Shown in pieces: positions 1 to 64,000 of a stretch of 64,000 bases of DNA. How positions within the stretch are numbered: position 1 is the first letter of the stretch; every line of letters begins with the position of its first letter. The stretch is from Longispora fulva. GTDB taxonomy: Bacteria > Actinomycetota > Actinomycetes > Mycobacteriales > Micromonosporaceae. Where the stretch lies: the NCBI RefSeq assembly GCF_015751905.1, contig NZ_JADOUF010000001.1, positions 434,001 to 498,000 of the forward strand. The letters are read 5' to 3'. The translations under genes and the position numbers were made by a program. The notes beneath the pieces were generated by a model. It searched no databases, had not been told where the DNA came from, and saw only the letters and a list, made by a program, of their open reading frames with translations.

Positions 1-398
1 TAGTAGTTCCGTCCGACCGGTCCGTCCGCCGACCCGGATTCCGCCTCGTCGAAAGACGTCTGGGTGTACTGGGCGGTGACCCGCACCCGGTCCTCCGTCA
101 CGGACACCGCGGCCACGCGCACGTCCTGGATGGACCGTATGTTGCAGCTCTTCCCGTCCACGCCACCCGGATACAGTTCCTGCGCGGTGGACCGGTCGTG
201 GGCACTCAACGCCCGTAGGTAGGTCCGGACGACGACGTCGGGTCCGGCATCGTCAGCGGGTACGGGGACGTGTCCGGCCCCCACCACGCAGCTCCACTGT
301 CCTGGGTAGAACACCCGGATCCCCACCACCGCGCCGGCCACGGCGATCAGCACTGCGGCACCGACAAGCCAACGACGTCGCGACAGCATGATCGACAT
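1..398 (-). CDS. Membrane-anchored hypothetical protein (3' end outside window)
   Basis: The reading frame is open from an ATG at 398 (a second in-frame ATG is at 389) to the window edge, so only about the first 132 residues are present. A basic N-terminus (LSRRRW) is followed by one hydrophobic helix, roughly residues 9-27, suggesting an uncleaved signal anchor or signal peptide. The exported part holds two Cys residues and a stretch (VVVRTYLRALSAHDRSTA) like the start of NTF2/SnoaL-type or DUF4878-like lipoprotein domains. The function is unknown. No connection to the clusters is evident. Confidence 0.6.
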   Translation of the reverse strand, partial: MSIMLSRRRWLVGAAVLIAVAGAVVGIRVFYPGQWSCVVGAGHVPVPADDAGPDVVVRTYLRALSAHDRSTAQELYPGGVDGKSCNIRSIQDVRVAAVSVTEDRVRVTAQYTQTSFDEAESGSADGPVGRNY

Positions 399-459
399 TC
401 CCGGCACGATACGCCAACGCGGCGATCGCGGTCAGGCTCACGCCACCGACCCGGCCCTG

Positions 460-699
460 TCAGGTCCACCGGTCGGCGAGCCAGTTGCCGTGGAAGCCCT
501 GCGGGACCCGGCCCGGCAGGTGGACGGACGCGACCGGCGGTGCGGCCAGGTCGTCCGCGTCGAGGATGACCAGGTCGCTGCGGTCGGTGGTCGTGTCATG
601 GACGTAGGTCATCAGCCAGCCCGCGCCGCCAAGGCGTTCCCGGGCCGAACAGAGCCTACCGCCGACGATCGATGACCCGGAGACCTTGCAGAAGGCGGC
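460..699 (-). pseudogene. Remnant of a carotenoid oxygenase (C-terminal fragment)
   Basis: Translating the minus strand gives about 79 residues that end at a TGA (460-462) and contain GWLMTYVHD, SDLVILDADD, PPVASVHLP and GFHGNWLADRW. These are the characteristic last blocks of bacterial carotenoid cleavage oxygenases (RPE65/NOV family, normally 450-500 aa). The frame is closed upstream by a TAG at 700-702, and no start or RBS precedes it. The catalytic iron-binding histidines of the family lie mostly in the missing part. It abuts the 3' end of the XRE regulator gene, so it looks like the scar of a deletion or insertion. An alternative is a short frameshifted gene, but nothing upstream supports that. 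Confidence 0.7.
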
Positions 700-719
700 C
701 TACCTGATCCGTACGGCCC

Positions 720-2066
720 CTAGGCCGTCACCTGACGAGCCGCCCGCCAGTACTCTCGTACCTCGGCGGTCCCCGGCTCGTCGGCCGGAAGCTGGTCCAG
801 AAGGCCAGTGAGCCGCTGGGTCACTCGGCTGGAGTCGACCCCGGCGGCGGCGTCGATGGCGGCCCGGGCGCTCGCCATGGCCTCGTCCAGCCGGCCCGCG
901 CTGAGGCTGGTCTCCGCGATGCGGACCAGGTACAGATTCCGGTCCCGGGTCGCGGCAGGTGACAGGGTGGCCAGTCCGGCGTGTAGCAGCTCGTCGGCGT
1001 GGCTGAGCTGCCGAAGGTTGATCATCGCCGTGCCGGCCTCGGCGGTCAGGCTGGGTTGAGGCATCCAATAGACCCAGTCGGGATCGTCCCCGTCCCGCCG
1101 GTTGGCCCAGAGATCGTCAGCCCGGTTTAGGAGCTGGGATGCCTGGCGCTGCTCGCCGAGGATGGCGTGGGCCCGGACCTGCCAGGCGTCGAGCATCGCG
1201 GCGACGATCCGGTGAGCGGGGTCGAGCTGGGCGCGGGCCGCTTCGAGCAGGTCGACGGCGGTCCGGCCGTCCCCGGCGTAGATGGCCTGAAGGGCGAGGT
1301 TGGACAGGATGTAGATCCCTTGCACGGTGTCGTGGGCGGCGTGTGCGGCCCGTAGCGCGCCGTGCCAGTACCGCTGGGCGGCGGCAAGGTGCCCGCAGTC
1401 GAAGGCGGCCCAACCTGCGAACCGGGCGAGGCTCGCGGCCGTTGACAGCAGCTCGCGGCCAACCGGCCCGGTGTGTCGGGCCTGGCGTAGTAGTGCGTCA
1501 ACCATCCGTAGGTCTGCGGCGGCGGCCTGGAGGCACGAGCCCCCGCCGAGGGTGTCGTCCAGCCGCCAGAGTTCGGCCACCCGAAGTTGGAGACCGGCTA
1601 TCGCGTTGGTGCCGACCCGACCGCCATCGAGACCATCGGCGATCGGTTCGGGTGGAGTATCGGCCCAGCCTGCGGCGATGCTGGACAGCGCCGACCCGCC
1701 GTAGATGAGAAATCCTCGCCGATCCGTGCTTCCTGACTCTACGAGCGCCGCCAGGACTTTACGAGCGTTCTCGATGGTCCATTCGCCGTCGTCCGCCGGC
1801 GTGGTCGCCGTCGCCAGATGAAGCCACCCGGGCCAGCCGATCGCGTCCACGGCCGTCTGATCGACGCCGAGCGCGTCGGCCAGGGCGTACTGAGCCGTCA
1901 TCTCCGGGACCACGCCGCGTTCCCAGCGGTAGACCTTCTGCCGCCAGGTGGCCATGTTCAGGCCCGAGCCGCGTTGGACCAGCTCGGCGACCTCCCGCAG
2001 GCTCCAGCCGCGTTCCCCACGTATGTAGGTCAGGGGGTGCTGTGTGCCGTTCGCGGTGCCAGTCAT
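720..2066 (-). CDS. XRE-family helix-turn-helix regulator with TPR-like C-terminal region
   Basis: This 448-residue protein starts with a lambda-repressor-type HTH at about residues 12-75 (RGWSLREVAELVQ, then RWERGVVPEMTAQYALADAL). A long alpha-helical region rich in Ala, Leu and Arg follows, resembling the TPR-like sensor part of many actinomycete XRE regulators. Such proteins commonly control a small adjacent gene; here two short genes are transcribed divergently from 2234. The TAG stop at 720 lies 21 bp from the carotenoid oxygenase remnant. Ligand and targets are unknown. It probably does not belong to the polyketide cluster, as no SARP-type promoter lies in front of it. Confidence 0.8.
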   Translation of the reverse strand: MTGTANGTQHPLTYIRGERGWSLREVAELVQRGSGLNMATWRQKVYRWERGVVPEMTAQYALADALGVDQTAVDAIGWPGWLHLATATTPADDGEWTIENARKVLAALVESGSTDRRGFLIYGGSALSSIAAGWADTPPEPIADGLDGGRVGTNAIAGLQLRVAELWRLDDTLGGGSCLQAAAADLRMVDALLRQARHTGPVGRELLSTAASLARFAGWAAFDCGHLAAAQRYWHGALRAAHAAHDTVQGIYILSNLALQAIYAGDGRTAVDLLEAARAQLDPAHRIVAAMLDAWQVRAHAILGEQRQASQLLNRADDLWANRRDGDDPDWVYWMPQPSLTAEAGTAMINLRQLSHADELLHAGLATLSPAATRDRNLYLVRIAETSLSAGRLDEAMASARAAIDAAAGVDSSRVTQRLTGLLDQLPADEPGTAEVREYWRAARQVTA

Positions 2067-2233
2067 AGGTGCTCCCAGCAGGGCGGATCTTCCGTAGTCG
2101 CAGCGCTACGCAGAGGCTACACGGAGGCTACGCGCCGATTCTTCATCCCATCCGCTCGTCTGTCGAAACTGGAACCAACCCCGCTTGCCGGGCTACCCCC
2201 GCCCAGACCCTCACACGCTCCACGGAGGCAGAC

Positions 2234-2524
2234 ATGACGATCAAACCCGCACGTCGCCAGGTGCAGGAACTCGGCGAGAAACTACCCGCCTTCCTCGACA
2301 TCTACGCGCCGGGAGAACTTGAAGCCATCCTTTTCCTCGACCCGTCCGGCAAGATCGGTTACGCCCCGGGGCCAGACGCCCCCGCCGGTTGCATCACTAT
2401 CATGAACCGGGCCGGCGTCGACCGGCTGATGGTCCTGCACGCCTACACGCCGCTGGACCTCGCCCGCGACCCTGGCCGGGAGGCGTTCGCGGAGCTGATC
2501 TTCGAGAACAGCTGGTCGTCGTGA
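2234..2524 (+). CDS. Small hypothetical protein, divergent from XRE regulator
   Basis: An ATG at 2234 preceded by GGAGG (2224-2228) gives a 96-residue protein beginning MTIKPARRQVQELGEKLP. An in-frame start further upstream (2069) would run through the divergent promoter region and is less likely. The protein is soluble with no obvious motif; it has a DPSGKIGYAPG turn and an acidic C-terminal helix. It overlaps the next gene by 4 bp, so the two are co-translated. Position opposite an XRE regulator resembles actinomycete regulator plus small-effector pairs, but the sequence is not a clear DUF397. Function unknown. Confidence 0.65.
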   Translation: MTIKPARRQVQELGEKLPAFLDIYAPGELEAILFLDPSGKIGYAPGPDAPAGCITIMNRAGVDRLMVLHAYTPLDLARDPGREAFAELIFENSWSS

Positions 2525-2748
2525 CCAGGGAACCGCAGTGCACGGACCCGCGGTGCGCCGACGAGCGTCTGTCGCACGCCCGGTTCACCCGGGCCCAACT
2601 GGAGACCTTCACCGCGCTGGCCAAAGCCCGCGTCCGGCCGGTGCCCTGCGCAACCTTCCCCGGCGAGTACCACACGATGCGCCGCGCCGAGAACCTGGCC
2701 GGCTCGGCCGACTGGGCCGTGTACCTCGCCCAACCGATCTACCGCTGA
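2521..2748 (+). CDS. Small hypothetical protein translationally coupled to upstream gene
   Basis: A GTG at 2521 overlaps the upstream TGA (GTGA) and opens a 75-residue frame. The product has a short Cys-containing N-terminus (REPQCTDPRCADERL) and a later single Cys, and it ends with WAVYLAQPIYR. The longer in-frame start at 2389 lies inside the upstream gene and has no ribosome-binding site. I do not recognise the family. The two clustered Cys near the N-terminus could bind metal, but this is only a possibility. It shares a bicistronic unit with the 96-aa protein before it. Confidence 0.55.
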   Translation: MTREPQCTDPRCADERLSHARFTRAQLETFTALAKARVRPVPCATFPGEYHTMRRAENLAGSADWAVYLAQPIYR

Positions 2749-2920
2749 ACGCCAAAGAGCGACTGCCCACAACGCCGAGCCCCAGCTCAGTGGCCGGGCA
2801 ATCCCGCCCGGCCGTCCCGGTATCCGTGAAGGTTCGGATCGTGATTGCCGCCGACCGAGAACCTGCGGCCCGGCCACGGCCCGCCTAGAATCAGGGTGAA
2901 ATCGGTACTTCGGGGGCACC

Positions 2921-4597
2921 ATGGAAAATCCGCTCCTGACCAGGATCCGCGAATCGGTGATCGGTGACGACGAGGTGATCCGGGGCCCATACGGCCCACG
3001 GCGGATCACCTACGCCGACTACACGGCCTCCGGGCGCGCGCTGACCTTCATCGAAGACTTCATCCGCCGCGAGGTCCTGCCGCACTACGGCAACACCCAC
3101 ACCGAATCATCGGGTACCGGCCTGCAGACCACCCGGTTCCGTGAGGACGCGCGCCAGATCATCGCGCGCGCGATCGGCGGAGACGAGCACACCGCAGTGA
3201 TCTTCGCCGGCTCCGGTGCGACCGGGGCGATCGACAAACTGATCACCATTCTCGGGCTGCGGCTGCCCTCGGTTCTCGAGGACCGGTTCCACCTCGCCCG
3301 CACCGTGCACCGCCAGCTGCGGCCGGTGGTGTTCATCGGCCCGTACGAGCACCACTCCAACGAGCTGCCGTGGCGGGAGTCGATCGCCGAGGTCGTGCCG
3401 ATTCCCGAGGACGCCAGCGGGCACGTCAGCCTCACCGACCTGAAGCGGGAACTGGCAGCCCACCGGGACCGGCCGCTGCTCATCGGGTCCTTCTCCGCGG
3501 CGTCGAACGTCACCGGCATCCTCACCGACACCGAGGCCGTGGCGGACCTGCTGCACGAGTACGGCGCGCTGTCGTTCTGGGACTTCGCCGCGGCCGGCCC
3601 CTACGCCGAGATCGAGATGAACGGGCCCGGTGGCTCGTACAAGGACGCGGTCTTCCTCAGCCCGCACAAGTTCCCCGGCGGACCCGGCACGCCCGGCGTC
3701 CTGGCGGTCCGCCGTGAGCTGCTCGCCAACCGGGTGCCCTCGGTACCGGGCGGCGGCACGGTCGACTACGTGACCGAGCGCGGGCACCACTACCGGGCCG
3801 ATCCGGTGCACCGGGAGGAGGGCGGCACCCCTGCGATCGTGGAGTCGATCCGCGCCGGCCTGGTCTTCGGCCTCAAACAGGCCGTCGGCGTGCCCCTGAT
3901 CAGGGAGCGCGAGGACGCCTTCATCGGCCGGGCGATCGCGGCCTGGCGGACGGAATCCACCCTCGAACTGCTCGGCAACATCGACGCCGAGCGCCTGTCG
4001 ATCGTGTCCTTCCGGCTGCGGCGGCCCGGCGGCCGGTACCTGCACCACAACTTCGTGGTCGCCGTCCTCAACGACCTGTTCGGGATCCAGACCCGGGGCG
4101 GGTGCGCCTGCGCCGGACCGTACGGGCACCGCCTGCTCCACATAGACCGGCGGCAGTCGCGGCTCCTCCAGGAGCAGGTGTTCGTCGGGCACGAGGGGAT
4201 CAAGCCCGGCTGGGTCCGGATCGGCTTCAACTACTTCCTGTCCGAAACGGTGTTCGACTATCTCGTCGAGGCGGTGACCCTCGTCGCCCGGCACGGCTGG
4301 AAGCTGCTGCCCGCGTACGGTTTCGACCCGGACACCGGGCGGTGGCTGCACCGCGCCACGAGCGGCGAGCCTCCGCTGCGGCTCACCGACCTGCACTACC
4401 GGGCGGACGGCGCGCTGCGGTACCCGCACCGGCACGCGAAGGCCTCCGAGCAGGACCTGCCCGGGTATCTGGACTTCGCGCGCGGGCTGTTCGACAGCCT
4501 GCCGGAGCCTGAGCCCGCCGGCCCCGCCAGCACCGTTTCGCCGGAGTTCGGGCGGCTGTGCTGGTTCGAGCTGACCGAGGAGAACCTGCACGGCTGA
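2921..4597 (+). CDS. Class V PLP-dependent aminotransferase / cysteine desulfurase-like protein
   Basis: This 558-residue protein is longer than typical SufS/CsdA (about 400 aa). The fold-type I signature is present: GSGATGAIDKL for phosphate binding, WDFAAAGPY with Asp221 contacting the PLP ring, and SPHKFPGGPG with the Schiff-base Lys at about 250. A RGGCACAGPYG segment near residue 398 occupies the place of the active-site Cys loop of desulfurases, so either sulfur transfer or amino/C-S lyase chemistry is possible. About 100 extra residues follow the family core. It is a single gene between small genes and a secreted protein. Whether it serves cluster 1 is undecided; no SARP box precedes it. 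Confidence 0.75.
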   Translation: MENPLLTRIRESVIGDDEVIRGPYGPRRITYADYTASGRALTFIEDFIRREVLPHYGNTHTESSGTGLQTTRFREDARQIIARAIGGDEHTAVIFAGSGATGAIDKLITILGLRLPSVLEDRFHLARTVHRQLRPVVFIGPYEHHSNELPWRESIAEVVPIPEDASGHVSLTDLKRELAAHRDRPLLIGSFSAASNVTGILTDTEAVADLLHEYGALSFWDFAAAGPYAEIEMNGPGGSYKDAVFLSPHKFPGGPGTPGVLAVRRELLANRVPSVPGGGTVDYVTERGHHYRADPVHREEGGTPAIVESIRAGLVFGLKQAVGVPLIREREDAFIGRAIAAWRTESTLELLGNIDAERLSIVSFRLRRPGGRYLHHNFVVAVLNDLFGIQTRGGCACAGPYGHRLLHIDRRQSRLLQEQVFVGHEGIKPGWVRIGFNYFLSETVFDYLVEAVTLVARHGWKLLPAYGFDPDTGRWLHRATSGEPPLRLTDLHYRADGALRYPHRHAKASEQDLPGYLDFARGLFDSLPEPEPAGPASTVSPEFGRLCWFELTEENLHG

Positions 4598-4718
4598 GTG
4601 GGCCCCGGCCCGGCGAGGTTCGGTCCCGCCGGGAAGCGCAGTGGTCGGCGTCCAACGGGAGCAAGGCGCGTCCGTCCGACCGGGCCGGGTCGGACGAACG
4701 GCAGGCGGCGTGCCGCTG

Positions 4719-5159
4719 TTAGACGAGGACCTTGTCGAGGAGGAATTCGTACTGGCCGTCCTTGGTGTAGACGAACCCGCCGATGGACTGGACCTTGGTG
4801 GATCCGGGCGCGCACGAGAGGTTCTCGCCCACCGCCGTGCCCTTCAGCGTGAACCAGGAGACCTCGGAGCGGCCGTTGTTGTTCCTGACCACGACCGACG
4901 ACTGGGTCTGGCTGCGCTGGGTCGGGCCGTTGATGTTGTTGGTCAGGCGTTCTCCGTCGGAGTCGAACCTGATCTGCATCTCCAGCGGGCCCGCCTTGGT
5001 GAGCGTGCCCAGGTAGGTGCTGCCGGCGTAGTCGGACAGGTCGCCCCCGCAGGTGTTCGGCGGCGGGGTGATGACCGCCGAGGCGGACGCCGGGACGGCC
5101 ACGACCGCCAGGCCGGTCAGCAGTGCTGCCGTGGCGATGGAACGAGTGCTCTTGGACAC
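4719..5159 (-). CDS. Small secreted protein of unknown function
   Basis: The 146-residue protein opens with a textbook Sec signal peptide: MSKSTR, a hydrophobic core, and an AxA cleavage motif (ASASA) around residue 28. The mature part is about 118 residues and has two Cys (CGGDLSDYAG and LSCAPG) that could form one disulfide. It is rich in beta-prone segments such as SSVVVRNNN and EVSWFTLKG. I do not recognise the family. It is transcribed toward the aminotransferase gene, from the same 254-bp gap that holds the promoter of the carboxylase operon. Confidence 0.7.
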   Translation of the reverse strand: MSKSTRSIATAALLTGLAVVAVPASASAVITPPPNTCGGDLSDYAGSTYLGTLTKAGPLEMQIRFDSDGERLTNNINGPTQRSQTQSSVVVRNNNGRSEVSWFTLKGTAVGENLSCAPGSTKVQSIGGFVYTKDGQYEFLLDKVLV

Positions 5160-5332
5160 GAATGGAGCCTTCCCCGATATGGATCAAACGGGCAGATCGT
5201 ATGCTGCTTCGCGTACCTGAGGCCCCGTACCCTCTGTCGCGACACGCCAAACAGTGCGGCCCGGCGCCAATGTGGCCGCTTGGTCCCTGTGGGTGAACGC
5301 GCCTGATGGGTGGGCGGTGGTCCTAGTCGGGA

Positions 5333-5364
5333 TCCAGCCATCCTTGAGCCGGCCGCGAAACGAC
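5333..5364 (+). promoter_or_regulatory. Predicted SARP-box promoter of the carboxylase operon
   Basis: Heptamers TCCAGCC (5333-5339) and TTGAGCC (5344-5350) are direct repeats 11 bp apart. After 8 bp comes AACGAC (5359-5364), the position SARP activators require for the -10 element. The start codon of the carboxyltransferase gene is about 50 bp downstream. The same geometry recurs at six other promoters in cluster 1. Confidence 0.6.
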
Positions 5365-5413
5365 GTCTGCACGCTGTCCCTGACGGCCCTCCCAGGCCGG
5401 GAAGGGGGACACC

Positions 5414-7099
5414 ATGGACGACGTCAACCACTGGGTACTGTGCCCGCGGTGTCGGGCGGTCCTCTACGGCCGGCGGCTGGTCCGCGCGGCCCGGGTCTGT
5501 CCGGAGTGCGGACGGCACGAGGCCCTCGACGCGCCGGAGCGGCTGCGCCAACTGCTGGACGAGGGCACCATCGAGCCACTGGACCTGCCGGTGCGCACCG
5601 CCGATCCGCTCGGGTTCGTCGACACCCGGCCGTACCCGGAGAGGTTGCGCGAGGCCCGGGAGCGCACCGGCCTCGACGAGGCGGTCGTGTGCGTGCGCGG
5701 GGCCGTCGAGGGGCACCCCGTCATCGTCGCGGCGATGGACTTCCGGTTCCTCGGCGGCAGCCTCGGCAGCGCCGTGGGTGAGCTGATCACCCTGTCGGCG
5801 GAGACCGCCCTCGCCGAGCGCACGCCGCTGCTGATCGTGACCGCCTCCGGTGGCGCGCGGATGCAGGAGGGCATGTTCGCGCTGCTGCAGATGGCCCGGA
5901 CCAGCCAGGCGCTCAGCCGGCTCGACGAGGCCGGCGTGCTCACCCTGTCGCTGGTCACCGATCCCACGTTCGGCGGGGTCGCGGCCTCCTTCGCCACGTC
6001 CTGCGACGTCATTCTCGCCGAGCCCGGGGCCCGGTTGGGGTTCGCCGGCCCGAGGGTGATCGCGCAGACCCTCCGGCAGACGCTGCCGGCCGGCTTCCAG
6101 ACGGCGGAGTTCCTGCTCCGCAAGGGGTTCGTGGACGTGATCCGCCCCCGGTCGGCGCTCCGGCCGACCCTGGCCCGGCTCCTGGCGGCCGCGCCGGCCC
6201 CCGATCTGGAACCCGCGCGGACCCCCGGCGAGGCTTCCGCGGCCGATCCGGCCCTGACGTGCGCGGCCCTGCTGCCCGAACGCGACCCGTGGGAGGTCGT
6301 CCGGCTCGCCCGGCGGATCGAGCGACCCACCACCCTGGACTACCTGGGGCTGATCCTGACCGACTTCGAGGAGCTGCACGGCGACCGGGCCTCCGGCGAC
6401 TGCCCGGCGATCGTGGCCGGCCTCGGCCAGCTGGACGGACAACCCGTCGCCGTGATCGGCCACCAGAAGGGCCACGAGGTCGCCGAGCTGGCGACTCGCA
6501 ACTACGGGATGGCCAGCCCTGCCGGCTACCGCAAGGCCGCCCGGGTACTGCGCCTCGCGGCCAAGCTGCGCGTCCCGGTGATCACGCTGATCGACACGCC
6601 GGGGGCCTATCCCGGCATCGAGGCGGAGGAGGGCGGCCAGGCGGTCGCCATCGCGGAGATCCTCAAGCTGCTCGCCGGCCTGCCGGTGCCCGTGATCGCG
6701 GTGGTCACGGGCGAGGGCGGCAGCGGCGGCGCGCTGGCGCTGGCCGTCGCCGACGAGGTCCTGATGTTCGCCAACGCGGTGTACTCGGTCATCACGCCCG
6801 AGGGGTGCGCGGCGATCCTGTGGAAGGACCCGGCCGCTGCGCCGAGGGCGGCGGCTGCGCTGCGCGTCGACGCCCGCCAGCTGCTCGACCTGGGGCTGAT
6901 CGACGGGGTGCTGCCCGAACCGGAGGACGGGGCGGCCGCCGATCCCGTCGCCACGGCGGACACGCTCCGCCGGGGCCTGCTCGCCCGGCTGCCCCGGCTC
7001 CTCGCCCTCGACCCCGCCCGCCTGGTGGCCGACCGCCGGGCGAAGTTCCGCCGGATGGGCGCCGAGTCGGCCCCCGCGACCCTCGGAGGTACCCGATGA
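5414..7099 (+). CDS. Acetyl/acyl-CoA carboxylase carboxyltransferase, fused beta-alpha subunits
   Basis: The 561-residue protein joins an AccD-like N-half with zinc ribbon (CPRC at about residue 12 and CPEC at about residue 32) to an AccA-like C-half that starts near residue 300. The acyl-enolate oxyanion motifs [10 protein letters not shown] and [11 protein letters not shown] are visible in the two halves. Together with the next two genes it makes a complete biotin-dependent carboxylase, presumably supplying malonyl-CoA for the type II PKS; comparable sets occur in jadomycin and polyketomycin clusters. A SARP-type promoter precedes it, and it overlaps the BCCP gene by ATGA. Confidence 0.9.
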
Positions 7100-7551
7100 C
7101 AGAGCCCGGACCGGCCGACAACCTCGCCGAGCTCGAGGCGGTGCAGCAGACGGCGCTGCGGCTCCTCGCCGGCGTGCCCAGACTCCCGGCGACGCTGCGG
7201 GTCCAGTCCGGTGGGGTGACCCTGGAACTGGAGTGGGGAGCCGGCCCGGCGGCGTCCGTCGGCCCCGCCGTGCCGGTGGACGTCCCGCTCGTCGAGGTGA
7301 CCGCCGACCACATCCACGCGCCTACCGTCGGCGTGTTCTACCGTGCGCCCGCGCCCGGTTCGCAGCCGTTCGTCGAGGAGGGGACGGTGGTGTCCCCCGG
7401 GCAGCAGGTCGCCCTCGTCGAGGCGATGAAGTTGATGATCCCGGTCACCGCTGACCGGCACTGCCGGATCGTCGAGGCGATGCTGCCGGACGGTACGCCG
7501 GTGGAGTTCGGCCAGCGGCTGTTCGTCGTCGCCCCGGTGGAGGAGGCGTGA
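7096..7551 (+). CDS. Biotin carboxyl carrier protein
   Basis: The 151-residue protein ends in a biotinyl domain (about residues 75-150). Its modification site is [10 protein letters not shown], with the biotin-accepting Lys between two Met-like positions as in the EAMKM family consensus. The N-terminal half contains a hydrophobic dimerisation-like helix and a Pro-rich linker. It carries carboxybiotin from the biotin carboxylase encoded next to the fused carboxyltransferase encoded just before. The ATG overlaps the previous stop, and its own stop overlaps the GTG of the next gene, implying coupled translation and fixed stoichiometry. Confidence 0.92.
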
Positions 7552-8912
7552 GCCGGCCGTTCGACACGGTCCTGATCGCCAACCGGGGCGAGATCGCGCT
7601 GCGGGTCGCCCGGACCTGCCGTGAGCTGGGCATCAAGGTCGTCGCCGTCCACTCGACGGAGGACCGGGACTCCGCCGTCGTCCGCGCCGCCGACCAGGCG
7701 GTCCAGATCGGCCCGGCACCCGCCCGGCAGAGCTACCTGAACATGGCCGCGATCCTGGAGGCGGCCCTGCGCACCGGCGCGCAGGCGATCCATCCCGGGT
7801 ACGGGTTCCTGTCGGAGAACCCCGACTTCCCGGAGGCCTGCGCCGCCAACGGGATCGTGTTCGTCGGCCCGTCCGCCGCGGTGATGGCCAGGCTCGGGGA
7901 CAAGGTCGCCGCCCGGTCCCTGATGGCCGAGGCCGGGTTGCCGCTGCTGCCGGGTTCCCTGCAGCCACTCGACAACGTCGAGGACGCCTCCGCCGTGGCC
8001 GCCGAGATCGGCTATCCGGTGATCATCAAGGCGGCCGCCGGAGGCGGGGGCCGGGGGCTGCAGGTCGTGCTCGACAAGGAGGACTTCGCCGCCCAGTACC
8101 ACGCGACCCGCGCCGTCGCGCAGAGCCTGTTCGGCGACGGCAGGGTGTACGTCGAACAGTTCCTGCCGCACGCCCGGCACGTGGAGATCCAGGTGCTGTG
8201 CGACGGGCACGGCAACGCCGTCCACCTGGGGGAACGGGACTGCTCGGTCCAGCGGCGGCACCAGAAGCTCATCGAGGAGACCCCCTCGCCGGGGCTGTCC
8301 GCCGACGTGGTCCGGCGGATGGGGGAGGCGGCCGTGCTGGGCGCCCGCACCGCCGGGTACGTCGGGGCCGGCACGTTCGAGTTCCTGGTGGACCCCGGCG
8401 GGGGCTTCTCTTTCATGGAGGTCAACTGCCGGATCCAGGTCGAGCATCCGGTCACCGAGATGGTCACCGGCGTCGACCTGATCCGCGAACAGTTGTCGAT
8501 CGCCGCCGGGCGGCCGCTGGAGTTGACCCAGGCGGACATCCGACCGGTCGGGGCGAGCATCGAGTGCCGGGTCAACGCGGAGAACCCCGACGTCGACTTC
8601 GCCCCGGCTCCCGGACGGCTGGAGGTCTTCGTCCCGCCGGGTGGGCCGTTCGTCCGGGTGGACACCCACGGGTACCCCGGATACCGGGTGTCCGCCGCCT
8701 ACGACTCGCTGCTGGCCAAGGTCGTGGTGTGGGCGCCGGACCGCGACCAGGCCGTGGCCCGGATGCGCCGGGCCCTCGCCGAGTTCCACGTGTCCGGCCC
8801 CGGCGTGCACACCACCATCCCGTTCCTGCGTCGGGTGCTCGACCACCCCGACTTCCGGAGCGGCCGGCACGGCACGGACCTGATCGCGAGGCTGCCCTCC
8901 GGCCCGGCTTGA
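7548..8912 (+). CDS. Biotin carboxylase subunit of acyl-CoA carboxylase
   Basis: The GTG start at 7548 gives 454 residues, the normal AccC length. Visible landmarks are the N-terminal FDTVLIANRGEIALRV, the Gly-rich ATP loop KAAAGGGGRGLQ, the catalytic core ERDCSVQRRHQKLIEE and MEVNCRIQVEHPVTE, where AccC carries MNTR. It performs ATP-dependent carboxylation of the biotin on the BCCP. It lacks a fused BCCP domain, so it is the bacterial-type separate subunit rather than the actinobacterial AccA3 fusion used for fatty acids. The next operon's SARP box overlaps its stop codon. Confidence 0.93.
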   Translation: MSRPFDTVLIANRGEIALRVARTCRELGIKVVAVHSTEDRDSAVVRAADQAVQIGPAPARQSYLNMAAILEAALRTGAQAIHPGYGFLSENPDFPEACAANGIVFVGPSAAVMARLGDKVAARSLMAEAGLPLLPGSLQPLDNVEDASAVAAEIGYPVIIKAAAGGGGRGLQVVLDKEDFAAQYHATRAVAQSLFGDGRVYVEQFLPHARHVEIQVLCDGHGNAVHLGERDCSVQRRHQKLIEETPSPGLSADVVRRMGEAAVLGARTAGYVGAGTFEFLVDPGGGFSFMEVNCRIQVEHPVTEMVTGVDLIREQLSIAAGRPLELTQADIRPVGASIECRVNAENPDVDFAPAPGRLEVFVPPGGPFVRVDTHGYPGYRVSAAYDSLLAKVVVWAPDRDQAVARMRRALAEFHVSGPGVHTTIPFLRRVLDHPDFRSGRHGTDLIARLPSGPA

Positions 8913-8940
8913 GCCGGTGTCGAGGCGGGGCGGCGAGAGT
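8909..8940 (+). promoter_or_regulatory. Predicted SARP-box promoter of the aromatase operon
   Basis: TTGAGCC (8909-8915) and TCGAGGC (8920-8926) are direct repeats with an 11-bp period. Eight bp later lies GAGAGT (8935-8940) as -10. The first heptamer includes the stop codon of the biotin carboxylase gene, so this promoter is nested at the gene junction and would raise expression of the ten-kilobase run of genes that follows. Confidence 0.6.
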
Positions 8941-8974
8941 TCTCAGACACAGATGACGGAGAGGAAGCGGAGCC

Positions 8975-9859
8975 TTGGCTATCAATGAGTACAGCGTCGT
9001 CGCGGCAGCGGACGCCGAGGTGGCGTTCGAGCAGATCGCGAACGCCGCGCGCTGGCCACAGCTGCTCACCAGCGTGGTGCACGCGGAGTACACGCGTCGC
9101 GGCGGCGCGCACGAGACGGTCAGCGTGTGGGAACTGCGGGCCGGCGACACCGTCGAGGTCTGGCAGGCCCGGCGGACCATCGACCGCGACGCCCTGCTGG
9201 TCGCGTTCGTCACGGACGACGTGCGCGGCGAATGGCGGTGCCAGCCGCTCCCCGACGGGGGTACCCGGATCGTGGTCCGGCTCGAGACCTCCGGGCCCGG
9301 CGAGGAAGCGGCCGCCGACGCGCTCGCCTGGCTCGAGGGGTTCCGCCTCGCCGCCGAGCGGGCCGACGAGCTCGCCACGCTGACCCTGGACTTCGAGGAC
9401 CCGCTGTTCGCCGGCGGCGCCGTCAGCGACGCCTACCGGGTCCTCTACGAGGCCGACCGGTGGCCCGAGAAGCTCAGCCACGTGCTGCGCCTGGACATGA
9501 CCGAGGCCGTGCCGAACATCCAGTTCTTCGACATGGACACCAAGGCCAAGGACGGCAGCACCGTGACCACCCGGTCCGTGCGGGTCTGCCTGCCGCAGCG
9601 GCTCATCGTGTACAAGCAGATCAGCCCGCCGCCGCTCCTGGAAGTCCACACCGGACACTGGAGGTTCACCCCGACGCCCGAGGGCGTGATCCTGGGCGCC
9701 CGGCACACCTGCACCATCCGGCCCGACCGGCTCGACGTCCTCGGCGAGGGCACCACCCTGACCGACGCGCGCAAGTACCTGCGCCGGTTCCTCAGCGCCA
9801 ACAGCACCACCAACCTCCGGCTCGCCAAGACGTACGCCGAGGAACAGGCCGGCCGCTGA
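8975..9859 (+). CDS. Didomain polyketide aromatase/cyclase (SRPBCC)
   Basis: A TTG start at 8975 lies behind a GAGAGGAAGCGG purine tract and yields 294 residues. Two SRPBCC (START-like) domains lie in tandem, about residues 1-145 and 150-290; the second contains VLRLDMTEAVPNIQFFDMD and the family's GARHTCTI strand. Didomain enzymes of this size (OxyK, MtmQ, ActVII class) close and aromatise the first ring of a reduced or non-reduced polyketide chain. It begins a tightly packed operon whose next gene overlaps by one base. Product regiochemistry cannot be read from sequence. Confidence 0.88.
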   Translation: MAINEYSVVAAADAEVAFEQIANAARWPQLLTSVVHAEYTRRGGAHETVSVWELRAGDTVEVWQARRTIDRDALLVAFVTDDVRGEWRCQPLPDGGTRIVVRLETSGPGEEAAADALAWLEGFRLAAERADELATLTLDFEDPLFAGGAVSDAYRVLYEADRWPEKLSHVLRLDMTEAVPNIQFFDMDTKAKDGSTVTTRSVRVCLPQRLIVYKQISPPPLLEVHTGHWRFTPTPEGVILGARHTCTIRPDRLDVLGEGTTLTDARKYLRRFLSANSTTNLRLAKTYAEEQAGR

Positions 9860-11088
9860 TGACCGCCGTGGACTTCTGTGTCGTCGGCGGCGGGCCGGCC
9901 GGGCTGGCCCTGTCGCTGCTCCTGCTCCGGTCGGGGGCCACCGTCGCCCTCGTCGAGCGGTCGAGGACCCTGGACCGCGAGTACCGGGGCGAGATCCTGC
10001 AGCCCGGCGGCGCCCGGATCCTCGACGCGCTGGGCGTGCTCTCCGGCATCCGCGAGCGCGGGGCCTACCCGTTGAGCGGATTCCAGTTCCTCGCCGGCGG
10101 CGCGACCGTGCTCGACGTCGACTACACCGCGCTGCCCGGCCCGCACAACCACCTGCTCAGCCTTCCGCAGCGCCACCTCCTGGCCGAGCTGCTCGACGAG
10201 TGCGGCCGGTATCCCGGGTTCACCCACCTGGCCGGCAGCCGGGTCCGGGAGCTGCTCACCGACGGCGGGCGGGTCACCGGGGTCGTCGCCGACGAGGCGG
10301 TCTCGGCGCTGTGCGTGATCGGTGCCGACGGCCGGTACTCCAAGGTCCGCCAGCTCGCCGGCATCGACACCACGCGGCTGGACGTGTTCGACCAGGATCT
10401 GCTGTGGTTCAAGCTCACCGCGCCGGCCGACCGCCGGCCCGGCCGGGTGCAGATCCACCGCGGCGAGGGCGGCGCGGTCCTGGTGCACGACTCCTACCCC
10501 GACCGGGTGCAGCTCGGCTGGACCCTGCCCCATCAGGGCTACGCGGCGATCGCCGAGCGGGGTGTGGAGTACGTCCGGGCCATGATCTCGCGCACCGTGC
10601 CGCAGTACGCCGACCTGATCGCCGAGCAGGTCACCGACCTGAAGGACCTCACGCTGCTCGACGTGTTCGCCGCGACGGCCACCGAGTGGGTCCGCGACGG
10701 GCTCGTGCTGATCGGCGACGCCGGGCACACCCACGGCCCGCTCGGTGCCCAGGGCATCAACCTGGCGCTGCAGGACGCGGCGCTCGTCCACCCGGTGCTG
10801 ATGGCCGCACTGGCCAAGGGGGAGGCCGGCGCGGACACCCTCGGCGAGTTCGTCACGGCCCGACGTCCCGATGTGGAGCGGGTCATGCAGGTGCAGCTCG
10901 CCCAGGCCAAGGGGATGCTGGCGGGCCCGCCCGGTCCGGGTGGTCCCGCCGGCCCTCCCGGTCCCGGTGGGCCGCCCGGTGTCGGCAGCCCGCCCGCCGG
11001 GGCCGATCTCACCTCGTGGATCGCGTTCGGCAACCCCGCGATCCGCGTCCACTCCGACCTGTTCGTCGACCACGCCCGGAGAGGCTGA
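9859..11088 (+). CDS. FAD-dependent aromatic hydroxylase with a collagen-like insert
   Basis: The ATG at 9859 overlaps the aromatase stop and gives 409 residues. N-terminal VVGGGPAGLALSLLLLRSG binds the FAD dinucleotide, VIGADGRYSKVR is the second motif, and GDAGHTHGPLGAQGIN is the flavin-ribityl motif of the PHBH/UbiH class. A hydroxylation of the tetracyclic or tricyclic core is likely. Residues about 355-377 form an unusual run of Gly-Pro-Pro/Gly-Pro-Gly triplets that does not belong to the family, placed just before the last 30 residues. It probably forms a flexible or polyproline loop. The step it catalyses is not determinable here. Confidence 0.82.
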   Translation: MTAVDFCVVGGGPAGLALSLLLLRSGATVALVERSRTLDREYRGEILQPGGARILDALGVLSGIRERGAYPLSGFQFLAGGATVLDVDYTALPGPHNHLLSLPQRHLLAELLDECGRYPGFTHLAGSRVRELLTDGGRVTGVVADEAVSALCVIGADGRYSKVRQLAGIDTTRLDVFDQDLLWFKLTAPADRRPGRVQIHRGEGGAVLVHDSYPDRVQLGWTLPHQGYAAIAERGVEYVRAMISRTVPQYADLIAEQVTDLKDLTLLDVFAATATEWVRDGLVLIGDAGHTHGPLGAQGINLALQDAALVHPVLMAALAKGEAGADTLGEFVTARRPDVERVMQVQLAQAKGMLAGPPGPGGPAGPPGPGGPPGVGSPPAGADLTSWIAFGNPAIRVHSDLFVDHARRG

Positions 11089-11093
11089 CCGCC

Positions 11094-11525
11094 ATGTCGT
11101 CCACCCTGTCTGCCCTAGCCGAGTTACGCGCCGAGGTGGAACAGTTCTACGCCACCCACTTCCACCTGCTCGACTCCGGAGCGGCGGAGGAATGGGCCCT
11201 GACCTTCACCGAGGACGGCGCCTTCCATCCGCCGAGCGGCGCCGACCCCGTACGGGGCCGCGCCGCGCTCACGGCCGGGGTGGGCGCCGGATACCAGCGG
11301 CTGCTGGAGGCCGGGGAGGTGCACCGGCACTGGCACGGCATGGTCGCCGTCGAGGCGGCCGGGGACGGGACGGTGCGCGCGAAGTGCTACGCGCTGATCC
11401 TGGCCACCCCCGTCGGCGGCACGGCCCGGGTGCACCTGACCTGCGTCTGCGAGGACGTCCTCGTCCGTGACGGGGAGAAGCTCCTTGTCGCCGAGCGGCG
11501 CGTAACCCGCGACGACCTGCCATGA
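11094..11525 (+). CDS. SnoaL/NTF2-like protein, probable polyketide tailoring accessory
   Basis: The protein has 143 residues, the usual size of a single NTF2-like cone fold. It begins with an amphipathic helix (ALAELRAEVEQFYATHFHLLDSG), followed by WALTFTEDGAFHPP and the beta strands seen in SnoaL-type and ring-hydroxylating accessory proteins. Members act as polyketide cyclases, hydroxylase helpers or dehydratases, so the exact role is open. It sits between an FAD hydroxylase and sugar genes in a cotranscribed run, with an ATGA overlap into the next gene. A HWHG segment could supply catalytic His residues. Confidence 0.7.
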   Translation: MSSTLSALAELRAEVEQFYATHFHLLDSGAAEEWALTFTEDGAFHPPSGADPVRGRAALTAGVGAGYQRLLEAGEVHRHWHGMVAVEAAGDGTVRAKCYALILATPVGGTARVHLTCVCEDVLVRDGEKLLVAERRVTRDDLP

Positions 11526-12589
11526 AGGGCCTGGTCCTGGCCGGTGGGGCCGGCACCAGGCTCCGGCCGATCAGCCACTCGATGCCCAAGCAGCTGGTAC
11601 CGGTGGCGAACAAGCCAGTCCTGGTGCACTGCCTGGAGAACCTCGCCGACATCGGGGTCGCCGACATCGGCGTCATCGTCGGCGACCGGGGCGCGGAGAT
11701 CCGCGCCGTCGTGGGCGACGGTTCGCGGTGGGGCGTCCGGGTCACCTACATCCAACAGGACAGGGCACTCGGCCTGGCGCACGCCGTCCTGATCGCCCGG
11801 GACTTCCTCGGCGACGACGATTTCGTGATGTACCTCGGCGACAACATTCTCGCCGGCGGGCTCGCGCACCTGGCCACGGCGTTCGCCGAACGCGCGCCGG
11901 CCGCGCAGGTGGTGGTCACCCCGGTCCCGGACCCGACCCAGTTCGGGGTCGCGGTCGTCGACGGCACCGGCCGGGTCACGCGGCTGGTGGAGAAGCCGCG
12001 CCGGCCGGAGGGCGACCTGGCGGTGATCGGCGTGTACTTCTTCACCCCCGCCGTGCACGAGGCGGTGCGGGCGATCAAACCCAGCGGACGCGGTGAACTG
12101 GAGATCACCGACGCGCTCCAGTGGCTGGTCGCCGAGGGACGGCACGTGCACGCCGAAAGATTCGGCGGGTACTGGCGCGACACCGGTCAGATCGACGACG
12201 TGCTGGAGTGCAACCGGGTCCTGCTCGGTCGCCTCACCGGCCGGATCGACGGGGCCGTGGACTCCGACAGCGTGCTGACCGGCGTGGTGGTCGTCGAACC
12301 CGGAGCCAAGATCGTCCGTTCCCGGATCGAGGGGCCGGTGATCATCGGCGCGGACACCCTCGTGGAGGACAGCCGCGTGGGGCCCCACACCTCGCTGGGT
12401 CGCGGCTGCGTCCTGCGCGGCGCCGGGCTGGACTCCTCCATCGTGCTCAACGACGTGTCCGTACTCGGGGTCCGCGGCATCTCCGGTTCGCTGATCGGCC
12501 GATCCGCACAGGTCAGCCGGGTCGCCGAGGAACCCCACCGGCACCGGTTGGTCATCGGCGACGACACGAAGGTCGAGGTACCGGGGTGA
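11522..12589 (+). CDS. Glucose-1-phosphate thymidylyltransferase (StrD/RmlA-long type)
   Basis: The product has 355 residues, the length of the StrD-like antibiotic-cluster form rather than the 290-aa RmlA. The N-terminal LAGGAGTRLRPISHSMPKQL is the nucleotide-binding signature, with VMYLGDNIL as the metal/sugar site. The C-terminal 110 residues form hexapeptide-like left-handed beta-helix repeats (VIIGADTLVEDS, SLGRGCVLRGAG). It makes dTDP-glucose, the entry to the deoxysugars attached by the four glycosyltransferases. It overlaps the flanking genes at both ends. Confidence 0.92.
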   Translation: MKGLVLAGGAGTRLRPISHSMPKQLVPVANKPVLVHCLENLADIGVADIGVIVGDRGAEIRAVVGDGSRWGVRVTYIQQDRALGLAHAVLIARDFLGDDDFVMYLGDNILAGGLAHLATAFAERAPAAQVVVTPVPDPTQFGVAVVDGTGRVTRLVEKPRRPEGDLAVIGVYFFTPAVHEAVRAIKPSGRGELEITDALQWLVAEGRHVHAERFGGYWRDTGQIDDVLECNRVLLGRLTGRIDGAVDSDSVLTGVVVVEPGAKIVRSRIEGPVIIGADTLVEDSRVGPHTSLGRGCVLRGAGLDSSIVLNDVSVLGVRGISGSLIGRSAQVSRVAEEPHRHRLVIGDDTKVEVPG

Positions 12590-13524
12590 ACGTGGTCGTC
12601 CTGGGCGGGACGGGATTCGTCGGCAGACACCTGTGCGCGGCGTTCGTCGCCGCGGGCCACGACGTCCTCGCCATCGCCTCCAACCGGGTGTCCGACCCGC
12701 CGTCGCGGCTGCTGACCATGGACCTGCTCGCGCTCGACACGGCCGCGCTGACCGTCCTGTTCGTCGCCGAGCGGACGGACATCGTCGTCAACGCCACCGG
12801 GGCGGTGTGGGGCGTCACCGACGACGAGATGGCCCGGGTGCACGTCACCCTCGTCGAGCACGTGCTGGACGCCATGGCCGCCATGCCCGGCGGGCCGCGT
12901 CTCGTGCAGCTCGGCTCGATGTACGAGTACGGACCGGCCCCCCGGGGCGTGGCGATCGGGGAGGACGTGCCGACCCGGCCGACCACCTGGTACAGCCAGA
13001 CCAAGCTGGCCGGCTCCGACGCGGTGCTGACCGCCGCCCGGTCGGGCCGCGTCGACGGCATCGTGCTGCGCGTGTCGACGGCGGTCGGATCCGGCGCCCC
13101 CGCCGACAGCCTGCCGGGCCGGGTCTGCGCGCAACTGCTCGCCGCGGCGGCGGACGAGCCGGCCGTCGTCCGGCTGACCCCGCTGCGGGACGTGCGGGAC
13201 TTCGTCGACGTCCGCGACGTCGCCGACGCGGTGGTGGCCGCCGCCACCGCGCCGGTCGGCGGTCGGGTGATCAACATCGGCAGCGGCACGGTCGTGCCGG
13301 TCCGCCGCCTCGTGGACCTCCTCGTCGAGGCCAGTGGCCTGGACGCCGAGGTCGTCGAGGTGCCGGCGGCCGGTCCGAGCCGGGCCGGGGACGGACTGGC
13401 CTGGCAGGAGGTGGACATCGCCACGGCGCGGCGGCTACTGGACTGGACGCCCCGCAGGGGCCTGGAGGACTCCGCCCGCGAGGTCTGGGCGGCGCGACTG
13501 GTACGGGAGGGTGGAACACGGTGA
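12586..13524 (+). CDS. NAD(P)-dependent sugar epimerase/dehydratase family reductase, likely 4-ketoreductase
   Basis: A GTG start gives 312 residues of the extended SDR fold: VVLGGTGFVGRHL at the N-terminus for NAD(P), and YSQTKLAG as the catalytic Tyr-xxx-Lys, with QLGSMYEYG carrying the Ser/Thr. Size and motif spacing resemble deoxysugar 4-ketoreductases (EryBIV, UrdR type) more than the 4,6-dehydratase RmlB, which has a longer body and TFDRSAAETHVDRS-like motif not seen here. The gene follows the thymidylyltransferase with a GTGA overlap. It probably sets C4 stereochemistry of one of the dideoxysugars. Confidence 0.75.
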   Translation: MNVVVLGGTGFVGRHLCAAFVAAGHDVLAIASNRVSDPPSRLLTMDLLALDTAALTVLFVAERTDIVVNATGAVWGVTDDEMARVHVTLVEHVLDAMAAMPGGPRLVQLGSMYEYGPAPRGVAIGEDVPTRPTTWYSQTKLAGSDAVLTAARSGRVDGIVLRVSTAVGSGAPADSLPGRVCAQLLAAAADEPAVVRLTPLRDVRDFVDVRDVADAVVAAATAPVGGRVINIGSGTVVPVRRLVDLLVEASGLDAEVVEVPAAGPSRAGDGLAWQEVDIATARRLLDWTPRRGLEDSAREVWAARLVREGGTR

Positions 13525-14240
13525 CCATGGATCTACGGGGCAGGACGGCGCTCGTGACGGGAGGGACCAGGGGGCTGGGGCTGGCGATCGCCCGCAAACT
13601 CTGCGCGAGCGGCTGCGACGTGTACGTCAACTACGCCCGCTCGGAGGCCGACGCCGCCAGGGCTGTGGCGGAACTCGCGGGTCTGCCTGGCGTCGCCACC
13701 CTGCTGCGGGGCGACGCCCGCCGGCCGGAGGCCCTGCTCGCCGGCCTCGACCGGCTGGACGTCTACGTGCACAACATCTCCTCGTTCCATCCGGCTCCTG
13801 ACGGCCTGCCCACACTGCCCGACCTGCGCGCGGACCTCGCGATGGCCGTCGAACCGCTACTCGGCGCGGTGCTGCCGCTGCGGGACCTGATGGCGGGCGG
13901 GCTCGGCAGGGTCATCGCGGTGTCGAGCGTCGGCGCGCGCCGGGTGGTCCCGGCCTACGCCAATCTCGGGGTGGCCAAGGCGGCCCTGGAGAGCCTGGTG
14001 CGCTACCTCGCCGTCGAGCTGGCGGGCCAGGGCATCGCCGTCAACGCGGTGTCCACCAGCAAGCTCGACAAGGGCGGGGACGGCGCCGCCGAGCGCATGC
14101 TCGCCTCCCGTACTCCGGCGGGACGCCTGAGCACCCCCGCCGACGTCGCCGACGTCGTGGCGCTGCTGTGCGCCGACGAGGCGGCCTGGATCCACGGGCA
14201 GGTCATCACCGCCGACGGCGGTCTGGGCCTGCGCGCCTGA
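13521..14240 (+). CDS. FabL-like short-chain reductase (enoyl-reductase-type SDR)
   Basis: The start is GTG at 13521 (GTGA overlap) or ATG at 13527; length about 239 residues. GGTRGLGLAIA binds the cofactor. The active-site spacing is YANLGVAK, that is Tyr-x6-Lys, followed by AALESLVRYLAVEL. This is the pattern of FabI/FabL enoyl-ACP reductases, not the Tyr-x3-Lys of ordinary ketoreductases. Relatives such as OxyM and MtmT-type reductases occur in tetracycline and aureolic acid clusters. It is expected to reduce a ring ketone or enone of the polyketide. It sits next to the OxyN-like cyclase gene. Confidence 0.78.
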   Translation: MTMDLRGRTALVTGGTRGLGLAIARKLCASGCDVYVNYARSEADAARAVAELAGLPGVATLLRGDARRPEALLAGLDRLDVYVHNISSFHPAPDGLPTLPDLRADLAMAVEPLLGAVLPLRDLMAGGLGRVIAVSSVGARRVVPAYANLGVAKAALESLVRYLAVELAGQGIAVNAVSTSKLDKGGDGAAERMLASRTPAGRLSTPADVADVVALLCADEAAWIHGQVITADGGLGLRA

Positions 14241-14255
14241 GCCTGAAAGGACACC

Positions 14256-15026
14256 ATGCGCATCATCGACCTGTCGTCGCCGATCGACTCCGAGGTGTGG
14301 GAACCGGACCCGGTCAGCCACGAGTACCTGTCGCACCGCGACGGCGCCCAGCACATGCGCGCCGGCATGCTGGAGAAGTTCGGCCTGGACTTCGACCCCG
14401 CCGAGCTGCCGGACGGGGAGTTCCTGGACCTGGACTTCATCCGCGCGTCCACCCACACCGGGACGCACGTCGACGCCCCGTCGCACTACGGGACGCGGAC
14501 CAGCTATGGCGTTCCCCGCACCATCGACCAGATGCCGCTGGACTGGTTCCACCGGCCCGGCTTCGTGCTCGACCTGACCGCGGCGCCCACGGGCGCGGTG
14601 GACGCGGCGTTCCTCAAGGACGCGATCGACCGGTCCGGCCACACGCCCCGACCGATGGACATCGCGTTGCTGAACACCGGCGCCGACGCGCGGCACGGGA
14701 CGCCGGAGTACTTCACCGAGTTCACCGGGCTCGACGGCCCGGCGACCGAGCTCCTGCTCGACCTGGGCGTCCGGGTGATCGGCACGGACGCGTTCAGCCT
14801 GGACGCGCCCTTCACCGACATCATCCGGCGGTACTCGGCCTCCCGGGACCGCTCGGTGCTCTGGCCGGCGCACTTCGTCGGACGGCGGCGCGAGTACAGC
14901 CAGATCGAGCGGTTGGCGAACCTGGGCGCCCTGCCACCGTCCGGATTCACTGTCGTGTGCTTTCCGGTGAAGATCGCCAGGGCCGGCGCGGGGTGGACCC
15001 GGGCCGTGGCGCTGCTGGACGACTGA
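14256..15026 (+). CDS. Polyketide cyclase of the kynurenine-formamidase fold (OxyN/MtmX type)
   Basis: The protein has 256 residues and shows HTGTHVDAPSHYG, the metal-binding His-x-Gly-Thr-His-x-Asp-x-Pro signature of the cyclase superfamily (formamidase fold). Further landmarks are VIGTDAFSLDAPF and the C-terminal VCFPVKIARAGAGW. Homologs OxyN and MtmX close a late ring in tetracycline and aureolic acid biosynthesis, which is a main reason for placing cluster 1 in that family. An RBS (GAAAGGA) precedes the ATG. It is the last gene of the run beginning at the aromatase and is followed by a strong terminator hairpin. Confidence 0.85.
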   Translation: MRIIDLSSPIDSEVWEPDPVSHEYLSHRDGAQHMRAGMLEKFGLDFDPAELPDGEFLDLDFIRASTHTGTHVDAPSHYGTRTSYGVPRTIDQMPLDWFHRPGFVLDLTAAPTGAVDAAFLKDAIDRSGHTPRPMDIALLNTGADARHGTPEYFTEFTGLDGPATELLLDLGVRVIGTDAFSLDAPFTDIIRRYSASRDRSVLWPAHFVGRRREYSQIERLANLGALPPSGFTVVCFPVKIARAGAGWTRAVALLDD

Positions 15027-15048
15027 GCCCGGCGCCTCGCCCCCCACG

Positions 15049-15082
15049 TGCGCGGGGTCCTCGCCCAGGAGGACCCCGCGCA
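15049..15082. terminator. Perfect 14-bp hairpin between convergent genes
   Basis: TGCGCGGGGTCCTC (15049-15062) and its exact inverse complement (15069-15082) enclose a 6-base loop. It lies 22 bp past the cyclase stop and 43 bp from the oxygenase stop on the other strand, so it should end transcripts from both sides. No T-run follows, as is common in GC-rich actinomycetes. Confidence 0.8.
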
Positions 15083-15125
15083 TGCTGGCGTGGGCCCCGG
15101 GGACCGGGACCGCCCGCCGGGCGGT

Positions 15126-16724
15126 TCAGCGGGCGCTCAACGCCAGTGGCCGCAGGGCGTCGGCGAGGGCCGCGGTGGTCAACCGTTCGCCCCGGGCGGA
15201 GACGTACCCGTCCGGGCGGATCAGCAGCCAGCCCGTCGGCCCCAGCCCCAGGTCCCCGCGCAGCGCGCCGCCGGGATCGGGCAACGGGCCGGGGCCGGTC
15301 GGGCTCGGGCCGGCGTCGACCGTGCGCACCGACAGCCACCCGGAGTTCTTCGCCGCCAGCCGTGCCGGATCGGCGGTCGCGCCGTCGGGACCGACCAGCA
15401 GCGTCCAGCGGGGATCGCGCAATTCCTCCAGCAGGCCGGACCAGCCGGCCCCGTCGCCCGCCGGAGCCGTCACCTGGGCGACCCGCTGGCCGGGCCGGGG
15501 CCCGGGGCCGGCCGGGGCGGCCACGGTGAGCGGACCGTCCGGGTACCCGATGTTGAGCCCGGAGATCTTGCCGAGGATCTGCTGCTGGAGCTTCGCGCGC
15601 AGCGGGCGCAGGTTGCGGACGACGGCGAAGAACAGCGGCTGGGTCGCGCCGGCGATCGCGCTGCGCAGCGCGACGAGGCGGGCGGCGTTCCTGGTCGAGC
15701 CGAGCAGGGCCGCGCCGATCGGGACCCGTTCGGCGTCGTAGCTGTCCAGCAGGGCGGGGCCGGCGTGGCCCTGAATGACCATGGCGAGCTTCCAGCCGAG
15801 GTTGAACGCCTCCTGGATCCCCGTGTTCAGCCCCTGCCCGGAGGCGGGGCTGTGCACGTGTGCCGCGTCGCCGGCCACCAGGCACCGGTCGACCCGCATC
15901 CGGTGCACCATCCGTTGCTGCGCGGTGAACACCGACACCCAGTGCGGGGGGCCGACCGTCACCGGGCGGTCGAGCCCGTCGGACAGGACGGAGGCGAAGC
16001 GCCCGCGCACCGCGTCGTCGTCGGTCCCGGCCCACGTGCCGGACGTGTCGATCATGCGCCAGCGCCGGTCACCAGGGAGCGGTACCAGAAGGAAGTTGTC
16101 GCCGACCGACCGGACCAAATAGAGGCTGTCGCGGGCCAGCCCGGTGTCGACGTCGGCGTCGGCGAGCAGCCACGTCTCGTGTGAGTCCCCGGTCAGCGGG
16201 AGCCCCAGCTGCTTGCGCACCGTGCTGTGCCCGCCGTCGCAGCCGACCAGCCAACCGACCTCGGCGGTCTCCGTCGATCCGTCGAGGTGCCGCAGTTCGG
16301 CCCGCACCCCGTCGCCGTCCTGCTCCAACGCGGTGATCCGCACCCCCCACTCGACGGTGACGCCGAGCCGGGCGACCGCGTCGCGGAGCACCCGCTCGGT
16401 GTCGACCTGGCCGAGCCCGAGGGTGAACGGGTAGCGGGTCGGGTTCGGGGTGAAGTCCGTGCCGAGCCGGGCGAGCTGACGCCCGTTCTGGTACAGGGTG
16501 AACGCCTCGATCCGCAGCCCGAGGGCGAGCAGCTCGTCGACGACACCCATCTGGTCGAAGGTCTCCAGGGTCCGCGCGTGCATCGAGGTCGCACGGCTCG
16601 TCGTCGCCGGACCCTCCGCCGCGTCGATCAGGCGGACCCGCACGCCGCGCCGGCGCAGTTCGTGCGCCACGGTCAGCCCGACCGGGCCGGCGCCGACGAC
16701 GAGCGCCTCACGTAAGTCAGTCAT
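15126..16724 (-). CDS. FAD-dependent oxygenase (MtmOIV/RdmE/PgaE-type, 530-aa class)
   Basis: The 532-residue protein has the two-domain layout of polyketide flavoprotein monooxygenases: VVGAGPVGLTVAHELRRRG for FAD, LVGCDGGHSTVRK, GDAAHVHSPASGQGLNTGIQ, then a thioredoxin-like C-terminal domain of about 130 residues. The family includes hydroxylases (OxyL, PgaE) and the Baeyer-Villiger oxygenase MtmOIV, so hydroxylation and C-C cleavage are both possible. Codon 4 is the rare TTA (16713-16715), making translation dependent on the bldA tRNA. A SARP-type promoter places its -10 just 7 bp before the ATG, implying a leaderless mRNA. It diverges from the ketosynthase operon. Confidence 0.85.
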   Translation of the reverse strand: MTDLREALVVGAGPVGLTVAHELRRRGVRVRLIDAAEGPATTSRATSMHARTLETFDQMGVVDELLALGLRIEAFTLYQNGRQLARLGTDFTPNPTRYPFTLGLGQVDTERVLRDAVARLGVTVEWGVRITALEQDGDGVRAELRHLDGSTETAEVGWLVGCDGGHSTVRKQLGLPLTGDSHETWLLADADVDTGLARDSLYLVRSVGDNFLLVPLPGDRRWRMIDTSGTWAGTDDDAVRGRFASVLSDGLDRPVTVGPPHWVSVFTAQQRMVHRMRVDRCLVAGDAAHVHSPASGQGLNTGIQEAFNLGWKLAMVIQGHAGPALLDSYDAERVPIGAALLGSTRNAARLVALRSAIAGATQPLFFAVVRNLRPLRAKLQQQILGKISGLNIGYPDGPLTVAAPAGPGPRPGQRVAQVTAPAGDGAGWSGLLEELRDPRWTLLVGPDGATADPARLAAKNSGWLSVRTVDAGPSPTGPGPLPDPGGALRGDLGLGPTGWLLIRPDGYVSARGERLTTAALADALRPLALSAR

Positions 16725-16730
16725 CGGGCG

Positions 16731-16762
16731 ACCGTCACATTCCGCGCTCGAGGTTCGTTCGA
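16731..16762 (-). promoter_or_regulatory. Predicted SARP-box promoter of the FAD oxygenase gene
   Basis: Read on the minus strand, TCGAACG (16762 to 16756) and TCGAGCG (16751 to 16745) are repeats 11 bp apart. After 8 bp comes GACGGT (16736 to 16731). The ATG begins 7 bp beyond this -10, at or next to the expected transcription start. TCGA is self-complementary, so the same bases also read as heptamers on the plus strand. Confidence 0.6.
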
Positions 16763-16792
16763 GGCTGCGTCGCGGGCACCGTCCACCCGCCT

Positions 16793-16824
16793 TCGAGGCC
16801 GGCTTGAGGGTCGCGGCAGACGCT
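16793..16824 (+). promoter_or_regulatory. Predicted SARP-box promoter of the minimal PKS operon
   Basis: TCGAGGC (16793-16799) and TTGAGGG (16804-16810) are direct repeats with an 11-bp period. GACGCT (16819-16824) follows after 8 bp, identical to the -10 proposed for the RmlD operon. The leader to the KS-alpha GTG is about 50 bp. Additional half-sites TCGAGGT (16748), TCGAGGC (16759) and TCGCGGG (16770) continue the 11-bp period upstream. Confidence 0.65.
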
Positions 16825-16882
16825 CGTCACCTCAGGCCGGCCAGCACATCCTGGTCGGCCGGTCAACGTGAAGGGAGCTGCG

Positions 16883-18163
16883 GTGTCAGGACTGCGTGAC
16901 GGACGGCGCGTCGTGGTGACCGGGATAGGGGTGGTCGCCCCCGGCGGGGTGGGCACCAAGCAGTACTGGGATCTGCTCACCGCCGGCCGGACCGCCACCC
17001 GGAGCATCTCGACGTTCGACGCGTCGCAGTTCCGGTCGAGGGTGGCCGCCGAGGTGGACTTCGACCCCGTCGCCTCCGGGCTGTCGCAACGACAGATCCG
17101 GCAGTGGGACCGCACGACACAGTTCGCGATGGTCGCGGCCCGGGAGGCGCTCGACGACAGCGGGGTGCTCGGCGCACGCGACCCGCTGCGCACCGGGGTC
17201 ATGGTCGGCACCGCGTGCGGCATGACGATCAGCCTGGACCGGGAGTACGCGATCGTCAGCGACGAGGGCCGTTCCTGGCTGGTGGAGGAGGCGCACGGCA
17301 GCCCCTACCTGTACGACTACTTCGTCCCGTCGTCGATGGCTGCGGAACTGGCCCACGAGGCCGGCGCGCAGGGCCCGGTCGGGGTCGTGTCGACCGGCTG
17401 CACCTCCGGCGTCGACGTGATCAGCCACGCCGTGGACCTGATCCTCGACGGCGAGGCCGACGTCATGGTCGCCGGGGCGTCCGACGCCGCGATCTCCCCG
17501 ATCACCGTCGCCTGCTTCGACGCGATCAAGGCGACCACGCCGCGCAACGACACCCCCGAGAGCGCCTCTCGGCCCTTCGACCGGACCCGCAACGGGTTCG
17601 CGCTCGGCGAGGGTTCGGCGATCTTCGTGCTGGAGGAGCTGTCGCACGCCCGTCGCCGCGGCGCCAAGGTCTACGCCGAGGTCGCCGGCTACGCCTCGCG
17701 GTGCAACGCGTACAGCATGACCGGCCTGCGCGCCGACGGCCGGGAACTCGCCGAGGCGATCCGGGCGACCCTGGACCGGGCCCGGCTCGACCCGTCCCAG
17801 GTGGACTACGTCAACGCGCACGGATCGGCGACCAAGCAGAACGACCTGCACGAGACGGCGGCGTTCAAGGCCAGCCTCGGGCACCACGCCTACCGGACCC
17901 CGATCAGTTCGATCAAGTCGATGATCGGCCACTCGCTCGGCGCGATCTGCGCCCTGGAGATGGCGGCCTGCGTGCTGGCCATCGAGCACTCGGTGGTCCC
18001 GCCGACGGCCAACCTGCACGAACCGGACCCTGACTGCGACCTGGACTACGTGCCACTGGTGGCCCGGGACCACCGGGTCGACGTGGCGCTCAGCGTGGCC
18101 AGTGGCTTCGGCGGATTCCAGAGCGCGATCGCGCTGACCAGGTGGGACGGGGGACAGCGGTGA
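16883..18163 (+). CDS. Type II PKS ketosynthase alpha (KS-alpha)
   Basis: The GTG at 16883 is preferred because GGGAG ends 5 bp upstream; an in-frame GTG at 16868 is the alternative. The 426-residue protein has the catalytic triad intact: Cys173 in VSTGCTSGVD, His313 in NAHGSATKQND and Lys345/His350 in SIKSMIGHSLGA. It condenses malonyl units together with KS-beta on the ACP encoded downstream. The operon order KS-alpha, KS-beta, ACP, amidotransferase matches oxyABCD of oxytetracycline. It is transcribed from a double SARP-box region shared with the divergent oxygenase. Confidence 0.97.
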   Translation: MSGLRDGRRVVVTGIGVVAPGGVGTKQYWDLLTAGRTATRSISTFDASQFRSRVAAEVDFDPVASGLSQRQIRQWDRTTQFAMVAAREALDDSGVLGARDPLRTGVMVGTACGMTISLDREYAIVSDEGRSWLVEEAHGSPYLYDYFVPSSMAAELAHEAGAQGPVGVVSTGCTSGVDVISHAVDLILDGEADVMVAGASDAAISPITVACFDAIKATTPRNDTPESASRPFDRTRNGFALGEGSAIFVLEELSHARRRGAKVYAEVAGYASRCNAYSMTGLRADGRELAEAIRATLDRARLDPSQVDYVNAHGSATKQNDLHETAAFKASLGHHAYRTPISSIKSMIGHSLGAICALEMAACVLAIEHSVVPPTANLHEPDPDCDLDYVPLVARDHRVDVALSVASGFGGFQSAIALTRWDGGQR

Positions 18164-19356
18164 GCACGGTCGTCACGGGCCTCGGGATCGTCGCCCCCAA
18201 CGGGTTGGGCGTCGAGGCGTACTGGGCGGCGACGCTGGCCGGCGAGAGCGGACTGGCGCGGATCGGCCGGTTCGACCCGTCCGGGTACTCGGCCAGCGTC
18301 GCCGGCGAGGTCACGATCGACCCTGGGGAGTACCTGCCCAACCGGATCCTCCCGCAGACCGACCGGATGACCAGGCTGGCCCTCATCGCCGCCGAGGAGG
18401 CGTTGACCGACGCCGGGGCCGACCCCGGGGAACTGCCCGAGTATGCCGCCGGCGTCGTCACCGCGGCCTCCGCCGGGGGGTTCGAGTTCGGGCAGAAGGA
18501 GCTGGAGGCCCTGTGGAGCCGTGGCGGCCGGTACGTGAGCGCGTACCAGTCCTTCGCCTGGTTCTACCCGGTCAACACCGGCCAGATATCCATCCGGCAC
18601 GCGATGCGCGGGCCGGGCGGGGCGCTCGTTGCCGAACAGGCCGGCGGACTCGACGCGATCGCCAAGGCGCGCCGGCACGTGGAGGAGGGCACCGGGCTGA
18701 TGGTCGCCGGCGGGGTCGACGGCTCGCTGAGCCCCTGGTCCTGGATCTGCCTGATCCGGTCGGGAACGCTCAGCACCGCCACGGACCCGGGCCGGGCCTA
18801 CCTGCCGTTCGACGTGGACGCCCGGGGCCAGGTCCCCGGCGAGGGCGGCGCGCTCCTGGTCCTGGAGTCCGGCGACGCGGCACGGCGCGACCCCTACGGC
18901 ACACTGGCCGGCTACGCCGCGACGTTCGACCCGCCGCCGGGCCCGGGCGTCGAACCCGGCCTGCGCCGGGCGATCGTCCAGGCGCTCGACCGGGCCCGGG
19001 TGGATCCGTCCGATGTGGACGTCGTGTTCGCCGACGCGAGCGGGGTCGGGTCCGCCGACCTGGCCGAGGCCCGGGCGCTGGCCACGGTGTTCGGCCCGCG
19101 CGGCGTACCGGTGACGGCGCCCAAGACGATGACCGGCCGGCTGGCCGGCGGCGGAGCGCCCCTCGACGTGGCCACGGCCCTGCTGGGGATGCGCGACGGG
19201 GTCATCCCGCCGACCGCGCACGTCGACCGGCCGGCGCACGGCGACCTGATCGACCTGGTCACCGGGGCTCCGCGGGAGCGGGCGTTGGGCACCGCGCTGG
19301 TCGTCGCCCGGGGGCACGGCGGATTCAACTCGGCCATGGTGGTCCGACGTAACTGA
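18160..19356 (+). CDS. Type II PKS chain length factor (KS-beta)
   Basis: The GTG at 18160 overlaps the KS-alpha stop (GTGA) and gives 398 residues. The ketosynthase fold is conserved, but the nucleophile position reads LVAEQAGGLDA, with Gln160 in place of Cys, the hallmark of chain length factors, which decarboxylate malonyl-ACP and set the chain length. It forms the heterodimer with KS-alpha. Chain length cannot be read directly; the OxyN/MtmX-type cyclase in the same cluster points to a decaketide. Confidence 0.96.
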   Translation: MSTVVTGLGIVAPNGLGVEAYWAATLAGESGLARIGRFDPSGYSASVAGEVTIDPGEYLPNRILPQTDRMTRLALIAAEEALTDAGADPGELPEYAAGVVTAASAGGFEFGQKELEALWSRGGRYVSAYQSFAWFYPVNTGQISIRHAMRGPGGALVAEQAGGLDAIAKARRHVEEGTGLMVAGGVDGSLSPWSWICLIRSGTLSTATDPGRAYLPFDVDARGQVPGEGGALLVLESGDAARRDPYGTLAGYAATFDPPPGPGVEPGLRRAIVQALDRARVDPSDVDVVFADASGVGSADLAEARALATVFGPRGVPVTAPKTMTGRLAGGGAPLDVATALLGMRDGVIPPTAHVDRPAHGDLIDLVTGAPRERALGTALVVARGHGGFNSAMVVRRN

Positions 19357-19371
19357 GAGAGGGAGTCACAG

Positions 19372-19614
19372 ATGGCGGAATTTCAGATCGACGATCTGGT
19401 ACGGGCGCTGCGCGAGTGCGCCGGCGTCGACGAGTCCGTGGACCTGTCCGGCGACATCCTGGACAGCTCGTTCGAGGAGCTGGGCTACGACTCGCTCGCG
19501 CTGTTCAACACGGTCAGCTGGATCGAGCGGGAACGCGGGCGGGACCTCGGCGACGACGTGGTCACCGAGGCCAGGACCCCGCGCATGCTCCTGGCCCTGA
19601 TCAACAAGGACTGA
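19372..19614 (+). CDS. Acyl carrier protein of the type II PKS
   Basis: This 80-residue protein has a single carrier domain. The phosphopantetheine attachment site is ELGYDSLALFN with Ser41, matching the usual L-G-x-D-S-L motif. Acidic helices I and II are typical of type II ACPs. A GAGAGGGAG RBS lies 7 bp before the ATG. It lies 15 bp downstream of KS-beta and 53 bp upstream of the amidotransferase in one operon. Confidence 0.96.
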   Translation: MAEFQIDDLVRALRECAGVDESVDLSGDILDSSFEELGYDSLALFNTVSWIERERGRDLGDDVVTEARTPRMLLALINKD

Positions 19615-19667
19615 CGTGGGGGTGGTCGCCACGGCGATCACCCTCCTCCGACACGGGAGGTCGACAC

Positions 19668-21509
19668 ATGTGCGGGATCGCGGGCTGGGTGGACTTCGAC
19701 CGGGACCTGGCGGGTGAGTACCGGACGGCGCGGGCCATGACCGCGACCATGTCCTGCCGGGGACCCGACGACGAGGGGCTGTGGCTGACCGGCCACGCGG
19801 CGATCGGTCACCGCCGGCTCGCCATCGTCGACCTCGACGGAGGCCGCCAACCGATGACGGCCGAGGACGACGGGCGCACGACGGCGGTGCTCAGCTTCTG
19901 CGGCGAGGTCTACAACTACCGGGAGCTGCGGACCGAACTTCTCGGCCACGGGCACCGGTTCCGGACGGCCAGCGACACCGAGGTCGTGCTGCGCGCGTAC
20001 CTGCAGTGGGGCGAGGGCATGGTCGATCGGCTCAACGGGATGTTCGCCCTCGCCGTCTGGGACCCGGGACGCGAGGAACTGCTGCTGATCCGTGACCGGA
20101 TGGGCGTCAAACCGCTGTACTACTACCCGACCCCCGCCGGGGTGCTGTTCGGATCCGAACCCAAGGCGATCCTGGCGAACCCGTCGGTGCCGCGCAGGGT
20201 CGACGCCGACGGGCTGAGCGAGGTACTGGACATGGTCCGGACGCCGGGGCACGCGGTGTTCACCGGCATGTCCGAGGTCAGGCCCGGGCACCTCGTCCGG
20301 GTGCGCCGGTCGGGCCTGACGGAACACCGGTACTGGGGCCTGGAAGCCCGCGAGCACCCCGACGACCTGCCGACCACCATCCGCACGGTGCGCGACCTGC
20401 TCGAGGACACGGTCACCCGCCAGCTGGTCTCCGACGTGCCCCGCTGCCTGCTGCTGTCCGGCGGACTGGACTCCTCGGCGATCACGGCCCTGGCCGCCCA
20501 GGCACTTCCGGGGGAGAAGGTCCGGTCGTTCTCAGTGGACTTCGCGGGGGCCGCCGAGCGGTTCCGGCCCGACGCCGTCCGGGGGGCCGCCGACGCGCCG
20601 TTCGTCCGGGACATGGTCGCGCACGCAGGCACCGAGCACACCGAGGTGCTGCTGGACAGCGCCGGGCTGGTCGACCCGGGGGTGCGGGCCGCCGTGCTGG
20701 CGGCGACCGACCTGCCACCGGCCTACTGGGGCGACATGTGGCCCTCGCTGTACCTGCTGTTCCGGGCCGTGCGGCAGCGGTCCACGGTGGCGCTGTCGGG
20801 CGAGTCGGCCGACGAGCTCTTCGGCGGGTACCGGTGGTTCCGCAACCCGGCCGCGCTGAGCGCCGACACGTTCCCCTGGCTGACGTCGGGCTCGGCCCGG
20901 TACTTCGGCGGCCTGGCCTTCCTCGACCAGGGGCTACAGGCCAAACTGGACCTTCCCGCGCGCCGCACGGCCAGCTACCACGAGGCGCTCGCCGAGGTGC
21001 CGGTCCTGGCCGGCGAGGACCCCGGCGAGCGGCGGATGCGCGAGGTCACCCACCTCAACCTGACCCGGTTCGTCCGCGCGCTGCTGGACCGCAAGGACCG
21101 GATGAGCATGGCCGTCGGGCTGGAGGTCCGGGTTCCGTTCTGCGACCACCGGCTCGTCGAGTACGTCTTCAACGTGCCCTGGGCGATGAAGAGCTTCGAC
21201 GGCCGGGAGAAGAGCCTGCTGCGGGCCGCCGTCGCCGACCTGCTGCCCGCCTCGGTGCTCGAACGCGTCAAGACCCCCTACCCCGCGACCCAGGATCCCG
21301 GCTACGAGCGTGCCCTGCGCGCCGACCTGGCCGGGCTGCTCGCCGCCGGCGACTCCCCGGTGCTGCCGATGCTGGACCTGGACCGGGTACGCGGCTACCT
21401 CCGCCGCCCCGTCGGCGCGGTCAGCCAGCCGTACGACCGCGGCGGGCTGGAGATGGCCCTGTGGCTGGACCGGTGGCTGACCGCCTACGACGTCACCGTC
21501 GACCTGTGA
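19668..21509 (+). CDS. Asparagine-synthetase-like amidotransferase, probable amide-starter enzyme (OxyD type)
   Basis: The 613-residue protein starts MCGIAGWV, leaving Cys2 as the N-terminal glutaminase nucleophile. The class II glutaminase domain runs to about residue 190, and the synthetase domain shows LLSGGLDSSAI, the pyrophosphate loop, and LSGESADELFGGY. In oxytetracycline the gene in this position (OxyD) makes the malonamate starter; AsnB homologs in lysolipin, xantholipin and fredericamycin clusters amidate later. Position directly after the ACP favours the starter role, but amidation of a finished carboxylate remains possible. It follows a GGGAGG RBS and ends at a strong hairpin. Confidence 0.87.
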   Translation: MCGIAGWVDFDRDLAGEYRTARAMTATMSCRGPDDEGLWLTGHAAIGHRRLAIVDLDGGRQPMTAEDDGRTTAVLSFCGEVYNYRELRTELLGHGHRFRTASDTEVVLRAYLQWGEGMVDRLNGMFALAVWDPGREELLLIRDRMGVKPLYYYPTPAGVLFGSEPKAILANPSVPRRVDADGLSEVLDMVRTPGHAVFTGMSEVRPGHLVRVRRSGLTEHRYWGLEAREHPDDLPTTIRTVRDLLEDTVTRQLVSDVPRCLLLSGGLDSSAITALAAQALPGEKVRSFSVDFAGAAERFRPDAVRGAADAPFVRDMVAHAGTEHTEVLLDSAGLVDPGVRAAVLAATDLPPAYWGDMWPSLYLLFRAVRQRSTVALSGESADELFGGYRWFRNPAALSADTFPWLTSGSARYFGGLAFLDQGLQAKLDLPARRTASYHEALAEVPVLAGEDPGERRMREVTHLNLTRFVRALLDRKDRMSMAVGLEVRVPFCDHRLVEYVFNVPWAMKSFDGREKSLLRAAVADLLPASVLERVKTPYPATQDPGYERALRADLAGLLAAGDSPVLPMLDLDRVRGYLRRPVGAVSQPYDRGGLEMALWLDRWLTAYDVTVDL

Positions 21510-21511
21510 AT

Positions 21512-21539
21512 CCGGGCGGCCGACGTGTCGGCCGCCCGG
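21512..21539. terminator. Perfect 12-bp hairpin between convergent genes
   Basis: CCGGGCGGCCGA (21512-21523) pairs exactly with 21528-21539 around a CGTG loop. It begins 3 bp after the amidotransferase stop and lies 14 bp from the SDR stop on the minus strand, so it can serve both transcripts. Confidence 0.8.
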
Positions 21540-21587
21540 CACGGTCACCGTCTCACCGGCCGCCCGCCACGGTCACCGTCTCACCGG
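21540..21587. repeat. 20-bp direct repeat at the 3' end of the SDR gene
   Basis: The 20-base sequence at 21540-21559 recurs without mismatch at 21568-21587. The second copy encodes the last residues of the SDR (ending TVTVAGGR) and the first covers its stop codon and the few bases beyond. It looks like a local duplication that replaced the original gene end. Confidence 0.7.
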
Positions 21588-22305
21588 TGACACCGCCGTT
21601 GGCCGCCGAGCACAGGAACACGATCACGTGGGCGACCTCCTCCGGGGTGCACAGCCTGCCGAGCGGGGTGAGACCGATCTCGCGCTCCCGGACCGGGGCC
21701 GGCAGGCCGGACAGGACCCGCTCGGTCGCGGTCAGGCCGGGGGAGACGACGTTGACCAGGACGTCGTCCGGCCCGGCGTCGAAGGCCAGGCTCCGGGCGA
21801 ACCCGTGCAGGCCGGCCTTCGCCGCGCCGTAGAACTCCTGGCCCCGGGCCCCGTCTGTGGCGACGTGCGAGGAGATCAGCGCGATCCGGCCCCAGGACCG
21901 CCGGCGCATGCCGGGCAGGACGAGCTGGGCGGTGCGGATGGTCGGCGTCAGGTTCTCGGCGATGACCGGCGCCCAATCCCGTGCGGCGACCTCGTCGAAC
22001 CGGGTGTCCGGCCCGCGGCGGGTGCCCCACCGCACCGCGTTGGCGACCAGGACGTCGATGCCGCCGAACCGTTCCTCGACGGCCGCGACCGCCTCCGCGG
22101 GGGAGTCCTGCTCGTCCAGCGCGTAGCGGACCGCCATGGCCGGTACCCCCAGGCTCGCGGCCAGCTCCTCGGCGTTCTCGCGGCCGGACCGGTACGCGAC
22201 GGCGACCCGGGCCCCCGCCGTGGCGAAGGCCCGGGCCGTGGCTTGACCGATGCCACCGGTGGCCCCGGTGACGAGTACGGTCCGACCTGACAGTCCCAGC
22301 TCCAT
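21553..22305 (-). CDS. Short-chain dehydrogenase/reductase (FabG-like)
   Basis: The 250-residue protein shows the classical SDR pattern: TGATGGIGQATARAF for NAD(P), NAVRWG in the NNAG position, Ser in ALISSHVA and catalytic YGAAK. It differs from ActIII-type C9 ketoreductases in the N-terminal region and substrate loop, so I would not call it the PKS ketoreductase outright, although it is the only ordinary ketoreductase-type SDR in the cluster. It could reduce a ring or side-chain ketone, as MtmT-type enzymes do. It is the last gene of the minus-strand operon that starts at the RmlD promoter. Confidence 0.8.
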   Translation of the reverse strand: MELGLSGRTVLVTGATGGIGQATARAFATAGARVAVAYRSGRENAEELAASLGVPAMAVRYALDEQDSPAEAVAAVEERFGGIDVLVANAVRWGTRRGPDTRFDEVAARDWAPVIAENLTPTIRTAQLVLPGMRRRSWGRIALISSHVATDGARGQEFYGAAKAGLHGFARSLAFDAGPDDVLVNVVSPGLTATERVLSGLPAPVREREIGLTPLGRLCTPEEVAHVIVFLCSAANGGVTGETVTVAGGR

Positions 22306-22368
22306 GGTTTCCCCCTCGGTTCGCGTTCTGCGTCCTCCGCAGCATCCGCGTGTCCGACGGAGAACCCC

Positions 22369-22671
22369 TCAGGCCCCGCTCGAGGGCTCCTCGGTCCGCA
22401 CGACGTCGTACATCGCCCGTTCGAACTCCGCGAGAGACCGCATCACCCCGGCCCGTTCGTAGAACCCGGGGGCCGCCAGTGCCCGGGCGTGGTGATCGCG
22501 GCTCTCCCACTCGGCGACCTCGACGAACACCGTCGGGTCCTCCGCCGACCGCAGGAGCTGGAACCGGCGCGCCCCGGGTTGCACGCGCATGAACTCCGCG
22601 ACCGCGGAATGCGCCCGCTCGAACTCCGCGAGGTCGCCCGTGACGGTGACCTTGTTGACGAGGGTGATCAT
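22369..22671 (-). CDS. Antibiotic biosynthesis monooxygenase (ABM domain)
   Basis: The 100-residue single-domain protein has the dimeric ferredoxin-like fold signature of the ABM family: FMRVQPGARRFQLLRS followed by VFVEVAEWESRDHHARALAA. Relatives include ActVA-Orf6, TcmH, OxyG and JadG, cofactor-free oxygenases that convert anthrones or naphthacenes to quinones. In this cluster it probably oxidises a ring to a quinone or hydroxyquinone. Its ATG overlaps the ligase fusion stop (4 bp), so it is co-translated with it. Confidence 0.85.
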   Translation of the reverse strand: MITLVNKVTVTGDLAEFERAHSAVAEFMRVQPGARRFQLLRSAEDPTVFVEVAEWESRDHHARALAAPGFYERAGVMRSLAEFERAMYDVVRTEEPSSGA

Positions 22672-24572
22672 TGTTCTCCTTGGGGTGTCGGGGCGATCCG
22701 GTCCCGCAGTTCGCGGCGATGGATCTTGCCGAATCGGGCGCCGGGAATGGCGTCGACGGCGCTGACGCTGTGCAGGCGCTGGTGCGCCGGGAGCAGCTTG
22801 TTGGCGGATTCCAGCAGCTCGGCGAGCCGGTCGGGGTCCGGCGGGGACTGCACGATCAGCGCGTACGGGACCTGGCCGAGGATGTCGTCGGGGTAGCCGA
22901 CTACCGCGCACTCGTGCACGTCGGGATGGTCCAGCAGGACCCGCTCGATCTCGGTGGGCGACACGAGTTCGTTGCCCACCTTGAACACGTCCCCCAGCCG
23001 GTCGACGAGGGTCAGCGTCCCGATGTCGTCGACGTGGCCGAGGTCCCCGGTGGCCAGCCAGCCGTCCGCGTCGACCCGGCCGGCGGCGACCTGCGGTCCC
23101 CGGACGAGCACTTCGCCGGGGGTACCGGGGCCGAGGGGTTCGCGGGTGTCGACGTCCACGATCCGGCACTCGGTGCCCGGCACGGCCGGCCCGACCGAGC
23201 CGACGGTGGGCCGGGCCCGCCGGTCGGAGTGGGTGAGCGCGGCGGTCTCCACCATGCCGTACCCCTGGATGACCGGCACGCCGAACCGCTCCGACAGCGC
23301 GGTCGCGACGGCCGGGCGCAGGTCCGTGCCCCCGGTGCGGATCACCTCGACGGTGTCGAGGTGGAACGTGGACAGCCGGGGGTCGGCGGCGAGCCGGGCG
23401 AGCTGGCCGGGCTGAGCGTAAAGGCAGCGCACCCGGTGGGCGTTGGCCATGGCGATGGCGGCGGCCGGGTCGGGGTCGACGCACAGCACCTGGGTGGCCC
23501 CGGCCCACACCGCGCCGTTGAGGTGCATGTTGTGGTACACCGGCAGGTGGTTGAGCACGATGTCCAGCTGGTCGAGCTCGTGGACTTGCGCGGTCTGCGC
23601 GGCGTTGGCGACCAGGTTGCGGTGGGTCAGTTCGATCGGCTTGGGAGCCCCGGTCGTGCCGTGGGTGAAGTGCACGTAGGCCACGGTCGCTGGGTCGCCC
23701 CGACCAGGCGTCGGCTCGCCGGCCGGGATCTCGTCGACCGGGTACGCCTCCAGCCCCGGCACCTCGGGCAGGCCGGCGAGCTGCGCCCTCGTCAGGAACG
23801 CCGCCCGCACCCCGTTCTCCGTCAGGAACGCCGCCAGGTCCGCGCCGGTAAGTGCCATCTTCACGGTGAGAGTGGTGTGCCCGGCCCGCGACGCCCCGTA
23901 CAGCACGAGCGGGAAACCCAGTCCCAGGACGGGGGTGACCGCCACCGTCGCCTGCGGGCCGAGCGCGGTGAGGAATCCCGCGGTCCGGCTGACCCGGTCG
24001 TCGAGTTCCGCGTACGTCACCGTCCCGGCGGGCGTCACGATCGCGGCCCGGTCCGGCACCCGGGCGGCGGTGTGCCGCAGTACCGCGTCGATGGGAAGGT
24101 CGGTGGGGAACGCCAGCCGGGCGAGTTCCACGTCGTCGAGGCCAGCCCACCGCTCCGCAGCCGCCGTCAGCGCGTCGAGTTGCCGCTGCGACTGGGCCCT
24201 CGTGCGCTCGGCGATCTGGGTCGGGTCGCCGCCGAGGAGGCGGAACTCGTGACTGACCTCGACCAGGGTCGTCCCGTCGGCACGGGCGGTGAACCGCCAC
24301 TCGCCGCCCATCGCCGCCAGCGGCGCCGGCGGTTCGAGCTGGTCGAAGGTCAGCCAGCCCCCGGCGGGGTCGAGGCGGCGGGTCGACGTCCAGGCGTGCA
24401 GGTCGCCGCCCCGCAGGGCCCAGCGGCGCACGGTGTCCCCGCCGGGTCCCCGGCCGACGGTGGCCGCGTGCACGGCGGGCTCGAACCATCGGGCCCAGAG
24501 CGTGACGTCCTCGACCAGCCGGTAGGCCAGCTCGGCCGGCGCTCGCACGACCGCCCGCTGCTCGATCCTCAT
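22668..24572 (-). CDS. SRPBCC cyclase - acyl-CoA ligase fusion protein
   Basis: The ATG at 24572 overlaps the RmlC stop and gives 634 residues. Residues 1-150 form a SRPBCC (START-like) domain (EQRAVVRAPAELAYRLVED, then GGEWRFTARADGTTLVEVSH). Residues about 165-634 are an AMP-forming ligase: FTHGTTGAPKP as the phosphate loop (Pro where Gly is usual), GYGMVETAALTHS, WLATGDLGHVDD and the catalytic Lys in RFGKIHRREL. Separate aromatase/cyclase and ligase proteins (MtmY and MtmL; OxyI and OxyH) occur in related clusters. Here the ligase may adenylate the polyketide carboxylate for ring closure inside the same polypeptide. Confidence 0.85.
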   Translation of the reverse strand: MRIEQRAVVRAPAELAYRLVEDVTLWARWFEPAVHAATVGRGPGGDTVRRWALRGGDLHAWTSTRRLDPAGGWLTFDQLEPPAPLAAMGGEWRFTARADGTTLVEVSHEFRLLGGDPTQIAERTRAQSQRQLDALTAAAERWAGLDDVELARLAFPTDLPIDAVLRHTAARVPDRAAIVTPAGTVTYAELDDRVSRTAGFLTALGPQATVAVTPVLGLGFPLVLYGASRAGHTTLTVKMALTGADLAAFLTENGVRAAFLTRAQLAGLPEVPGLEAYPVDEIPAGEPTPGRGDPATVAYVHFTHGTTGAPKPIELTHRNLVANAAQTAQVHELDQLDIVLNHLPVYHNMHLNGAVWAGATQVLCVDPDPAAAIAMANAHRVRCLYAQPGQLARLAADPRLSTFHLDTVEVIRTGGTDLRPAVATALSERFGVPVIQGYGMVETAALTHSDRRARPTVGSVGPAVPGTECRIVDVDTREPLGPGTPGEVLVRGPQVAAGRVDADGWLATGDLGHVDDIGTLTLVDRLGDVFKVGNELVSPTEIERVLLDHPDVHECAVVGYPDDILGQVPYALIVQSPPDPDRLAELLESANKLLPAHQRLHSVSAVDAIPGARFGKIHRRELRDRIAPTPQGEQ

Positions 24573-25156
24573 GTGGTGGCCCCCAGCCGGACGCAGTCGG
24601 CGTACCGCGGCAGGATGCCGAGCTCCTCGGCCTCGGCGAGCGTCGGCGCGGCGGTGTCCTTCGCGGACACGATGCGCTCCACGTCGTCCGGCCACGGCAG
24701 GGCGAGGTCCGGGTCGAGCGGGTTGACGGACCGCTCCCGGCCGGCGACGTACCGCGCCGAGCACAGGTACGCCACGACCGCCGACTCGGTGAGCGCCATG
24801 AACGCGTGCCCAAGCCCTTCGGCCATGTACACGGCCCGCCACTCGCCCTCGCCGAGCATGACGGCGTCGAACTGCCCGTACGTCGGCGAACCCACCCGGA
24901 CGTCGACGACGACGTCGAGGACCCGGCCCGCCACGCAGCTGACCCACTTGGCCTGACCGTCCGGCACGTCGACGAAGTGCACCCCGCGCAGGACGCCGCG
25001 CCGGGACACGGACACGTTGGCCTGGGCGAGCGGGAGCGCCCGTCCGGTGGCCGCCAGGAGTGGGTCCTTCTGGAACCACTCGATGAACTTCCCACGGTCA
25101 TCGTGGTGCGGTTGCAGGGACGTCACCCACGCGTCCCGGACCCGTAGTGGCCGCAT
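24569..25156 (-). CDS. dTDP-4-dehydrorhamnose 3,5-epimerase-like protein
   Basis: The 195-residue cupin protein has the RmlC signature: DDRGKFIEWFQ, ANVSVSRRGVLRGVHF (catalytic His in the RGVHF block) and the later YMAEGLGHAFMALTESAVVAYLC with the catalytic Tyr region. The start is an ATG at 25156. Antibiotic-cluster members may epimerise at C3, C5 or both, directing the sugar to the L series or altering C3. It overlaps the downstream fusion gene and lies 29 bp after the reductase gene. Confidence 0.88.
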   Translation of the reverse strand: MRPLRVRDAWVTSLQPHHDDRGKFIEWFQKDPLLAATGRALPLAQANVSVSRRGVLRGVHFVDVPDGQAKWVSCVAGRVLDVVVDVRVGSPTYGQFDAVMLGEGEWRAVYMAEGLGHAFMALTESAVVAYLCSARYVAGRERSVNPLDPDLALPWPDDVERIVSAKDTAAPTLAEAEELGILPRYADCVRLGATT

Positions 25157-25185
25157 CCTTGTATCTCCCGTCCGTTGAGGTGTGC

Positions 25186-26055
25186 TCAGTGCGCCGTGCC
25201 CGGCATGCCGGCCGCGGCCAGCTCCGGGTAGGCCTGCTCCCAGGCGGTCCGCCAGTGCGGCAACCGGGGCAGGCCGACCTGGGGCCACTGGTCGTCGGCG
25301 AGCAGGGACCGGGCCGGGCGGCGGGCGGGGCGGGGAACCCCGCTGGCCGGCGTCGGGCGGACCAGCTCCGGATCGGCCCCGGCCGCGCTGTAGATCGCCT
25401 GGGCGAAGGAGTGCCAGGTGGCGCCGCCGGCCGACGCGGCGTGGTAGACGCCGGCCGGCACGTCCGCGTCGACGAGCCCGACCAGGCGGCCGGCGACGTG
25501 CCGCGCCCAGGTCGGGTGGCCCCACACGTCGTCGATGACGTCGACCTGGCGGCCCACGGCGGCGCACCGCAGCATCGTGGGCACGAAGCCGGTGGTCCGC
25601 TCGCCGTACAGCCACGCCGTCCGCACGATCCAGGACCGTTCGGGCAGGATCGCCCGCACGGCCCACTCCCCTGCGGCCTTGCCCCGGCCGTAGGACGACA
25701 GCGGGGCGAGCGGCGCGCCGGGCGGGTAGGGCTCGGTGGCGTCGCCGGCGAACACGTAGTCGCTGGAGACGTGGAGCAGGGCCGCGCCCGAGCGCCGGCA
25801 GGCCTCGGCGAGGAACGCCGGCCCGAGCGCGTTGGCCCCGAACGCGGCCTCCTCGTGCAGTTCGGCGCCGTCGACGTCCGTCCACGCGGCGCAGTTGACC
25901 ACGATGTCGTGGCCGGCCACGACGCGGGCGACCGCCCCGGCATCGGTGATGTCGAGGTCCCCGCGCCCGACCGCCGTGACGTCACCGTCCCGCAGGGCCG
26001 CGACGACCTCCCTGCCGAGCATGCCGTGTGCCCCTGTGACCAACCATGTCGTCAT
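25186..26055 (-). CDS. dTDP-4-dehydrorhamnose reductase-like 4-ketoreductase
   Basis: The 289-residue protein is RmlD-like: LVTGAHGMLGREVV at the N-terminus, NCAAWTDVDGAE, VSSDYVFAGD and the active-site SYGRGKAAGE with Tyr-xxx-Lys. It reduces the C4 ketone of a dTDP-deoxyhexose. Beside the RmlC homolog it fits an L-sugar branch. The predicted SARP-controlled -10 ends 6 bp from the ATG, so the transcript appears leaderless. It heads a minus-strand operon of RmlD, RmlC, cyclase-ligase, ABM oxygenase and SDR. Confidence 0.88.
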   Translation of the reverse strand: MTTWLVTGAHGMLGREVVAALRDGDVTAVGRGDLDITDAGAVARVVAGHDIVVNCAAWTDVDGAELHEEAAFGANALGPAFLAEACRRSGAALLHVSSDYVFAGDATEPYPPGAPLAPLSSYGRGKAAGEWAVRAILPERSWIVRTAWLYGERTTGFVPTMLRCAAVGRQVDVIDDVWGHPTWARHVAGRLVGLVDADVPAGVYHAASAGGATWHSFAQAIYSAAGADPELVRPTPASGVPRPARRPARSLLADDQWPQVGLPRLPHWRTAWEQAYPELAAAGMPGTAH

Positions 26056-26061
26056 GGGGCC

Positions 26062-26093
26062 AGCGTCGGGGGCGGGACTTGAAACCGGCTAGA
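26062..26093 (-). promoter_or_regulatory. Predicted SARP-box promoter of the RmlD operon
   Basis: On the minus strand TCTAGCC (26093 to 26087) and TCAAGTC (26082 to 26076) are 11 bp apart, with GACGCT (26067 to 26062) following after 8 bp. The first heptamer covers the stop codon of the upstream glycosyltransferase gene. The transcription start should coincide with the ATG at 26055. Confidence 0.62.
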
Positions 26094-27207
26094 GAACGAG
26101 CCGGGCGACGACTTCTGCCGGGGACGGCATCGACGCGATCTCCCGGGCCACCGCCCCGGCCGCCCGGCGGTAGGACGGCTCGGCCAGCAGCCGGGAGCAC
26201 GCGTCGGCGAACGGGTCGAGGTCGGCCGCGTCGAGCTGTTCGCCGGCGCCCGCCGCGGCGACCGCCCGGGCGTAAGCGGGAGTGTCCGACGCGCCCGGCA
26301 GGACCAGCTGGGGCAGCCCCGAGACGAACGACGACCACGTCGAACCGGGCCCGCCGTGGTGCACGCTGAGGTCGCAGCCGGGCAGGACGACGCCGAGCGG
26401 CAGCCAGCCGGCGGCGCGTACCGAGTCGGGCAGCGGCCCCAGGTCCGCGACCACCTTCGGGTCGGCGGCCAGCACGATCTCCGCGCCGATCCCGTCGAGT
26501 GCCGCCACGGCCCGGGCCAGGGCTGGCGCGACGAACTGCGGCAGGACGCTGCCGAGCGTCACGCAGACGCGGGGCCGGGACCGTGGTTCGTGCACCCAGG
26601 CGGGGATCGCGCCGTTGCCGTTGTACGGCACGTACCGCATGAGTCCACGCTCCGGCAGCCCGGGGCGCTGCAACGACGGCGGGCAGACGTCGAGGACCCG
26701 CCACGGGGCGGGGATGCCGGCCAGCCCCAGTTCCTCGAGTTCCGGGGCGAGTTCGGACTCGGCGGCCACCCGGTAGCCGGGGTCGATGGCGAGCCCCCAC
26801 CAGTGCTCCAGCCACGGCACGCCGGCCTCACCGGCGGCCAGCGGTCCGCTGTACTCGGTCGGCTCGCTCACCACCAGGTCGGGCCGCCACGAGCGCACCA
26901 GGGCGCGGGTACCGGCGAGGGTGTGCGCGGCGAGCCGGGCGAATCCGCGCCCGCTGCGCTCGGTGCGACCGTGCGCGTCCGCCGTCCAGGCCACCGGCGC
27001 GCCGGACCGGTCGTAGGAGATCATTCGGGCCATCGACACCGGTTCGGCGACGGAGGCCGCTGGCAGGCCGGTGGCGGTCGTGGCGGGAACGAAGTCGGCG
27101 GGGGTGGCGACCAGGACCTCGTGGCCGGCCGCGCGCAGGGCCCACGCCAACGGAACGAGTTGCATCAGGTGGCCGTGCATGGGGCCGCTCGTCAGAAGGA
27201 TGCGCAT
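26089..27207 (-). CDS. Glycosyltransferase, GT1 family (GT-B fold)
   Basis: The 372-residue protein has the antibiotic glycosyltransferase layout: N-terminal MRILLTSGPMHGHLMQLVPL for the acceptor side, and the donor-binding HHGGPGSTWSSFVSGLPQ near residue 290. It shares the central RYVPYNGNG motif with the other three glycosyltransferases here, indicating common descent. It transfers a nucleotide-activated deoxysugar to the polyketide or to an earlier sugar; which one is unknown. It diverges from the next glycosyltransferase across a 115-bp gap that presumably holds both promoters. Confidence 0.9.
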   Translation of the reverse strand: MRILLTSGPMHGHLMQLVPLAWALRAAGHEVLVATPADFVPATTATGLPAASVAEPVSMARMISYDRSGAPVAWTADAHGRTERSGRGFARLAAHTLAGTRALVRSWRPDLVVSEPTEYSGPLAAGEAGVPWLEHWWGLAIDPGYRVAAESELAPELEELGLAGIPAPWRVLDVCPPSLQRPGLPERGLMRYVPYNGNGAIPAWVHEPRSRPRVCVTLGSVLPQFVAPALARAVAALDGIGAEIVLAADPKVVADLGPLPDSVRAAGWLPLGVVLPGCDLSVHHGGPGSTWSSFVSGLPQLVLPGASDTPAYARAVAAAGAGEQLDAADLDPFADACSRLLAEPSYRRAAGAVAREIASMPSPAEVVARLVL

Positions 27208-27322
27208 GCTTTCCGACGATAGGGCAGATATCGATGCCCGTGTCGGGTCCGCGACCGAGGCTCCGGCGGCCTTCGAGCGGACGTGTGGCCGCGCTCCGGG
27301 CCGGTAGGACACAAACGACGGC

Positions 27323-28558
27323 ATGCGCTTGTTGTTCACGATGTTCCCGTCGCCGTCCCACTTCAACCCGATGGTGCCGTTGGCCTGGGCCTGCCGCGCC
27401 GCGGGGCACGAGGTCGCCGTCGCGAGTACGCCGGCGCTCGCCGAGGCGGTCGTCGCCTCCGGGCTGCCGTACACGCCGGTCGGCGTCGACCGCGACTCCC
27501 GGCAGACCTGGCGGGCCCCGCAGCTCGCGACGTGGCACGAGCAGGACCGGTGGCCGGACGACTGGCCGATACGGACCGAGGTGCTCCGCCCCGACCAGCG
27601 CGAACTCCTGGCCAACCTGGGCCGGCAGCAGTGCGTCACCGCCGAGGGGATGGTCGATGACCTGGTGGCTTTCGGCCGGCGCTGGCGGGCCGACCTCGTC
27701 GTGCACGACGCGGTGAGCTTCGCTGGACCGGTCGCGGCGGCGGCCCTCGGCGTGCCCAATGTGAGCAGCCTGTGGGGGAGCCCCGGGCTCCAGCGGCTCG
27801 AGATGTCCGACCTGCTGGAGGACCCCCTGCCGGAGTACGAGCGGCTGTTCGCCCGGTTCGGCGTTCCGACCCGGCTGTGGCCGTCTGCGTGGGTGGACCC
27901 GTGCCCGCCCAGCCTCAACTTCCCCGCACCGGTCGAACGGTGGCCGGTCCGGTACGTGCCGTACAACGGCCCGGGCCTGGCTCCGGAGTGGACGACCGTG
28001 CCCGACCCGGCCCGGCCGCGGGTCTGCGTCACCTGGGGCGCCACCGCGGCGAAGTTCCTCGGCGCCGCCGCCGTCGAGCCCGTACACCGGGCCGTGCGCG
28101 CCGCGGCCGGCCTCGACGTCGAGGTGGTGGTGGCCACGACCGAGACCCAGCGCCCCCTCCTCGAACCGCTCGCCTCCGAGCGGGTCCGGCTCGTCGAACG
28201 GGTGCCGCTGCACCGGCTCCTGCCCACCTGCGCGGCGGTCCTGCACCACGGCGGCTCCGGCACGACGCTGACCGCCGCCACGTACGGCGTCCCACAGCTG
28301 ACGGTGACGCGCCGGCCCGAGCCGACCCTCAACGGTCAGTCCGTGGTGCGGGCCGGTGCCGGAGCGCACCGCCTCGAACCGGAACTGCCCCCCGGCGAGG
28401 AGGGCGTGGCGCTGCTGCGGTCCGACCTGCTCGGCCTGCTGGAGGACCCCGGATACGCCGCGGCGGCCGACCGCCTCCGCGCCGAGCTCGCCGCCCAACC
28501 GCCGCCCAGCGCGCTCGTCGCGGCGCTGGAAGGCCTCACCTCGACCCTCACGACCTAG
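27323..28558 (+). CDS. Glycosyltransferase, GT1 family (GT-B fold)
   Basis: This 411-residue protein begins MRLLFTMFPSPSHFNPMVP, a typical acceptor-domain start. The donor site reads HHGGSGTTLTAATYGVPQ at about residue 310, and the family motif VRYVPYNGPG occurs near residue 215. It is the longest of the four paralogs, with extra sequence around residues 60-100. It is followed after 9 bp by the O-acyltransferase and then another glycosyltransferase, forming a glycan-building operon. A candidate half SARP site (TCGAGCG at 27273) lies upstream, but no full box with -10 could be placed. Confidence 0.9.
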   Translation: MRLLFTMFPSPSHFNPMVPLAWACRAAGHEVAVASTPALAEAVVASGLPYTPVGVDRDSRQTWRAPQLATWHEQDRWPDDWPIRTEVLRPDQRELLANLGRQQCVTAEGMVDDLVAFGRRWRADLVVHDAVSFAGPVAAAALGVPNVSSLWGSPGLQRLEMSDLLEDPLPEYERLFARFGVPTRLWPSAWVDPCPPSLNFPAPVERWPVRYVPYNGPGLAPEWTTVPDPARPRVCVTWGATAAKFLGAAAVEPVHRAVRAAAGLDVEVVVATTETQRPLLEPLASERVRLVERVPLHRLLPTCAAVLHHGGSGTTLTAATYGVPQLTVTRRPEPTLNGQSVVRAGAGAHRLEPELPPGEEGVALLRSDLLGLLEDPGYAAAADRLRAELAAQPPPSALVAALEGLTSTLTT

Positions 28559-28567
28559 GAGTACATC

Positions 28568-29773
28568 GTGCGCAGTACGGAAAAGATCCAATTGAGATCC
28601 CTGACCGGGCTGCGGGGCGTGTTCGCCCTGATCGTGCTCGGCGCCCACTTCACCACCGTGGGCCTGACCGCACCGCAGGGCACCGCCAACGCTTCCCCCC
28701 TGCACCGGGTTCTGGAGGCCCTGTTCGCCCACGGCAGCGTCGCCGTGTCGGGATTCTTTCTACTGAGCGGGTTCGTCCTGACCTGGGTGAGCCGCCCGGG
28801 TGACACCCTGCGCGAGTTCTACCAGCGCCGCTTCGCCAAGGTGTACCCGATCCACGCGCTCACCACCGCCGTCGCGCTCGCCTTCGTGATCGCCTCCTTC
28901 GGCGTCCCGGTGTGGAACCTGATCGCCTCGCACTTCCTCCTGGTGCAGTCCTGGGTGCCCAGCGAGTTCTTCTACTTCGGCGTCAACGGCGTGACGTGGT
29001 CCCTGGCCTGCGAGGCGTTCTTCTACCTGCTGTTCCCCGGCCTGCTGATCCTGCTGTCGCGGGCCCGGGCCGTGGGCCTGTACGTGACGGCCGGGATCTG
29101 CGCGCTGCTGGTGTTCACGCTGCCGGCCCTGGTGAACGGCGTGTTCAGCCTGGTCAACCCGGATCCGTTCGAGTTCGTGCCCACCTCGGAGGCCGGCGGT
29201 CCGGTCACCTTCTGGTTCGCCTACGTGTTCCCGCCGGCCCGGCTGCCGGAGTTCGTCATCGGCATCGCGCTGGCCCTACTGGTCAAGCGCGCGTCCTGGC
29301 GCGGCCCCGGCGTCGCGGTCTGCCTGGCGCTGTGCGTCGTCGGCTGGGTCGTCAACGACAACCTGCCCGGCTGGGGCCACTTCCAGGCCGGGATGCTCAT
29401 CCCCTGGGCGCTGCTGATCGCGGCGCTGGCCTCGGTCGACATCCACGGCGGATGGTCGCCGCTGCGCTGGCGGGCGGTGGTGTGGTTCGGCGAGATCTCC
29501 TTCTCCTTCTACGCCTCGCACCTGATCGTGCAGGAACAGGTCGTGCTCCGGCTGGGGGCCTGGATGCACCACCAGGGCTGGGTGCCCGACAACACGGTGA
29601 CCTGGCACTGGTACCAGGCCGTGCCCTTCTTCCTGCTCGACGCGGTGATCACGACCCTGGTCGCCTGGGGCCTGTTCCGACTCGTGGAGTTGCCGATGCA
29701 GCGGCTCCTGCGCCCCCGCACCCGCAGGCCGGCGGACACCCCCGTCCCGGCCCTCGCCGACCAGAACGCCTGA
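28568..29773 (+). CDS. Membrane O-acyltransferase (acyltransferase 3 family)
   Basis: The GTG at 28568 gives 401 residues with about ten hydrophobic segments spread over the length. RSLTGLRGVFALIVLGAHF at residues 8-26 includes the family's RGxxAxxVxxxH-type signature, and SVAVSGFFLLSGFVLTW follows. The family transfers acetyl or longer acyl groups to sugar hydroxyls at the membrane. In chromomycin the related protein CmmA acetylates sugars late in the pathway, so the product here probably bears an acylated sugar. It lies between two glycosyltransferase genes. Confidence 0.88.
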   Translation: MRSTEKIQLRSLTGLRGVFALIVLGAHFTTVGLTAPQGTANASPLHRVLEALFAHGSVAVSGFFLLSGFVLTWVSRPGDTLREFYQRRFAKVYPIHALTTAVALAFVIASFGVPVWNLIASHFLLVQSWVPSEFFYFGVNGVTWSLACEAFFYLLFPGLLILLSRARAVGLYVTAGICALLVFTLPALVNGVFSLVNPDPFEFVPTSEAGGPVTFWFAYVFPPARLPEFVIGIALALLVKRASWRGPGVAVCLALCVVGWVVNDNLPGWGHFQAGMLIPWALLIAALASVDIHGGWSPLRWRAVVWFGEISFSFYASHLIVQEQVVLRLGAWMHHQGWVPDNTVTWHWYQAVPFFLLDAVITTLVAWGLFRLVELPMQRLLRPRTRRPADTPVPALADQNA

Positions 29774-29783
29774 GGAGACCGGC

Positions 29784-30944
29784 ATGCGTGTCCTGTTCAC
29801 CGCCTCGGCCTGGCCGACGCACATCTTCGCCGTCATCCCGCTCGCCTGGGCCATGCGCGCGGCCGGCCACGAGGTCCGGGTGGCCTGCCAGCCGTCCATG
29901 GCGCCCACCGTCACCCAGGCGGGACTCGTCGCGGTCCCCACCGGCGACGACGTGGACTACCTGGCCATCCGCCGGCGCATCCTGGCCATCGAGATGCGGG
30001 GCCGCCCCGCCCCGGGCGACATGGACGACCCCGACCTGTCCCAGGTCTTCGACGCGTGGCGCGAGGCGACCCTCGGCAACGTCGGGGACATCGTGGACCT
30101 CGCCCGCGCCTGGCGACCCGATCTCGTCATCGCCGACACCATGTCGCCCAGCGGCCTGGTGGCGGCGCACGTCACCGGCGTGCCGGGCGTCCGGCACCTG
30201 TGGGCGCCGGACATTCTCGGCTCCACCGTCGGGGAACAGGTGCTCGGCCAGCTGCCCGGCTTCTACGAGCCCTACGAGCGCTACGGACTGTCGGTCACCG
30301 GCGACCCGGCCGTCCTCACGGTCGACCCGTGCCCGCCGAGCATGCAGCCCCCGCCGGCCAACCGGATCCAGATGCGCTGGGTGCCCTACAACGGGCCCGG
30401 GGTCAGCCCGTCGTGGCTCACCGAGCCGCCGGACCGGCCCCGGGTGTGCGTCACCTGGGGCACGTCGACGGCGGGCACCGCCGGCAGGGAGGCGAGCCTG
30501 GTGCCGGCGGTCGTCCGCGCACTGCTCGACTTCGACGTGGAGGTCGTGGTCGCGGTCAACGCCGGCGAACGCGACCAGGTCCCGGTGGCCGACCGGGTCC
30601 GGGTGCTCGAGCGGCTGCCGTTGCACCTGCTCATGCCGTCCTGCCGGGCCATCGTGCACCAGGGCGGCTCGACGACCCAGCTGACGGCGGCGTACTACGG
30701 GGTGCCCCAGCTGGCCCTGCCGTACCTGCCCGAGCAGGTCAAGGACGCCGGAGCCCTCGTCGGCACCGGGGCGGCGCTGCAGGTACCCGTGTCCGACGCC
30801 GACCCCGACACCCTGGCGGCGGTGCTCGGCAAGCTCCTCGACGGGGCGTGCGACGCGGGCGCCGGGGCGTTGCGTGCCGAGATCCACGAACAGCCGTCGC
30901 CCGCCGAGGTGGCCGAACGGTTGCGGGAGGTGGCCGGTGGCTGA
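29784..30944 (+). CDS. Glycosyltransferase, GT1 family (GT-B fold)
   Basis: The 386-residue protein starts MRVLFTASAWPTHIFAVIPL. It has MRWVPYNGPG near residue 200 and a donor-site HQGGSTTQLTAAYYGVPQ in which Gln replaces the second His of the HHGG motif. The acceptor domain contains VDYLAIRRRILAIEMRG, similar to glycosyltransferases acting on aromatic polyketides. It overlaps the following TetR-like gene by 8 bp. The sugar and acceptor cannot be assigned from sequence. Confidence 0.9.
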   Translation: MRVLFTASAWPTHIFAVIPLAWAMRAAGHEVRVACQPSMAPTVTQAGLVAVPTGDDVDYLAIRRRILAIEMRGRPAPGDMDDPDLSQVFDAWREATLGNVGDIVDLARAWRPDLVIADTMSPSGLVAAHVTGVPGVRHLWAPDILGSTVGEQVLGQLPGFYEPYERYGLSVTGDPAVLTVDPCPPSMQPPPANRIQMRWVPYNGPGVSPSWLTEPPDRPRVCVTWGTSTAGTAGREASLVPAVVRALLDFDVEVVVAVNAGERDQVPVADRVRVLERLPLHLLMPSCRAIVHQGGSTTQLTAAYYGVPQLALPYLPEQVKDAGALVGTGAALQVPVSDADPDTLAAVLGKLLDGACDAGAGALRAEIHEQPSPAEVAERLREVAGG

Positions 30945-31656
30945 GCACATCAGCTTCCTGTGGAGCAGGCCGGAGCCCGAGCCGGACCCCACGTACCCGG
31001 TGACCCGGGCGGACCTGGCCGCCATCGTGGTGGGCCTGGCCGACGCCGAGGGGCCGGGGGCCGTCACCGTGGCCCGGGTGGCGGCGGCGCTGGGTGACCG
31101 GGCTCCCGGCATGGACCGGCAGGTGGAGATGCCGGTCGACGTGGTGGACCTGCTGGTCGACACGGCGTTCGGCGAGATCGCGCTGCCGGCGGCGAGCGGA
31201 GACTGGCGCACGGACCTGCGGGCACTGGCGGTCGCGACCCGCGAGACGCTGGGCCGGCACCCGTGGCTCGCCGTCCTGGTGCAGACCCGGCCGCTGCTCG
31301 GCCCGAACGCGCTGCGGCACATCGAGTTCGCGTTCGCCGCCCTCGACGGCCACGGCCTGGACGCCGCGACGGTCGACTGCTACGCCGGCCTGGTGATCGG
31401 TTCGGTGTTCGGCTCCGGCGCCCTCGCGTGGACCGAGCTGGAGGCGCAGAAGGAGTGGATCGGCGAGTACACCGAACTCGACTTCCACGACCTGCTCGGC
31501 CCGGTGTTCGCGCACGCCGTGTCGTGCGGGCTGTATCCGACCTACGGCCGCTTCCTGGCCGCCGGCGCGCCGCACCCCACATCCGAGGCGAGCTTCGACC
31601 TCGGGCTCGAGTGCCTGCTGGACGGACTGGCCGCGAGGATCCCCCCGGCCTTGTGA
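30937..31656 (+). CDS. TetR-family-like regulator with degenerate DNA-binding domain
   Basis: The GTG at 30937 gives 239 residues. The N-terminus aligns by eye with TetR regulators (VTRADLAAIVVGLADAEG, TVARVAAALG), but the recognition helix region reads GDRAPGMDRQVEMP instead of the usual GVSxxxLYxHV. DNA binding may therefore be weak or lost. The C-terminal 140 residues resemble the TetR ligand-binding region (TetR_C). Overlap with the glycosyltransferase gene argues for a role within the operon, perhaps ligand binding. An alternative is a non-regulatory protein derived from a TetR ancestor. Confidence 0.65.
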   Translation: MAEHISFLWSRPEPEPDPTYPVTRADLAAIVVGLADAEGPGAVTVARVAAALGDRAPGMDRQVEMPVDVVDLLVDTAFGEIALPAASGDWRTDLRALAVATRETLGRHPWLAVLVQTRPLLGPNALRHIEFAFAALDGHGLDAATVDCYAGLVIGSVFGSGALAWTELEAQKEWIGEYTELDFHDLLGPVFAHAVSCGLYPTYGRFLAAGAPHPTSEASFDLGLECLLDGLAARIPPAL

Positions 31657-31665
31657 CCGGTCCGG

Positions 31666-31696
31666 CGTGGCGGGCGGCCGTGGGCCGCCCGCCACG
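31666..31696. terminator. Perfect 14-bp hairpin between convergent genes
   Basis: CGTGGCGGGCGGCC (31666-31679) pairs exactly with 31683-31696 around a 3-base loop. It fills the gap between the TetR-like gene and the UvrA-like gene, ending both transcripts. Confidence 0.82.
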
Positions 31697-31700
31697 TCCG

Positions 31701-34154
31701 TCACCGCACGACCAGCGGCTCCAGGTACGTCGCCGTCAGCCCGCCGGCCGCCGACACCTCCCTCGGCGTGCCCTGCGCCACCACCCGGCCGCCGTCGACG
31801 CCCGCGCCGGGACCCATGTCGATGATCCAGTCGCTGATCGCCGCGACGTGCAGGTCGTGCTCGGCGATGACCACGGTGTGGCCGCGTCGGATCAGCAGGT
31901 CGAACGCGTCCACGATGGTCTGCACGTTGTCCGGGTGCAGGCCGGTGATCGGCTCGTCGAGGATCACCAGGCCCGGACCCCGACTCTTGGTGCCATACAG
32001 GATCGCCGTCGCGAGCTTGAGCCGCTGCGCCTCGCCGCCGGACAGCTCCGACGCGCTCTGGCCGAGCGTCAGGTAGCCGAGCCCGACCCTTCGCAGCGCG
32101 TCCAGGGTCGCCACCAGCGCCGGTGGCTCGGTGAACACCCCGATCGCCTCCTCCACGGTCAGCGCGAGCACCTCGTCGACGGCCAGTCCCTTGTAGGCGA
32201 CCTCCAGCACCGGCGCGGTGAACTGCCGGCCCTGGCACGTCTCGCAGGTGACCCACACGTCCGGCAGGAAGTGCATCTCGACGAGTCGCCGGCCGTAGCC
32301 GGTGCACACCTCGCACCGTCCATCGGGGGAGTTGAAGGAGAACGACGAGGCGGTCAGGCCGCGGCGGGCAGCCTGCCCGGTGCCCGCGAACAGCTTTCGG
32401 ATCGCGTCGAACGCCTTCGTGTACGTGGCCGGATTCGACCGCGGCGTGCGCCCGATGGGCTGCTGGTCGACGGTGTGGATCCAGGTCAGGCGCTCGGCGC
32501 CGGTGACCCGCCCGACCGTGGTGGGCAGGTCGCCGTCGAGGACGGCCCGCAGCCCCGCGCCCAGCGCGCCGTGCAGCAGGCTGCTCTTGCCGCTGCCGCT
32601 CACCCCGGTCAGGCAGGTGAGGACGCCCAGCGGCACGCGCAGCTCCGGCAGCCGCACGTTGTGCACGTCGACGTCGGAGAGCGTGATCCAGGAGCCGCCC
32701 ACCGCCCGGCCGGTGCGGCGGATCCGGGGACCGTCGTGGCCCAGATAGCGGCCGGTCACCGACTCCGGCGTCGCGGCGACCTGGGCCGGCGTCCCGGCGA
32801 CGACCAGCCGGCCGCCGTGCCGTCCGGCGCCCGGCCCGATGTCGACGACCCAGTCGCAGGCCTCGATGAGGTCCGGGTCGTGCTCGACGAGCAGCACCGT
32901 GTTCCCGCTGTCGCGCAACGCCGCGATGATCTCGCGCAGCGGCTGCTTGTCGGCGGGGTGCAGGCCGGCGGTCGGCTCGTCCAGAACGAAGATCACACCG
33001 GTGAGCGCGGTACTGAGCTGCGCCGCCGTGCGGGTGCGCTGCAGTTCCCCGCCGGACAGCGACGGGGCGGTCCGGTTGATCTGCAGGTGACCGAGGCCGA
33101 GCCGGGACAGCAGCGACAGCCGGCCGGTGAGGTCCGCCGTGACCATGTCGGCGACCTCGCGCTGTGCGGGATTGAGCGTGTCGGGCAGGGTCGTGGCCCA
33201 CGCGGCCAGGTCGTCGATGTCGCTGGTGACGATCTCCGGGTACGTCACACCGGCCAGCGTCGTGGTCCGGGCCAGCCGGGCGTACCCGCTGCCGCCGCAC
33301 TCGACGCACACGAGGACCGCCATGTACACGGCGTAGCGGTCCTTGGCCGACTCCGTCCCCGCGCTCCGGTACAGGCGCTCCACCTCGGCGAGCGCTCCCC
33401 GCAGCGGTTCGTTGCGTTCGATGGTGATCTCGGCGCTGGACCGCCGGGTCCGGGTGACGGTGGTGGTGGCGACCGGCGTGTCGCCCGTGCCGTGCAGCAC
33501 CGTCTCGCGGAACCGCGCGGGCAGGTCCCGCCACGGCTGGGCCAGGTCGACGTCCCACTGGTCGGCCAGCTGCGGCAGCACGTCGTGCTCGGGGCTGTTC
33601 GCACGGGCGAACCACGTCGACGCCCCCCCGAACAACGGCAGCTCGGGCTGGGTGATCACCTTGTCGGGATCAGGGCACGCGGTGCCGCCGTTGCCGTGGC
33701 AGACGCGGCAGCTGCCTTCCGCGCTGTACCGGTCGAAGTGCGAGGTCGACAGCATCCGCAGCTCGGCGCCGGCGTCGGCGGACAGGCCGGGCAGTCGGGA
33801 GTAGAGCAGCCGCAGGTAGTCGTCGAGCCCGGTCAGCGTGGCCACGGTCGACTGGGGGCTGCGGTTGAGCCGGCGCTGGTCCACCGCCAGGGTGACGCCG
33901 AGCCCGGTGATCCGGTCGACCCTGGGCCGGTCCTTGGGCGTGATGAACTGCCGGACGAAGGGCGACAGCCCCTCCAGGTAGCGCAGCTGCGCCTCCGCGT
34001 GCAGCGTGTCGATGGCCAGCGACGTCTTGCCGCTGCCGCTGACGCCGGTGAACGCGATCACCTGGCCGTGCGGCAGGCGCACGTTCACCGCGCGCAGGTT
34101 GTGGGTGCGGGCGCCGACGACGTCGATCGCACCGTTGGGGGATGAAACAGACAT
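31701..34154 (-). CDS. UvrA-like ABC ATPase, self-resistance type (DrrC/MtrX family)
   Basis: The ATG at 34154 behind a GGAG RBS gives 817 residues, about 130 shorter than UvrA. Two ATPase halves are complete: TGVSGSGKTSLAIDTL and TGVSGSGKSSLLHGAL as Walker A, LSGGELQRTRTA and LSGGEAQRLKLA as signatures. Zinc-finger Cys pairs (CRVCHG, CVECGG, CEVCTG, CETCQG) are present. Relatives DrrC, MtrX and CmrX protect producers of DNA-binding anthracyclines and aureolic acids by removing the drug from DNA. It diverges from the PadR-exporter operon, as in the chromomycin cluster, and suggests that the product binds DNA. Confidence 0.9.
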   Translation of the reverse strand: MSVSSPNGAIDVVGARTHNLRAVNVRLPHGQVIAFTGVSGSGKTSLAIDTLHAEAQLRYLEGLSPFVRQFITPKDRPRVDRITGLGVTLAVDQRRLNRSPQSTVATLTGLDDYLRLLYSRLPGLSADAGAELRMLSTSHFDRYSAEGSCRVCHGNGGTACPDPDKVITQPELPLFGGASTWFARANSPEHDVLPQLADQWDVDLAQPWRDLPARFRETVLHGTGDTPVATTTVTRTRRSSAEITIERNEPLRGALAEVERLYRSAGTESAKDRYAVYMAVLVCVECGGSGYARLARTTTLAGVTYPEIVTSDIDDLAAWATTLPDTLNPAQREVADMVTADLTGRLSLLSRLGLGHLQINRTAPSLSGGELQRTRTAAQLSTALTGVIFVLDEPTAGLHPADKQPLREIIAALRDSGNTVLLVEHDPDLIEACDWVVDIGPGAGRHGGRLVVAGTPAQVAATPESVTGRYLGHDGPRIRRTGRAVGGSWITLSDVDVHNVRLPELRVPLGVLTCLTGVSGSGKSSLLHGALGAGLRAVLDGDLPTTVGRVTGAERLTWIHTVDQQPIGRTPRSNPATYTKAFDAIRKLFAGTGQAARRGLTASSFSFNSPDGRCEVCTGYGRRLVEMHFLPDVWVTCETCQGRQFTAPVLEVAYKGLAVDEVLALTVEEAIGVFTEPPALVATLDALRRVGLGYLTLGQSASELSGGEAQRLKLATAILYGTKSRGPGLVILDEPITGLHPDNVQTIVDAFDLLIRRGHTVVIAEHDLHVAAISDWIIDMGPGAGVDGGRVVAQGTPREVSAAGGLTATYLEPLVVR

Positions 34155-34185
34155 CTGCGTCTCCAATGGGTTCGGCGAGGCATCC

Positions 34186-34214
34186 TTGACACACGAGAAT
34201 ACTCTCACGATACT
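34186..34214 (+). promoter_or_regulatory. Sigma70-type promoter of the PadR-exporter operon with candidate operator
   Basis: TTGACA (34186-34191) and GATACT (34209-34214) are separated by 17 bp, a near-consensus vegetative promoter and unlike the SARP promoters. The expected start falls at the ATG (34221), implying a leaderless transcript. GAGAATACTCTC (34195-34206), a 12-bp sequence palindromic at 10 positions, sits between -35 and -10 and is a plausible PadR operator that could control both divergent genes. Confidence 0.55.
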
Positions 34215-34220
34215 AATCTC

Positions 34221-34783
34221 ATGAACCTAACGCGCTTGATGGTGCTGAGCCTGCTCTCGCGCACCGGTCCGCAGCACGGACACCAACTGCGCCGCGACGC
34301 GGAGGACACGAACGTCAGCAACTGGGGCGGGGTGAGCATCGGGGCGCTGTACCGCGAACTCCGGTCGATGGAGGACGAGGGACTGCTCGCCGTCGTGGCC
34401 ACCGAGCAGATCGGCCGTCGACCGGCGCGCACCGTGTACGAGATCGCGGCCCCGGGCCTGACCGAGCTGGGCCGGCTGCGCCAGCAGGCCATCTGTGACC
34501 TGCAGGTCGGCCCGGACGCGTTCGGCGTGGCGCTGTTGTTCGGGCGGGACGCGGACCCACGCGAGCTCGCCGCGCTGCTCGGCAAGCGCCGCCAGATGCT
34601 GTCGGACACCCGCGACGCGCTGGCCGCCGAATGCGACCGGCTCCTGGCCGCCGGCCACATCGGCGCGCTGGACGCCGCGATGTTCCGCCGCCGGCAGATG
34701 CAGATGGAAGCGGAACTCACCTGGCTGGACGAGCTCGACCGGGCGCTGGACGAGCTGCACACCGAAACCGATGGGGAGACGTC

Positions 34784-34787
<4 letters not shown>
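34221..34787 (+). CDS. PadR-family transcriptional regulator
   Basis: The 188-residue protein has the PadR winged-helix domain at residues 1-85 (LTRLMVLSLLSRTGPQHGHQL, then GVSIGALYRELRSMEDEGLL) and a C-terminal coiled-coil dimerisation region (residues about 125-180). The chromomycin cluster has a PadR-like repressor (CmmRII) linked to its resistance genes, so a drug-responsive repressor of the exporter and UvrA-like gene is the likely role. It overlaps the ABC ATPase gene by ATGA. The mRNA is predicted to begin at the ATG. Confidence 0.88.
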
Positions 34788-35734
<947 letters not shown>

Positions 35735-35747
35735 CGGAGGAGAAACC

Positions 35748-36509
35748 ATGACAACCTTGCGCGAGATCGTCCTGTTGTACCGGGTCCAGTTGCGCCACAC
35801 GCTGCGTACGAAGATCGGCATCGTGATGGGCGTGGTCCAACCACTGATCTACCTGCTCCTGTTCGGTCCGATGCTGATCAAGGTCAGCCGGACGCCGGGG
35901 CTCGACGGCGCCAATCCGTGGCAGACGTTCGTGCCCGGCGTGCTCGTCTACCTGGCCCTGTTCGGTCCCGGCTTCGCCGGCTTCGGCATCATCTCCGACC
36001 TGCGGGCCGGCGTGATCGAGCGGATGCGGGTCACTCCGGTCAGCCGGCTGGCGCTGCTGCTCGGCAGGGTCCTGCGCGACCTGACCGTGCTGGCGATCCA
36101 GATCGCGATGGTCACGGCGGTCGGCTTCGCCCTGGGACTGCGCGCCTCGCCGGTCGGGCTCCTGATCGGACTGGCGGTGCTCCTCCTGCTCGGTGCCGGG
36201 CTGTCCTCGCTGTCGTTGGCGCTGGGCGTGATCCTCAAGTCCGAGGACCAGTTCGCGCCGCTGGTGACGCTGGGCGCGTTGCCGCTGATGCTGCTGTCGG
36301 GCATCCTGCTGCCGATGCAGCTCGCACCGACGTGGCTGGACGTCGCGTCGCGGTTCAACCCGCTGCGGTACGTCGTCGACGGCGTCCGCGAGGTGTTCGC
36401 CGGCCACTACGCCACCCGCACGGTCGCGGAGGCGTTCGTGGCGGCGGCCCTGCTGTCGGTGGTCTGCGTGTTCGTCGGCACGCGGACCTTCCACCGCGAG
36501 AACGCCTGA
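35748..36509 (+). CDS. DrrB-type ABC-2 transporter permease
   Basis: The 253-residue protein has six hydrophobic segments typical of ABC-2 permeases, the first near residue 25 (IVMGVVQPLIYLLLFGPML). The conserved ABC-2 segment LPLMLLSGILLPMQLAP precedes the last pair. Together with the ATPase it forms an exporter of the MtrAB/CmrAB type. A GGAGGAG RBS lies 8 bp before the ATG. A strong hairpin follows the gene. Confidence 0.92.
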   Translation: MTTLREIVLLYRVQLRHTLRTKIGIVMGVVQPLIYLLLFGPMLIKVSRTPGLDGANPWQTFVPGVLVYLALFGPGFAGFGIISDLRAGVIERMRVTPVSRLALLLGRVLRDLTVLAIQIAMVTAVGFALGLRASPVGLLIGLAVLLLLGAGLSSLSLALGVILKSEDQFAPLVTLGALPLMLLSGILLPMQLAPTWLDVASRFNPLRYVVDGVREVFAGHYATRTVAEAFVAAALLSVVCVFVGTRTFHRENA

Positions 36510-36521
36510 CCACAGTGTGAT

Positions 36522-36552
36522 GCGGCGGACGGGGTGTCGCCCCGTCCGCCGC
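36522..36552. terminator. Perfect 13-bp hairpin between convergent genes
   Basis: GCGGCGGACGGGG (36522-36534) pairs exactly with 36540-36552 around a 5-base loop. It separates the exporter operon from the glycosyltransferase-methyltransferase operon on the minus strand. Confidence 0.82.
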
Positions 36553-36563
36553 TTCCGCGTGGG

Positions 36564-37712
36564 CTAACGCCACCGGGTGAGCTGGTGTACCACCTCGGTG
36601 GGCGTCGGTTCGGCGAGGATCTCCTCGCGCAGTCGTGCCGCGGCGACCCGGTAGGAGTCCTCGCGCAGCACCTCGGTCACCCCGGTCCGGACCGTGGCCG
36701 CCGTGGCGGTCCCGGTCTCGATCGGGTAGCCCACGCCGGCCCTCGCCAGCAGCCGGGTGTTGAGCTGCTGGTCGAACAGTTGCGGGACCGCGACCTGCGG
36801 CACGCCCTCGTAGGCCGCGGTCATCCAGGTGGACGCCCCGCCGTGGTGCACCACCGCCGAGCAGGTCGGCAGCAGGGTGTGCAGGGGCAGGTCCCGCACG
36901 ACCCGGACCCCGTCCGGCACGTCGCCGAGCAGCGCCCGGTCGGCCGCCGTGACCGCGACGACCACCTCGACGTCGAGGTCGCCGAGCGCCCCGATGACGG
37001 TCGGGAGGGTGAACATGGCCTGATCGTCAGCGGCGGTGGAGTTGGAGGTGCCGCCGGTGACCAGTACCCGTGGCCGGGGCCCGGCGGTCAGTGCCCAGGG
37101 TGGGACGGTCCCGGGCCCGTTGTACGGCACGTACCGGACGGGCACGCACCGCTGCGGGGACACCAGCCGCACGCTCGCCGGCGTCGGATCCACGACCAGC
37201 GCGTCGAACGCCTCGGGCACCGCCGCCCCGTGGCGTGCGTACGCCGGGGCGAGCCGGTCGCGCATCTGGTGGGCGAGCCAGGCCCCCTGGTCCGTCCCGA
37301 AGATGTCGGGGCCCCAGGCGTGCCGGATCAGCGGTACCCCGATCGCCTCAGCGGCCACCGAGGCCGCGAACGCCACCGGGTCCCGGATGATCAGGTCCGG
37401 CCGCCACGACCGCGCGAACGCCACCACGTCGTCGACCATCAGGTCCGCGACCTGGTGGAACATCCGCACGATCGAGTCCTTGGCCCGGTACTGCCGGTCG
37501 GCGTCGCCGGCCACCTCGGACCGGTGCAGGGCGGCGAAGTCGAGGTCCGGTCCCGTGGTGACCGCGGCCAGGCCGGAGGCGAGGACCGACGGCGTGACCG
37601 CGGGCTGGGCGCAGACGCGGACCTCGTGGCCGGCGCTGTGCCAGGCCCAGGCCAGCGGCACCATGAACGTGTAGTGGGACGGCCAGGCGGCCGTCACGAA
37701 GAGTACCCGCAT
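36564..37712 (-). CDS. Glycosyltransferase, GT1 family (GT-B fold)
   Basis: The 382-residue protein opens MRVLFVTAAWPSHYTFMVPL, has VRYVPYNGPG near residue 215 and a donor-site HHGGASTWMTAAYEGVPQ. It starts 2 bp after the stop of the O-methyltransferase gene, so it is the last gene of a minus-strand operon (C-methyltransferase, O-methyltransferase, glycosyltransferase) under the SARP box at 39846. Coexpression with aglycone methyltransferases suggests it attaches an early, core-linked sugar, but this is inference. Confidence 0.9.
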   Translation of the reverse strand: MRVLFVTAAWPSHYTFMVPLAWAWHSAGHEVRVCAQPAVTPSVLASGLAAVTTGPDLDFAALHRSEVAGDADRQYRAKDSIVRMFHQVADLMVDDVVAFARSWRPDLIIRDPVAFAASVAAEAIGVPLIRHAWGPDIFGTDQGAWLAHQMRDRLAPAYARHGAAVPEAFDALVVDPTPASVRLVSPQRCVPVRYVPYNGPGTVPPWALTAGPRPRVLVTGGTSNSTAADDQAMFTLPTVIGALGDLDVEVVVAVTAADRALLGDVPDGVRVVRDLPLHTLLPTCSAVVHHGGASTWMTAAYEGVPQVAVPQLFDQQLNTRLLARAGVGYPIETGTATAATVRTGVTEVLREDSYRVAAARLREEILAEPTPTEVVHQLTRWR

Positions 37713-37714
37713 GG

Positions 37715-38758
37715 CTAGCCGGGCTTGACCGCGACGAGGACCCGGTCGCGGGTGATCGTCCGCAGCGGGGTCACCTGCCGCACGGTGAACCCGGCGGCCT
37801 CGGCGTAGCGGCCGGCCTCCGTGACGGTGTACTCGCCGCCGCCGTCGCGGATCATGCCGCAGTTCAGGCTCTGCAGCAGGGTGCCCGGCTCGGCGCGGCT
37901 GTCGTCGAGCATCGCGTCGTAGACCGCCAGCACGCCACCTGCGGGCAGGGCCTCGTAAGCGCGGCGGACCAGCTCCATCCGGGCCGCCACGGGCCAGTCG
38001 TGCAGGATGTGGCCGATGATAACGACGTCGGCGGACGGCAGAGGGTCGCTGAAGAAATCGCCCGGGTGGAAGGACACGCTGTCGGCGGTTTCGAGCCCGG
38101 CCATGTGCTCGTCGAACAGCTCCCGCAGGGCAGGCAGGTCGAACACCGTGCCCCGCAGGTGCGGCTGGGCCTGGACCAGCCGCGCGGCGAGGTTGCCCCG
38201 GGCTCCGCCGAGGTCGACGAACGTCCGGTACGGGCCCCAGTCCAGGGTGGCGGCGATCTGGGGGGCGACGAAGGTGGTGAAGCTGTCCATGTGGTCCATC
38301 AGCCGCCGGGCCCGGTCCGGGTCCTCGTAGTGCTTGGCGAAACCGTGCCGTCCCGTGACGGTGGTACCGGACTGGGCGTCGCCGCTGCGCAGCGCGTCGG
38401 TGAGCCGGGCCCACGAGTGGTAGTGCAGGGTGGAGTGCTGTAGGACGCTGCCACCGAGGTAGCCGGGCCGGCCCGGCACGAGGAGCGCGTCGGCGTCGGC
38501 GGAGTTGGCGTAGCGGCCCCCGTCGCGGTCCAGCAGCTCCAGCCCGACGAGGGCGTCGAGGAAGTCGGTCGCCAGGGGAGCCGACAGCTTCAGCTGCTCG
38601 CAGATCTCGGCCACGGTGCGCGGCGCGTCGGCCAGCAGCGCGAACAGCCCGAGTTCCACGGCACTGTGCAGGGCCTTGGAGCGGAAGTACGCGTTGTTGA
38701 TCGAGACGATGCGCTGGGCCGCGGCGACGGTGTCGGAGCTGGGGGCGGTGGTGGTCAC
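37715..38758 (-). CDS. SAM-dependent O-methyltransferase (dimerisation-domain class)
   Basis: The GTG at 38758 overlaps the upstream stop and gives 347 residues. An N-terminal helical dimerisation domain (residues 15-100) precedes the Rossmann domain with VDLGGARGNLAARL as the SAM loop. IGHILHDWPVAARMEL contains the catalytic His of plant-type O-methyltransferases. Related enzymes methylate phenolic oxygens of aromatic polyketides (MtmMI, DnrK, TcmN class). The phenol or sugar hydroxyl it acts on is not clear. Confidence 0.85.
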   Translation of the reverse strand: MTTTAPSSDTVAAAQRIVSINNAYFRSKALHSAVELGLFALLADAPRTVAEICEQLKLSAPLATDFLDALVGLELLDRDGGRYANSADADALLVPGRPGYLGGSVLQHSTLHYHSWARLTDALRSGDAQSGTTVTGRHGFAKHYEDPDRARRLMDHMDSFTTFVAPQIAATLDWGPYRTFVDLGGARGNLAARLVQAQPHLRGTVFDLPALRELFDEHMAGLETADSVSFHPGDFFSDPLPSADVVIIGHILHDWPVAARMELVRRAYEALPAGGVLAVYDAMLDDSRAEPGTLLQSLNCGMIRDGGGEYTVTEAGRYAEAAGFTVRQVTPLRTITRDRVLVAVKPG

Positions 38759-39789
38759 GATTCGTTCCTCCGGTCGGCGATGAAGGTGCGCAGCGGGATG
38801 TGCGGCAGGCTGTGCTGGCTGGGGGTGTCGAACCCGGCCTCGGCGACGATCTCGGCGACCTCCTCGGCGGAGGTCACCTCGCCGGAGTGCGTCCAGGCGA
38901 GCATCAGTACCGCGAACAGGTGAGGTACGGGGTCCTCGGCCGGCGGGCCCCCGGCGTGGGTGATGGCCACGGTGACGAGGCGGCCGTCGGGCTTGAGCGC
39001 GCCCCGCATCCGGGCCAGCAGTTCCACGGCGCGCTCGTGCGAGAAGTGGTGCAGCACGTTGGTCACGGCGATCACGTCGTACGGGCCGCCCAGCGGCGCG
39101 GTGAACATGTCCCCGGGGATCTGCGCCGACCGGTCGGTGACCCCGAGCCGTTCGGCGTTGGCCGCGGTGATGGACAGGACGTTGGGCCAGTCCAGCGACC
39201 ACACCCGGGCGCGGGGATCGCGCTGGGCGATGGTGAAGCCGTACAGGCCGTGCCCGCAGGCGACGTCGAGGACGTCCAGGGTGTCGCGGCCGGCCGCCCA
39301 GGTGGTGACCTCCTCGGCGATGAGGTCGGCCATGGGCTGGGTGTTGCCGGTGCCCGCGACGGCGAAGTCCAGCCAGTACCCGAAATCGGGGCTCTCGGCG
39401 TTGTCGTCGACGACGGTGCCGCCGGTGCGGACGGCCTCGGGCAGGTGGCGCAGCGCGTCCCACTCGTAGTCGCTGGCCGCGAGTCGGAACGCGTGGCCGT
39501 AGTACTCGGGGCTGTCGGCGACGAGCAGGGTGTCGGCGCCGGGGGCCAGCAGGTAGCCCCCGTCGGTGGCGTCGAGCAGGCCGATCGCGGCCAGGGCGTT
39601 GAGCAGGACCCGGGTGGCCCGCGGATCGGTGCCCAGCTTCCCCGCCACGGCCTCGGCGGTGCTCGTCCCCGAGGCCAGGATGTCGAACACGCCCAACTCG
39701 ACGCCCGCGCGCAGGATGTGGGTCTTACGCACGGTCACCATCATGTCCAGCAGGGCCTGTCGGGTGACAGGCGTGCGGTCATCGGCCAT
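38755..39789 (-). CDS. SAM-dependent methyltransferase, probably C-methylating (OxyF/MtmMII-like)
   Basis: The 344-residue protein has an N-terminal helical dimerisation domain and a Rossmann domain with LDVACGHGLYGFTIAQ. In the active-site region it carries NVLHHFSHERAVELL, lacking the HDW of the neighbouring O-methyltransferase. This pattern is seen in ring C-methyltransferases of tetracycline and aureolic acid pathways, so C-methylation is the working call. An RBS (GGAGG) precedes the ATG. It heads its operon behind a SARP-type promoter. Confidence 0.8.
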   Translation of the reverse strand: MADDRTPVTRQALLDMMVTVRKTHILRAGVELGVFDILASGTSTAEAVAGKLGTDPRATRVLLNALAAIGLLDATDGGYLLAPGADTLLVADSPEYYGHAFRLAASDYEWDALRHLPEAVRTGGTVVDDNAESPDFGYWLDFAVAGTGNTQPMADLIAEEVTTWAAGRDTLDVLDVACGHGLYGFTIAQRDPRARVWSLDWPNVLSITAANAERLGVTDRSAQIPGDMFTAPLGGPYDVIAVTNVLHHFSHERAVELLARMRGALKPDGRLVTVAITHAGGPPAEDPVPHLFAVLMLAWTHSGEVTSAEEVAEIVAEAGFDTPSQHSLPHIPLRTFIADRRNES

Positions 39790-39845
39790 GAGGCCTCCTT
39801 GGTCATGGATTTCGGCGACGCGACGCCGCCGGGAGAACGGCGCCC

Positions 39846-39877
39846 ATCGTGCGCACGCATTCTTGAGCCGGGCTGGA
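39846..39877 (-). promoter_or_regulatory. Predicted SARP-box promoter of the methyltransferase operon
   Basis: On the minus strand TCCAGCC (39877 to 39871) and TCAAGAA (39866 to 39860) are 11 bp apart, followed after 8 bp by CACGAT (39851 to 39846). The -10 is identical to that of the 2,3-dehydratase promoter at 41450. The leader to the ATG is about 50 bp. Confidence 0.62.
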
Positions 39878-40379
39878 GGACCGCTGGATCGCCGCTGTGA
39901 GTAGGGGATTCCGGAATTGATTGCTAGAACAGGTAATTCGAATATGTGAACCCATGCGATTCATGGATTTAGATATGTGTGAGAGTGATGGATATCGTTG
40001 TCATGTCGAAAACGGGACAAAGTATGAGATATCTTCCATCGCCGTGATGATGGTGACTTGAGGGGCCCTCGAATTGTGCTCGAGAAGGATGAGATGAACT
40101 ATTACGCTCCGTGCGGGTCGGGGGCCAGGTGGTACCCCTGGCGCCCCGGGCGCTGACGGACGGTGAGTGCGCGCTGAAGGTTTCGTCACGAAACTAGAAG
40201 GCGAGAATCTTTCTCTTGCGACGCGATGGTGCTCCGGATACAGTCTGCCGGAGCACCATTGATCATTCTCTTACATGCGACTCGAATGCTGATTTCGGAG
40301 GTGGATTCTGTAGGGGAATCACGTCGGAGATGGATTCCCGCAAGCGCACTACGTGTGTCACATGGCGTCGGGGGAGGCA
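39878..40379. other. AT-rich intergenic region upstream of the SARP gene with two hairpins
   Basis: About 500 bp without a convincing gene, markedly richer in A and T than the flanking DNA (for instance 39905-40060). It contains a perfect 12-bp inverted repeat at 40226-40237 and 40248-40259 with a 10-base loop, and a 7-bp one at 40314-40320 and 40333-40339. Both lie in the putative leader or promoter of the SARP gene. They could be operator sites for an unknown regulator or structures that attenuate the transcript. A 62-codon minus-strand frame at 40001-40189 has no RBS or coding bias and is not called. Confidence 0.6.
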
Positions 40380-41339
40380 ATGGATATCGGCATTCTGGGA
40401 CCACTCATGGTGTCCCGCGGTGACAGCGAGGTACGGATCACGGCACCGAAGCCACGAAAGGTCCTCGCACTCCTACTAGTACAGGCGAACCGTGTCGTTC
40501 CGGTCAGTTCCCTGGTCAAGGAGCTGTGGGAGGACTCGCCACCGCTGAGTTCGGCCACCACGCTCCAGACGTACATCCTGCAGATCCGCAGGGTCCTGCG
40601 CGAGTCCCTCGGGGTGGACGCCGATGAGGTGGCGGGGAATGTCCTCGTCACCCGCAACGGCGGCTACCAGTTCCGGGTCGATCGCGGCAGCCTCGACCTG
40701 CACGAGTTCGAGCGGCTGAGCGTGGAGGGTCGCCAACGGCTCGCCACCGGGGACGCCGGCGCGGCGTCGCTGGCGCTGCGGGACGCGCTGTCCCTGTGGC
40801 GCGGCCCGGCCCTCGTCGACGTCCAGGCCGGACCACTGCTCGAAGTGGAGATCCTCCGCCTGCACGAGGGCCGGTTGACGGCCCTCCAACAACGGATCGA
40901 GGCGGACCTGCGGCTCGGGAGGCACCTGGAGATCCTCAGCGAGTTGACGGCGTTGACCGCCGAGTATCCCCTGCACGAGAACCTCAACGCCCAGTACATG
41001 CTGGCCCTGCACCGCTCCGGCCGGCGTACCGAGGCGCTCGGGGTGTTCCAACGACTCCGCGCCAGCCTGGTCCAGGACCTGGGCCTGGAGCCGTCCCAGC
41101 AGATCCAACGACTCCAGCACGCGATGTTGTCCTCGGATCCGGCGCTGGAGGAACGCTCCCACCCCGGCCAGATGGTCCTCGACAGGTTCCTCCAGGAGCA
41201 GTCCAGCGCGGCCGTGCCCCGACCCCGGGACCGGCGGACAGTACCCGAACAGCACGTCAGCGTCGAACCCGAGACCCCCCAACCGACCCGTCGCATCGTC
41301 CCGTCGGAACTGGGACGGTGGCGGATACTTCCCACCTGA
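40380..41339 (+). CDS. SARP-family pathway activator
   Basis: The ATG at 40380 with GGGGAGG just upstream gives 319 residues. An OmpR-type winged helix (residues 1-95; MDIGILGPLMVSRGD, ALLLVQANRVVPVSSLVKELW) is followed by the bacterial transcriptional activation domain (about 100-250; FERLSVEGRQRLATGD, LHRSGRRTEALGVFQRLR). This is the small SARP class (ActII-Orf4, DnrI, MtmR). It is expected to bind the 11-bp-period heptamer repeats found at seven promoters in cluster 1 and to switch the cluster on. An unusually long AT-rich region precedes it. Confidence 0.93.
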   Translation: MDIGILGPLMVSRGDSEVRITAPKPRKVLALLLVQANRVVPVSSLVKELWEDSPPLSSATTLQTYILQIRRVLRESLGVDADEVAGNVLVTRNGGYQFRVDRGSLDLHEFERLSVEGRQRLATGDAGAASLALRDALSLWRGPALVDVQAGPLLEVEILRLHEGRLTALQQRIEADLRLGRHLEILSELTALTAEYPLHENLNAQYMLALHRSGRRTEALGVFQRLRASLVQDLGLEPSQQIQRLQHAMLSSDPALEERSHPGQMVLDRFLQEQSSAAVPRPRDRRTVPEQHVSVEPETPQPTRRIVPSELGRWRILPT

Positions 41340-41423
41340 GTTCGCTCCGGACAGCACGCCGCGCGCAGCCATGCGAGCGGCGTCTTTCTGTTCGGGGGCC
41401 GATCGCCGGGCGGCTAGCGGTAC

Positions 41424-41455
41424 TCAAGCCGACTTCGAGGACGTGTCACCACGAT
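41424..41455 (+). promoter_or_regulatory. Predicted SARP-box promoter of the 2,3-dehydratase operon
   Basis: TCAAGCC (41424-41430) and TCGAGGA (41435-41441) repeat at 11 bp; CACGAT (41450-41455) follows after 8 bp. The ATG starts 7 bp beyond the -10, so the mRNA is probably leaderless, as predicted for the RmlD and FAD oxygenase genes. Confidence 0.62.
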
Positions 41456-41462
41456 CGGTGTC

Positions 41463-42875
41463 ATGGAGCACACGCAGCTGATCGACAAGCTCACGGCGTC
41501 GGCCCGGGTGCACTCGGTCGTCGGAGAGGACGACTGGGAGCGTTGGCTACAGCGCCGTCAGGCGGCACACACGTTCCGGGTCGACCGGATCGCGTTCGAC
41601 GAGATGGACGGCTGGTCCTTCGACCCCGACACCGGCAACCTCGGGCACGACAGCGGGAAGTTCTTCACCATCGAGGGCCTGTCCGTGCAGACCGACTACG
41701 GACCGGTGCTGAGCTGGTCGCAACCCATCATCCACCAGCCGGAGGTCGGCATCCTGGGGATCCTGGTGCGGGAGTTCGACGGCGTCATGCACTGTCTGGT
41801 GCAGACGAAGATGGAGCCGGGCAACTGCAACACCCTCCAACTGTCGCCCACGGTCCAGGCGACCCGCAGCAACTACACCAAGGTGCACAAGGGATCGGGC
41901 ATCCCGTACCTGGAGTACTTCACCGAGCCGGGGCGGGCCCAGATCGTCGTCGACGTGCTCCAGTCCGAGCAGGGCGCCTGGTTCTACCAGAAGCAGAACC
42001 GCAACATGGTGGTCGCGGTGGCCGACGACGTGCCGGTCGGCGACGACTTCTGCTGGATCAGCGTCGGCGAGATCCAGCGGCTGCTGCACGTCGACAACCT
42101 GGTCAACATGGACCTGCGCACCGTGCTGTCCTGCATCCCGTTCGGCCCGGGTCCGGAGCCGGAGGAGGGGGACGGGTTCGTCGCGGCCCTCGGCCGGTCA
42201 CTGCGCGCCGACGCCGTGACCGCGCACACCGCACAGGACATCCTGAACTGGATCACCGACCGGCGGTCTCGTCGCGACCTGGTCGTCCGGCGCACGCCGC
42301 TCGTCGACGTGTCCGGCTGGGTCCGCAAGGAGGACCGCATCGAGCGGCCCGACAACCGGCACTTCCGGATCGTGGCCGTGGCGGTCGAGGCGGCGAGCCG
42401 GGAGGTGCGCCGCTGGACCCAACCGTTGCTCGAGCCGCGCCGCACCGGCCTGGTCACCCTGTTCGTCAAGCGCCGCCGGGGCGTGCTCCACCTGCTCCTG
42501 CACACGGGTGTCGAGCCGGGCTGCAGGACGGTGGCGGAGATCGCGCCGACCGTGCAGTGCGACCCGACCGTGTACGAGGAACTGAAGTCCGAGCCCGAGT
42601 TCCTGGCCGCGGCCAGGGCGCTGCGTCCCGACCAGATCCGGTTCGACGCGCAGCTCTCGGAGGAGGGCGGCCGGTTCTACGAGGCCACCAACAGGTACGT
42701 GATCGCCGAGGTCGACGAGGACTACGCCGAGCCCGCGCCGACCGACTACCGGTGGATCAGCCTGCACCAGGCCGTGGAACTCCTCCAGCACAGCCACTAC
42801 GTCAACGTGCAGGCCCGCACGCTGATCGCCTGCCTGCACAGCCTCTGGGGAGGCGCGGCGGTCGGCGGTGGCTGA
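41463..42875 (+). CDS. dTDP-4-keto-6-deoxyhexose 2,3-dehydratase
   Basis: The 470-residue protein consists of two related halves, each with a W-I-S-(V/L)-x-(E/Q)-(I/A)-x-x-L-L type block (WISVGEIQRLLHVDNLVNMD and WISLHQAVELLQHSHYVNVQ). LVQTKMEPGNCNTLQLSPTVQ is a conserved family segment. It removes the C2 hydroxyl of dTDP-4-keto-6-deoxyglucose, the entry to 2-deoxysugars; homologs are MtmV, UrdS and TylX3. It overlaps the 3-ketoreductase gene, as these two enzymes act in sequence. Confidence 0.93.
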   Translation: MEHTQLIDKLTASARVHSVVGEDDWERWLQRRQAAHTFRVDRIAFDEMDGWSFDPDTGNLGHDSGKFFTIEGLSVQTDYGPVLSWSQPIIHQPEVGILGILVREFDGVMHCLVQTKMEPGNCNTLQLSPTVQATRSNYTKVHKGSGIPYLEYFTEPGRAQIVVDVLQSEQGAWFYQKQNRNMVVAVADDVPVGDDFCWISVGEIQRLLHVDNLVNMDLRTVLSCIPFGPGPEPEEGDGFVAALGRSLRADAVTAHTAQDILNWITDRRSRRDLVVRRTPLVDVSGWVRKEDRIERPDNRHFRIVAVAVEAASREVRRWTQPLLEPRRTGLVTLFVKRRRGVLHLLLHTGVEPGCRTVAEIAPTVQCDPTVYEELKSEPEFLAAARALRPDQIRFDAQLSEEGGRFYEATNRYVIAEVDEDYAEPAPTDYRWISLHQAVELLQHSHYVNVQARTLIACLHSLWGGAAVGGG

Positions 42876-43827
42876 CGCGGTGCGGGTCGGCGTCCTCGGG
42901 TGCTCGACGTTCGCGGTCCGCAGGATGCTGCCGGCCATGGCCCGGACCCCGGGGCTGGAGATCGGCGCCGTCGCCAGCCGGACCCCGGCCCGGGCAGAGG
43001 AGGTCGCCGGCCTGTTCGGGGCCCGGGCGACGGGCTACGAGGAACTGCTGGCCAGCCCCGACATCGACGTCGCGTACGTGCCGCTCCCCACGGGCCTGCA
43101 CGCGGAGTGGATCGAGCGCGCCCTGCTCGCGGGCAAACACGTCCTCGGCGAGAAGGCGCTGACCACGTCGGCGCGCGACACCGCCCGGCTGGTCGGGCTC
43201 GCCCGCGCGGTGGACCTGGTGCTGGAGGAGAACTTCATGTTCGTCCACCACCCCCAGCACCGGGTCGTCCGGGACTGGCTGGCCGACGGGCGGCTCGGTC
43301 AGCCGCGGGTGTTCAGCGCAGCGTTCGGGATCCCGCCCCGGGCCGCCGCAGACGTGCGGTACCGGCCGGACCTGGGCGGCGGGGCACTCCTCGACGTGGG
43401 CGTCTACCCGATCCGCGCGACGCGGCTGTTCCTGCCGGGACCGTTCGAGGTGCTGGGCGCCGACCTGCGCGTCGACCCGGCGACCGGAGTGGACACCCGC
43501 GGACACGTGCTGCTGCGCTCCGCGTCCGGGGAGACCGCCGAGCTGTCGTTCGGCTTCGAGCACAGCTACCGTTCGTCGTATCACCTCTGGGGCGACACCG
43601 GTCGGGCGGTGGTCGACAGGGCCTACACCCCTCCGCCGGACGAGGTCCAGGTCCCGCGGCTGCACGGACCGGACGGTGTCCACGAGGCGACCGTCGGGCC
43701 CGTAGACCAGGCGGTGGCGTTCCTGTCGGACTTCGCCGACCGGGTGCGCTCCGGACGGCGGACCGGCGCCGACCTGCTGGCCCAGGCCGAGCTTGTAGAT
43801 CAGATCCGGGCACGTGCGTTCAGTTAG
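42868..43827 (+). CDS. dTDP-sugar 3-ketoreductase (GFO/IDH/MocA family)
   Basis: The GTG at 42868 gives 319 residues. The N-terminal Rossmann motif reads VGVLGCSTFAVRRMLP and the active-site block is GKHVLGEKALTTSA with the catalytic Lys of the EKP-like motif. It reduces the unstable 3-keto intermediate produced by the 2,3-dehydratase, giving a 2,6-dideoxy-4-ketohexose; homologs are UrdT and MtmTIII-like enzymes. The overlap with the dehydratase gene supports the pairing. Confidence 0.9.
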   Translation: MADAVRVGVLGCSTFAVRRMLPAMARTPGLEIGAVASRTPARAEEVAGLFGARATGYEELLASPDIDVAYVPLPTGLHAEWIERALLAGKHVLGEKALTTSARDTARLVGLARAVDLVLEENFMFVHHPQHRVVRDWLADGRLGQPRVFSAAFGIPPRAAADVRYRPDLGGGALLDVGVYPIRATRLFLPGPFEVLGADLRVDPATGVDTRGHVLLRSASGETAELSFGFEHSYRSSYHLWGDTGRAVVDRAYTPPPDEVQVPRLHGPDGVHEATVGPVDQAVAFLSDFADRVRSGRRTGADLLAQAELVDQIRARAFS

Positions 43828-43848
43828 CAGTCGTCGGAAGGGCGGGTC

Positions 43849-44595
43849 ATGGAGATCGTCGGTAGCGGGTTCCTCGCGAAGAACTTGCGGTCGATCGCCC
43901 ACCTGTACCCCGACACCGTGGTGTTCGCCGCCGGGGTGTCCAGCGGCTACGGGGCCGCCCCGGAGGAGTTCGACCGCGACGCCGCCCTGGTGTACGAGAC
44001 CCTCGACCGGTGCGCGCGCACGGGCCGCCGGATCGCCTACTTCTCCACCTCCTCGGCCGGCATGTACGGCGTGCGGCTGGCCGTGTGCAGCGAGGACGGT
44101 CCGGTGTTCCCGACGTCCTCCTACGGCCGGCACAAGCTCGCCATGGAGTCCGTCATCGCACGGTCCGGAGTGGACCACCTGATCCTGCGGCTGGCCTACC
44201 CTGTCGGCCCGGACCAGCGGGAGCACCAGTTCCTGCCGTCGCTGGTCGGTCAGATCCGCAGGGGGTCCGTGCGCGTCCGGCGGGGCGCCCGGCGGGACAT
44301 CATCCACGTCGACGACGTCGTCGCCCTCGTCGACGCGCTGCTGGCCGGCGGGGCGTCGGGGGAGACCGTCAACGTGGCCTCCGGCACGGCGATGCCGGTC
44401 GGCGACATCGTCGAGTACCTGGAGTTCCGGTTGGGCGTCTCCGCCGGCAGGCAGTACGAGGACGTGCCCGCCGAGCCGACGGTCTGCATCGCGAAGCTGC
44501 GGCGGCTCGCCGGGCTCGCCGACCAGCTGGGCTTCGGGCCGGAGTACTACCGCGACGCCATCGACCGGTACCTCGGGACCGCGGTGCCGGATTAG
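43849..44595 (+). CDS. SDR-family sugar reductase/epimerase, likely 4-ketoreductase
   Basis: This 248-residue protein is a short extended SDR: EIVGSGFLAKNLRSIAH at the N-terminus, then YFSTSSAGMYG and SSYGRHKLAMESV with Tyr-xxx-Lys. It follows the dehydratase and 3-ketoreductase and so probably reduces C4 of the resulting sugar. The N-terminal Gly motif (GSGFLAKN) is shortened relative to GxxGxxG, an oddity shared by some deoxysugar 4-ketoreductases. It is the last gene of cluster 1. The cluster carries three candidate 4-ketoreductases, consistent with several different sugars. Confidence 0.75.
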   Translation: MEIVGSGFLAKNLRSIAHLYPDTVVFAAGVSSGYGAAPEEFDRDAALVYETLDRCARTGRRIAYFSTSSAGMYGVRLAVCSEDGPVFPTSSYGRHKLAMESVIARSGVDHLILRLAYPVGPDQREHQFLPSLVGQIRRGSVRVRRGARRDIIHVDDVVALVDALLAGGASGETVNVASGTAMPVGDIVEYLEFRLGVSAGRQYEDVPAEPTVCIAKLRRLAGLADQLGFGPEYYRDAIDRYLGTAVPD

Positions 44596-44675
44596 TGCTC
44601 CAGCGCGGTGCAATTCCCACCCTGCTGTGGGCCGGACCGGTGGCCGCTGGAGCTATCGGACGGAACAATGGGCTT

Positions 44676-45980
44676 CTACTCGCGACTGGGCAGCTGACCT
44701 GTGGCGGCGGCCGGTGAGAACTCCACCTCCAATGTCTGGCGTGCCAGCGTGATCAGACCTGCCAACGCGTCGTGATCTGGCACGTGACCGTGAACTATCC
44801 CGAGATAGCTGCGCGTTCCGTCAGCCGCGTCGATCACGTCACCGGGACGCACACCTGTCCAGACGCTGTCGACGCCATCCAGAGCACGGAGGTCGTCCAA
44901 CCCTGCCACGGCTTTGATCCGACTCCGCTCGACGGGAGCTGGGAGAAAGATCTGGAAGGCTACGCCTGAAGCCGTCGGTCGCTGGAATTCCAACTGCCCG
45001 TCGCCGAGCGCAGCCCGCAAAGCCAGACGCACTGGATCCTCTCCACCGGATCGGCGGACGATGTCAGCCACGTATCCGCCCAGGCGCCCGTTCACCTCTA
45101 TGACTCGCGGCCCGGACGATGTGAGCTTCACCTCCGTCTGAGTCACGCCGTTGCGCACGCCGATCGCATCCAGTGCTCTGGCCGCCAGCCGGCACACTTC
45201 ATCATCGCCTGTCACACCGAGCGTCGACGGATAGAACATGCCGCTTTCTCGAAACGGAGGGGCGAGGGGCGTCTTGCCAAGCACGGCGAAGCACGCATGT
45301 TGACCGTTGACACTCACCGCCTCCACGGACACGTAGTCGCCCCAGGCATCGCCCGCTTTCGACGTGTCTCCGACCAGGAACTGCTCGACGATGAGCTCCT
45401 CGGAGAGGCTGTGCCCGTCGGCGATCGTTTTCCAGTGCTGGGTGCTATCGACCCGAAACGCGTTCCTGCTGGCCGCGCCCACGGTCGGCTTCACGACAGC
45501 GGGGAAGCCCACTTCATCCAACGCGACCGGCACACCTTCGGCCGACGGCACCTTCCGGAACCGTACGGAGTCGACCTCAGCCGCAGCGAGGCAGCCCCGC
45601 TGACTGGCCTTGTTCGAAAGTCGCTCAGCCACCACTGGGTTGTGAAACAACAGTCGGAGGGCCGTGGACAGCGCCGCTGTGTAGGTGAGCTTGAACTCGC
45701 TGAAGGTGGTGATTCCCGCGACATTCCGGCCCGCGAGTAACTCCGCGACCGCCTCAGCCGACTGACCGGTGACGTCGCGTCCGCCGCCGAACTCCTCGAA
45801 GAACTCGGCGGCCATTTCCCCGTCGACGTCGCCCCGGTCGAAAAGGAACACCACGGTGCAGAGGCCTTGCGCCGCTCGGAGGATCTCGATCGGACTTGCC
45901 GATCCGACGGCGTAGACCACTGCCAGCAGTGGAGCTTCATCCGTGGTGGCGGATTCGGGCACTGGGATCGCGTGCGTCAT
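44676..45980 (-). CDS. ATP-grasp ligase (amino-acid ligase type)
   Basis: The 434-residue protein has a pre-ATP-grasp N-domain (residues 15-110), then FPAVVKPTVGAASRNAFRV for ATP binding and TSSGPRVIEVNGRLGGY with the metal-binding Glu/Asn of the family. It resembles stand-alone L-amino-acid ligases (BacD, carnosine-synthase-like), which join a carboxylate to an amine through an acyl phosphate. In cluster 2 it could form or cap an amide bond without a thioesterase. Its ATG overlaps the carrier protein stop; it is the last gene of the minus operon starting at 53354. Confidence 0.82.
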   Translation of the reverse strand: MTHAIPVPESATTDEAPLLAVVYAVGSASPIEILRAAQGLCTVVFLFDRGDVDGEMAAEFFEEFGGGRDVTGQSAEAVAELLAGRNVAGITTFSEFKLTYTAALSTALRLLFHNPVVAERLSNKASQRGCLAAAEVDSVRFRKVPSAEGVPVALDEVGFPAVVKPTVGAASRNAFRVDSTQHWKTIADGHSLSEELIVEQFLVGDTSKAGDAWGDYVSVEAVSVNGQHACFAVLGKTPLAPPFRESGMFYPSTLGVTGDDEVCRLAARALDAIGVRNGVTQTEVKLTSSGPRVIEVNGRLGGYVADIVRRSGGEDPVRLALRAALGDGQLEFQRPTASGVAFQIFLPAPVERSRIKAVAGLDDLRALDGVDSVWTGVRPGDVIDAADGTRSYLGIVHGHVPDHDALAGLITLARQTLEVEFSPAAATGQLPSRE

Positions 45981-46249
45981 CCGTTGCCGCCTGAGGCCCG
46001 TGCTCCGGTCGAGTCGTCGCTCGCCCGCTGGACCAGTTCAGCCATGCGCCGGGCGGTCGGTTGACCGATGAAATCGACGAGCCTGATCCGTACTCCGGTC
46101 TCCTGGCGGACCTTGGCCGCGACCCGGCTCGCCAGGAGAGAGTGTCCACCCAGCTCGAAGAAATCGTCGGTCGGTTCGACCGTCCCGAGACCCAGCACGC
46201 CCGCAAAAATATCGCAGATGGTGCTTTCGACACTCTGGCCAGTTGTCAT
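45977..46249 (-). CDS. Stand-alone peptidyl carrier protein
   Basis: The 90-residue protein is a single carrier domain with the site FFELGGHSLLA, where Ser37 receives phosphopantetheine. The His before the Ser is typical of PCPs rather than PKS ACPs. It likely holds the amino acid activated by the adenylation protein encoded two genes upstream, and can serve as the P450's substrate carrier. Start and stop overlap both neighbours. Confidence 0.92.
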   Translation of the reverse strand: MTTGQSVESTICDIFAGVLGLGTVEPTDDFFELGGHSLLASRVAAKVRQETGVRIRLVDFIGQPTARRMAELVQRASDDSTGARASGGNG

Positions 46250-47340
46250 GTCTTATCCAGTTCTTTCTCTTGCCAGGTAAGGGGAAGGTTGGCTACGGCG
46301 CGGTAACCGCGGTTCCGATGCCAGGTCGCGGGTTGGTCCCTTGTCGGCTGCTCCGCAGCGTGTAGGCGCAGGAGGACCGCCAAGAGAATCCGGTCCGAGA
46401 GGATGGCGCCAGGACACCGGTGTCGTCCGTGGCCGTAGGAGATGTGGCGGCTTCCGTTCCGGATCGGGTCGAAGCTGTCCGGACGTTCGAAGACGGCTGG
46501 GTCCCGGTTCGCCGCCGCGATCAGGATGACGACCGCCTGGCCTTCTGCGACAGGGGTCCCGGCGATCTCGGTGTCCGCCGTCGCGATGCGTCGGACATGT
46601 GGCACCGGTGTGTCAACGCGGAGCAGTTCGTCGACAATGGACTCCGGGCTCGCCCCGGTCTCGCGTAGCCTCCCGTCCGCCTCGAGATCGAGCATTCTCG
46701 CGATGGCCTCGCCGGTGGTGGCTACCCCCGCGAAGGCCATCAGGCTCGCTGTGTGGGAATCCCCGGCAGTCGGGCTGACGGCATTGGCGAGGGCCGCCAG
46801 CGCCTCCTCGGCTCGCCGGACGTGCATCTCGTCGCGGGGATTCGCGAGCAGCCCGGCGGCCGCCTCCGACCAGGCGCACATGGCGGGGCGACTCTCGGCC
46901 GGGAAGCCGACCAGGCTGGCGATCAGGTCTGCCACCAGGGGAGTCGCGAAGGTCGTGATCGCGTCGTGGGTACCGCCGTACATCGGCGCGAAGTACCGTT
47001 CGACAGTGGCGGTGATCTCATCGCGACGCTCACGGACCGCCTTCTCGGTGAGCTTGGTCGTGATGGGAGCACGGAGATCGCGATGAGTCGGCGGGTCTGT
47101 CCACATGAACCATTGGCGAATGTGTCGCAAAATGCCCGCGTCGATGTTCTCGAACGCTCCGCCGCTGAGCCAGCCCGACGAGAGACTGTCGTTCGTCAAA
47201 GCTTCCCGGGCCGCGTCGTACCCCACGACCCACCATGCCTCGCTCACTTCTTCCCACACCACGGGCCCGTCGGCGTGCATGTCGTCATAGACGGGATACG
47301 GGTCCTCCCAGAAACCGGCGACCGGGCCACTGCTAGTCAT
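46246..47340 (-). CDS. Cytochrome P450
   Basis: The 364-residue protein is on the short side for bacterial P450s. The heme ligand loop reads SYGHGRHRCPGAIL (Phe of the usual FG replaced by Tyr). The I-helix has FAGVATTGEAIA and the K-helix VDELLRVDTPV gives the ExxR pair. It lies between the adenylation and carrier genes with overlaps at both ends, a setting seen for P450s that beta-hydroxylate carrier-bound amino acids (NikQ, NovI). Beta-hydroxylation of PCP-bound leucine is therefore the preferred hypothesis, not shown by sequence alone. Confidence 0.9.
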   Translation of the reverse strand: MTSSGPVAGFWEDPYPVYDDMHADGPVVWEEVSEAWWVVGYDAAREALTNDSLSSGWLSGGAFENIDAGILRHIRQWFMWTDPPTHRDLRAPITTKLTEKAVRERRDEITATVERYFAPMYGGTHDAITTFATPLVADLIASLVGFPAESRPAMCAWSEAAAGLLANPRDEMHVRRAEEALAALANAVSPTAGDSHTASLMAFAGVATTGEAIARMLDLEADGRLRETGASPESIVDELLRVDTPVPHVRRIATADTEIAGTPVAEGQAVVILIAAANRDPAVFERPDSFDPIRNGSRHISYGHGRHRCPGAILSDRILLAVLLRLHAAEQPTRDQPATWHRNRGYRAVANLPLTWQEKELDKT

Positions 47341-48823
47341 CGCGGGTCCCCTTCCTGGCCATGGCCGCCACCGCTGCGCGGTCGACCTTGCCGCTGAGCG
47401 TCGTCGGTAGACTGGGAACGTCGACGAATCGGTTCGGGATGAGGCTCGCGGGCAGGCTCCGCAGCAGCGCCACCCGGAAGGCCCTGGCGGAAGTCACTTC
47501 GTCACATACCACCACCGCAACCAGCTCACTGTCGGCGCCGTGGCCGACCACGGATACCGCCGCGCCCCGTACCGCGGGTACCGCCAACAGCGCCGCCTCG
47601 ATCTCTGCGGCTTCCACCCGGATGCCCCGGACCTTCAACTGCTCGCCGTCCACCCTGCCGATGAAGGACACGACGCCGCCAACCCTGCGCCCGAGATCCC
47701 CGGTGCGATACCAGAGTCCCTCCCGTTTCGGTAGCGACACGAACCGCTCGGCGGTGAGAGTCGGGCGATGCAGATATCCGAGCGCGAGCGCGGTGCCGCC
47801 GAGATGAATCTCGCCTGTCACACCCTCCGCAACCTCCGCGAGCCCTTCGCCGAGGATCAGCAGGTCTACCCCGGGGATGGGCGATCCAATGGGCGGAAAG
47901 CTGCCGAGAGGCTCGTCCGCGACCAGATGAGACGTCGCGACGACCGTGGCCTCGGTGGGGCCGTAGTGGTTGACCAGCCTGCATGACGAAGGTGGAGTGC
48001 CGGACACGCGTAGCCGGTCCCCGCCGGTGAGGAGGAACCTGAGCGTCGGAGGAACGAGGCCGGCAGACAGCAGCTCCTCCGCCATCGCCGTGGCCACGAA
48101 CGCCATCGTGCAGCCGGTCTCTGCGGCCCTCGCCGCCAGTTCCTCAGCGACAGTCCTGCTGTCGTCCGAGCACACCACGATCGTGGCTCCGGAGGTGAGG
48201 TACGGCCATATCTCCCACACGGCCGCGTCGAATCCGAGCCCCGCAGTGTGAAGCGCCCGATCCTCAGGCCCGACCTCGTAGGTGGTGTTGTGCCATCGGA
48301 CCAGGTTCGCGAGAGAGTCGTGCCCGACCACCACGCCTTTCGGGCTTCCGGTGCTGCCGGACGTGTAGATCACGTACGCCGGTCCAGTGCCGGCCGCCGG
48401 GTCCGGCTCGAACTCCTCCATCGAGCCGGCCTCGGGGCCAATCCCGAGTTCGTCCAAACCGAGCCGCCGGCCAATTCCCGCTGTCGCGGCCGACGTCATC
48501 GCCAGCGCGGGGTGTGCCTCGTCGACGATTGCCAAGAGCCGGGACGTCGGACTTGCGAGATCCAGGGGCAAGTACGCCGCGCCAGCCAACCAGCACGCGA
48601 CTGCGGCGGCGATGAATGCCGGGCCGCGTTCTGCGGCGATGGCGACGATGTGACCGGGCCCCAGACCTCGCGCGCGGAGCCCCGTCGCGAGTCGCGTGGC
48701 CGAAGCCCACAACTCACCGTAGCTGGTCGCGTGCGTGTCGTCGAGAACAGCGACGCGCTCCGGTGTGCGGCGCCGATGCTCATCGAGCGCGTGAATGATC
48801 ATCGATTTGGCGGTGGTCGCCAT
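47333..48823 (-). CDS. Stand-alone NRPS adenylation protein, leucine-type code
   Basis: The ATG at 48823 has GGGAGAAAGG upstream and gives 496 residues, one adenylation domain (A1-A10). Core motifs: YTSGSTGSPKG (A3), NHYGPTEATV (A5), YRTGDLGRR (A7) and LSGKVDRAAV with the catalytic Lys (A10). Aligned by eye with GrsA, the ten specificity residues read D-A-W-F-L-G-H-V-V-K, one change from the leucine code DAWFLGNVVK. It should load Leu or a similar branched residue onto the separate PCP. It overlaps the P450 gene by 8 bp and the condensation gene by 44 bp. Confidence 0.92.
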   Translation of the reverse strand: MATTAKSMIIHALDEHRRRTPERVAVLDDTHATSYGELWASATRLATGLRARGLGPGHIVAIAAERGPAFIAAAVACWLAGAAYLPLDLASPTSRLLAIVDEAHPALAMTSAATAGIGRRLGLDELGIGPEAGSMEEFEPDPAAGTGPAYVIYTSGSTGSPKGVVVGHDSLANLVRWHNTTYEVGPEDRALHTAGLGFDAAVWEIWPYLTSGATIVVCSDDSRTVAEELAARAAETGCTMAFVATAMAEELLSAGLVPPTLRFLLTGGDRLRVSGTPPSSCRLVNHYGPTEATVVATSHLVADEPLGSFPPIGSPIPGVDLLILGEGLAEVAEGVTGEIHLGGTALALGYLHRPTLTAERFVSLPKREGLWYRTGDLGRRVGGVVSFIGRVDGEQLKVRGIRVEAAEIEAALLAVPAVRGAAVSVVGHGADSELVAVVVCDEVTSARAFRVALLRSLPASLIPNRFVDVPSLPTTLSGKVDRAAVAAMARKGTRDD

Positions 48824-50216
48824 GTCCGTCCTTTCTCCCTTCTGTGTTTCCGGTTCTGTCGCTGTCAAGGCTTGAGGGGCGGGCTCGAGGTCGACCATCG
48901 ATCAAGGAGTGCAGACACTCGCGAACGAGCACGATGAACTCGTTGATCAGTTTGTGTTCGAATCGGATCGGTTCGTAGCTGACCGTGCACTCCAGGCCAG
49001 CTGTCGTCGGCAGGAATTCGACGGCGATCCGACCCCGTGTCTGCACGGATATCCGCTGGATCGGTGGGTTGGCCGATATCTCGAGGCCCAGATCCAGCCC
49101 CTGCGCTCCCTGGTCGAACCCCATCGACAGGCTCGGTCGGGTCGCAAATCTGCGGCTGACGTCCACCTTCTCGTTGATGAGTTCGGTGATCGCCCACTGG
49201 TGTGCCGACGCGACGATGGCGTCCACATGGGCCGCCGCCCAGAGTGCGTCTCCGTCGAGTTCGCGGGGAATCAGGAGTATCGCCTGGCCCGAGAGCCAGC
49301 CGATGGACGTACCGAGACCCAGTCCCTCCCTGAACGACGGATACACGTACATGTAGGCCGGCTCCGGGGACATGCGATTCAGCGCTCCGTAGACCGCCGC
49401 CAGCAAGAGGCTGAACTGGGTGCGTCGGGCCGTTTGGCACGCCTGCCTCAGCCGTTCCGCCCCGATGTCGAGGGAAGCGCGGACCCGGACTGCGTCAGAC
49501 CTGGGAACGCTCATCTCGGTAGTGGTCGCGAAGTTGATCCAGCCGATCGGCGTGACCGCCGCCATCTCCTGAACCAGCGGTTGCCATTCCTCCGGGATCT
49601 CCGCCTCGTCGAACTCTGCCCGCACTGCGGCCAGCGCATCCCGTCCCGACGTATCGGCGGGACCGAGCCCGTCGACGTCCCCGCGGTAGACGGTGCCGAG
49701 GTCTGCCAGGAGCACGGACCACGAGTAGGCATCGACCACCATGTGATCGACTAGGACGGTCACGACGCTGTCCGACCCCGAATTGTCCACGGCTACCGCC
49801 AGGTGGTGCGGGCTCCCGGGAGCGAACTGGGCTACCGCGCGGACGAATTCCTCATCCAGGGCCTCGCCCGACCAGGTGGACAGGGCGATCCGGGACACCA
49901 AACTGACCGGCAGTTCGGGAGCGGACGTCGCATGCCACTGGTCGCCGTGGCGATGGAAGATCAGGCGTAAGCCTTCGTGGTGCCGCACCAACTCGGCAAC
50001 GGTCGATCGGAGCCGCTCCTCACCCACGGGCGTGCTGTACCGGAAGGTTGCCGCTGAATAGAACGGTCGATGTATCCCGGTCGCGTCGATCTCCGCTTGT
50101 TGGTGAATCAGGCGGCGCTCCTGCTGTGGCGTCACCCGTTCGCACCACGTCTCGCACCAGGTGGTCGGTATATCGAGCATGTCGGCCTCGACCGCGTTGG
50201 GTATGAAGGAATTCAC
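48780..50216 (-). CDS. Condensation-domain-like protein with altered active-site motif
   Basis: The GTG at 50216, two bases after the citrate synthase stop, gives 478 residues. The fold is recognisable as a free-standing NRPS condensation domain. The HHxxxDG motif reads DHMVVDAYS: the second His and the Asp remain, but the first His is Asp and the Gly is Ala. The N-terminus (LDIPTTWCETWC) and FSLLLAAVYGALNRMSPEP further on fit the fold. It may use an acceptor other than a PCP-bound amine or act as a transferase/ester synthase. The last 14 codons overlap the adenylation gene. Confidence 0.78.
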   Translation of the reverse strand: MNSFIPNAVEADMLDIPTTWCETWCERVTPQQERRLIHQQAEIDATGIHRPFYSAATFRYSTPVGEERLRSTVAELVRHHEGLRLIFHRHGDQWHATSAPELPVSLVSRIALSTWSGEALDEEFVRAVAQFAPGSPHHLAVAVDNSGSDSVVTVLVDHMVVDAYSWSVLLADLGTVYRGDVDGLGPADTSGRDALAAVRAEFDEAEIPEEWQPLVQEMAAVTPIGWINFATTTEMSVPRSDAVRVRASLDIGAERLRQACQTARRTQFSLLLAAVYGALNRMSPEPAYMYVYPSFREGLGLGTSIGWLSGQAILLIPRELDGDALWAAAHVDAIVASAHQWAITELINEKVDVSRRFATRPSLSMGFDQGAQGLDLGLEISANPPIQRISVQTRGRIAVEFLPTTAGLECTVSYEPIRFEHKLINEFIVLVRECLHSLIDGRPRARPSSLDSDRTGNTEGRKDGHGDHRQIDDHSRAR

Positions 50217-50218
50217 GG

Positions 50219-51316
50219 CTAGCCCAGCCACTTCGAGGTCGGGCTGATCAAGCGGCCCCCTGAGTCGACGTACTCCAGCGCGTGCGCGCACCACCCGACG
50301 ATCCGGGCCATCGCGAAGCAACTGGTGAAGAGTTCCGGGGCGATGCCAGCGGCGGCCAGGACGCCGCCGGCGTAGAAGTCGACATTCACCGAAATCGTGC
50401 GGCCGACTCCGCGCTCGGCGAGCTGTGGGAGCGCGACCGCCTCTATCTCCTGGGCGGTCCGGAAGTAGGCTGGGTTCTCGGTGCGGCACAGGTCGCGGAA
50501 GATCTTGGCGCGAGGGTCGTATACCCGGTACTCGCGATGTCCGAATCCGGGTAGGAGGCGGTTGGCGGCCAGCCGCCCTCTGACCACCTGCTCTGCCGAG
50601 CCGGACATGGCGTCGTTCACCATGGCCCACGCCTCTCCGACTGCGCCGCCATGCGCGGGACCCTTCAGCGTCCCCATCGCGGCAACCACAGCCGAACACA
50701 AGTCGCTTCCGGTCGAGGCGGTGACGCAAGCCGAGAATGTCGATGGGTTCAGGCCATGCTCGGCCATGACCACCAGATACGTCTCGAGGCAGCGGACTTG
50801 GCGGTCATCAGGAGGTGCTCCGGTGGACATGTACAGGAAGTTGGCCGCGAACCCCAGCCCCGGGCGCGGTTCAACGGGAGGTTGACCAGCGCGCCGGCGA
50901 GCGAGCCGTGCCGCAGCCGTCGCGAGCCCGGCCGTCAGCTCGAACGCGCCGTTCACGCTCAGGTCACGGGAGCTGGACTTTTCCAACGCGTCGACGGCCA
51001 GCGCCGCCTTCAGCACATCGATCGCGTCGCCGTCGACCGGGGTGCGGGCGAGCAGGTCGACGGCGGCTGGCGTGAGCTGACTGCACTCGTGAAGACGGTG
51101 TGCGACCCCTGGCGAACCCTTGCTGAACGACGCGTCCGGATCCGGCCATAGATGCTCGATGACATCTTCGAAGGACATCCGGCCGGCGACGTCACGAATA
51201 TCGGCGCCGCCACGCAAGACGAACGTGCCGTTCGGCCCGTCGTAGTGACTCAGTCGGGTGCCGCAGACCATGACCCCCTCGAGCCCGTGAACAATATCTT
51301 GGTCAACGCTGTTCAT
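50219..51316 (-). CDS. Citrate-synthase-like enzyme within an NRPS-like operon
   Basis: The 365-residue protein has all catalytic elements: LKGPAHGGAVGEA (His222), LLPGFGHREYRVYDPRA (His260) and ISVNVDFYAGGVL (Asp313), plus EHGLNPSTFSACV. Length matches citrate or 2-methylcitrate synthases of the small class. It catalyses aldol-Claisen joining of an acyl-CoA with a 2-oxoacid such as oxaloacetate. It is packed between aminotransferase and condensation genes (7 and 2 bp gaps), so it probably builds a precursor acid of the product rather than serving the Krebs cycle. The substrate is not predictable. Confidence 0.88.
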   Translation of the reverse strand: MNSVDQDIVHGLEGVMVCGTRLSHYDGPNGTFVLRGGADIRDVAGRMSFEDVIEHLWPDPDASFSKGSPGVAHRLHECSQLTPAAVDLLARTPVDGDAIDVLKAALAVDALEKSSSRDLSVNGAFELTAGLATAAARLARRRAGQPPVEPRPGLGFAANFLYMSTGAPPDDRQVRCLETYLVVMAEHGLNPSTFSACVTASTGSDLCSAVVAAMGTLKGPAHGGAVGEAWAMVNDAMSGSAEQVVRGRLAANRLLPGFGHREYRVYDPRAKIFRDLCRTENPAYFRTAQEIEAVALPQLAERGVGRTISVNVDFYAGGVLAAAGIAPELFTSCFAMARIVGWCAHALEYVDSGGRLISPTSKWLG

Positions 51317-51323
51317 GACGCTC

Positions 51324-52391
51324 CTAGGCGTTGCAGGAGTGGTGACGGGCGGCCAGCAGCGGGAATACCTCCGACCACAGGCGTCGGCCGCAGACGCCGA
51401 TCCGTGCCCAGTGCGGATAGCCCAGCGTCGCCGCGTCCCGGATGGTGATGCCATGGTGTTCGTGAAGGTGAAGCGCCATCGCCGGAGTCGTGGACCCTAG
51501 GTTGGCCAGAAGGAAATTAGTGTCCGACTCGACGTGGTCGATGGAAACGGAGTTCAGGTCCGCCATCATCCGAGCCCGATCGCTCGTGTTCCGGGTCACG
51601 GCCGAGGCCAGGTCGTTAGGACGGTCGAGGGCGGCCTTCACCCCGGCCAGGGCGAATCGGCTGACACTGAAGGGAATGGCCCGTCGAGTCCGTGCGACTC
51701 GGGCCGCCAGTCCGGGCTCTGCCGCGAGAAATCCACAGCGCAAGCCGGCGAGACCGTGAGCTTTGGAGAAGGTCCGCGTCACGATGATGCCGCCACCTTC
51801 GACCAGTGGCATGGCCGACTCGAAATGGCTCCCGGCGAACTCGGCGTAAGCCTCGTCCACCACCAGCACGCAGCCGTGATCGCGAGCCTGCCGATAGATG
51901 GCGCTGATGCCTCCCGGAGGAAGGCACCTTCCGGTCGGGTTGTGTGGATTGGCCACGAATGCCAGGCGCGCGCCGGGAAGCTTCCGGCGGAAGTCCTCGA
52001 CGTCCATCCCGCCGAGGCCGCACTCGCTGAGCACCGGGTCGGTGCCGAGCGCGTCGGCGACGTACCCGAAGCCGGTGTACGTTCTCTCCGGCAGTAGCAC
52101 TCGATCACCACGTCCGACCGTGGCCAGCCCCGCCAGAAGCAGCGCCTCGTCGCTGCCGTTGCTGACGATGACAGACTCCGCGGAGAGGCCCAGCCCTAGG
52201 GCGATGGTTCCGCGCAGTGGCTCGCACTCGATGTCGGGATACAGGTTGACTCGGTCGATCTCGGCGGCCAGCGCCGCCGTGACGGCTGTCGTCGGCCGGA
52301 GGAGTGATTCGCTTAGCGAAAGCCGAACCCGGAACCGTCTGTCGTGGCCTGGCTCTCTCGCGTACCAGGTCGCTGGTGATGTCGTGTCCAT
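51324..52391 (-). CDS. Class I/II aminotransferase, HisC-like
   Basis: The 355-residue protein is similar to histidinol-phosphate aminotransferases. It has FVANPHNPTGRCLP, VVDEAYAEF with the PLP-contacting Asp/Tyr, and TRTFSKAHGLAGLRCG with the Schiff-base Lys. Size is close to HisC (about 355). In this setting it probably transaminates a pathway 2-oxoacid, or releases one. A carboxylating or decarboxylating variant (threonine-phosphate decarboxylase-like) is also possible because CobD-type enzymes share these motifs. It sits 6 bp downstream of the unrecognised 318-aa protein. Confidence 0.87.
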   Translation of the reverse strand: MDTTSPATWYAREPGHDRRFRVRLSLSESLLRPTTAVTAALAAEIDRVNLYPDIECEPLRGTIALGLGLSAESVIVSNGSDEALLLAGLATVGRGDRVLLPERTYTGFGYVADALGTDPVLSECGLGGMDVEDFRRKLPGARLAFVANPHNPTGRCLPPGGISAIYRQARDHGCVLVVDEAYAEFAGSHFESAMPLVEGGGIIVTRTFSKAHGLAGLRCGFLAAEPGLAARVARTRRAIPFSVSRFALAGVKAALDRPNDLASAVTRNTSDRARMMADLNSVSIDHVESDTNFLLANLGSTTPAMALHLHEHHGITIRDAATLGYPHWARIGVCGRRLWSEVFPLLAARHHSCNA

Positions 52392-52397
52392 CGCCGG

Positions 52398-53354
52398 TCA
52401 CCGCAGCCGGTCGATGTATGTCGGTAGCGCACCAGCTGGTCCCGGCCACTGGTAGTCGTCATCCGTCACACAGGCGAGCGCGGCCATGAAGCTTGGAACC
52501 GACGTGAACGGCAGCACTCTCAGGTTGTCGAGATGCAGCGCGCCGATCTCGATCATCTGGCTGAGCTGTTCGGTGGTGTCATGCAGGACCACGGTCTTCG
52601 CCACCCATTGTGGACGCGCGCAGATCATCCCCAACTCGAAGTTCACGCCGGTGCCGTTGTCCAGGATGAGGATGATTCGATCGACCTCTTCGGCCAGCCG
52701 CTCCAGGCGACTCACCGGGTTCGGGAACTGTCGCTGCTGCTGACCCAGCGCCGTGAACGCCGTTGAACCCAGCCGATTCAGTAGTTCCACCATGATCCAG
52801 ACGCGTTCCAAGTTCCTCAGGCCCAGCGTCTTCTCCACACTTGTCAGCGGATTCAGTGGTGATTCCAACTGCTGGCGGACATACGTGACAGGGCCCGGAT
52901 GGTAGCTCCCGAGAACCAGGACGCTCGGTGACTGTGCCCTGGTCAGCCGCGCGGCCTGGTCAAGCCGCACCGGCTCACTGTTGAGGAAGGCCGCCCGATC
53001 CGCGGCCACTGCCAGGTTCAACGGTCGACGTGGTCCTGGAATCACCGGTCCAGGCACCGGCTCGGCCGGCCGTCCCAATGCCAGCCGGAGCTGGGCCGCC
53101 GCGCTGGATCGATTGAACTCCTCGAGCAGCGCGATCGCCTGATCGTTCAGCCTGTCGACCTGGCCCTCGGGCACCGCCTGAAGCAGCTGTCGCTCGTGGG
53201 CGAAAATCGGACGGGCGTTCTGACTCGTTCGGTTGAGCCGGTGCCAGTGATACTGCGGATCGAACAGGCATCTGGCGAGAGTGTCTTCTAGTGAGAGGCG
53301 GTACTCCACCTCCGGCGACAAAGCCGTGTCCAGCATGGTGGTCATGGCCGACAC
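52398..53354 (-). CDS. Unrecognised protein, possible deoxyribosyltransferase/TIR-like C-terminal domain
   Basis: A GTG at 53354 (ATG at 53345 is an alternative) gives 318 residues that I do not recognise as a whole. Residues 1-130 are helical with Arg/Gln-rich stretches. Residues about 140-300 look like an alpha/beta domain: PSVLVLGSYHPGPVTYVRQQL, then RIILILDNGTGVNFELGMICA, recalling the GTxxELG motif of nucleoside 2-deoxyribosyltransferase and related TIR/SLOG-like folds. It is the first gene of the eight-gene minus operon. It could be a nucleotide-handling enzyme, an immunity protein or a sensor. Confidence 0.6.
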   Translation of the reverse strand: MSAMTTMLDTALSPEVEYRLSLEDTLARCLFDPQYHWHRLNRTSQNARPIFAHERQLLQAVPEGQVDRLNDQAIALLEEFNRSSAAAQLRLALGRPAEPVPGPVIPGPRRPLNLAVAADRAAFLNSEPVRLDQAARLTRAQSPSVLVLGSYHPGPVTYVRQQLESPLNPLTSVEKTLGLRNLERVWIMVELLNRLGSTAFTALGQQQRQFPNPVSRLERLAEEVDRIILILDNGTGVNFELGMICARPQWVAKTVVLHDTTEQLSQMIEIGALHLDNLRVLPFTSVPSFMAALACVTDDDYQWPGPAGALPTYIDRLR

Positions 53355-53675
53355 CAGCCAGTGGCACCGTACGAAGACTTCCAGGCAGCATGAAGCGAAA
53401 CGTCAACCATTGAGATCCCCCGTGTGCGTCTCGGTTGGCCGGCACGTAGTTGAACATAGGTCGAACGGTCCCGCAACCCCGTGTGCACGCCTGCCTGGAC
53501 CTCGTCGCACCGTCGCCCGCGGCGAAGTGGCGCGCCGGCTGGATGCCCTTAAGCGGGCCCGCTGGCATCACTTGGTGTCTATGGCGTGGATCGTCGGGCC
53601 GTGCCCGGTAGGGTCTTGCGGCGCCCAGCGTTGTGGTGGAGAATATCGCCGCCAATCACAACCGCGGGGGTGCAT
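53355..53675. other. Divergent intergenic region of cluster 2
   Basis: About 320 bp separate the minus-strand NRPS-like operon from the plus-strand exporter operon and should hold both promoters. I see no SARP-type heptamer repeats with the spacing used in cluster 1, and no convincing gene. GAATAT at 53641-53646 is a possible -10 for the exporter. Confidence 0.5.
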
Positions 53676-54650
53676 GTGAGTGAAGCAGTGGTGGAAGCGC
53701 GCGGTCTTGGGCGAACATACAAGACAAGCAAAGGTCTTCTGCGGCGCGAAAGTAGGACAGTCGAAGCGGTAAAGGACGTTAGTTTCACCGTGGCCCGGGG
53801 TGAACTCTTCGGCTTGCTCGGGCCGAATGGTGCCGGCAAGACGACCACGATCAAGATGCTGATCACCCTGCTGTTGCCCACCTCCGGCTCGGCTACGGTG
53901 CTTGGGCAGGATGTGGCCAAGGATCCCCAGGCGGTGCGTCGCAGGGTCGGCTATGTGTTCGGCGGCGACCGAGGCCTCTACGAGCGACTGTCTGGTCTGG
54001 ACAACCTCCGGTATTTCGCCGAACTCTACGGAGTGCCGTCGCGGGAGAGTAGACGACGCATAGCGGAGCTGCTGGAGTTGGTGGGGCTGTCGGATCGAGC
54101 CAGGCAGCGGGTTGAAGGCTATTCCCGTGGCATGCGGCAGCGGCTGCACATCGCCCGCGGCTTACTGCACCGACCCGAGGTGCTGTTCCTCGACGAGCCC
54201 AGCATCGGCATCGACCCGGTGGGAGCGCGCGAGCTGCGCGCGACGGTAACGAGGCTCGTCGAGGAGGGCACTACGGTGCTGCTGACCACCCACTACATGT
54301 TCGAAGCCGATGAACTCTGTGATCGCCTGGCCATTATCGCCAACGGCAGCATCGTCGCGGAGGGCACACCGGACGACCTGAAGCGTCGGGTGGCGACCGG
54401 CACCGTGTTCGAAGTCGACGTCTACGGACTTCCGGACGGAGTGGTCGAAGGGCTCCGTCGAGATGCTGACGTGCAGTCGGTGAGCGTCGAGGTGAGGGGA
54501 CAGGCACAGATCCTGACGGTTCATGCCCGGCCCGGCGCTGAGATCGCTTCCACCATGCTGGGGCACCTGGAGGGGAGCCGCTTTGGGCGACTCGCCACCC
54601 GCGAGCCGACCCTGGAGGACGCCTACGTGGAGCTGGTGAGCCTCGCGTGA
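53676..54650 (+). CDS. ABC transporter ATP-binding protein
   Basis: GTG at 53676 is chosen for the GGGGG tract 6 bp before it; an in-frame GTG at 53670 is possible. The 324-residue protein has GPNGAGKTTTIKML, YSRGMRQRLHIARGLL and VLFLDEPSIGIDP, with a C-terminal DrrA-type extension. The signature carries SRGMRQR rather than SGGQ, common in ABC-2 ATPases. A TTA codon occurs in frame at 54162-54164, so translation may need the bldA tRNA. It works with the two permeases encoded next, exporting the cluster 2 product. Confidence 0.92.
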   Translation: MSEAVVEARGLGRTYKTSKGLLRRESRTVEAVKDVSFTVARGELFGLLGPNGAGKTTTIKMLITLLLPTSGSATVLGQDVAKDPQAVRRRVGYVFGGDRGLYERLSGLDNLRYFAELYGVPSRESRRRIAELLELVGLSDRARQRVEGYSRGMRQRLHIARGLLHRPEVLFLDEPSIGIDPVGARELRATVTRLVEEGTTVLLTTHYMFEADELCDRLAIIANGSIVAEGTPDDLKRRVATGTVFEVDVYGLPDGVVEGLRRDADVQSVSVEVRGQAQILTVHARPGAEIASTMLGHLEGSRFGRLATREPTLEDAYVELVSLA

Positions 54651-55420
54651 GAATGTTGCGCCTGTTGGGAGTCGCGTGGTGGCTGCAACTGAAGATGCGC
54701 AGCCGGTCAGCGTTCGATGGCCTCCTGTCCTTGATCTACCCGTTGTTCTTCGCGACGACCATTTTCATGATGTTCGCCCAGGGCGGCGCGGCGGGTAAAG
54801 CGTTGCTGTCAGCTGCGGTCGGGGCCAGCGCGCTGGGTATCTGGTCATCCGTGAGCACGTCAGCGGCGTTTGCCCTGCAGATGGAGCGGCGGCAGGGGAC
54901 GCTGGAGTTGATGGTGCTGTCGCCCCGACCGTTTGCCCTGCTGCTGGTCCCGCTCACGCTATCAATGGCGACGATCGGCGCTTACAGCATGATTGCGACC
55001 TTGCTCTGGGGGAGATTTGTGTTCGGAATCCACCTCGACATCGCGAGCCCGTTGATGTTCCTCTCCTCGGTCGCAATGACAGTGCTGGCCATCGCGATGC
55101 TCGGTGCGCTGATCGCGATCTCGTCGGTCCGCTATCGGTCAGCCTGGGCACTGGGTGCGGCACTGCAGATGCCTATCTGGCTGATCTCGGGCTTCCTCGT
55201 GCCACTTTCAGCGCTGCCGGCGTGGGTGCGGCCCATATCGTGGGTCCTGGCTCCCACCTGGGGGATGAGCGGGATCCACGCGGCGGCGGAAGGGCGTGAC
55301 GCGGCCCGAGACCTCGTGATGTGCTTGCTGATATCGATCGGCTACGGGGTGCTCGGCTCGATCGTCGCCCGCTGGATGGTGCGCTCGGCCCGCGCCAACG
55401 CGACATTGGCGTTGAGCTGA
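54647..55420 (+). CDS. ABC-2 transporter permease
   Basis: The GTG at 54647 overlaps the ATPase stop and gives 257 residues with about six membrane segments. QLKMRSRSAFDGLLSLIYPLFF opens the first, and MPIWLISGFLVPLSALPAWVRP is the conserved ABC-2 block before the last segments. It differs from the neighbouring permease enough that the two should form a heterodimer. Its stop overlaps the next start by one base. Confidence 0.88.
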   Translation: MRMLRLLGVAWWLQLKMRSRSAFDGLLSLIYPLFFATTIFMMFAQGGAAGKALLSAAVGASALGIWSSVSTSAAFALQMERRQGTLELMVLSPRPFALLLVPLTLSMATIGAYSMIATLLWGRFVFGIHLDIASPLMFLSSVAMTVLAIAMLGALIAISSVRYRSAWALGAALQMPIWLISGFLVPLSALPAWVRPISWVLAPTWGMSGIHAAAEGRDAARDLVMCLLISIGYGVLGSIVARWMVRSARANATLALS

Positions 55421-56205
55421 TGAGTAGCCTTCGTCTGTTCTTCGTCGGCGGGCTGACCAGCTACCGCGCTCTGTTCGGCTGGCTCTCTCCGTGGATCCTC
55501 GTGCCCACGTTCATGCTCACGCCGATCTTCCAGATCTTGTTCTTCGTCTACGTGGGCCGCGCCGCCAACGTCGAGGACGACTCCTTCTTTCTGGTCGGCA
55601 ACGCGATGGTCAACGCGGCTGTCCCCTGTCTGTTCGCGATGGGCAATGCCATCGGCGGCGAACGCATGTCGGGCACACTGCCGCTTGTGATGGTATCGCC
55701 GGCGAGGCGGGTGCCGCTGTTTCTGGGCCGCGCGCTCCCGGTGATTCTAAATGGCTTCCTGGTCGCGGTATTCGCACTCGCCGCAGGGGCCACCCTGCTC
55801 CGGATTCACATTCCAGCGGCAGCCTGGGGCGGCATCGCGCTGGCGATCGCCGTGAGTTCGATGTCCTGCACCGGCCTGGGCCTGTTGGGGGCCGCGATCG
55901 CATTGCGCGTGCGAGAGACAGCGGTCATGTCGAACATCATCATGGGCCTGCTGCTCGTTTTCGCCGGCGTCAACGTCCCAACAGACGTTCTGCCGCACTG
56001 GATGCGGAACGTGGCGAACGCCCTGCCGATGACGCACGGCATCCGAGCCACACGCGGGCTCATCTCCGGCGGCTCTTTCGGGGCGGCGGGCCGGGAACTG
56101 CTGTGGGAATTCGCGCTTGGTGCGCTCTACGCCGCGCTGGGCCTGTCGACACTCCGTTGGCTGGAATGGGAGAGCAGGCGGAAGGCGACGCTCGACACCG
56201 CGTAG
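55420..56205 (+). CDS. ABC-2 transporter permease
   Basis: The ATG at 55420 overlaps the previous stop and yields 261 residues with about six hydrophobic helices. Landmarks are WLSPWILVPTFMLTPIFQI, GNAIGGERMSGTLPL and GVNVPTDVLPHWMRN in the typical re-entrant region. It forms the second half of the membrane channel of the cluster 2 exporter. The ATPase plus two permeases arrangement differs from the single-permease exporter in cluster 1. It is followed by an imperfect hairpin. Confidence 0.88.
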   Translation: MSSLRLFFVGGLTSYRALFGWLSPWILVPTFMLTPIFQILFFVYVGRAANVEDDSFFLVGNAMVNAAVPCLFAMGNAIGGERMSGTLPLVMVSPARRVPLFLGRALPVILNGFLVAVFALAAGATLLRIHIPAAAWGGIALAIAVSSMSCTGLGLLGAAIALRVRETAVMSNIIMGLLLVFAGVNVPTDVLPHWMRNVANALPMTHGIRATRGLISGGSFGAAGRELLWEFALGALYAALGLSTLRWLEWESRRKATLDTA

Positions 56206-56222
56206 GAGAGACAGAAAGAGCT

Positions 56223-56271
56223 GCGGTGGCGGTCGGGTGGGCATCACATTGCCCCACTCGATCGCCACCGC
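56223..56271. terminator. Hairpin between convergent exporter and carbamoyltransferase genes
   Basis: GCGGTGGCG (56223-56231) pairs with CGCCACCGC (56263-56271), and the imperfect inner stretch (GTCGGGTGGG against CCCCACTCGAT) extends the stem. It fills the gap between the convergent genes. Confidence 0.65.
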
Positions 56272-56286
56272 TCGGCGTCTGGAGGG

Positions 56287-57963
56287 TCAGACAGTTCCGT
56301 CCTGGGTGTAGAGCACAGCGCCGGACCAGACGTACTTGGTACCACCCCAACGCGTGGCCGAGCCGACGCCGGGAAGGAATCCGCTGCCGGCCAGGTTCGC
56401 GCTGGTATTGCAGAGAACGGGAATCCCGGTGAGCCGGTGGTACTCGGTCAGGATCCGCCCGGCGACGGTTCCCGGAGTGTCGGCGGTGATTGTCTGCAGG
56501 CGCGCGGACCCGTCCAGGTGCGCGACGGCCGGGACCCGATCGGCCCACTCGGTTCGGATGTCGTGCTCGAAAAGCATGTACGGATCAGTGCCACCGGGCC
56601 GGAACACGGTGGCCGCGTGCTCCTGCAGGCAGAGTGGTGCGACCGGCCGGTAGTGTTCACGCCCCTTGATCTTGTTCAACGTGGCCTTCATCGACAAATC
56701 GGTGGCGGGGGAGAGGATGCTCCGGTTGCCGAGCGCGCGGGGTCCCAGCTCTGCCCGTCCATGGAGAACCACCACAGGTTCGTTCTCGGCGGCCAGCAGT
56801 TGGGCGAGCTGTGCCTCGTCACACGGACGGGCCGACCAGCCTGGCGCTGGACCAGTCTGGTCGAGCTCAGGGCCGCTGTAGACATTCCAGTCGAGGGCCA
56901 GGCCATCACCCTGCCGGACCATTTCGCAGGATGCCGTGCCCAGCGCGGCGCCGGAGTCGTTGGGGAACGGCGGGATCCATACCTCCGCGAACAGCCCGGA
57001 GTCTGCGAGCGCGCGGTTCCACTTGATATTGAGAGCGCAGCCGCCGGCCAGGCACAGGTTGGGTGCCGTGCGGTCGGTGCGGTTCAGGTACTGGGCAAGC
57101 CCGCTGATCAGCCGCTGGCCCAGGTACGCCTGGAACGTCGCGATGAGGTCTGCGCTGGACAGGCCAGGAAACAGTTCATCGCGGCGAGTGGCGGCCTGCC
57201 TGCCGAGGTGGAAGGCGACCTTTTCGTTGACGCCGTCCAACTCGCCGAGAAGCGCGTCGAAGATCTCGAAGGCGGATGCGTCTACGGAGCCCAGGGCGGC
57301 GTAGGCCATGGCCTTGCCCGGCACCTCGAGTTGTTGGCGGAGGAATTCGGCCTCGGTCATCGTGGCCTGGTCGCGGGCGTATGGCTCGAGCTGGGAGCAG
57401 AAACCGGTGAACGTGTTACCCACGAGCGTCATGACCGGGGACCGTCTGGTCACGGTGCCCTGGGCGGCGTCCACCTCGAAGAGCCATGGCAGCATGCCAC
57501 CGTCCCAGACGAGAACGAGCGCGTCCTCTCGGCGGCGGGCGAACGGGCTGGTGCAGTACGCGCCCAGGGCGTGGTTGCTCGCGTGGGTGTAGCTCACGTA
57601 GCCGTCGGCGAGGGCGGTCCCCGGAACTCCAGCGAACTCCAGACCACTCAGGACTCCGCTGGGCGTGCTGTCGGGCATGTAGGAGGCAGTGGGGAGGAGG
57701 AACTCGACGCCGTGTCGCCGGGTGGCGACATGGTAGCCCGCTTCCGGCGACCCGGTGTGCCAGCCATCGACCACAAACCGGTCGATGTCGCGCGGGTCGA
57801 CGCCCTGGGCCCGCAACAGCTCAGCGATTTCCGCTAAGTCACCGAGATCGCTGTATCGTCGGCCGTTCTTCAACTTCTCCATCTCGATGGAGAACAACAG
57901 CCGACCGTCGGCGATGACCGCGATGCCGCCGTCGTGCGACACCTTTATGCCACAGATTAACAA
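56287..57963 (-). CDS. O-carbamoyltransferase (NodU/CmcH/TobZ family)
   Basis: A TTG start at 57963 is chosen because GGGGGAGA lies 6-7 bp upstream and the protein then begins LLICGIKVSHDGGIAV, the family's first strand. The 558-residue length matches. The N-terminal Kae1-like domain has YTHASNHALGAYCTSPF, and the YrdC-like part ends with CNTSANLAGSGF. GGCALNIKWNRAL and GRAELGPRALGNRSIL are conserved family blocks. It transfers carbamoyl phosphate to a hydroxyl through carbamoyladenylate. Codon 2 is TTA, making translation bldA-dependent at the very start. The target hydroxyl may come from the P450. Confidence 0.9.
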   Translation of the reverse strand: MLICGIKVSHDGGIAVIADGRLLFSIEMEKLKNGRRYSDLGDLAEIAELLRAQGVDPRDIDRFVVDGWHTGSPEAGYHVATRRHGVEFLLPTASYMPDSTPSGVLSGLEFAGVPGTALADGYVSYTHASNHALGAYCTSPFARRREDALVLVWDGGMLPWLFEVDAAQGTVTRRSPVMTLVGNTFTGFCSQLEPYARDQATMTEAEFLRQQLEVPGKAMAYAALGSVDASAFEIFDALLGELDGVNEKVAFHLGRQAATRRDELFPGLSSADLIATFQAYLGQRLISGLAQYLNRTDRTAPNLCLAGGCALNIKWNRALADSGLFAEVWIPPFPNDSGAALGTASCEMVRQGDGLALDWNVYSGPELDQTGPAPGWSARPCDEAQLAQLLAAENEPVVVLHGRAELGPRALGNRSILSPATDLSMKATLNKIKGREHYRPVAPLCLQEHAATVFRPGGTDPYMLFEHDIRTEWADRVPAVAHLDGSARLQTITADTPGTVAGRILTEYHRLTGIPVLCNTSANLAGSGFLPGVGSATRWGGTKYVWSGAVLYTQDGTV

Positions 57964-57987
57964 TGTGTATCTCCCCCGTGTTGTGTC

Positions 57988-58029
57988 GAGGTGCCTTCCG
58001 CGACGCGTGTCCACCGCGGAAGGCACCTC
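57988..58029 (-). terminator. Perfect 15-bp hairpin between malate dehydrogenase and carbamoyltransferase genes
   Basis: GAGGTGCCTTCCGCG (57988-58002) pairs exactly with 58015-58029 around a 12-base loop. It starts 8 bp after the malate dehydrogenase stop and ends before the carbamoyltransferase RBS, so the two genes are probably not freely cotranscribed although they face the same way. Confidence 0.75.
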
Positions 58030-58037
58030 ACGATTAC

Positions 58038-59036
58038 CTAGCCGAGCAGATGACGGACCGCAGCACGCTCCTCCTCCAGCTCGGCGATGGTGACGCGCAG
58101 CCGATCGGCTGCCCGCTCATCGTGCTGGAGGCCTTCCTGGACGGTCCACGTGCCGTCGGACTTCGCCACCACCGGGTAGCTGAAGAAGAGCCCTTCGGGC
58201 ACGCCGTACTCGCCGCGGCTCTGGACGCCGACGGACGTCCAGTCCCCGGCCGGAGTTCCGGCATTGAGTGAGCGGACGTTGTCGATGACCGCGTTGGCCG
58301 CCGAAGCGGCGGACGACAAGCCGCGTGCGGCGATGATGGCTGCACCGCGCTTCTGCACCGAACTGATGAACTCACCGTTCAGCCAGGCGTCGTCGGTGAT
58401 CACCTCCGGGACTGGACGGCCACCGATCCGGGCGTTGGCGAAGTCCGGGTACTGCGTCGCTGAGTGGTTCCCCCAGATGGCGAGGTTGCTCACCTCGCCG
58501 ACGGGGGTACCGCTCTTCGCGGCGAGCTGGGACTTGGCGCGGTTCTCGTCCAACCTCGTCATCGCGAACCAGCGGTCGGCCGGCACGTCGGGGGCGTTGG
58601 CCGCCGCGATCATGGCGTTGGTGTTACACGGATTGCCGACCACGATAGTGCGGATGTCCGATGCGGCGTGCTGACCGATAGCCTGCCCCTGCGGTCCGAA
58701 CAGGGCGCCGTTCGCGGCGAGCAGGTCGCCGCGCTCCATGCCGTCCTTCCGGGGCGAGGCGCCCAGGAGAAGGGCCCAGGACGCGCCGTCGAACGCCTCC
58801 GCCGGTTTGTCCGTGAGGACGACATCTGTCAGCGCCGGGAACGCCCCGTCACTGAGCTCCATCGCCACACCCTCCAACGCCTTCAGCGCCGGGGTGACCT
58901 CCAGCAGCCGAAGAACGATGGGGACGTCCGGCCCGAACACCTGGCCCGAGGCGATACGGAACAGCAGGGCGTACCCCACCTGCCCCGCTCCGCCGGTGAC
59001 GGCGACGTGCACCGGGTTTGGCTTGTTCACAGACAT
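58038..59036 (-). CDS. Malate dehydrogenase
   Basis: The 332-residue protein is a full-length LDH-like malate dehydrogenase of the actinobacterial/cytosolic type. It has [19 protein letters not shown] for [25 protein letters not shown] with the substrate Arg and [11 protein letters not shown] with the catalytic His. It interconverts malate and oxaloacetate. It lies in cluster 2 with a citrate-synthase-like gene and could supply oxaloacetate for it; alternatively it is the housekeeping gene trapped at this site. It has its own terminator hairpin and a GGAGG RBS. Confidence 0.92.
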
Positions 59037-59179
59037 GTTTCCTCCGAGGACTGCGCGGCCGGTGAGGCCGAACGGCCACCGTGGCTGCGCTCAAATACGA
59101 GTTGCGACGCGGATCTACCCTGACGGGCCCACCGCGTGCTCAGATTACTAAATAGCGCTGGTCAAGGTGGGACCGGTGG

Positions 59180-61120
59180 TCATGTCCCATCGGCCATGGC
59201 CAGCCACTCGGACCGCGGCACGGGACGACCCATGTAGTGCATGAACGTCTCGTGGTTCGTCGAGCCCACCACGTTCTCCGCCCCCACGAGATACCTGATG
59301 TCAGTCGACCACAGGCTGGGCACTACCTCGTCTGTTCCGCCATCCCGCAACGACGCCAACAGCTCGGGTACGTTGAGTTTGAAGTCGACATCTGGGCGGA
59401 TATAGTGATGCCCATCCCGCCACTGTCCACGTACCACCGTGGCGCGGGGCTGTTCGGTCAATTCTGGCAATGGTCCGCATAACGGCATGGTCAACAGGTC
59501 GTAACGGAAGACCTCGTCGATCGCCCACGTGAGCTCTTCGGGCAGCAGCGGCCTTATCGCGTCCCTCCACCAGGATTCGAGCAGTGACCTACCTCCGGCA
59601 GTGGCGAAGATCATCGTGAGCACCGCGCCGAAACTCTCGGTGGCGTCCTTCGCCGACATCGCCCGCAGTTGTGCGGCCTCGGGGGAGTTGGTGACTCCCA
59701 GCCACCGCACGAAACTCAGGACGACAGTCGACTGTGATACGTCGCCCAACTCGAGTAGGGGCAACCAGACATGCCGCAGGACGGCGTTCTCGCCCAACAC
59801 TCGGGCCCAGAACAGGAACGGCTGCATCGCCGCGTTCTCGGCGACACTCATGGTGTCGCTGGCGATGAGGTACTCGAAGTCGTCCGTTGTGCCGCGGACA
59901 GTTTTGAATCCGAAAAGGTCCCGCTTGTTCACGTAGTCGGTGTTCGGCAGCAGGAGCATGGGGTACACCGCGATGCGGGACACCCATCTGGCGAGACGGT
60001 CGTATCCCTTCATAAAGGATTCCACGGTCTCGCCCGGAGCTCCCCAGATGAGTTCGGCGTAGCAGTCGAGCCCCTCTGCGTTGAGCCACTGGACAAGGCT
60101 CTCCCAGGCGTTGACCTTCATGTTGCGCCTGTTCATGCTCTCCAGCGCGCCGTCGTCGAGGGTCTGCAGCGCGAGCGTGAACGACGACGCGAGCCCCGAG
60201 CTCTTCATGAGCTTGACGATCTCGAAGAAGGTCGCCGACTTGTTCTTCGCCCACGACGTGTCGAGTGCGCGCGGATATCCGTACTTGCTCCGCACCTCGA
60301 TCAGGCACTGAACGAATTCCAGGTCCGCCGCCAGCATCCCGAAATTCGCGTCGCACAACACGACGGTGTGAACCTGCAGGCGCCCCAGGACTTCGAGCTC
60401 CTGGCGGAGACGGTCCATGGAAAATGAGCGAACCTTCTGACCGACGGCGCCGCCCCAGTAGCAGAAGGAGCACTTGTACGGGCAGCCCCGGTTGGTTTCC
60501 ATCAACGCGACGTCGTACCTGAACTGACCGGCATCGTCGGTCAGAGGTATGGCACCGGTCAGAATCGGTGAAGGAATTTCATCCAGATCTTCGATCCGCG
60601 GCTGTTCCGGAGTCGTCTCGATTCCAGCTGTGCCGCGAAAACTGATGCCTCCAATTTCGGACAAATTGTCCATCGGGTCGCCAGCCATCCAGGCCCGGAG
60701 CAGGTCGCGGAAGACCCATTCACCCTCGCCGTTGACGATGATGTCGACGCCAGGGTACGCCGGTAGCACGTCCTGGGCCTGATGCGCGACATGAGGGCCG
60801 CCGAAGACCACCCACCCCTCCGGGTTCAACTGTTTGAAAGCCTTCGCCAATTCGCCAAACGCGCGGGCGTTCCAACCCATTACTGAAAACGCCATCACAT
60901 CCGGGACCGTGTCCTGGAACAGTTCGAGTGCCATGTCGGCGATGCTGAGACCGCCGCGAAAGTTGGCGATGTCGATGCTTGCTGCGGCAGCAATATCATC
61001 GTCTGACAGCGCCGCGGCCTTGAGGTATCCCGCCGCCAACGGCATAGATTCCAGTGGCATGTCCCAGACGCCTTGTTGCACGATCACGACACGTAATGTG
61101 TCCGGTGTCCTCCGAGCCAT
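59180..61120 (-). CDS. Radical SAM protein with probable N-terminal cobalamin-binding domain
   Basis: The ATG at 61120 with GAGGAGG 6 bp upstream is preferred to a TTG at 61144; the product has 646 residues. Residues 5-150 look like a B12-binding-type Rossmann domain (VFGGPHVAHQAQDV, IIVNGEGEW), followed by the radical SAM core with Cys213, Cys217 and Cys220 in NRGCPYKCSFCYWGG. About 250 further residues follow. The class includes methyltransferases acting on unactivated carbons (Fom3, PhpK, GenK groups) and ring-forming enzymes. Carbon methylation of a precursor is plausible. It lies 39 bp after the methyltransferase gene. Confidence 0.87.
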   Translation of the reverse strand: MARRTPDTLRVVIVQQGVWDMPLESMPLAAGYLKAAALSDDDIAAAASIDIANFRGGLSIADMALELFQDTVPDVMAFSVMGWNARAFGELAKAFKQLNPEGWVVFGGPHVAHQAQDVLPAYPGVDIIVNGEGEWVFRDLLRAWMAGDPMDNLSEIGGISFRGTAGIETTPEQPRIEDLDEIPSPILTGAIPLTDDAGQFRYDVALMETNRGCPYKCSFCYWGGAVGQKVRSFSMDRLRQELEVLGRLQVHTVVLCDANFGMLAADLEFVQCLIEVRSKYGYPRALDTSWAKNKSATFFEIVKLMKSSGLASSFTLALQTLDDGALESMNRRNMKVNAWESLVQWLNAEGLDCYAELIWGAPGETVESFMKGYDRLARWVSRIAVYPMLLLPNTDYVNKRDLFGFKTVRGTTDDFEYLIASDTMSVAENAAMQPFLFWARVLGENAVLRHVWLPLLELGDVSQSTVVLSFVRWLGVTNSPEAAQLRAMSAKDATESFGAVLTMIFATAGGRSLLESWWRDAIRPLLPEELTWAIDEVFRYDLLTMPLCGPLPELTEQPRATVVRGQWRDGHHYIRPDVDFKLNVPELLASLRDGGTDEVVPSLWSTDIRYLVGAENVVGSTNHETFMHYMGRPVPRSEWLAMADGT

Positions 61121-61159
61121 CCCCCGCCTCCTCGGTCTATTCAATATTTGTGTGCTTTC

Positions 61160-61912
61160 CTACTTCGCGCGGCACACGAAGTACCAGCGCGGAGCGAAAG
61201 ACTTGATCCATGGAAGATTGGAAACTGCGAAATCCAGGTCGTACAGTTGGGCGGACGCATGTATCACCGCGTCGAGGCCCTGCAGCCGGGAGATGACGGG
61301 CAGGGATCGCCAGATCTCCATGACGCCAAATCCGTAGACCCTCTCCGGGACGAGGCCCACCTGTCCCAGGAGCTGCCTGAGTTCTTGATAGCGGTACGCG
61401 TTGTACGGAACGCCCTGGTCGGCCCACAGCGCCTTGAAGTACTCGGAACTCGGGTGCTGGCTTCCCGCCATGTCGAGCACGACTCGGCCGCCGGGGCGGA
61501 CGACTCGTGCGATCTCCTGGAGAATCGGCCGGTCCTCCGGCACTACCGACAGCACGGCGAATGAGTAAGCCATGTCGAAGGAGTTGTCCCCGAACGGCAG
61601 GGCTTTCGCGTTCTCCTGACGAAGTTCGACGTTTGAGATCTCGAGCTCGGCGAGGCGGTCGCGCCCTGACTGCAGTACCTCGTCGTTGAGGTCCACGCCC
61701 GTCACATGTCGATAGTGAGGGGCCGCCTGAATCGCGTACAGCCCGTTGGCGCACCCGACGTCGAGCGCTAGGGAGTCGGAATCCGAGTAGCGCCTCAGAA
61801 GCTCAGACCGCCATCGGTTCGCGACCACGCGATGAGGTCGTTCGAATCCGTAGGTCTTTGCTCTCTCCGTCATGTATTCGTTCAGGGGGAGTTCGTCCGG
61901 TGAAATGGTCAT
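61160..61912 (-). CDS. Class I SAM-dependent methyltransferase
   Basis: The 250-residue protein has LALDVGCANGLYAIQAA as the SAM loop, VTGVDLNDEVL as the acidic residue after strand 2, and VLDMAGSQHPSSEYF after strand 5, matching the UbiE/Methyltransf_11 class. The substrate is unknown; it may be N- or O-methylation in cluster 2. It begins the minus-strand group with the radical SAM protein. The C-terminal 70 residues (VYGFGVMEIWRSLPVISRL) are longer than the minimal fold and may shape substrate choice. Confidence 0.88.
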   Translation of the reverse strand: MTISPDELPLNEYMTERAKTYGFERPHRVVANRWRSELLRRYSDSDSLALDVGCANGLYAIQAAPHYRHVTGVDLNDEVLQSGRDRLAELEISNVELRQENAKALPFGDNSFDMAYSFAVLSVVPEDRPILQEIARVVRPGGRVVLDMAGSQHPSSEYFKALWADQGVPYNAYRYQELRQLLGQVGLVPERVYGFGVMEIWRSLPVISRLQGLDAVIHASAQLYDLDFAVSNLPWIKSFAPRWYFVCRAK

Positions 61913-62469
61913 GGAACTGACCTCTCGTCATCATGTGGACGTGGGAAATGGCCGGTTGACCGTGTGCCTCGATAGTTCGCACACAGAGGACCGGACGCCC
62001 GTTCGGAGGTGAAATTGCATACCCGAGAGGCCCGTGTACGACACGGGCCTTTGGTTGGCGAACTAAGCTACGAAGCGGGCGCTATCGCGACGACTGCCGA
62101 CGCTTCGGATGGCGGATCTTTGGTTGGCCTCATTTTCATCACCCCGTGAATGTGGCACCCCATGTGAGGTACGCGTCATCATGTGACAGCGTCCAGCTGT
62201 CCGCAAGGCCCATTAGCCCTACAAAACTGGGCAACACAGTCTCAGTCGCAGTGACATGCGTCACAACAAATCGTGGGTGGACTCGATACGGGGAAGTGAA
62301 GTCCGTAGTTCCAGAGTCGGCGTTGAAACTGCCAGGGTCTGAATTTCCGCGCGGTCGAGATGATGGCCGGCTGGTCAGGCCCGGCACCTTCTGGCAGTTC
62401 TGGAGCGGCCGTCAGCTTGACTGGCTTCGGGGTGCCGCCTCGCCCCAGTGATCATCTAGGATCGCTGGC
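61913..62469. other. Intergenic region, right border of cluster 2
   Basis: About 550 bp with lower GC than the adjoining genes and no convincing coding sequence. Short frames on both strands (62139-62387 minus, 62146-62451 plus) overlap each other and lack RBS and recognisable motifs. The only clear element is the hairpin at 62028-62050. The octamer TTTGGTTG occurs just after the hairpin (62050) and again at 62119, without an evident function. Confidence 0.55.
62028..62050. terminator. Perfect 10-bp hairpin in the right border region
   Basis: AGGCCCGTGT (62028-62037) pairs exactly with 62041-62050 around a 3-base loop and is followed on the plus strand by TTGGTTGG. It stands alone between the methyltransferase promoter and the VOC gene, so it may terminate transcription coming from an unseen or lost upstream unit. 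Confidence 0.65.
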
Positions 62470-63207
62470 ATGGCGACGCGGCTGGTGCAGATCAACATGA
62501 AGGCTCGGGACGACTCGGCTCTGGGCGGCTTCTGGGCGGCGGCGCTCGGCTGGGGGATCTCCAGCGAGGGACCCGGCGTGACGAACCTCGAACCCGAGGG
62601 TTTCGTCTACCCCGACCCCGTCGCCGTCTGCATCGACCTCATCGTCTCCCCGGAACCCAAGACGGTGAAGAACCGCGTGCACGTCGACCTCGCCACCACC
62701 TCGGCCGCCCATCAGGCGGAGCTGGTCGCGCGCCTGACCGCTCTCGGGGCGACACCCGCCGATGTGGGACAGGGCGACGTCCCATGGACGGTGATGGCCG
62801 ACCCGGAGGGCAACGAGTTCTGCGTCCTGGAGCCCCGGGCGATCTACCGGGACACCGGCCCTATCGCGGCGGTGGTGGTCGACTGCGTGGATCCGCGCGC
62901 CATGGCCAGCTTCTGGGGTCAGGCCATGGACTGGACCGTGGGCGAGGTGACCGACCACGGCGCGACACTGCGCTCCGCCGCGGGAGTCGGCCCGTACCTG
63001 GAGTTCGTTCGCACGCCCGAGCCGAAGACCGTGTGGAACCGGGTCCACCTCGACGTCCGCCCGTACCCGGGTGATGACGTGGAGGTCGAGGCGGCGAGGC
63101 TGCGGGCTCTCGGTGCCACCGCCGTCGACCTGGGTGACAGTGCGGTCTCGTGGCGGGTCCTCGCCGACCCGGAGGGCAACGAGTTCTGCCTCCTCGCCCC
63201 TGGCTGA
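62470..63207 (+). CDS. Two-domain VOC (glyoxalase/bleomycin-resistance fold) protein
   Basis: The 245-residue protein contains two tandem VOC domains. Both end in the same block, DPEGNEFC (residues about 114-121 and 234-241), and both have NRVHVDL/NRVHLDV strands, showing an internal duplication. The family includes dioxygenases, glyoxalases and drug-binding resistance proteins; this glyoxalase-like DUF-type class is common in actinomycetes and mostly uncharacterised. It is a single gene, convergent with the ATP-grasp gene. A resistance role for either cluster is possible but unsupported. Confidence 0.85.
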   Translation: MATRLVQINMKARDDSALGGFWAAALGWGISSEGPGVTNLEPEGFVYPDPVAVCIDLIVSPEPKTVKNRVHVDLATTSAAHQAELVARLTALGATPADVGQGDVPWTVMADPEGNEFCVLEPRAIYRDTGPIAAVVVDCVDPRAMASFWGQAMDWTVGEVTDHGATLRSAAGVGPYLEFVRTPEPKTVWNRVHLDVRPYPGDDVEVEAARLRALGATAVDLGDSAVSWRVLADPEGNEFCLLAPG

Positions 63208-63268
63208 CCCAACCCCGTCACACCCACGCCCCGTGCGGCCCGGTCCTCGGACGCCGTCATCGGGTCGC

Positions 63269-64000
63269 TCAGAGCTCGTTCAGCACTCTGCCCAGCTGCT
63301 CCTCGCGCTGGGACGTCTCCTCCCAGCCGCGGCCGACCACCACATACTCGACAGTGCCCGTCTCCTCGGTGGTGTCGTTGTAGATGATCACGCCATGGTC
63401 CGATCCCGGCGTGAACAGCAGCCCCTGCTCCTTCAGGGCCTTCGTGAGGATGGCGGACCCGGGCGCGGGCACGGCGATCCGCGAGGCGAGGACGTGGTGG
63501 TCGAGGTAGTCCTGGCCCAGCAGCCGTCGTCCGATGGTGTCGATGCCGGTCGTGCCGCCGACCCGCCCGTTGAACTCGTTGAACAGCAGTTCGCCCGACG
63601 CGGTGACGATCGCGTCGATGTTCATCGGCCCGTGGTAGCCGAGTTGCTGGGCGGCGATGGCGACCTGCTGCATGTACGCGCCCAGATGCGCGTGCAGCCG
63701 GGGTGTGAGGTTCTGTGGCGGGTAGACGCTGCCCTTCCACGTCTCGGCCATGCGCAGGTCGCTGTAGCTCATCAGCGTCGGCGCACCGACCCGCGGCACG
63801 GACATGTCAGCGGACAGTTCGCGGACCGACTCGTGGTAGACCTCGATGACGTTGCGCGCGGGACTGGCGCCGGCCGGTAGGTCGGGCACCTCCGTGAGAC
63901 CGAACGGCCGCAGCGCCGACGTGACCGTCGCGCGATCTGTCGCCGTCAGGTGAACCACGTAGTGGGCGCCGGCCTCCTTGCCACCCTCGACCGTGGTCAG
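63269..64000 (-). CDS. PGM1-like ATP-grasp protein, C-terminal part (5' end outside window)
   Basis: The frame is open to the window edge, so only about the last 243 residues are seen; the GTG at 63958 is internal because coding sequence (LTTVEGGKEAGAHY) continues upstream. LLFNEFNGRVGGTTGIDTIG is the metal-binding core of an ATP-grasp domain, and the layout resembles the peptide ligase PGM1 of pheganomycin and relatives (pre-ATP-grasp, ATP-grasp, short C-terminal domain). These join a small acid to a peptide amine. It may belong to a further locus beyond the window. Confidence 0.72.
   Translation of the reverse strand: MTTVEGGKEAGAHYVVHLTATDRATVTSALRPFGLTEVPDLPAGASPARNVIEVYHESVRELSADMSVPRVGAPTLMSYSDLRMAETWKGSVYPPQNLTPRLHAHLGAYMQQVAIAAQQLGYHGPMNIDAIVTASGELLFNEFNGRVGGTTGIDTIGRRLLGQDYLDHHVLASRIAVPAPGSAILTKALKEQGLLFTPGSDHGVIIYNDTTEETGTVEYVVVGRGWEETSQREEQLGRVLNEL

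Follow-up and report, generated by a model that had tools for sequence, protein, structure and literature searches.

A rare protein with a retron-effector-like NDT-superfamily domain, a candidate pathway enzyme, at the head of an operon in an NRPS-type gene cluster of Longispora fulva

The leading gene of a minus-strand run in the analysed window, a 64,000-nucleotide stretch of the Longispora fulva genome, encodes a rare protein, here named Q. Its C-terminal half resembles the nucleoside deoxyribosyltransferase (NDT)-like domain of retron effectors, and Q is most likely a pathway enzyme of the NRPS-type cluster in which it lies, a reading to which a probability of about one half was given. The fold, catalysis, substrate and role described below for Q are those that we infer. 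With Q, a peptide cluster that is recognisable in its other parts has a concrete unexplained step, and the resemblance hints at an immunity-type enzyme fold that was taken into natural-product metabolism.

Q is a protein of 318 amino acids encoded by the open reading frame at positions 52398-53354 (minus strand) with a GTG start at 53354, from which the alternative ATG starts at 53345 and 53336 were indistinguishable. The frame is a real coding gene, because its GC content by codon position is 0.68/0.45/0.77 and because a relative with 33% identity was found at E 5.6e-26. An earlier note made from the letters of the window had called Q an unrecognised protein and the first gene of an operon, and both statements hold: Q heads the run, with the next gene 6 bp on, and Pfam, NCBIfam, PADLOC and PHROGs yielded zero families at E ≤ 10 (most matches weaker than about 0.1 are lost to the HMMER filters), neither PF05014 nor the NCBIfam retron St85 effector family being matched. 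The search against the PDB sequences gave chance-level matches only. The N-terminal part (residues 1-104; 53043-53354, minus strand), described in the same note as a helical domain, was predicted to be mostly helical, but in a model of low confidence (pLDDT 40), and was assigned to no family.

The relative belongs to Plantactinospora endophytica, a member of another genus in the same bacterial family, and aligned with Q residues 20-296, the overall identity of the two proteins being 33-34%. When 84,980 species were scanned by pattern, an approach that reaches close relatives best, the Q sequence alone returned no locus and the alignment of the two proteins returned the one in Plantactinospora. 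Beyond these two, chance-type matches only were obtained in 394 genomes of the class, 354 of the family, 397 of the order, 396 of the phylum and 220 of one other family; these draws overlap, few candidates were scored per genome, and the two-sequence profile was used for the order, phylum and other-family draws and not for the class and family draws. The order and phylum profile searches did not return the Plantactinospora genome, which may or may not have been drawn, and scored 5 candidates per listed genome, so that misses are possible. Five weak matches in the class draw (E 5e-4 to 8e-3), one in the family draw (G637, E 9.4e-4) and one in the other-family draw (G1507, E 0.009) were dropped as chance since they were partial and left the motif uncovered; internal stops were present in 5 of the 7. 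Phage and plasmid matches of the P. endophytica relative at E 0.9-5, with the phage match located in a gene adjoining a baseplate gene, were also rejected, and no member of the Q family was found in the searched viral contigs or the phage and plasmid collections. With two members found, Q looks like a rare protein by these searches.

Q and its relative were aligned into a two-sequence profile, which was compared by hhalign with home-made family profiles. The comparison with retron St85 effectors (8 sequences) gave a score of 46.8 (Prob 84, P 7.7e-6) over 65 columns with 28% identity, the best stretch being Q residues 210-275, and 150 column shuffles gave a mean of 13.2 and a maximum of 20.5. 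The NDT profile (10 sequences) scored 38.8 (Prob 70, P 4e-5) over 30 columns, residues 218-247, a value reached by 0 of 300 column shuffles (mean 12.8, maximum 22.2), and an NDT plus MilB-type profile (13 sequences) scored 37.8 over 94 columns, residues 154-260. The MilB-type profile (4 sequences) scored 24.4, which speaks at the superfamily level only, and the CAP12 profile (9 sequences) 21.6, the maximum of 150 shuffles being 19.0 in each case. The TIR_2 profile (PF13676, 12 sequences) scored 17.0, and 3 of 150 shuffles were at or above this value (maximum 19.4). The NDT-like reading of the motif in the earlier note was therefore supported by a sensitive profile search, in which both the NDT and the retron profiles stood well above the column shuffles. 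The same note's wording "TIR-like" is weakly backed by the TIR_2 score, although two TIR domains stand in the top 20 of the Foldseek list for a poor full-length model, and Q as a TIR protein was demoted for the shuffles that reached that score.

The effector of Retron-Eco1 from E. coli BL21 served as the seed of the retron set, which contained two near-identical sequences (L059 and L063, 276/293 residues). For the NDT profile, five of 14 family-search loci (L013-L019, L023-L029) were combined with five phage NDTs (L030-L034), while L016-L019, which were sub-threshold, and L025-L029, which were above the cut-off and gave no usable frame, were left out; the TIR_2 profile used 12 of 14 loci and the CAP12 profile 9 of 9, with L021 and L022 unused. 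The retron profile was built after the library matches of the relative had hinted at retron effectors, and an initial assignment to NDTs at large gave way to the present one when the PADLOC and NCBIfam matches named such effectors. These matches were PADLOC NDT_II-A (E 8e-5) and the NCBIfam retron St85 effector family NF038232 (E 9e-4, 19 bits, short of the cut-off of 100), followed by the NDT families PHROG 1817 (E 0.0035) and Pfam PF05014 (E 0.019, 15.5 bits, short of the gathering cut-off of 28.8). BLASTP of Q and of the relative against the Eco1 effector was not significant, the best matches (E 0.89 and 0.096) lying in other regions, and a piece of Q at the motif region was identical to the effector at 12 of 40 positions (E 0.31). 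Q alone and the relative alone each scored the retron profile highest among the four profiles tried, and the retron and NDT profiles scored only 23.9 against each other, so that the Q family lies between them, nearer the retron side. Taken as sequence evidence, the comparisons argue strongly for an NDT-superfamily domain in the C-terminal half of Q, with the NDT-like domain that retron St85 (type II-A) effectors carry as its nearest counterpart. This putative alpha/beta domain was placed at residues 145-283 (52506-52922, minus strand), with limits set by the strands that were modelled for the core (see below). The suggestion of a role in immunity, also made in the earlier note, was apt at the family level, as the closest profiles are those of retron St85 and NDT_II-A effectors.

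Structure prediction was performed with AlphaFold2. The model of full-length Q, made with two alignment rows, had a pLDDT of 40 and was set aside as a structure, and the model of the core (residues 138-302) had a pLDDT of 58.9 and a pTM of 0.57 with an alternating strand-helix order. No Foldseek match at E ≤ 0.001 was obtained with the full-length model or with the core model against PDB and BFVD. For the full-length model, 11 rows of the top 20 in the Foldseek list were DNPH1, RCL or BcmB, and the probabilities of the two TIR rows (0.91 and 0.87) were higher than that of the first row (0.84); for the core model, the yeast protein 1jzt ranked first and BcmB second in the PDB. In the VIA-align list of 50 rows for the core model, ranks 1-15 (Z 7.4-8.2) all belong to RCL, DNPH1, BcmB or a putative NDT. 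GTPases appear among the rows from rank 16 onwards (Z 7.3), which leaves a lead of less than 1 Z unit, receiver-domain folds are likewise close behind, and the Retron-Eco1 effector stands at ranks 36-37 (Z 6.7-6.8, 19-20% identity). The predicted core is consistent with the five-stranded flavodoxin-like NDT fold, short of proof. The weakness of the models, the closeness of GTPase and receiver-domain folds in the VIA list and the lack of a library match for Q itself would suit an unrelated Rossmann-like protein with an NDT-resembling motif acquired by convergence. This explanation is very improbable given that the retron and NDT profile scores are far above the shuffles, that the MilB-type and CAP12 scores are above them less strongly (0/150 each), and that the matches of the relative in four libraries are to NDTs or to retron effectors of NDT type.

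A GTxxELG-like motif after a hydrophobic strand had been pointed out in the earlier note, and the motif NGTGVNFELGMICA (residues 233-246; 52617-52658, minus strand) indeed follows IILILD. Among 20,000 residue shuffles of Q, scored with patterns written after the sequence had been inspected, G...ELG occurred in 0.57% and the full pattern of Asp, hydrophobic strand and motif in 0.01%. Residue E240 (codon 52635-52637, minus strand) was aligned with the catalytic Glu of MilB, E103, and, in the Retron-Eco1 effector, with E106, for which a PDB title carries E106A. In MilB, E103 is presumed to be the nucleophile and the E103A variant is inactive; contacts to the sugar, base and phosphate are made by D78, S97 and G99 (PMC4081090); in DNPH1, the base is protonated by D80 and the attack is made by E104 (PMC10603095). 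MilB E103 and G99 correspond to Q E240 and G236, which are kept in 15/15 alignment rows, and the nucleophile Glu in G-x3-E-[LI]-G is present in Q, in the relative and throughout these 15 rows. In 10/10 rows of the alignment with retron effectors, the column of E240 holds the Glu of ELG (Eco1 E106). The context of E240, ELGMICA, is identical in Q and its relative, at 33-34% overall identity.

Among the other positions of the active site, the acid column (MilB D78, a sugar and base contact; DNPH1 D80) has changed: Q has L217 there, the relative has Thr, and the 13 references have Asp (10) or Asn (3). The helix Glu before the strand, found in 8/8 retron effectors (two of them near-identical), is missing from both members, which have Leu (Q) and Thr (relative). 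The column of MilB S97, a phosphate contact, holds a Ser or Asp six residues before the Glu; it is a gap in Q and Ala in the relative, the loop length being different, and the loop before the glycine carries an E-S pair in the relative, as in retron effectors, and D-N in Q. The loop ahead of E240 differs in length from that of NDTs, and the spacing of 13 from the Glu to the Lys is the same as in the Eco1 effector and longer than in most NDTs used. A Tyr or Phe of strand 1, which serves sugar recognition and is present in 13/13 references, faces only Leu and Val in the modelled Q strand 145-148, where the alignment of strand 1 is unreliable. As judged from these alignments, the Q family has retained the residue at the nucleophile position and altered the one at the acid position; E223 of Q, an Asp in the relative, may for example stand in for the acid residue.

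The loss of the acid position in both members, together with the different length of the loop before the Glu, would suit a pseudo-enzyme, whose non-catalytic domain binds a nucleotide or sugar-nucleotide and serves to regulate or scaffold the stand-alone enzymes of the NRPS, and so would the position of Q in an operon with stand-alone adenylation, condensation and peptidyl carrier protein (PCP) genes. The identity of the nucleophile-position Glu and of ELGMICA in proteins as divergent as these speaks against it, by argument and not by test, and a pseudo-enzyme is regarded as rather unlikely.

The genes that follow Q on the minus strand encode a HisC-like class I/II aminotransferase (51324-52391; Pfam E 5.7e-43, TIGR01141 below cut-off), a citrate-synthase-family protein (50219-51316; Pfam E 4.1e-86), a stand-alone condensation domain with a GTG start (48780-50216; Pfam), a stand-alone adenylation domain (47333-48823; PDB matches to NRPS adenylation domains), a cytochrome P450 (46246-47340; Pfam), a stand-alone PCP (45977-46249; Pfam) and an ATP-grasp or L-amino-acid-ligase-like protein (44676-45980; Pfam and NCBIfam). 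On the other side of Q lie divergent ABC transporter genes, an ATPase and two permease-like frames (53586-56205, plus strand; translations read by eye), and then, on the minus strand, genes for a NodU-type carbamoyltransferase (56287-57954; Pfam and NCBIfam), a malate-dehydrogenase-family protein (58038-59036; NCBIfam 489.9 bits, cut-off 271), a KedN5-family methylcobalamin radical SAM enzyme (59180-61144; NCBIfam 937 bits, cut-off 700) and a SAM-dependent methyltransferase (61160-61912; Pfam). No other nucleoside-pathway enzyme was recognised in the window cluster.

Several further observations were made on this cluster. The usual condensation-domain motif is HHxxxDG, and the domain at 48780-50216 reads DHMVVDA, with the first His replaced. 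The malate-dehydrogenase-family gene, which sits between the carbamoyltransferase and B12 radical SAM genes, is possibly a resistant target copy or a recruited dehydrogenase. A literature search retrieved no paper on KedN5 with methylcobalamin. The third-position GC is 0.75-0.87 in the right-hand cluster (44676-61912) and mostly 0.9-0.97 in the left, polyketide-type part, in a list filtered at third-position GC >0.75 and with the frames of the left part presumed to be genes; this gap suggests separate origins of the two adjacent clusters.

Both known members of the Q family sit in NRPS-type clusters. The region of the P. endophytica relative contains PCP-condensation, PCP, condensation and adenylation genes. 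Of 17 window proteins, Q included, that were compared with a 40-kb Plantactinospora stretch, only Q, the carrier and the adenylation domain gave matches, along with a weak one for the methyltransferase, so that the two clusters share the Q family but hardly the pathway. The gene before the relative encodes an IU nucleoside hydrolase (family match E 5e-89), whose stop is overlapped by 4 bases (ATGA) if the start of the relative is the ATG at L011:9959, and the next frame encodes an MFS exporter. As a separate observation in the Plantactinospora cluster, a long frame that looks like a lantibiotic-dehydratase-type gene was read by eye beside the NRPS genes (L010, about 1950-4457).

This placement of the relative between nucleoside hydrolase and exporter genes is a detoxify-and-export layout, and self-protection fits it, as a pathway role of Q fits the operon. 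Q could then be a retron-effector-like NAD+ or nucleotide hydrolase directed against phage or against a toxic nucleotide-like intermediate, and not a builder of the product, which would also agree with retron effectors being the closest profiles. We consider such an immunity or self-protection role quite improbable. The single reverse transcriptase (RVT_1) match in the L. fulva genome is at 7.12 Mb and Q at 0.486 Mb, and the single match in Plantactinospora is on a contig other than that of the relative; 6 bp separate Q from a biosynthetic aminotransferase gene; and the family was not found in the plasmid, phage and viral sequences searched. Because the RVT_1 matches lie so far away, Q as part of a retron was rejected.

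For the preferred reading of Q as a pathway enzyme, a mechanism can be proposed by analogy with the chemistry established for the superfamily. E240 would attack the anomeric carbon of an N-ribosylated nucleotide, the substrate being NAD(P)+, a nucleoside monophosphate or an intermediate of the pathway that has an N-ribosyl bond, and a covalent glycosyl-enzyme would form at E240, after which Q would release the base or hand the sugar to an acceptor. The changed acid residue may leave room for slow hydrolysis, for transfer to another acceptor or for no catalysis. The Retron-Eco1 effector is reportedly, by the title of work by Carabias in 2024, an NAD+-hydrolysing filament protein, and NAD+ is for this reason a fair first candidate substrate beside nucleoside monophosphates. 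A more specific proposal, doubtful at this stage, is that a retron-effector-type NAD+ or nucleotide N-glycosidase domain was recruited to NRPS catalysis, where NAD+ or a nucleotide would supply a base, ribosyl or ADP-ribosyl unit and the altered acid would turn hydrolysis into transfer. Among the papers listed by the literature searches, none treats an NDT-like protein as belonging to an NRPS pathway, which is not proof of absence; an annotated NDT is the last frame of an NRPS-bearing sponge cosmid, and no link is stated in the part of that paper that describes it (PMC3397433).

Compared with known systems, and in the tests run, Q fits the full definition of neither the NDT nor the retron-effector family. 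The retron St85/type II-A effectors (Retron-Eco1, NF038232, PADLOC NDT_II-A) are the best profile match to the Q family and share with Q the strand Asp, the hydrophobic strand, an acidic residue plus Ser or Asn before the glycine loop, the ELG and a following glycine block; the spacing to the next Lys-led strand is that of the Eco1 effector. Unlike these effectors, in which the domain is N-terminal, Q has it in the C-terminal part with a longer insert after strand 1, lacks the helix Glu and a nearby reverse transcriptase, and lies, like its relative, in a biosynthetic cluster. With NDTs (PF05014), Q shares G-x3-E-[LI]-G with the catalytic Glu and a profile score well above the null, whereas Q has no family match and its relative falls below the cut-off, the acid-column Asp or Asn is missing in both, no Ser or Asp of the Q family was aligned in the loop column, where the loop length differs, and Q has an extra N-terminal part. 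CAP12/PCTIR proteins are similar in that CAP12 has an ELG-like motif and scored above 150/150 shuffles, but the CAP12 and TIR scores are clearly below those of the retron and NDT profiles.

A plain MilB-like CMP N-glycosidase was demoted for the weaker profile (24.4, four sequences) and the lost acid (D78); no counterpart of S97 was aligned in the loop of differing length. A clear enzyme of this BlsM/MilB type was seen in another genome of the same bacterial family (G736, L015 1435-2010; PDB 5vto, E 3e-23), where it directly precedes an aminotransferase-like frame, read by eye, in a possible nucleoside-antibiotic cluster. MilB, BlsM, BcmB and DNPH1 are neighbours of Q in the fold searches, the MilB-type profile is above its null, and MilB is an NDT-family enzyme that acts within an antibiotic pathway (PMC4081090). 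If the preferred reading of Q is true, it links NDT-like antiphage effectors with the NDT-family enzymes of antibiotic assembly, MilB and BlsM.
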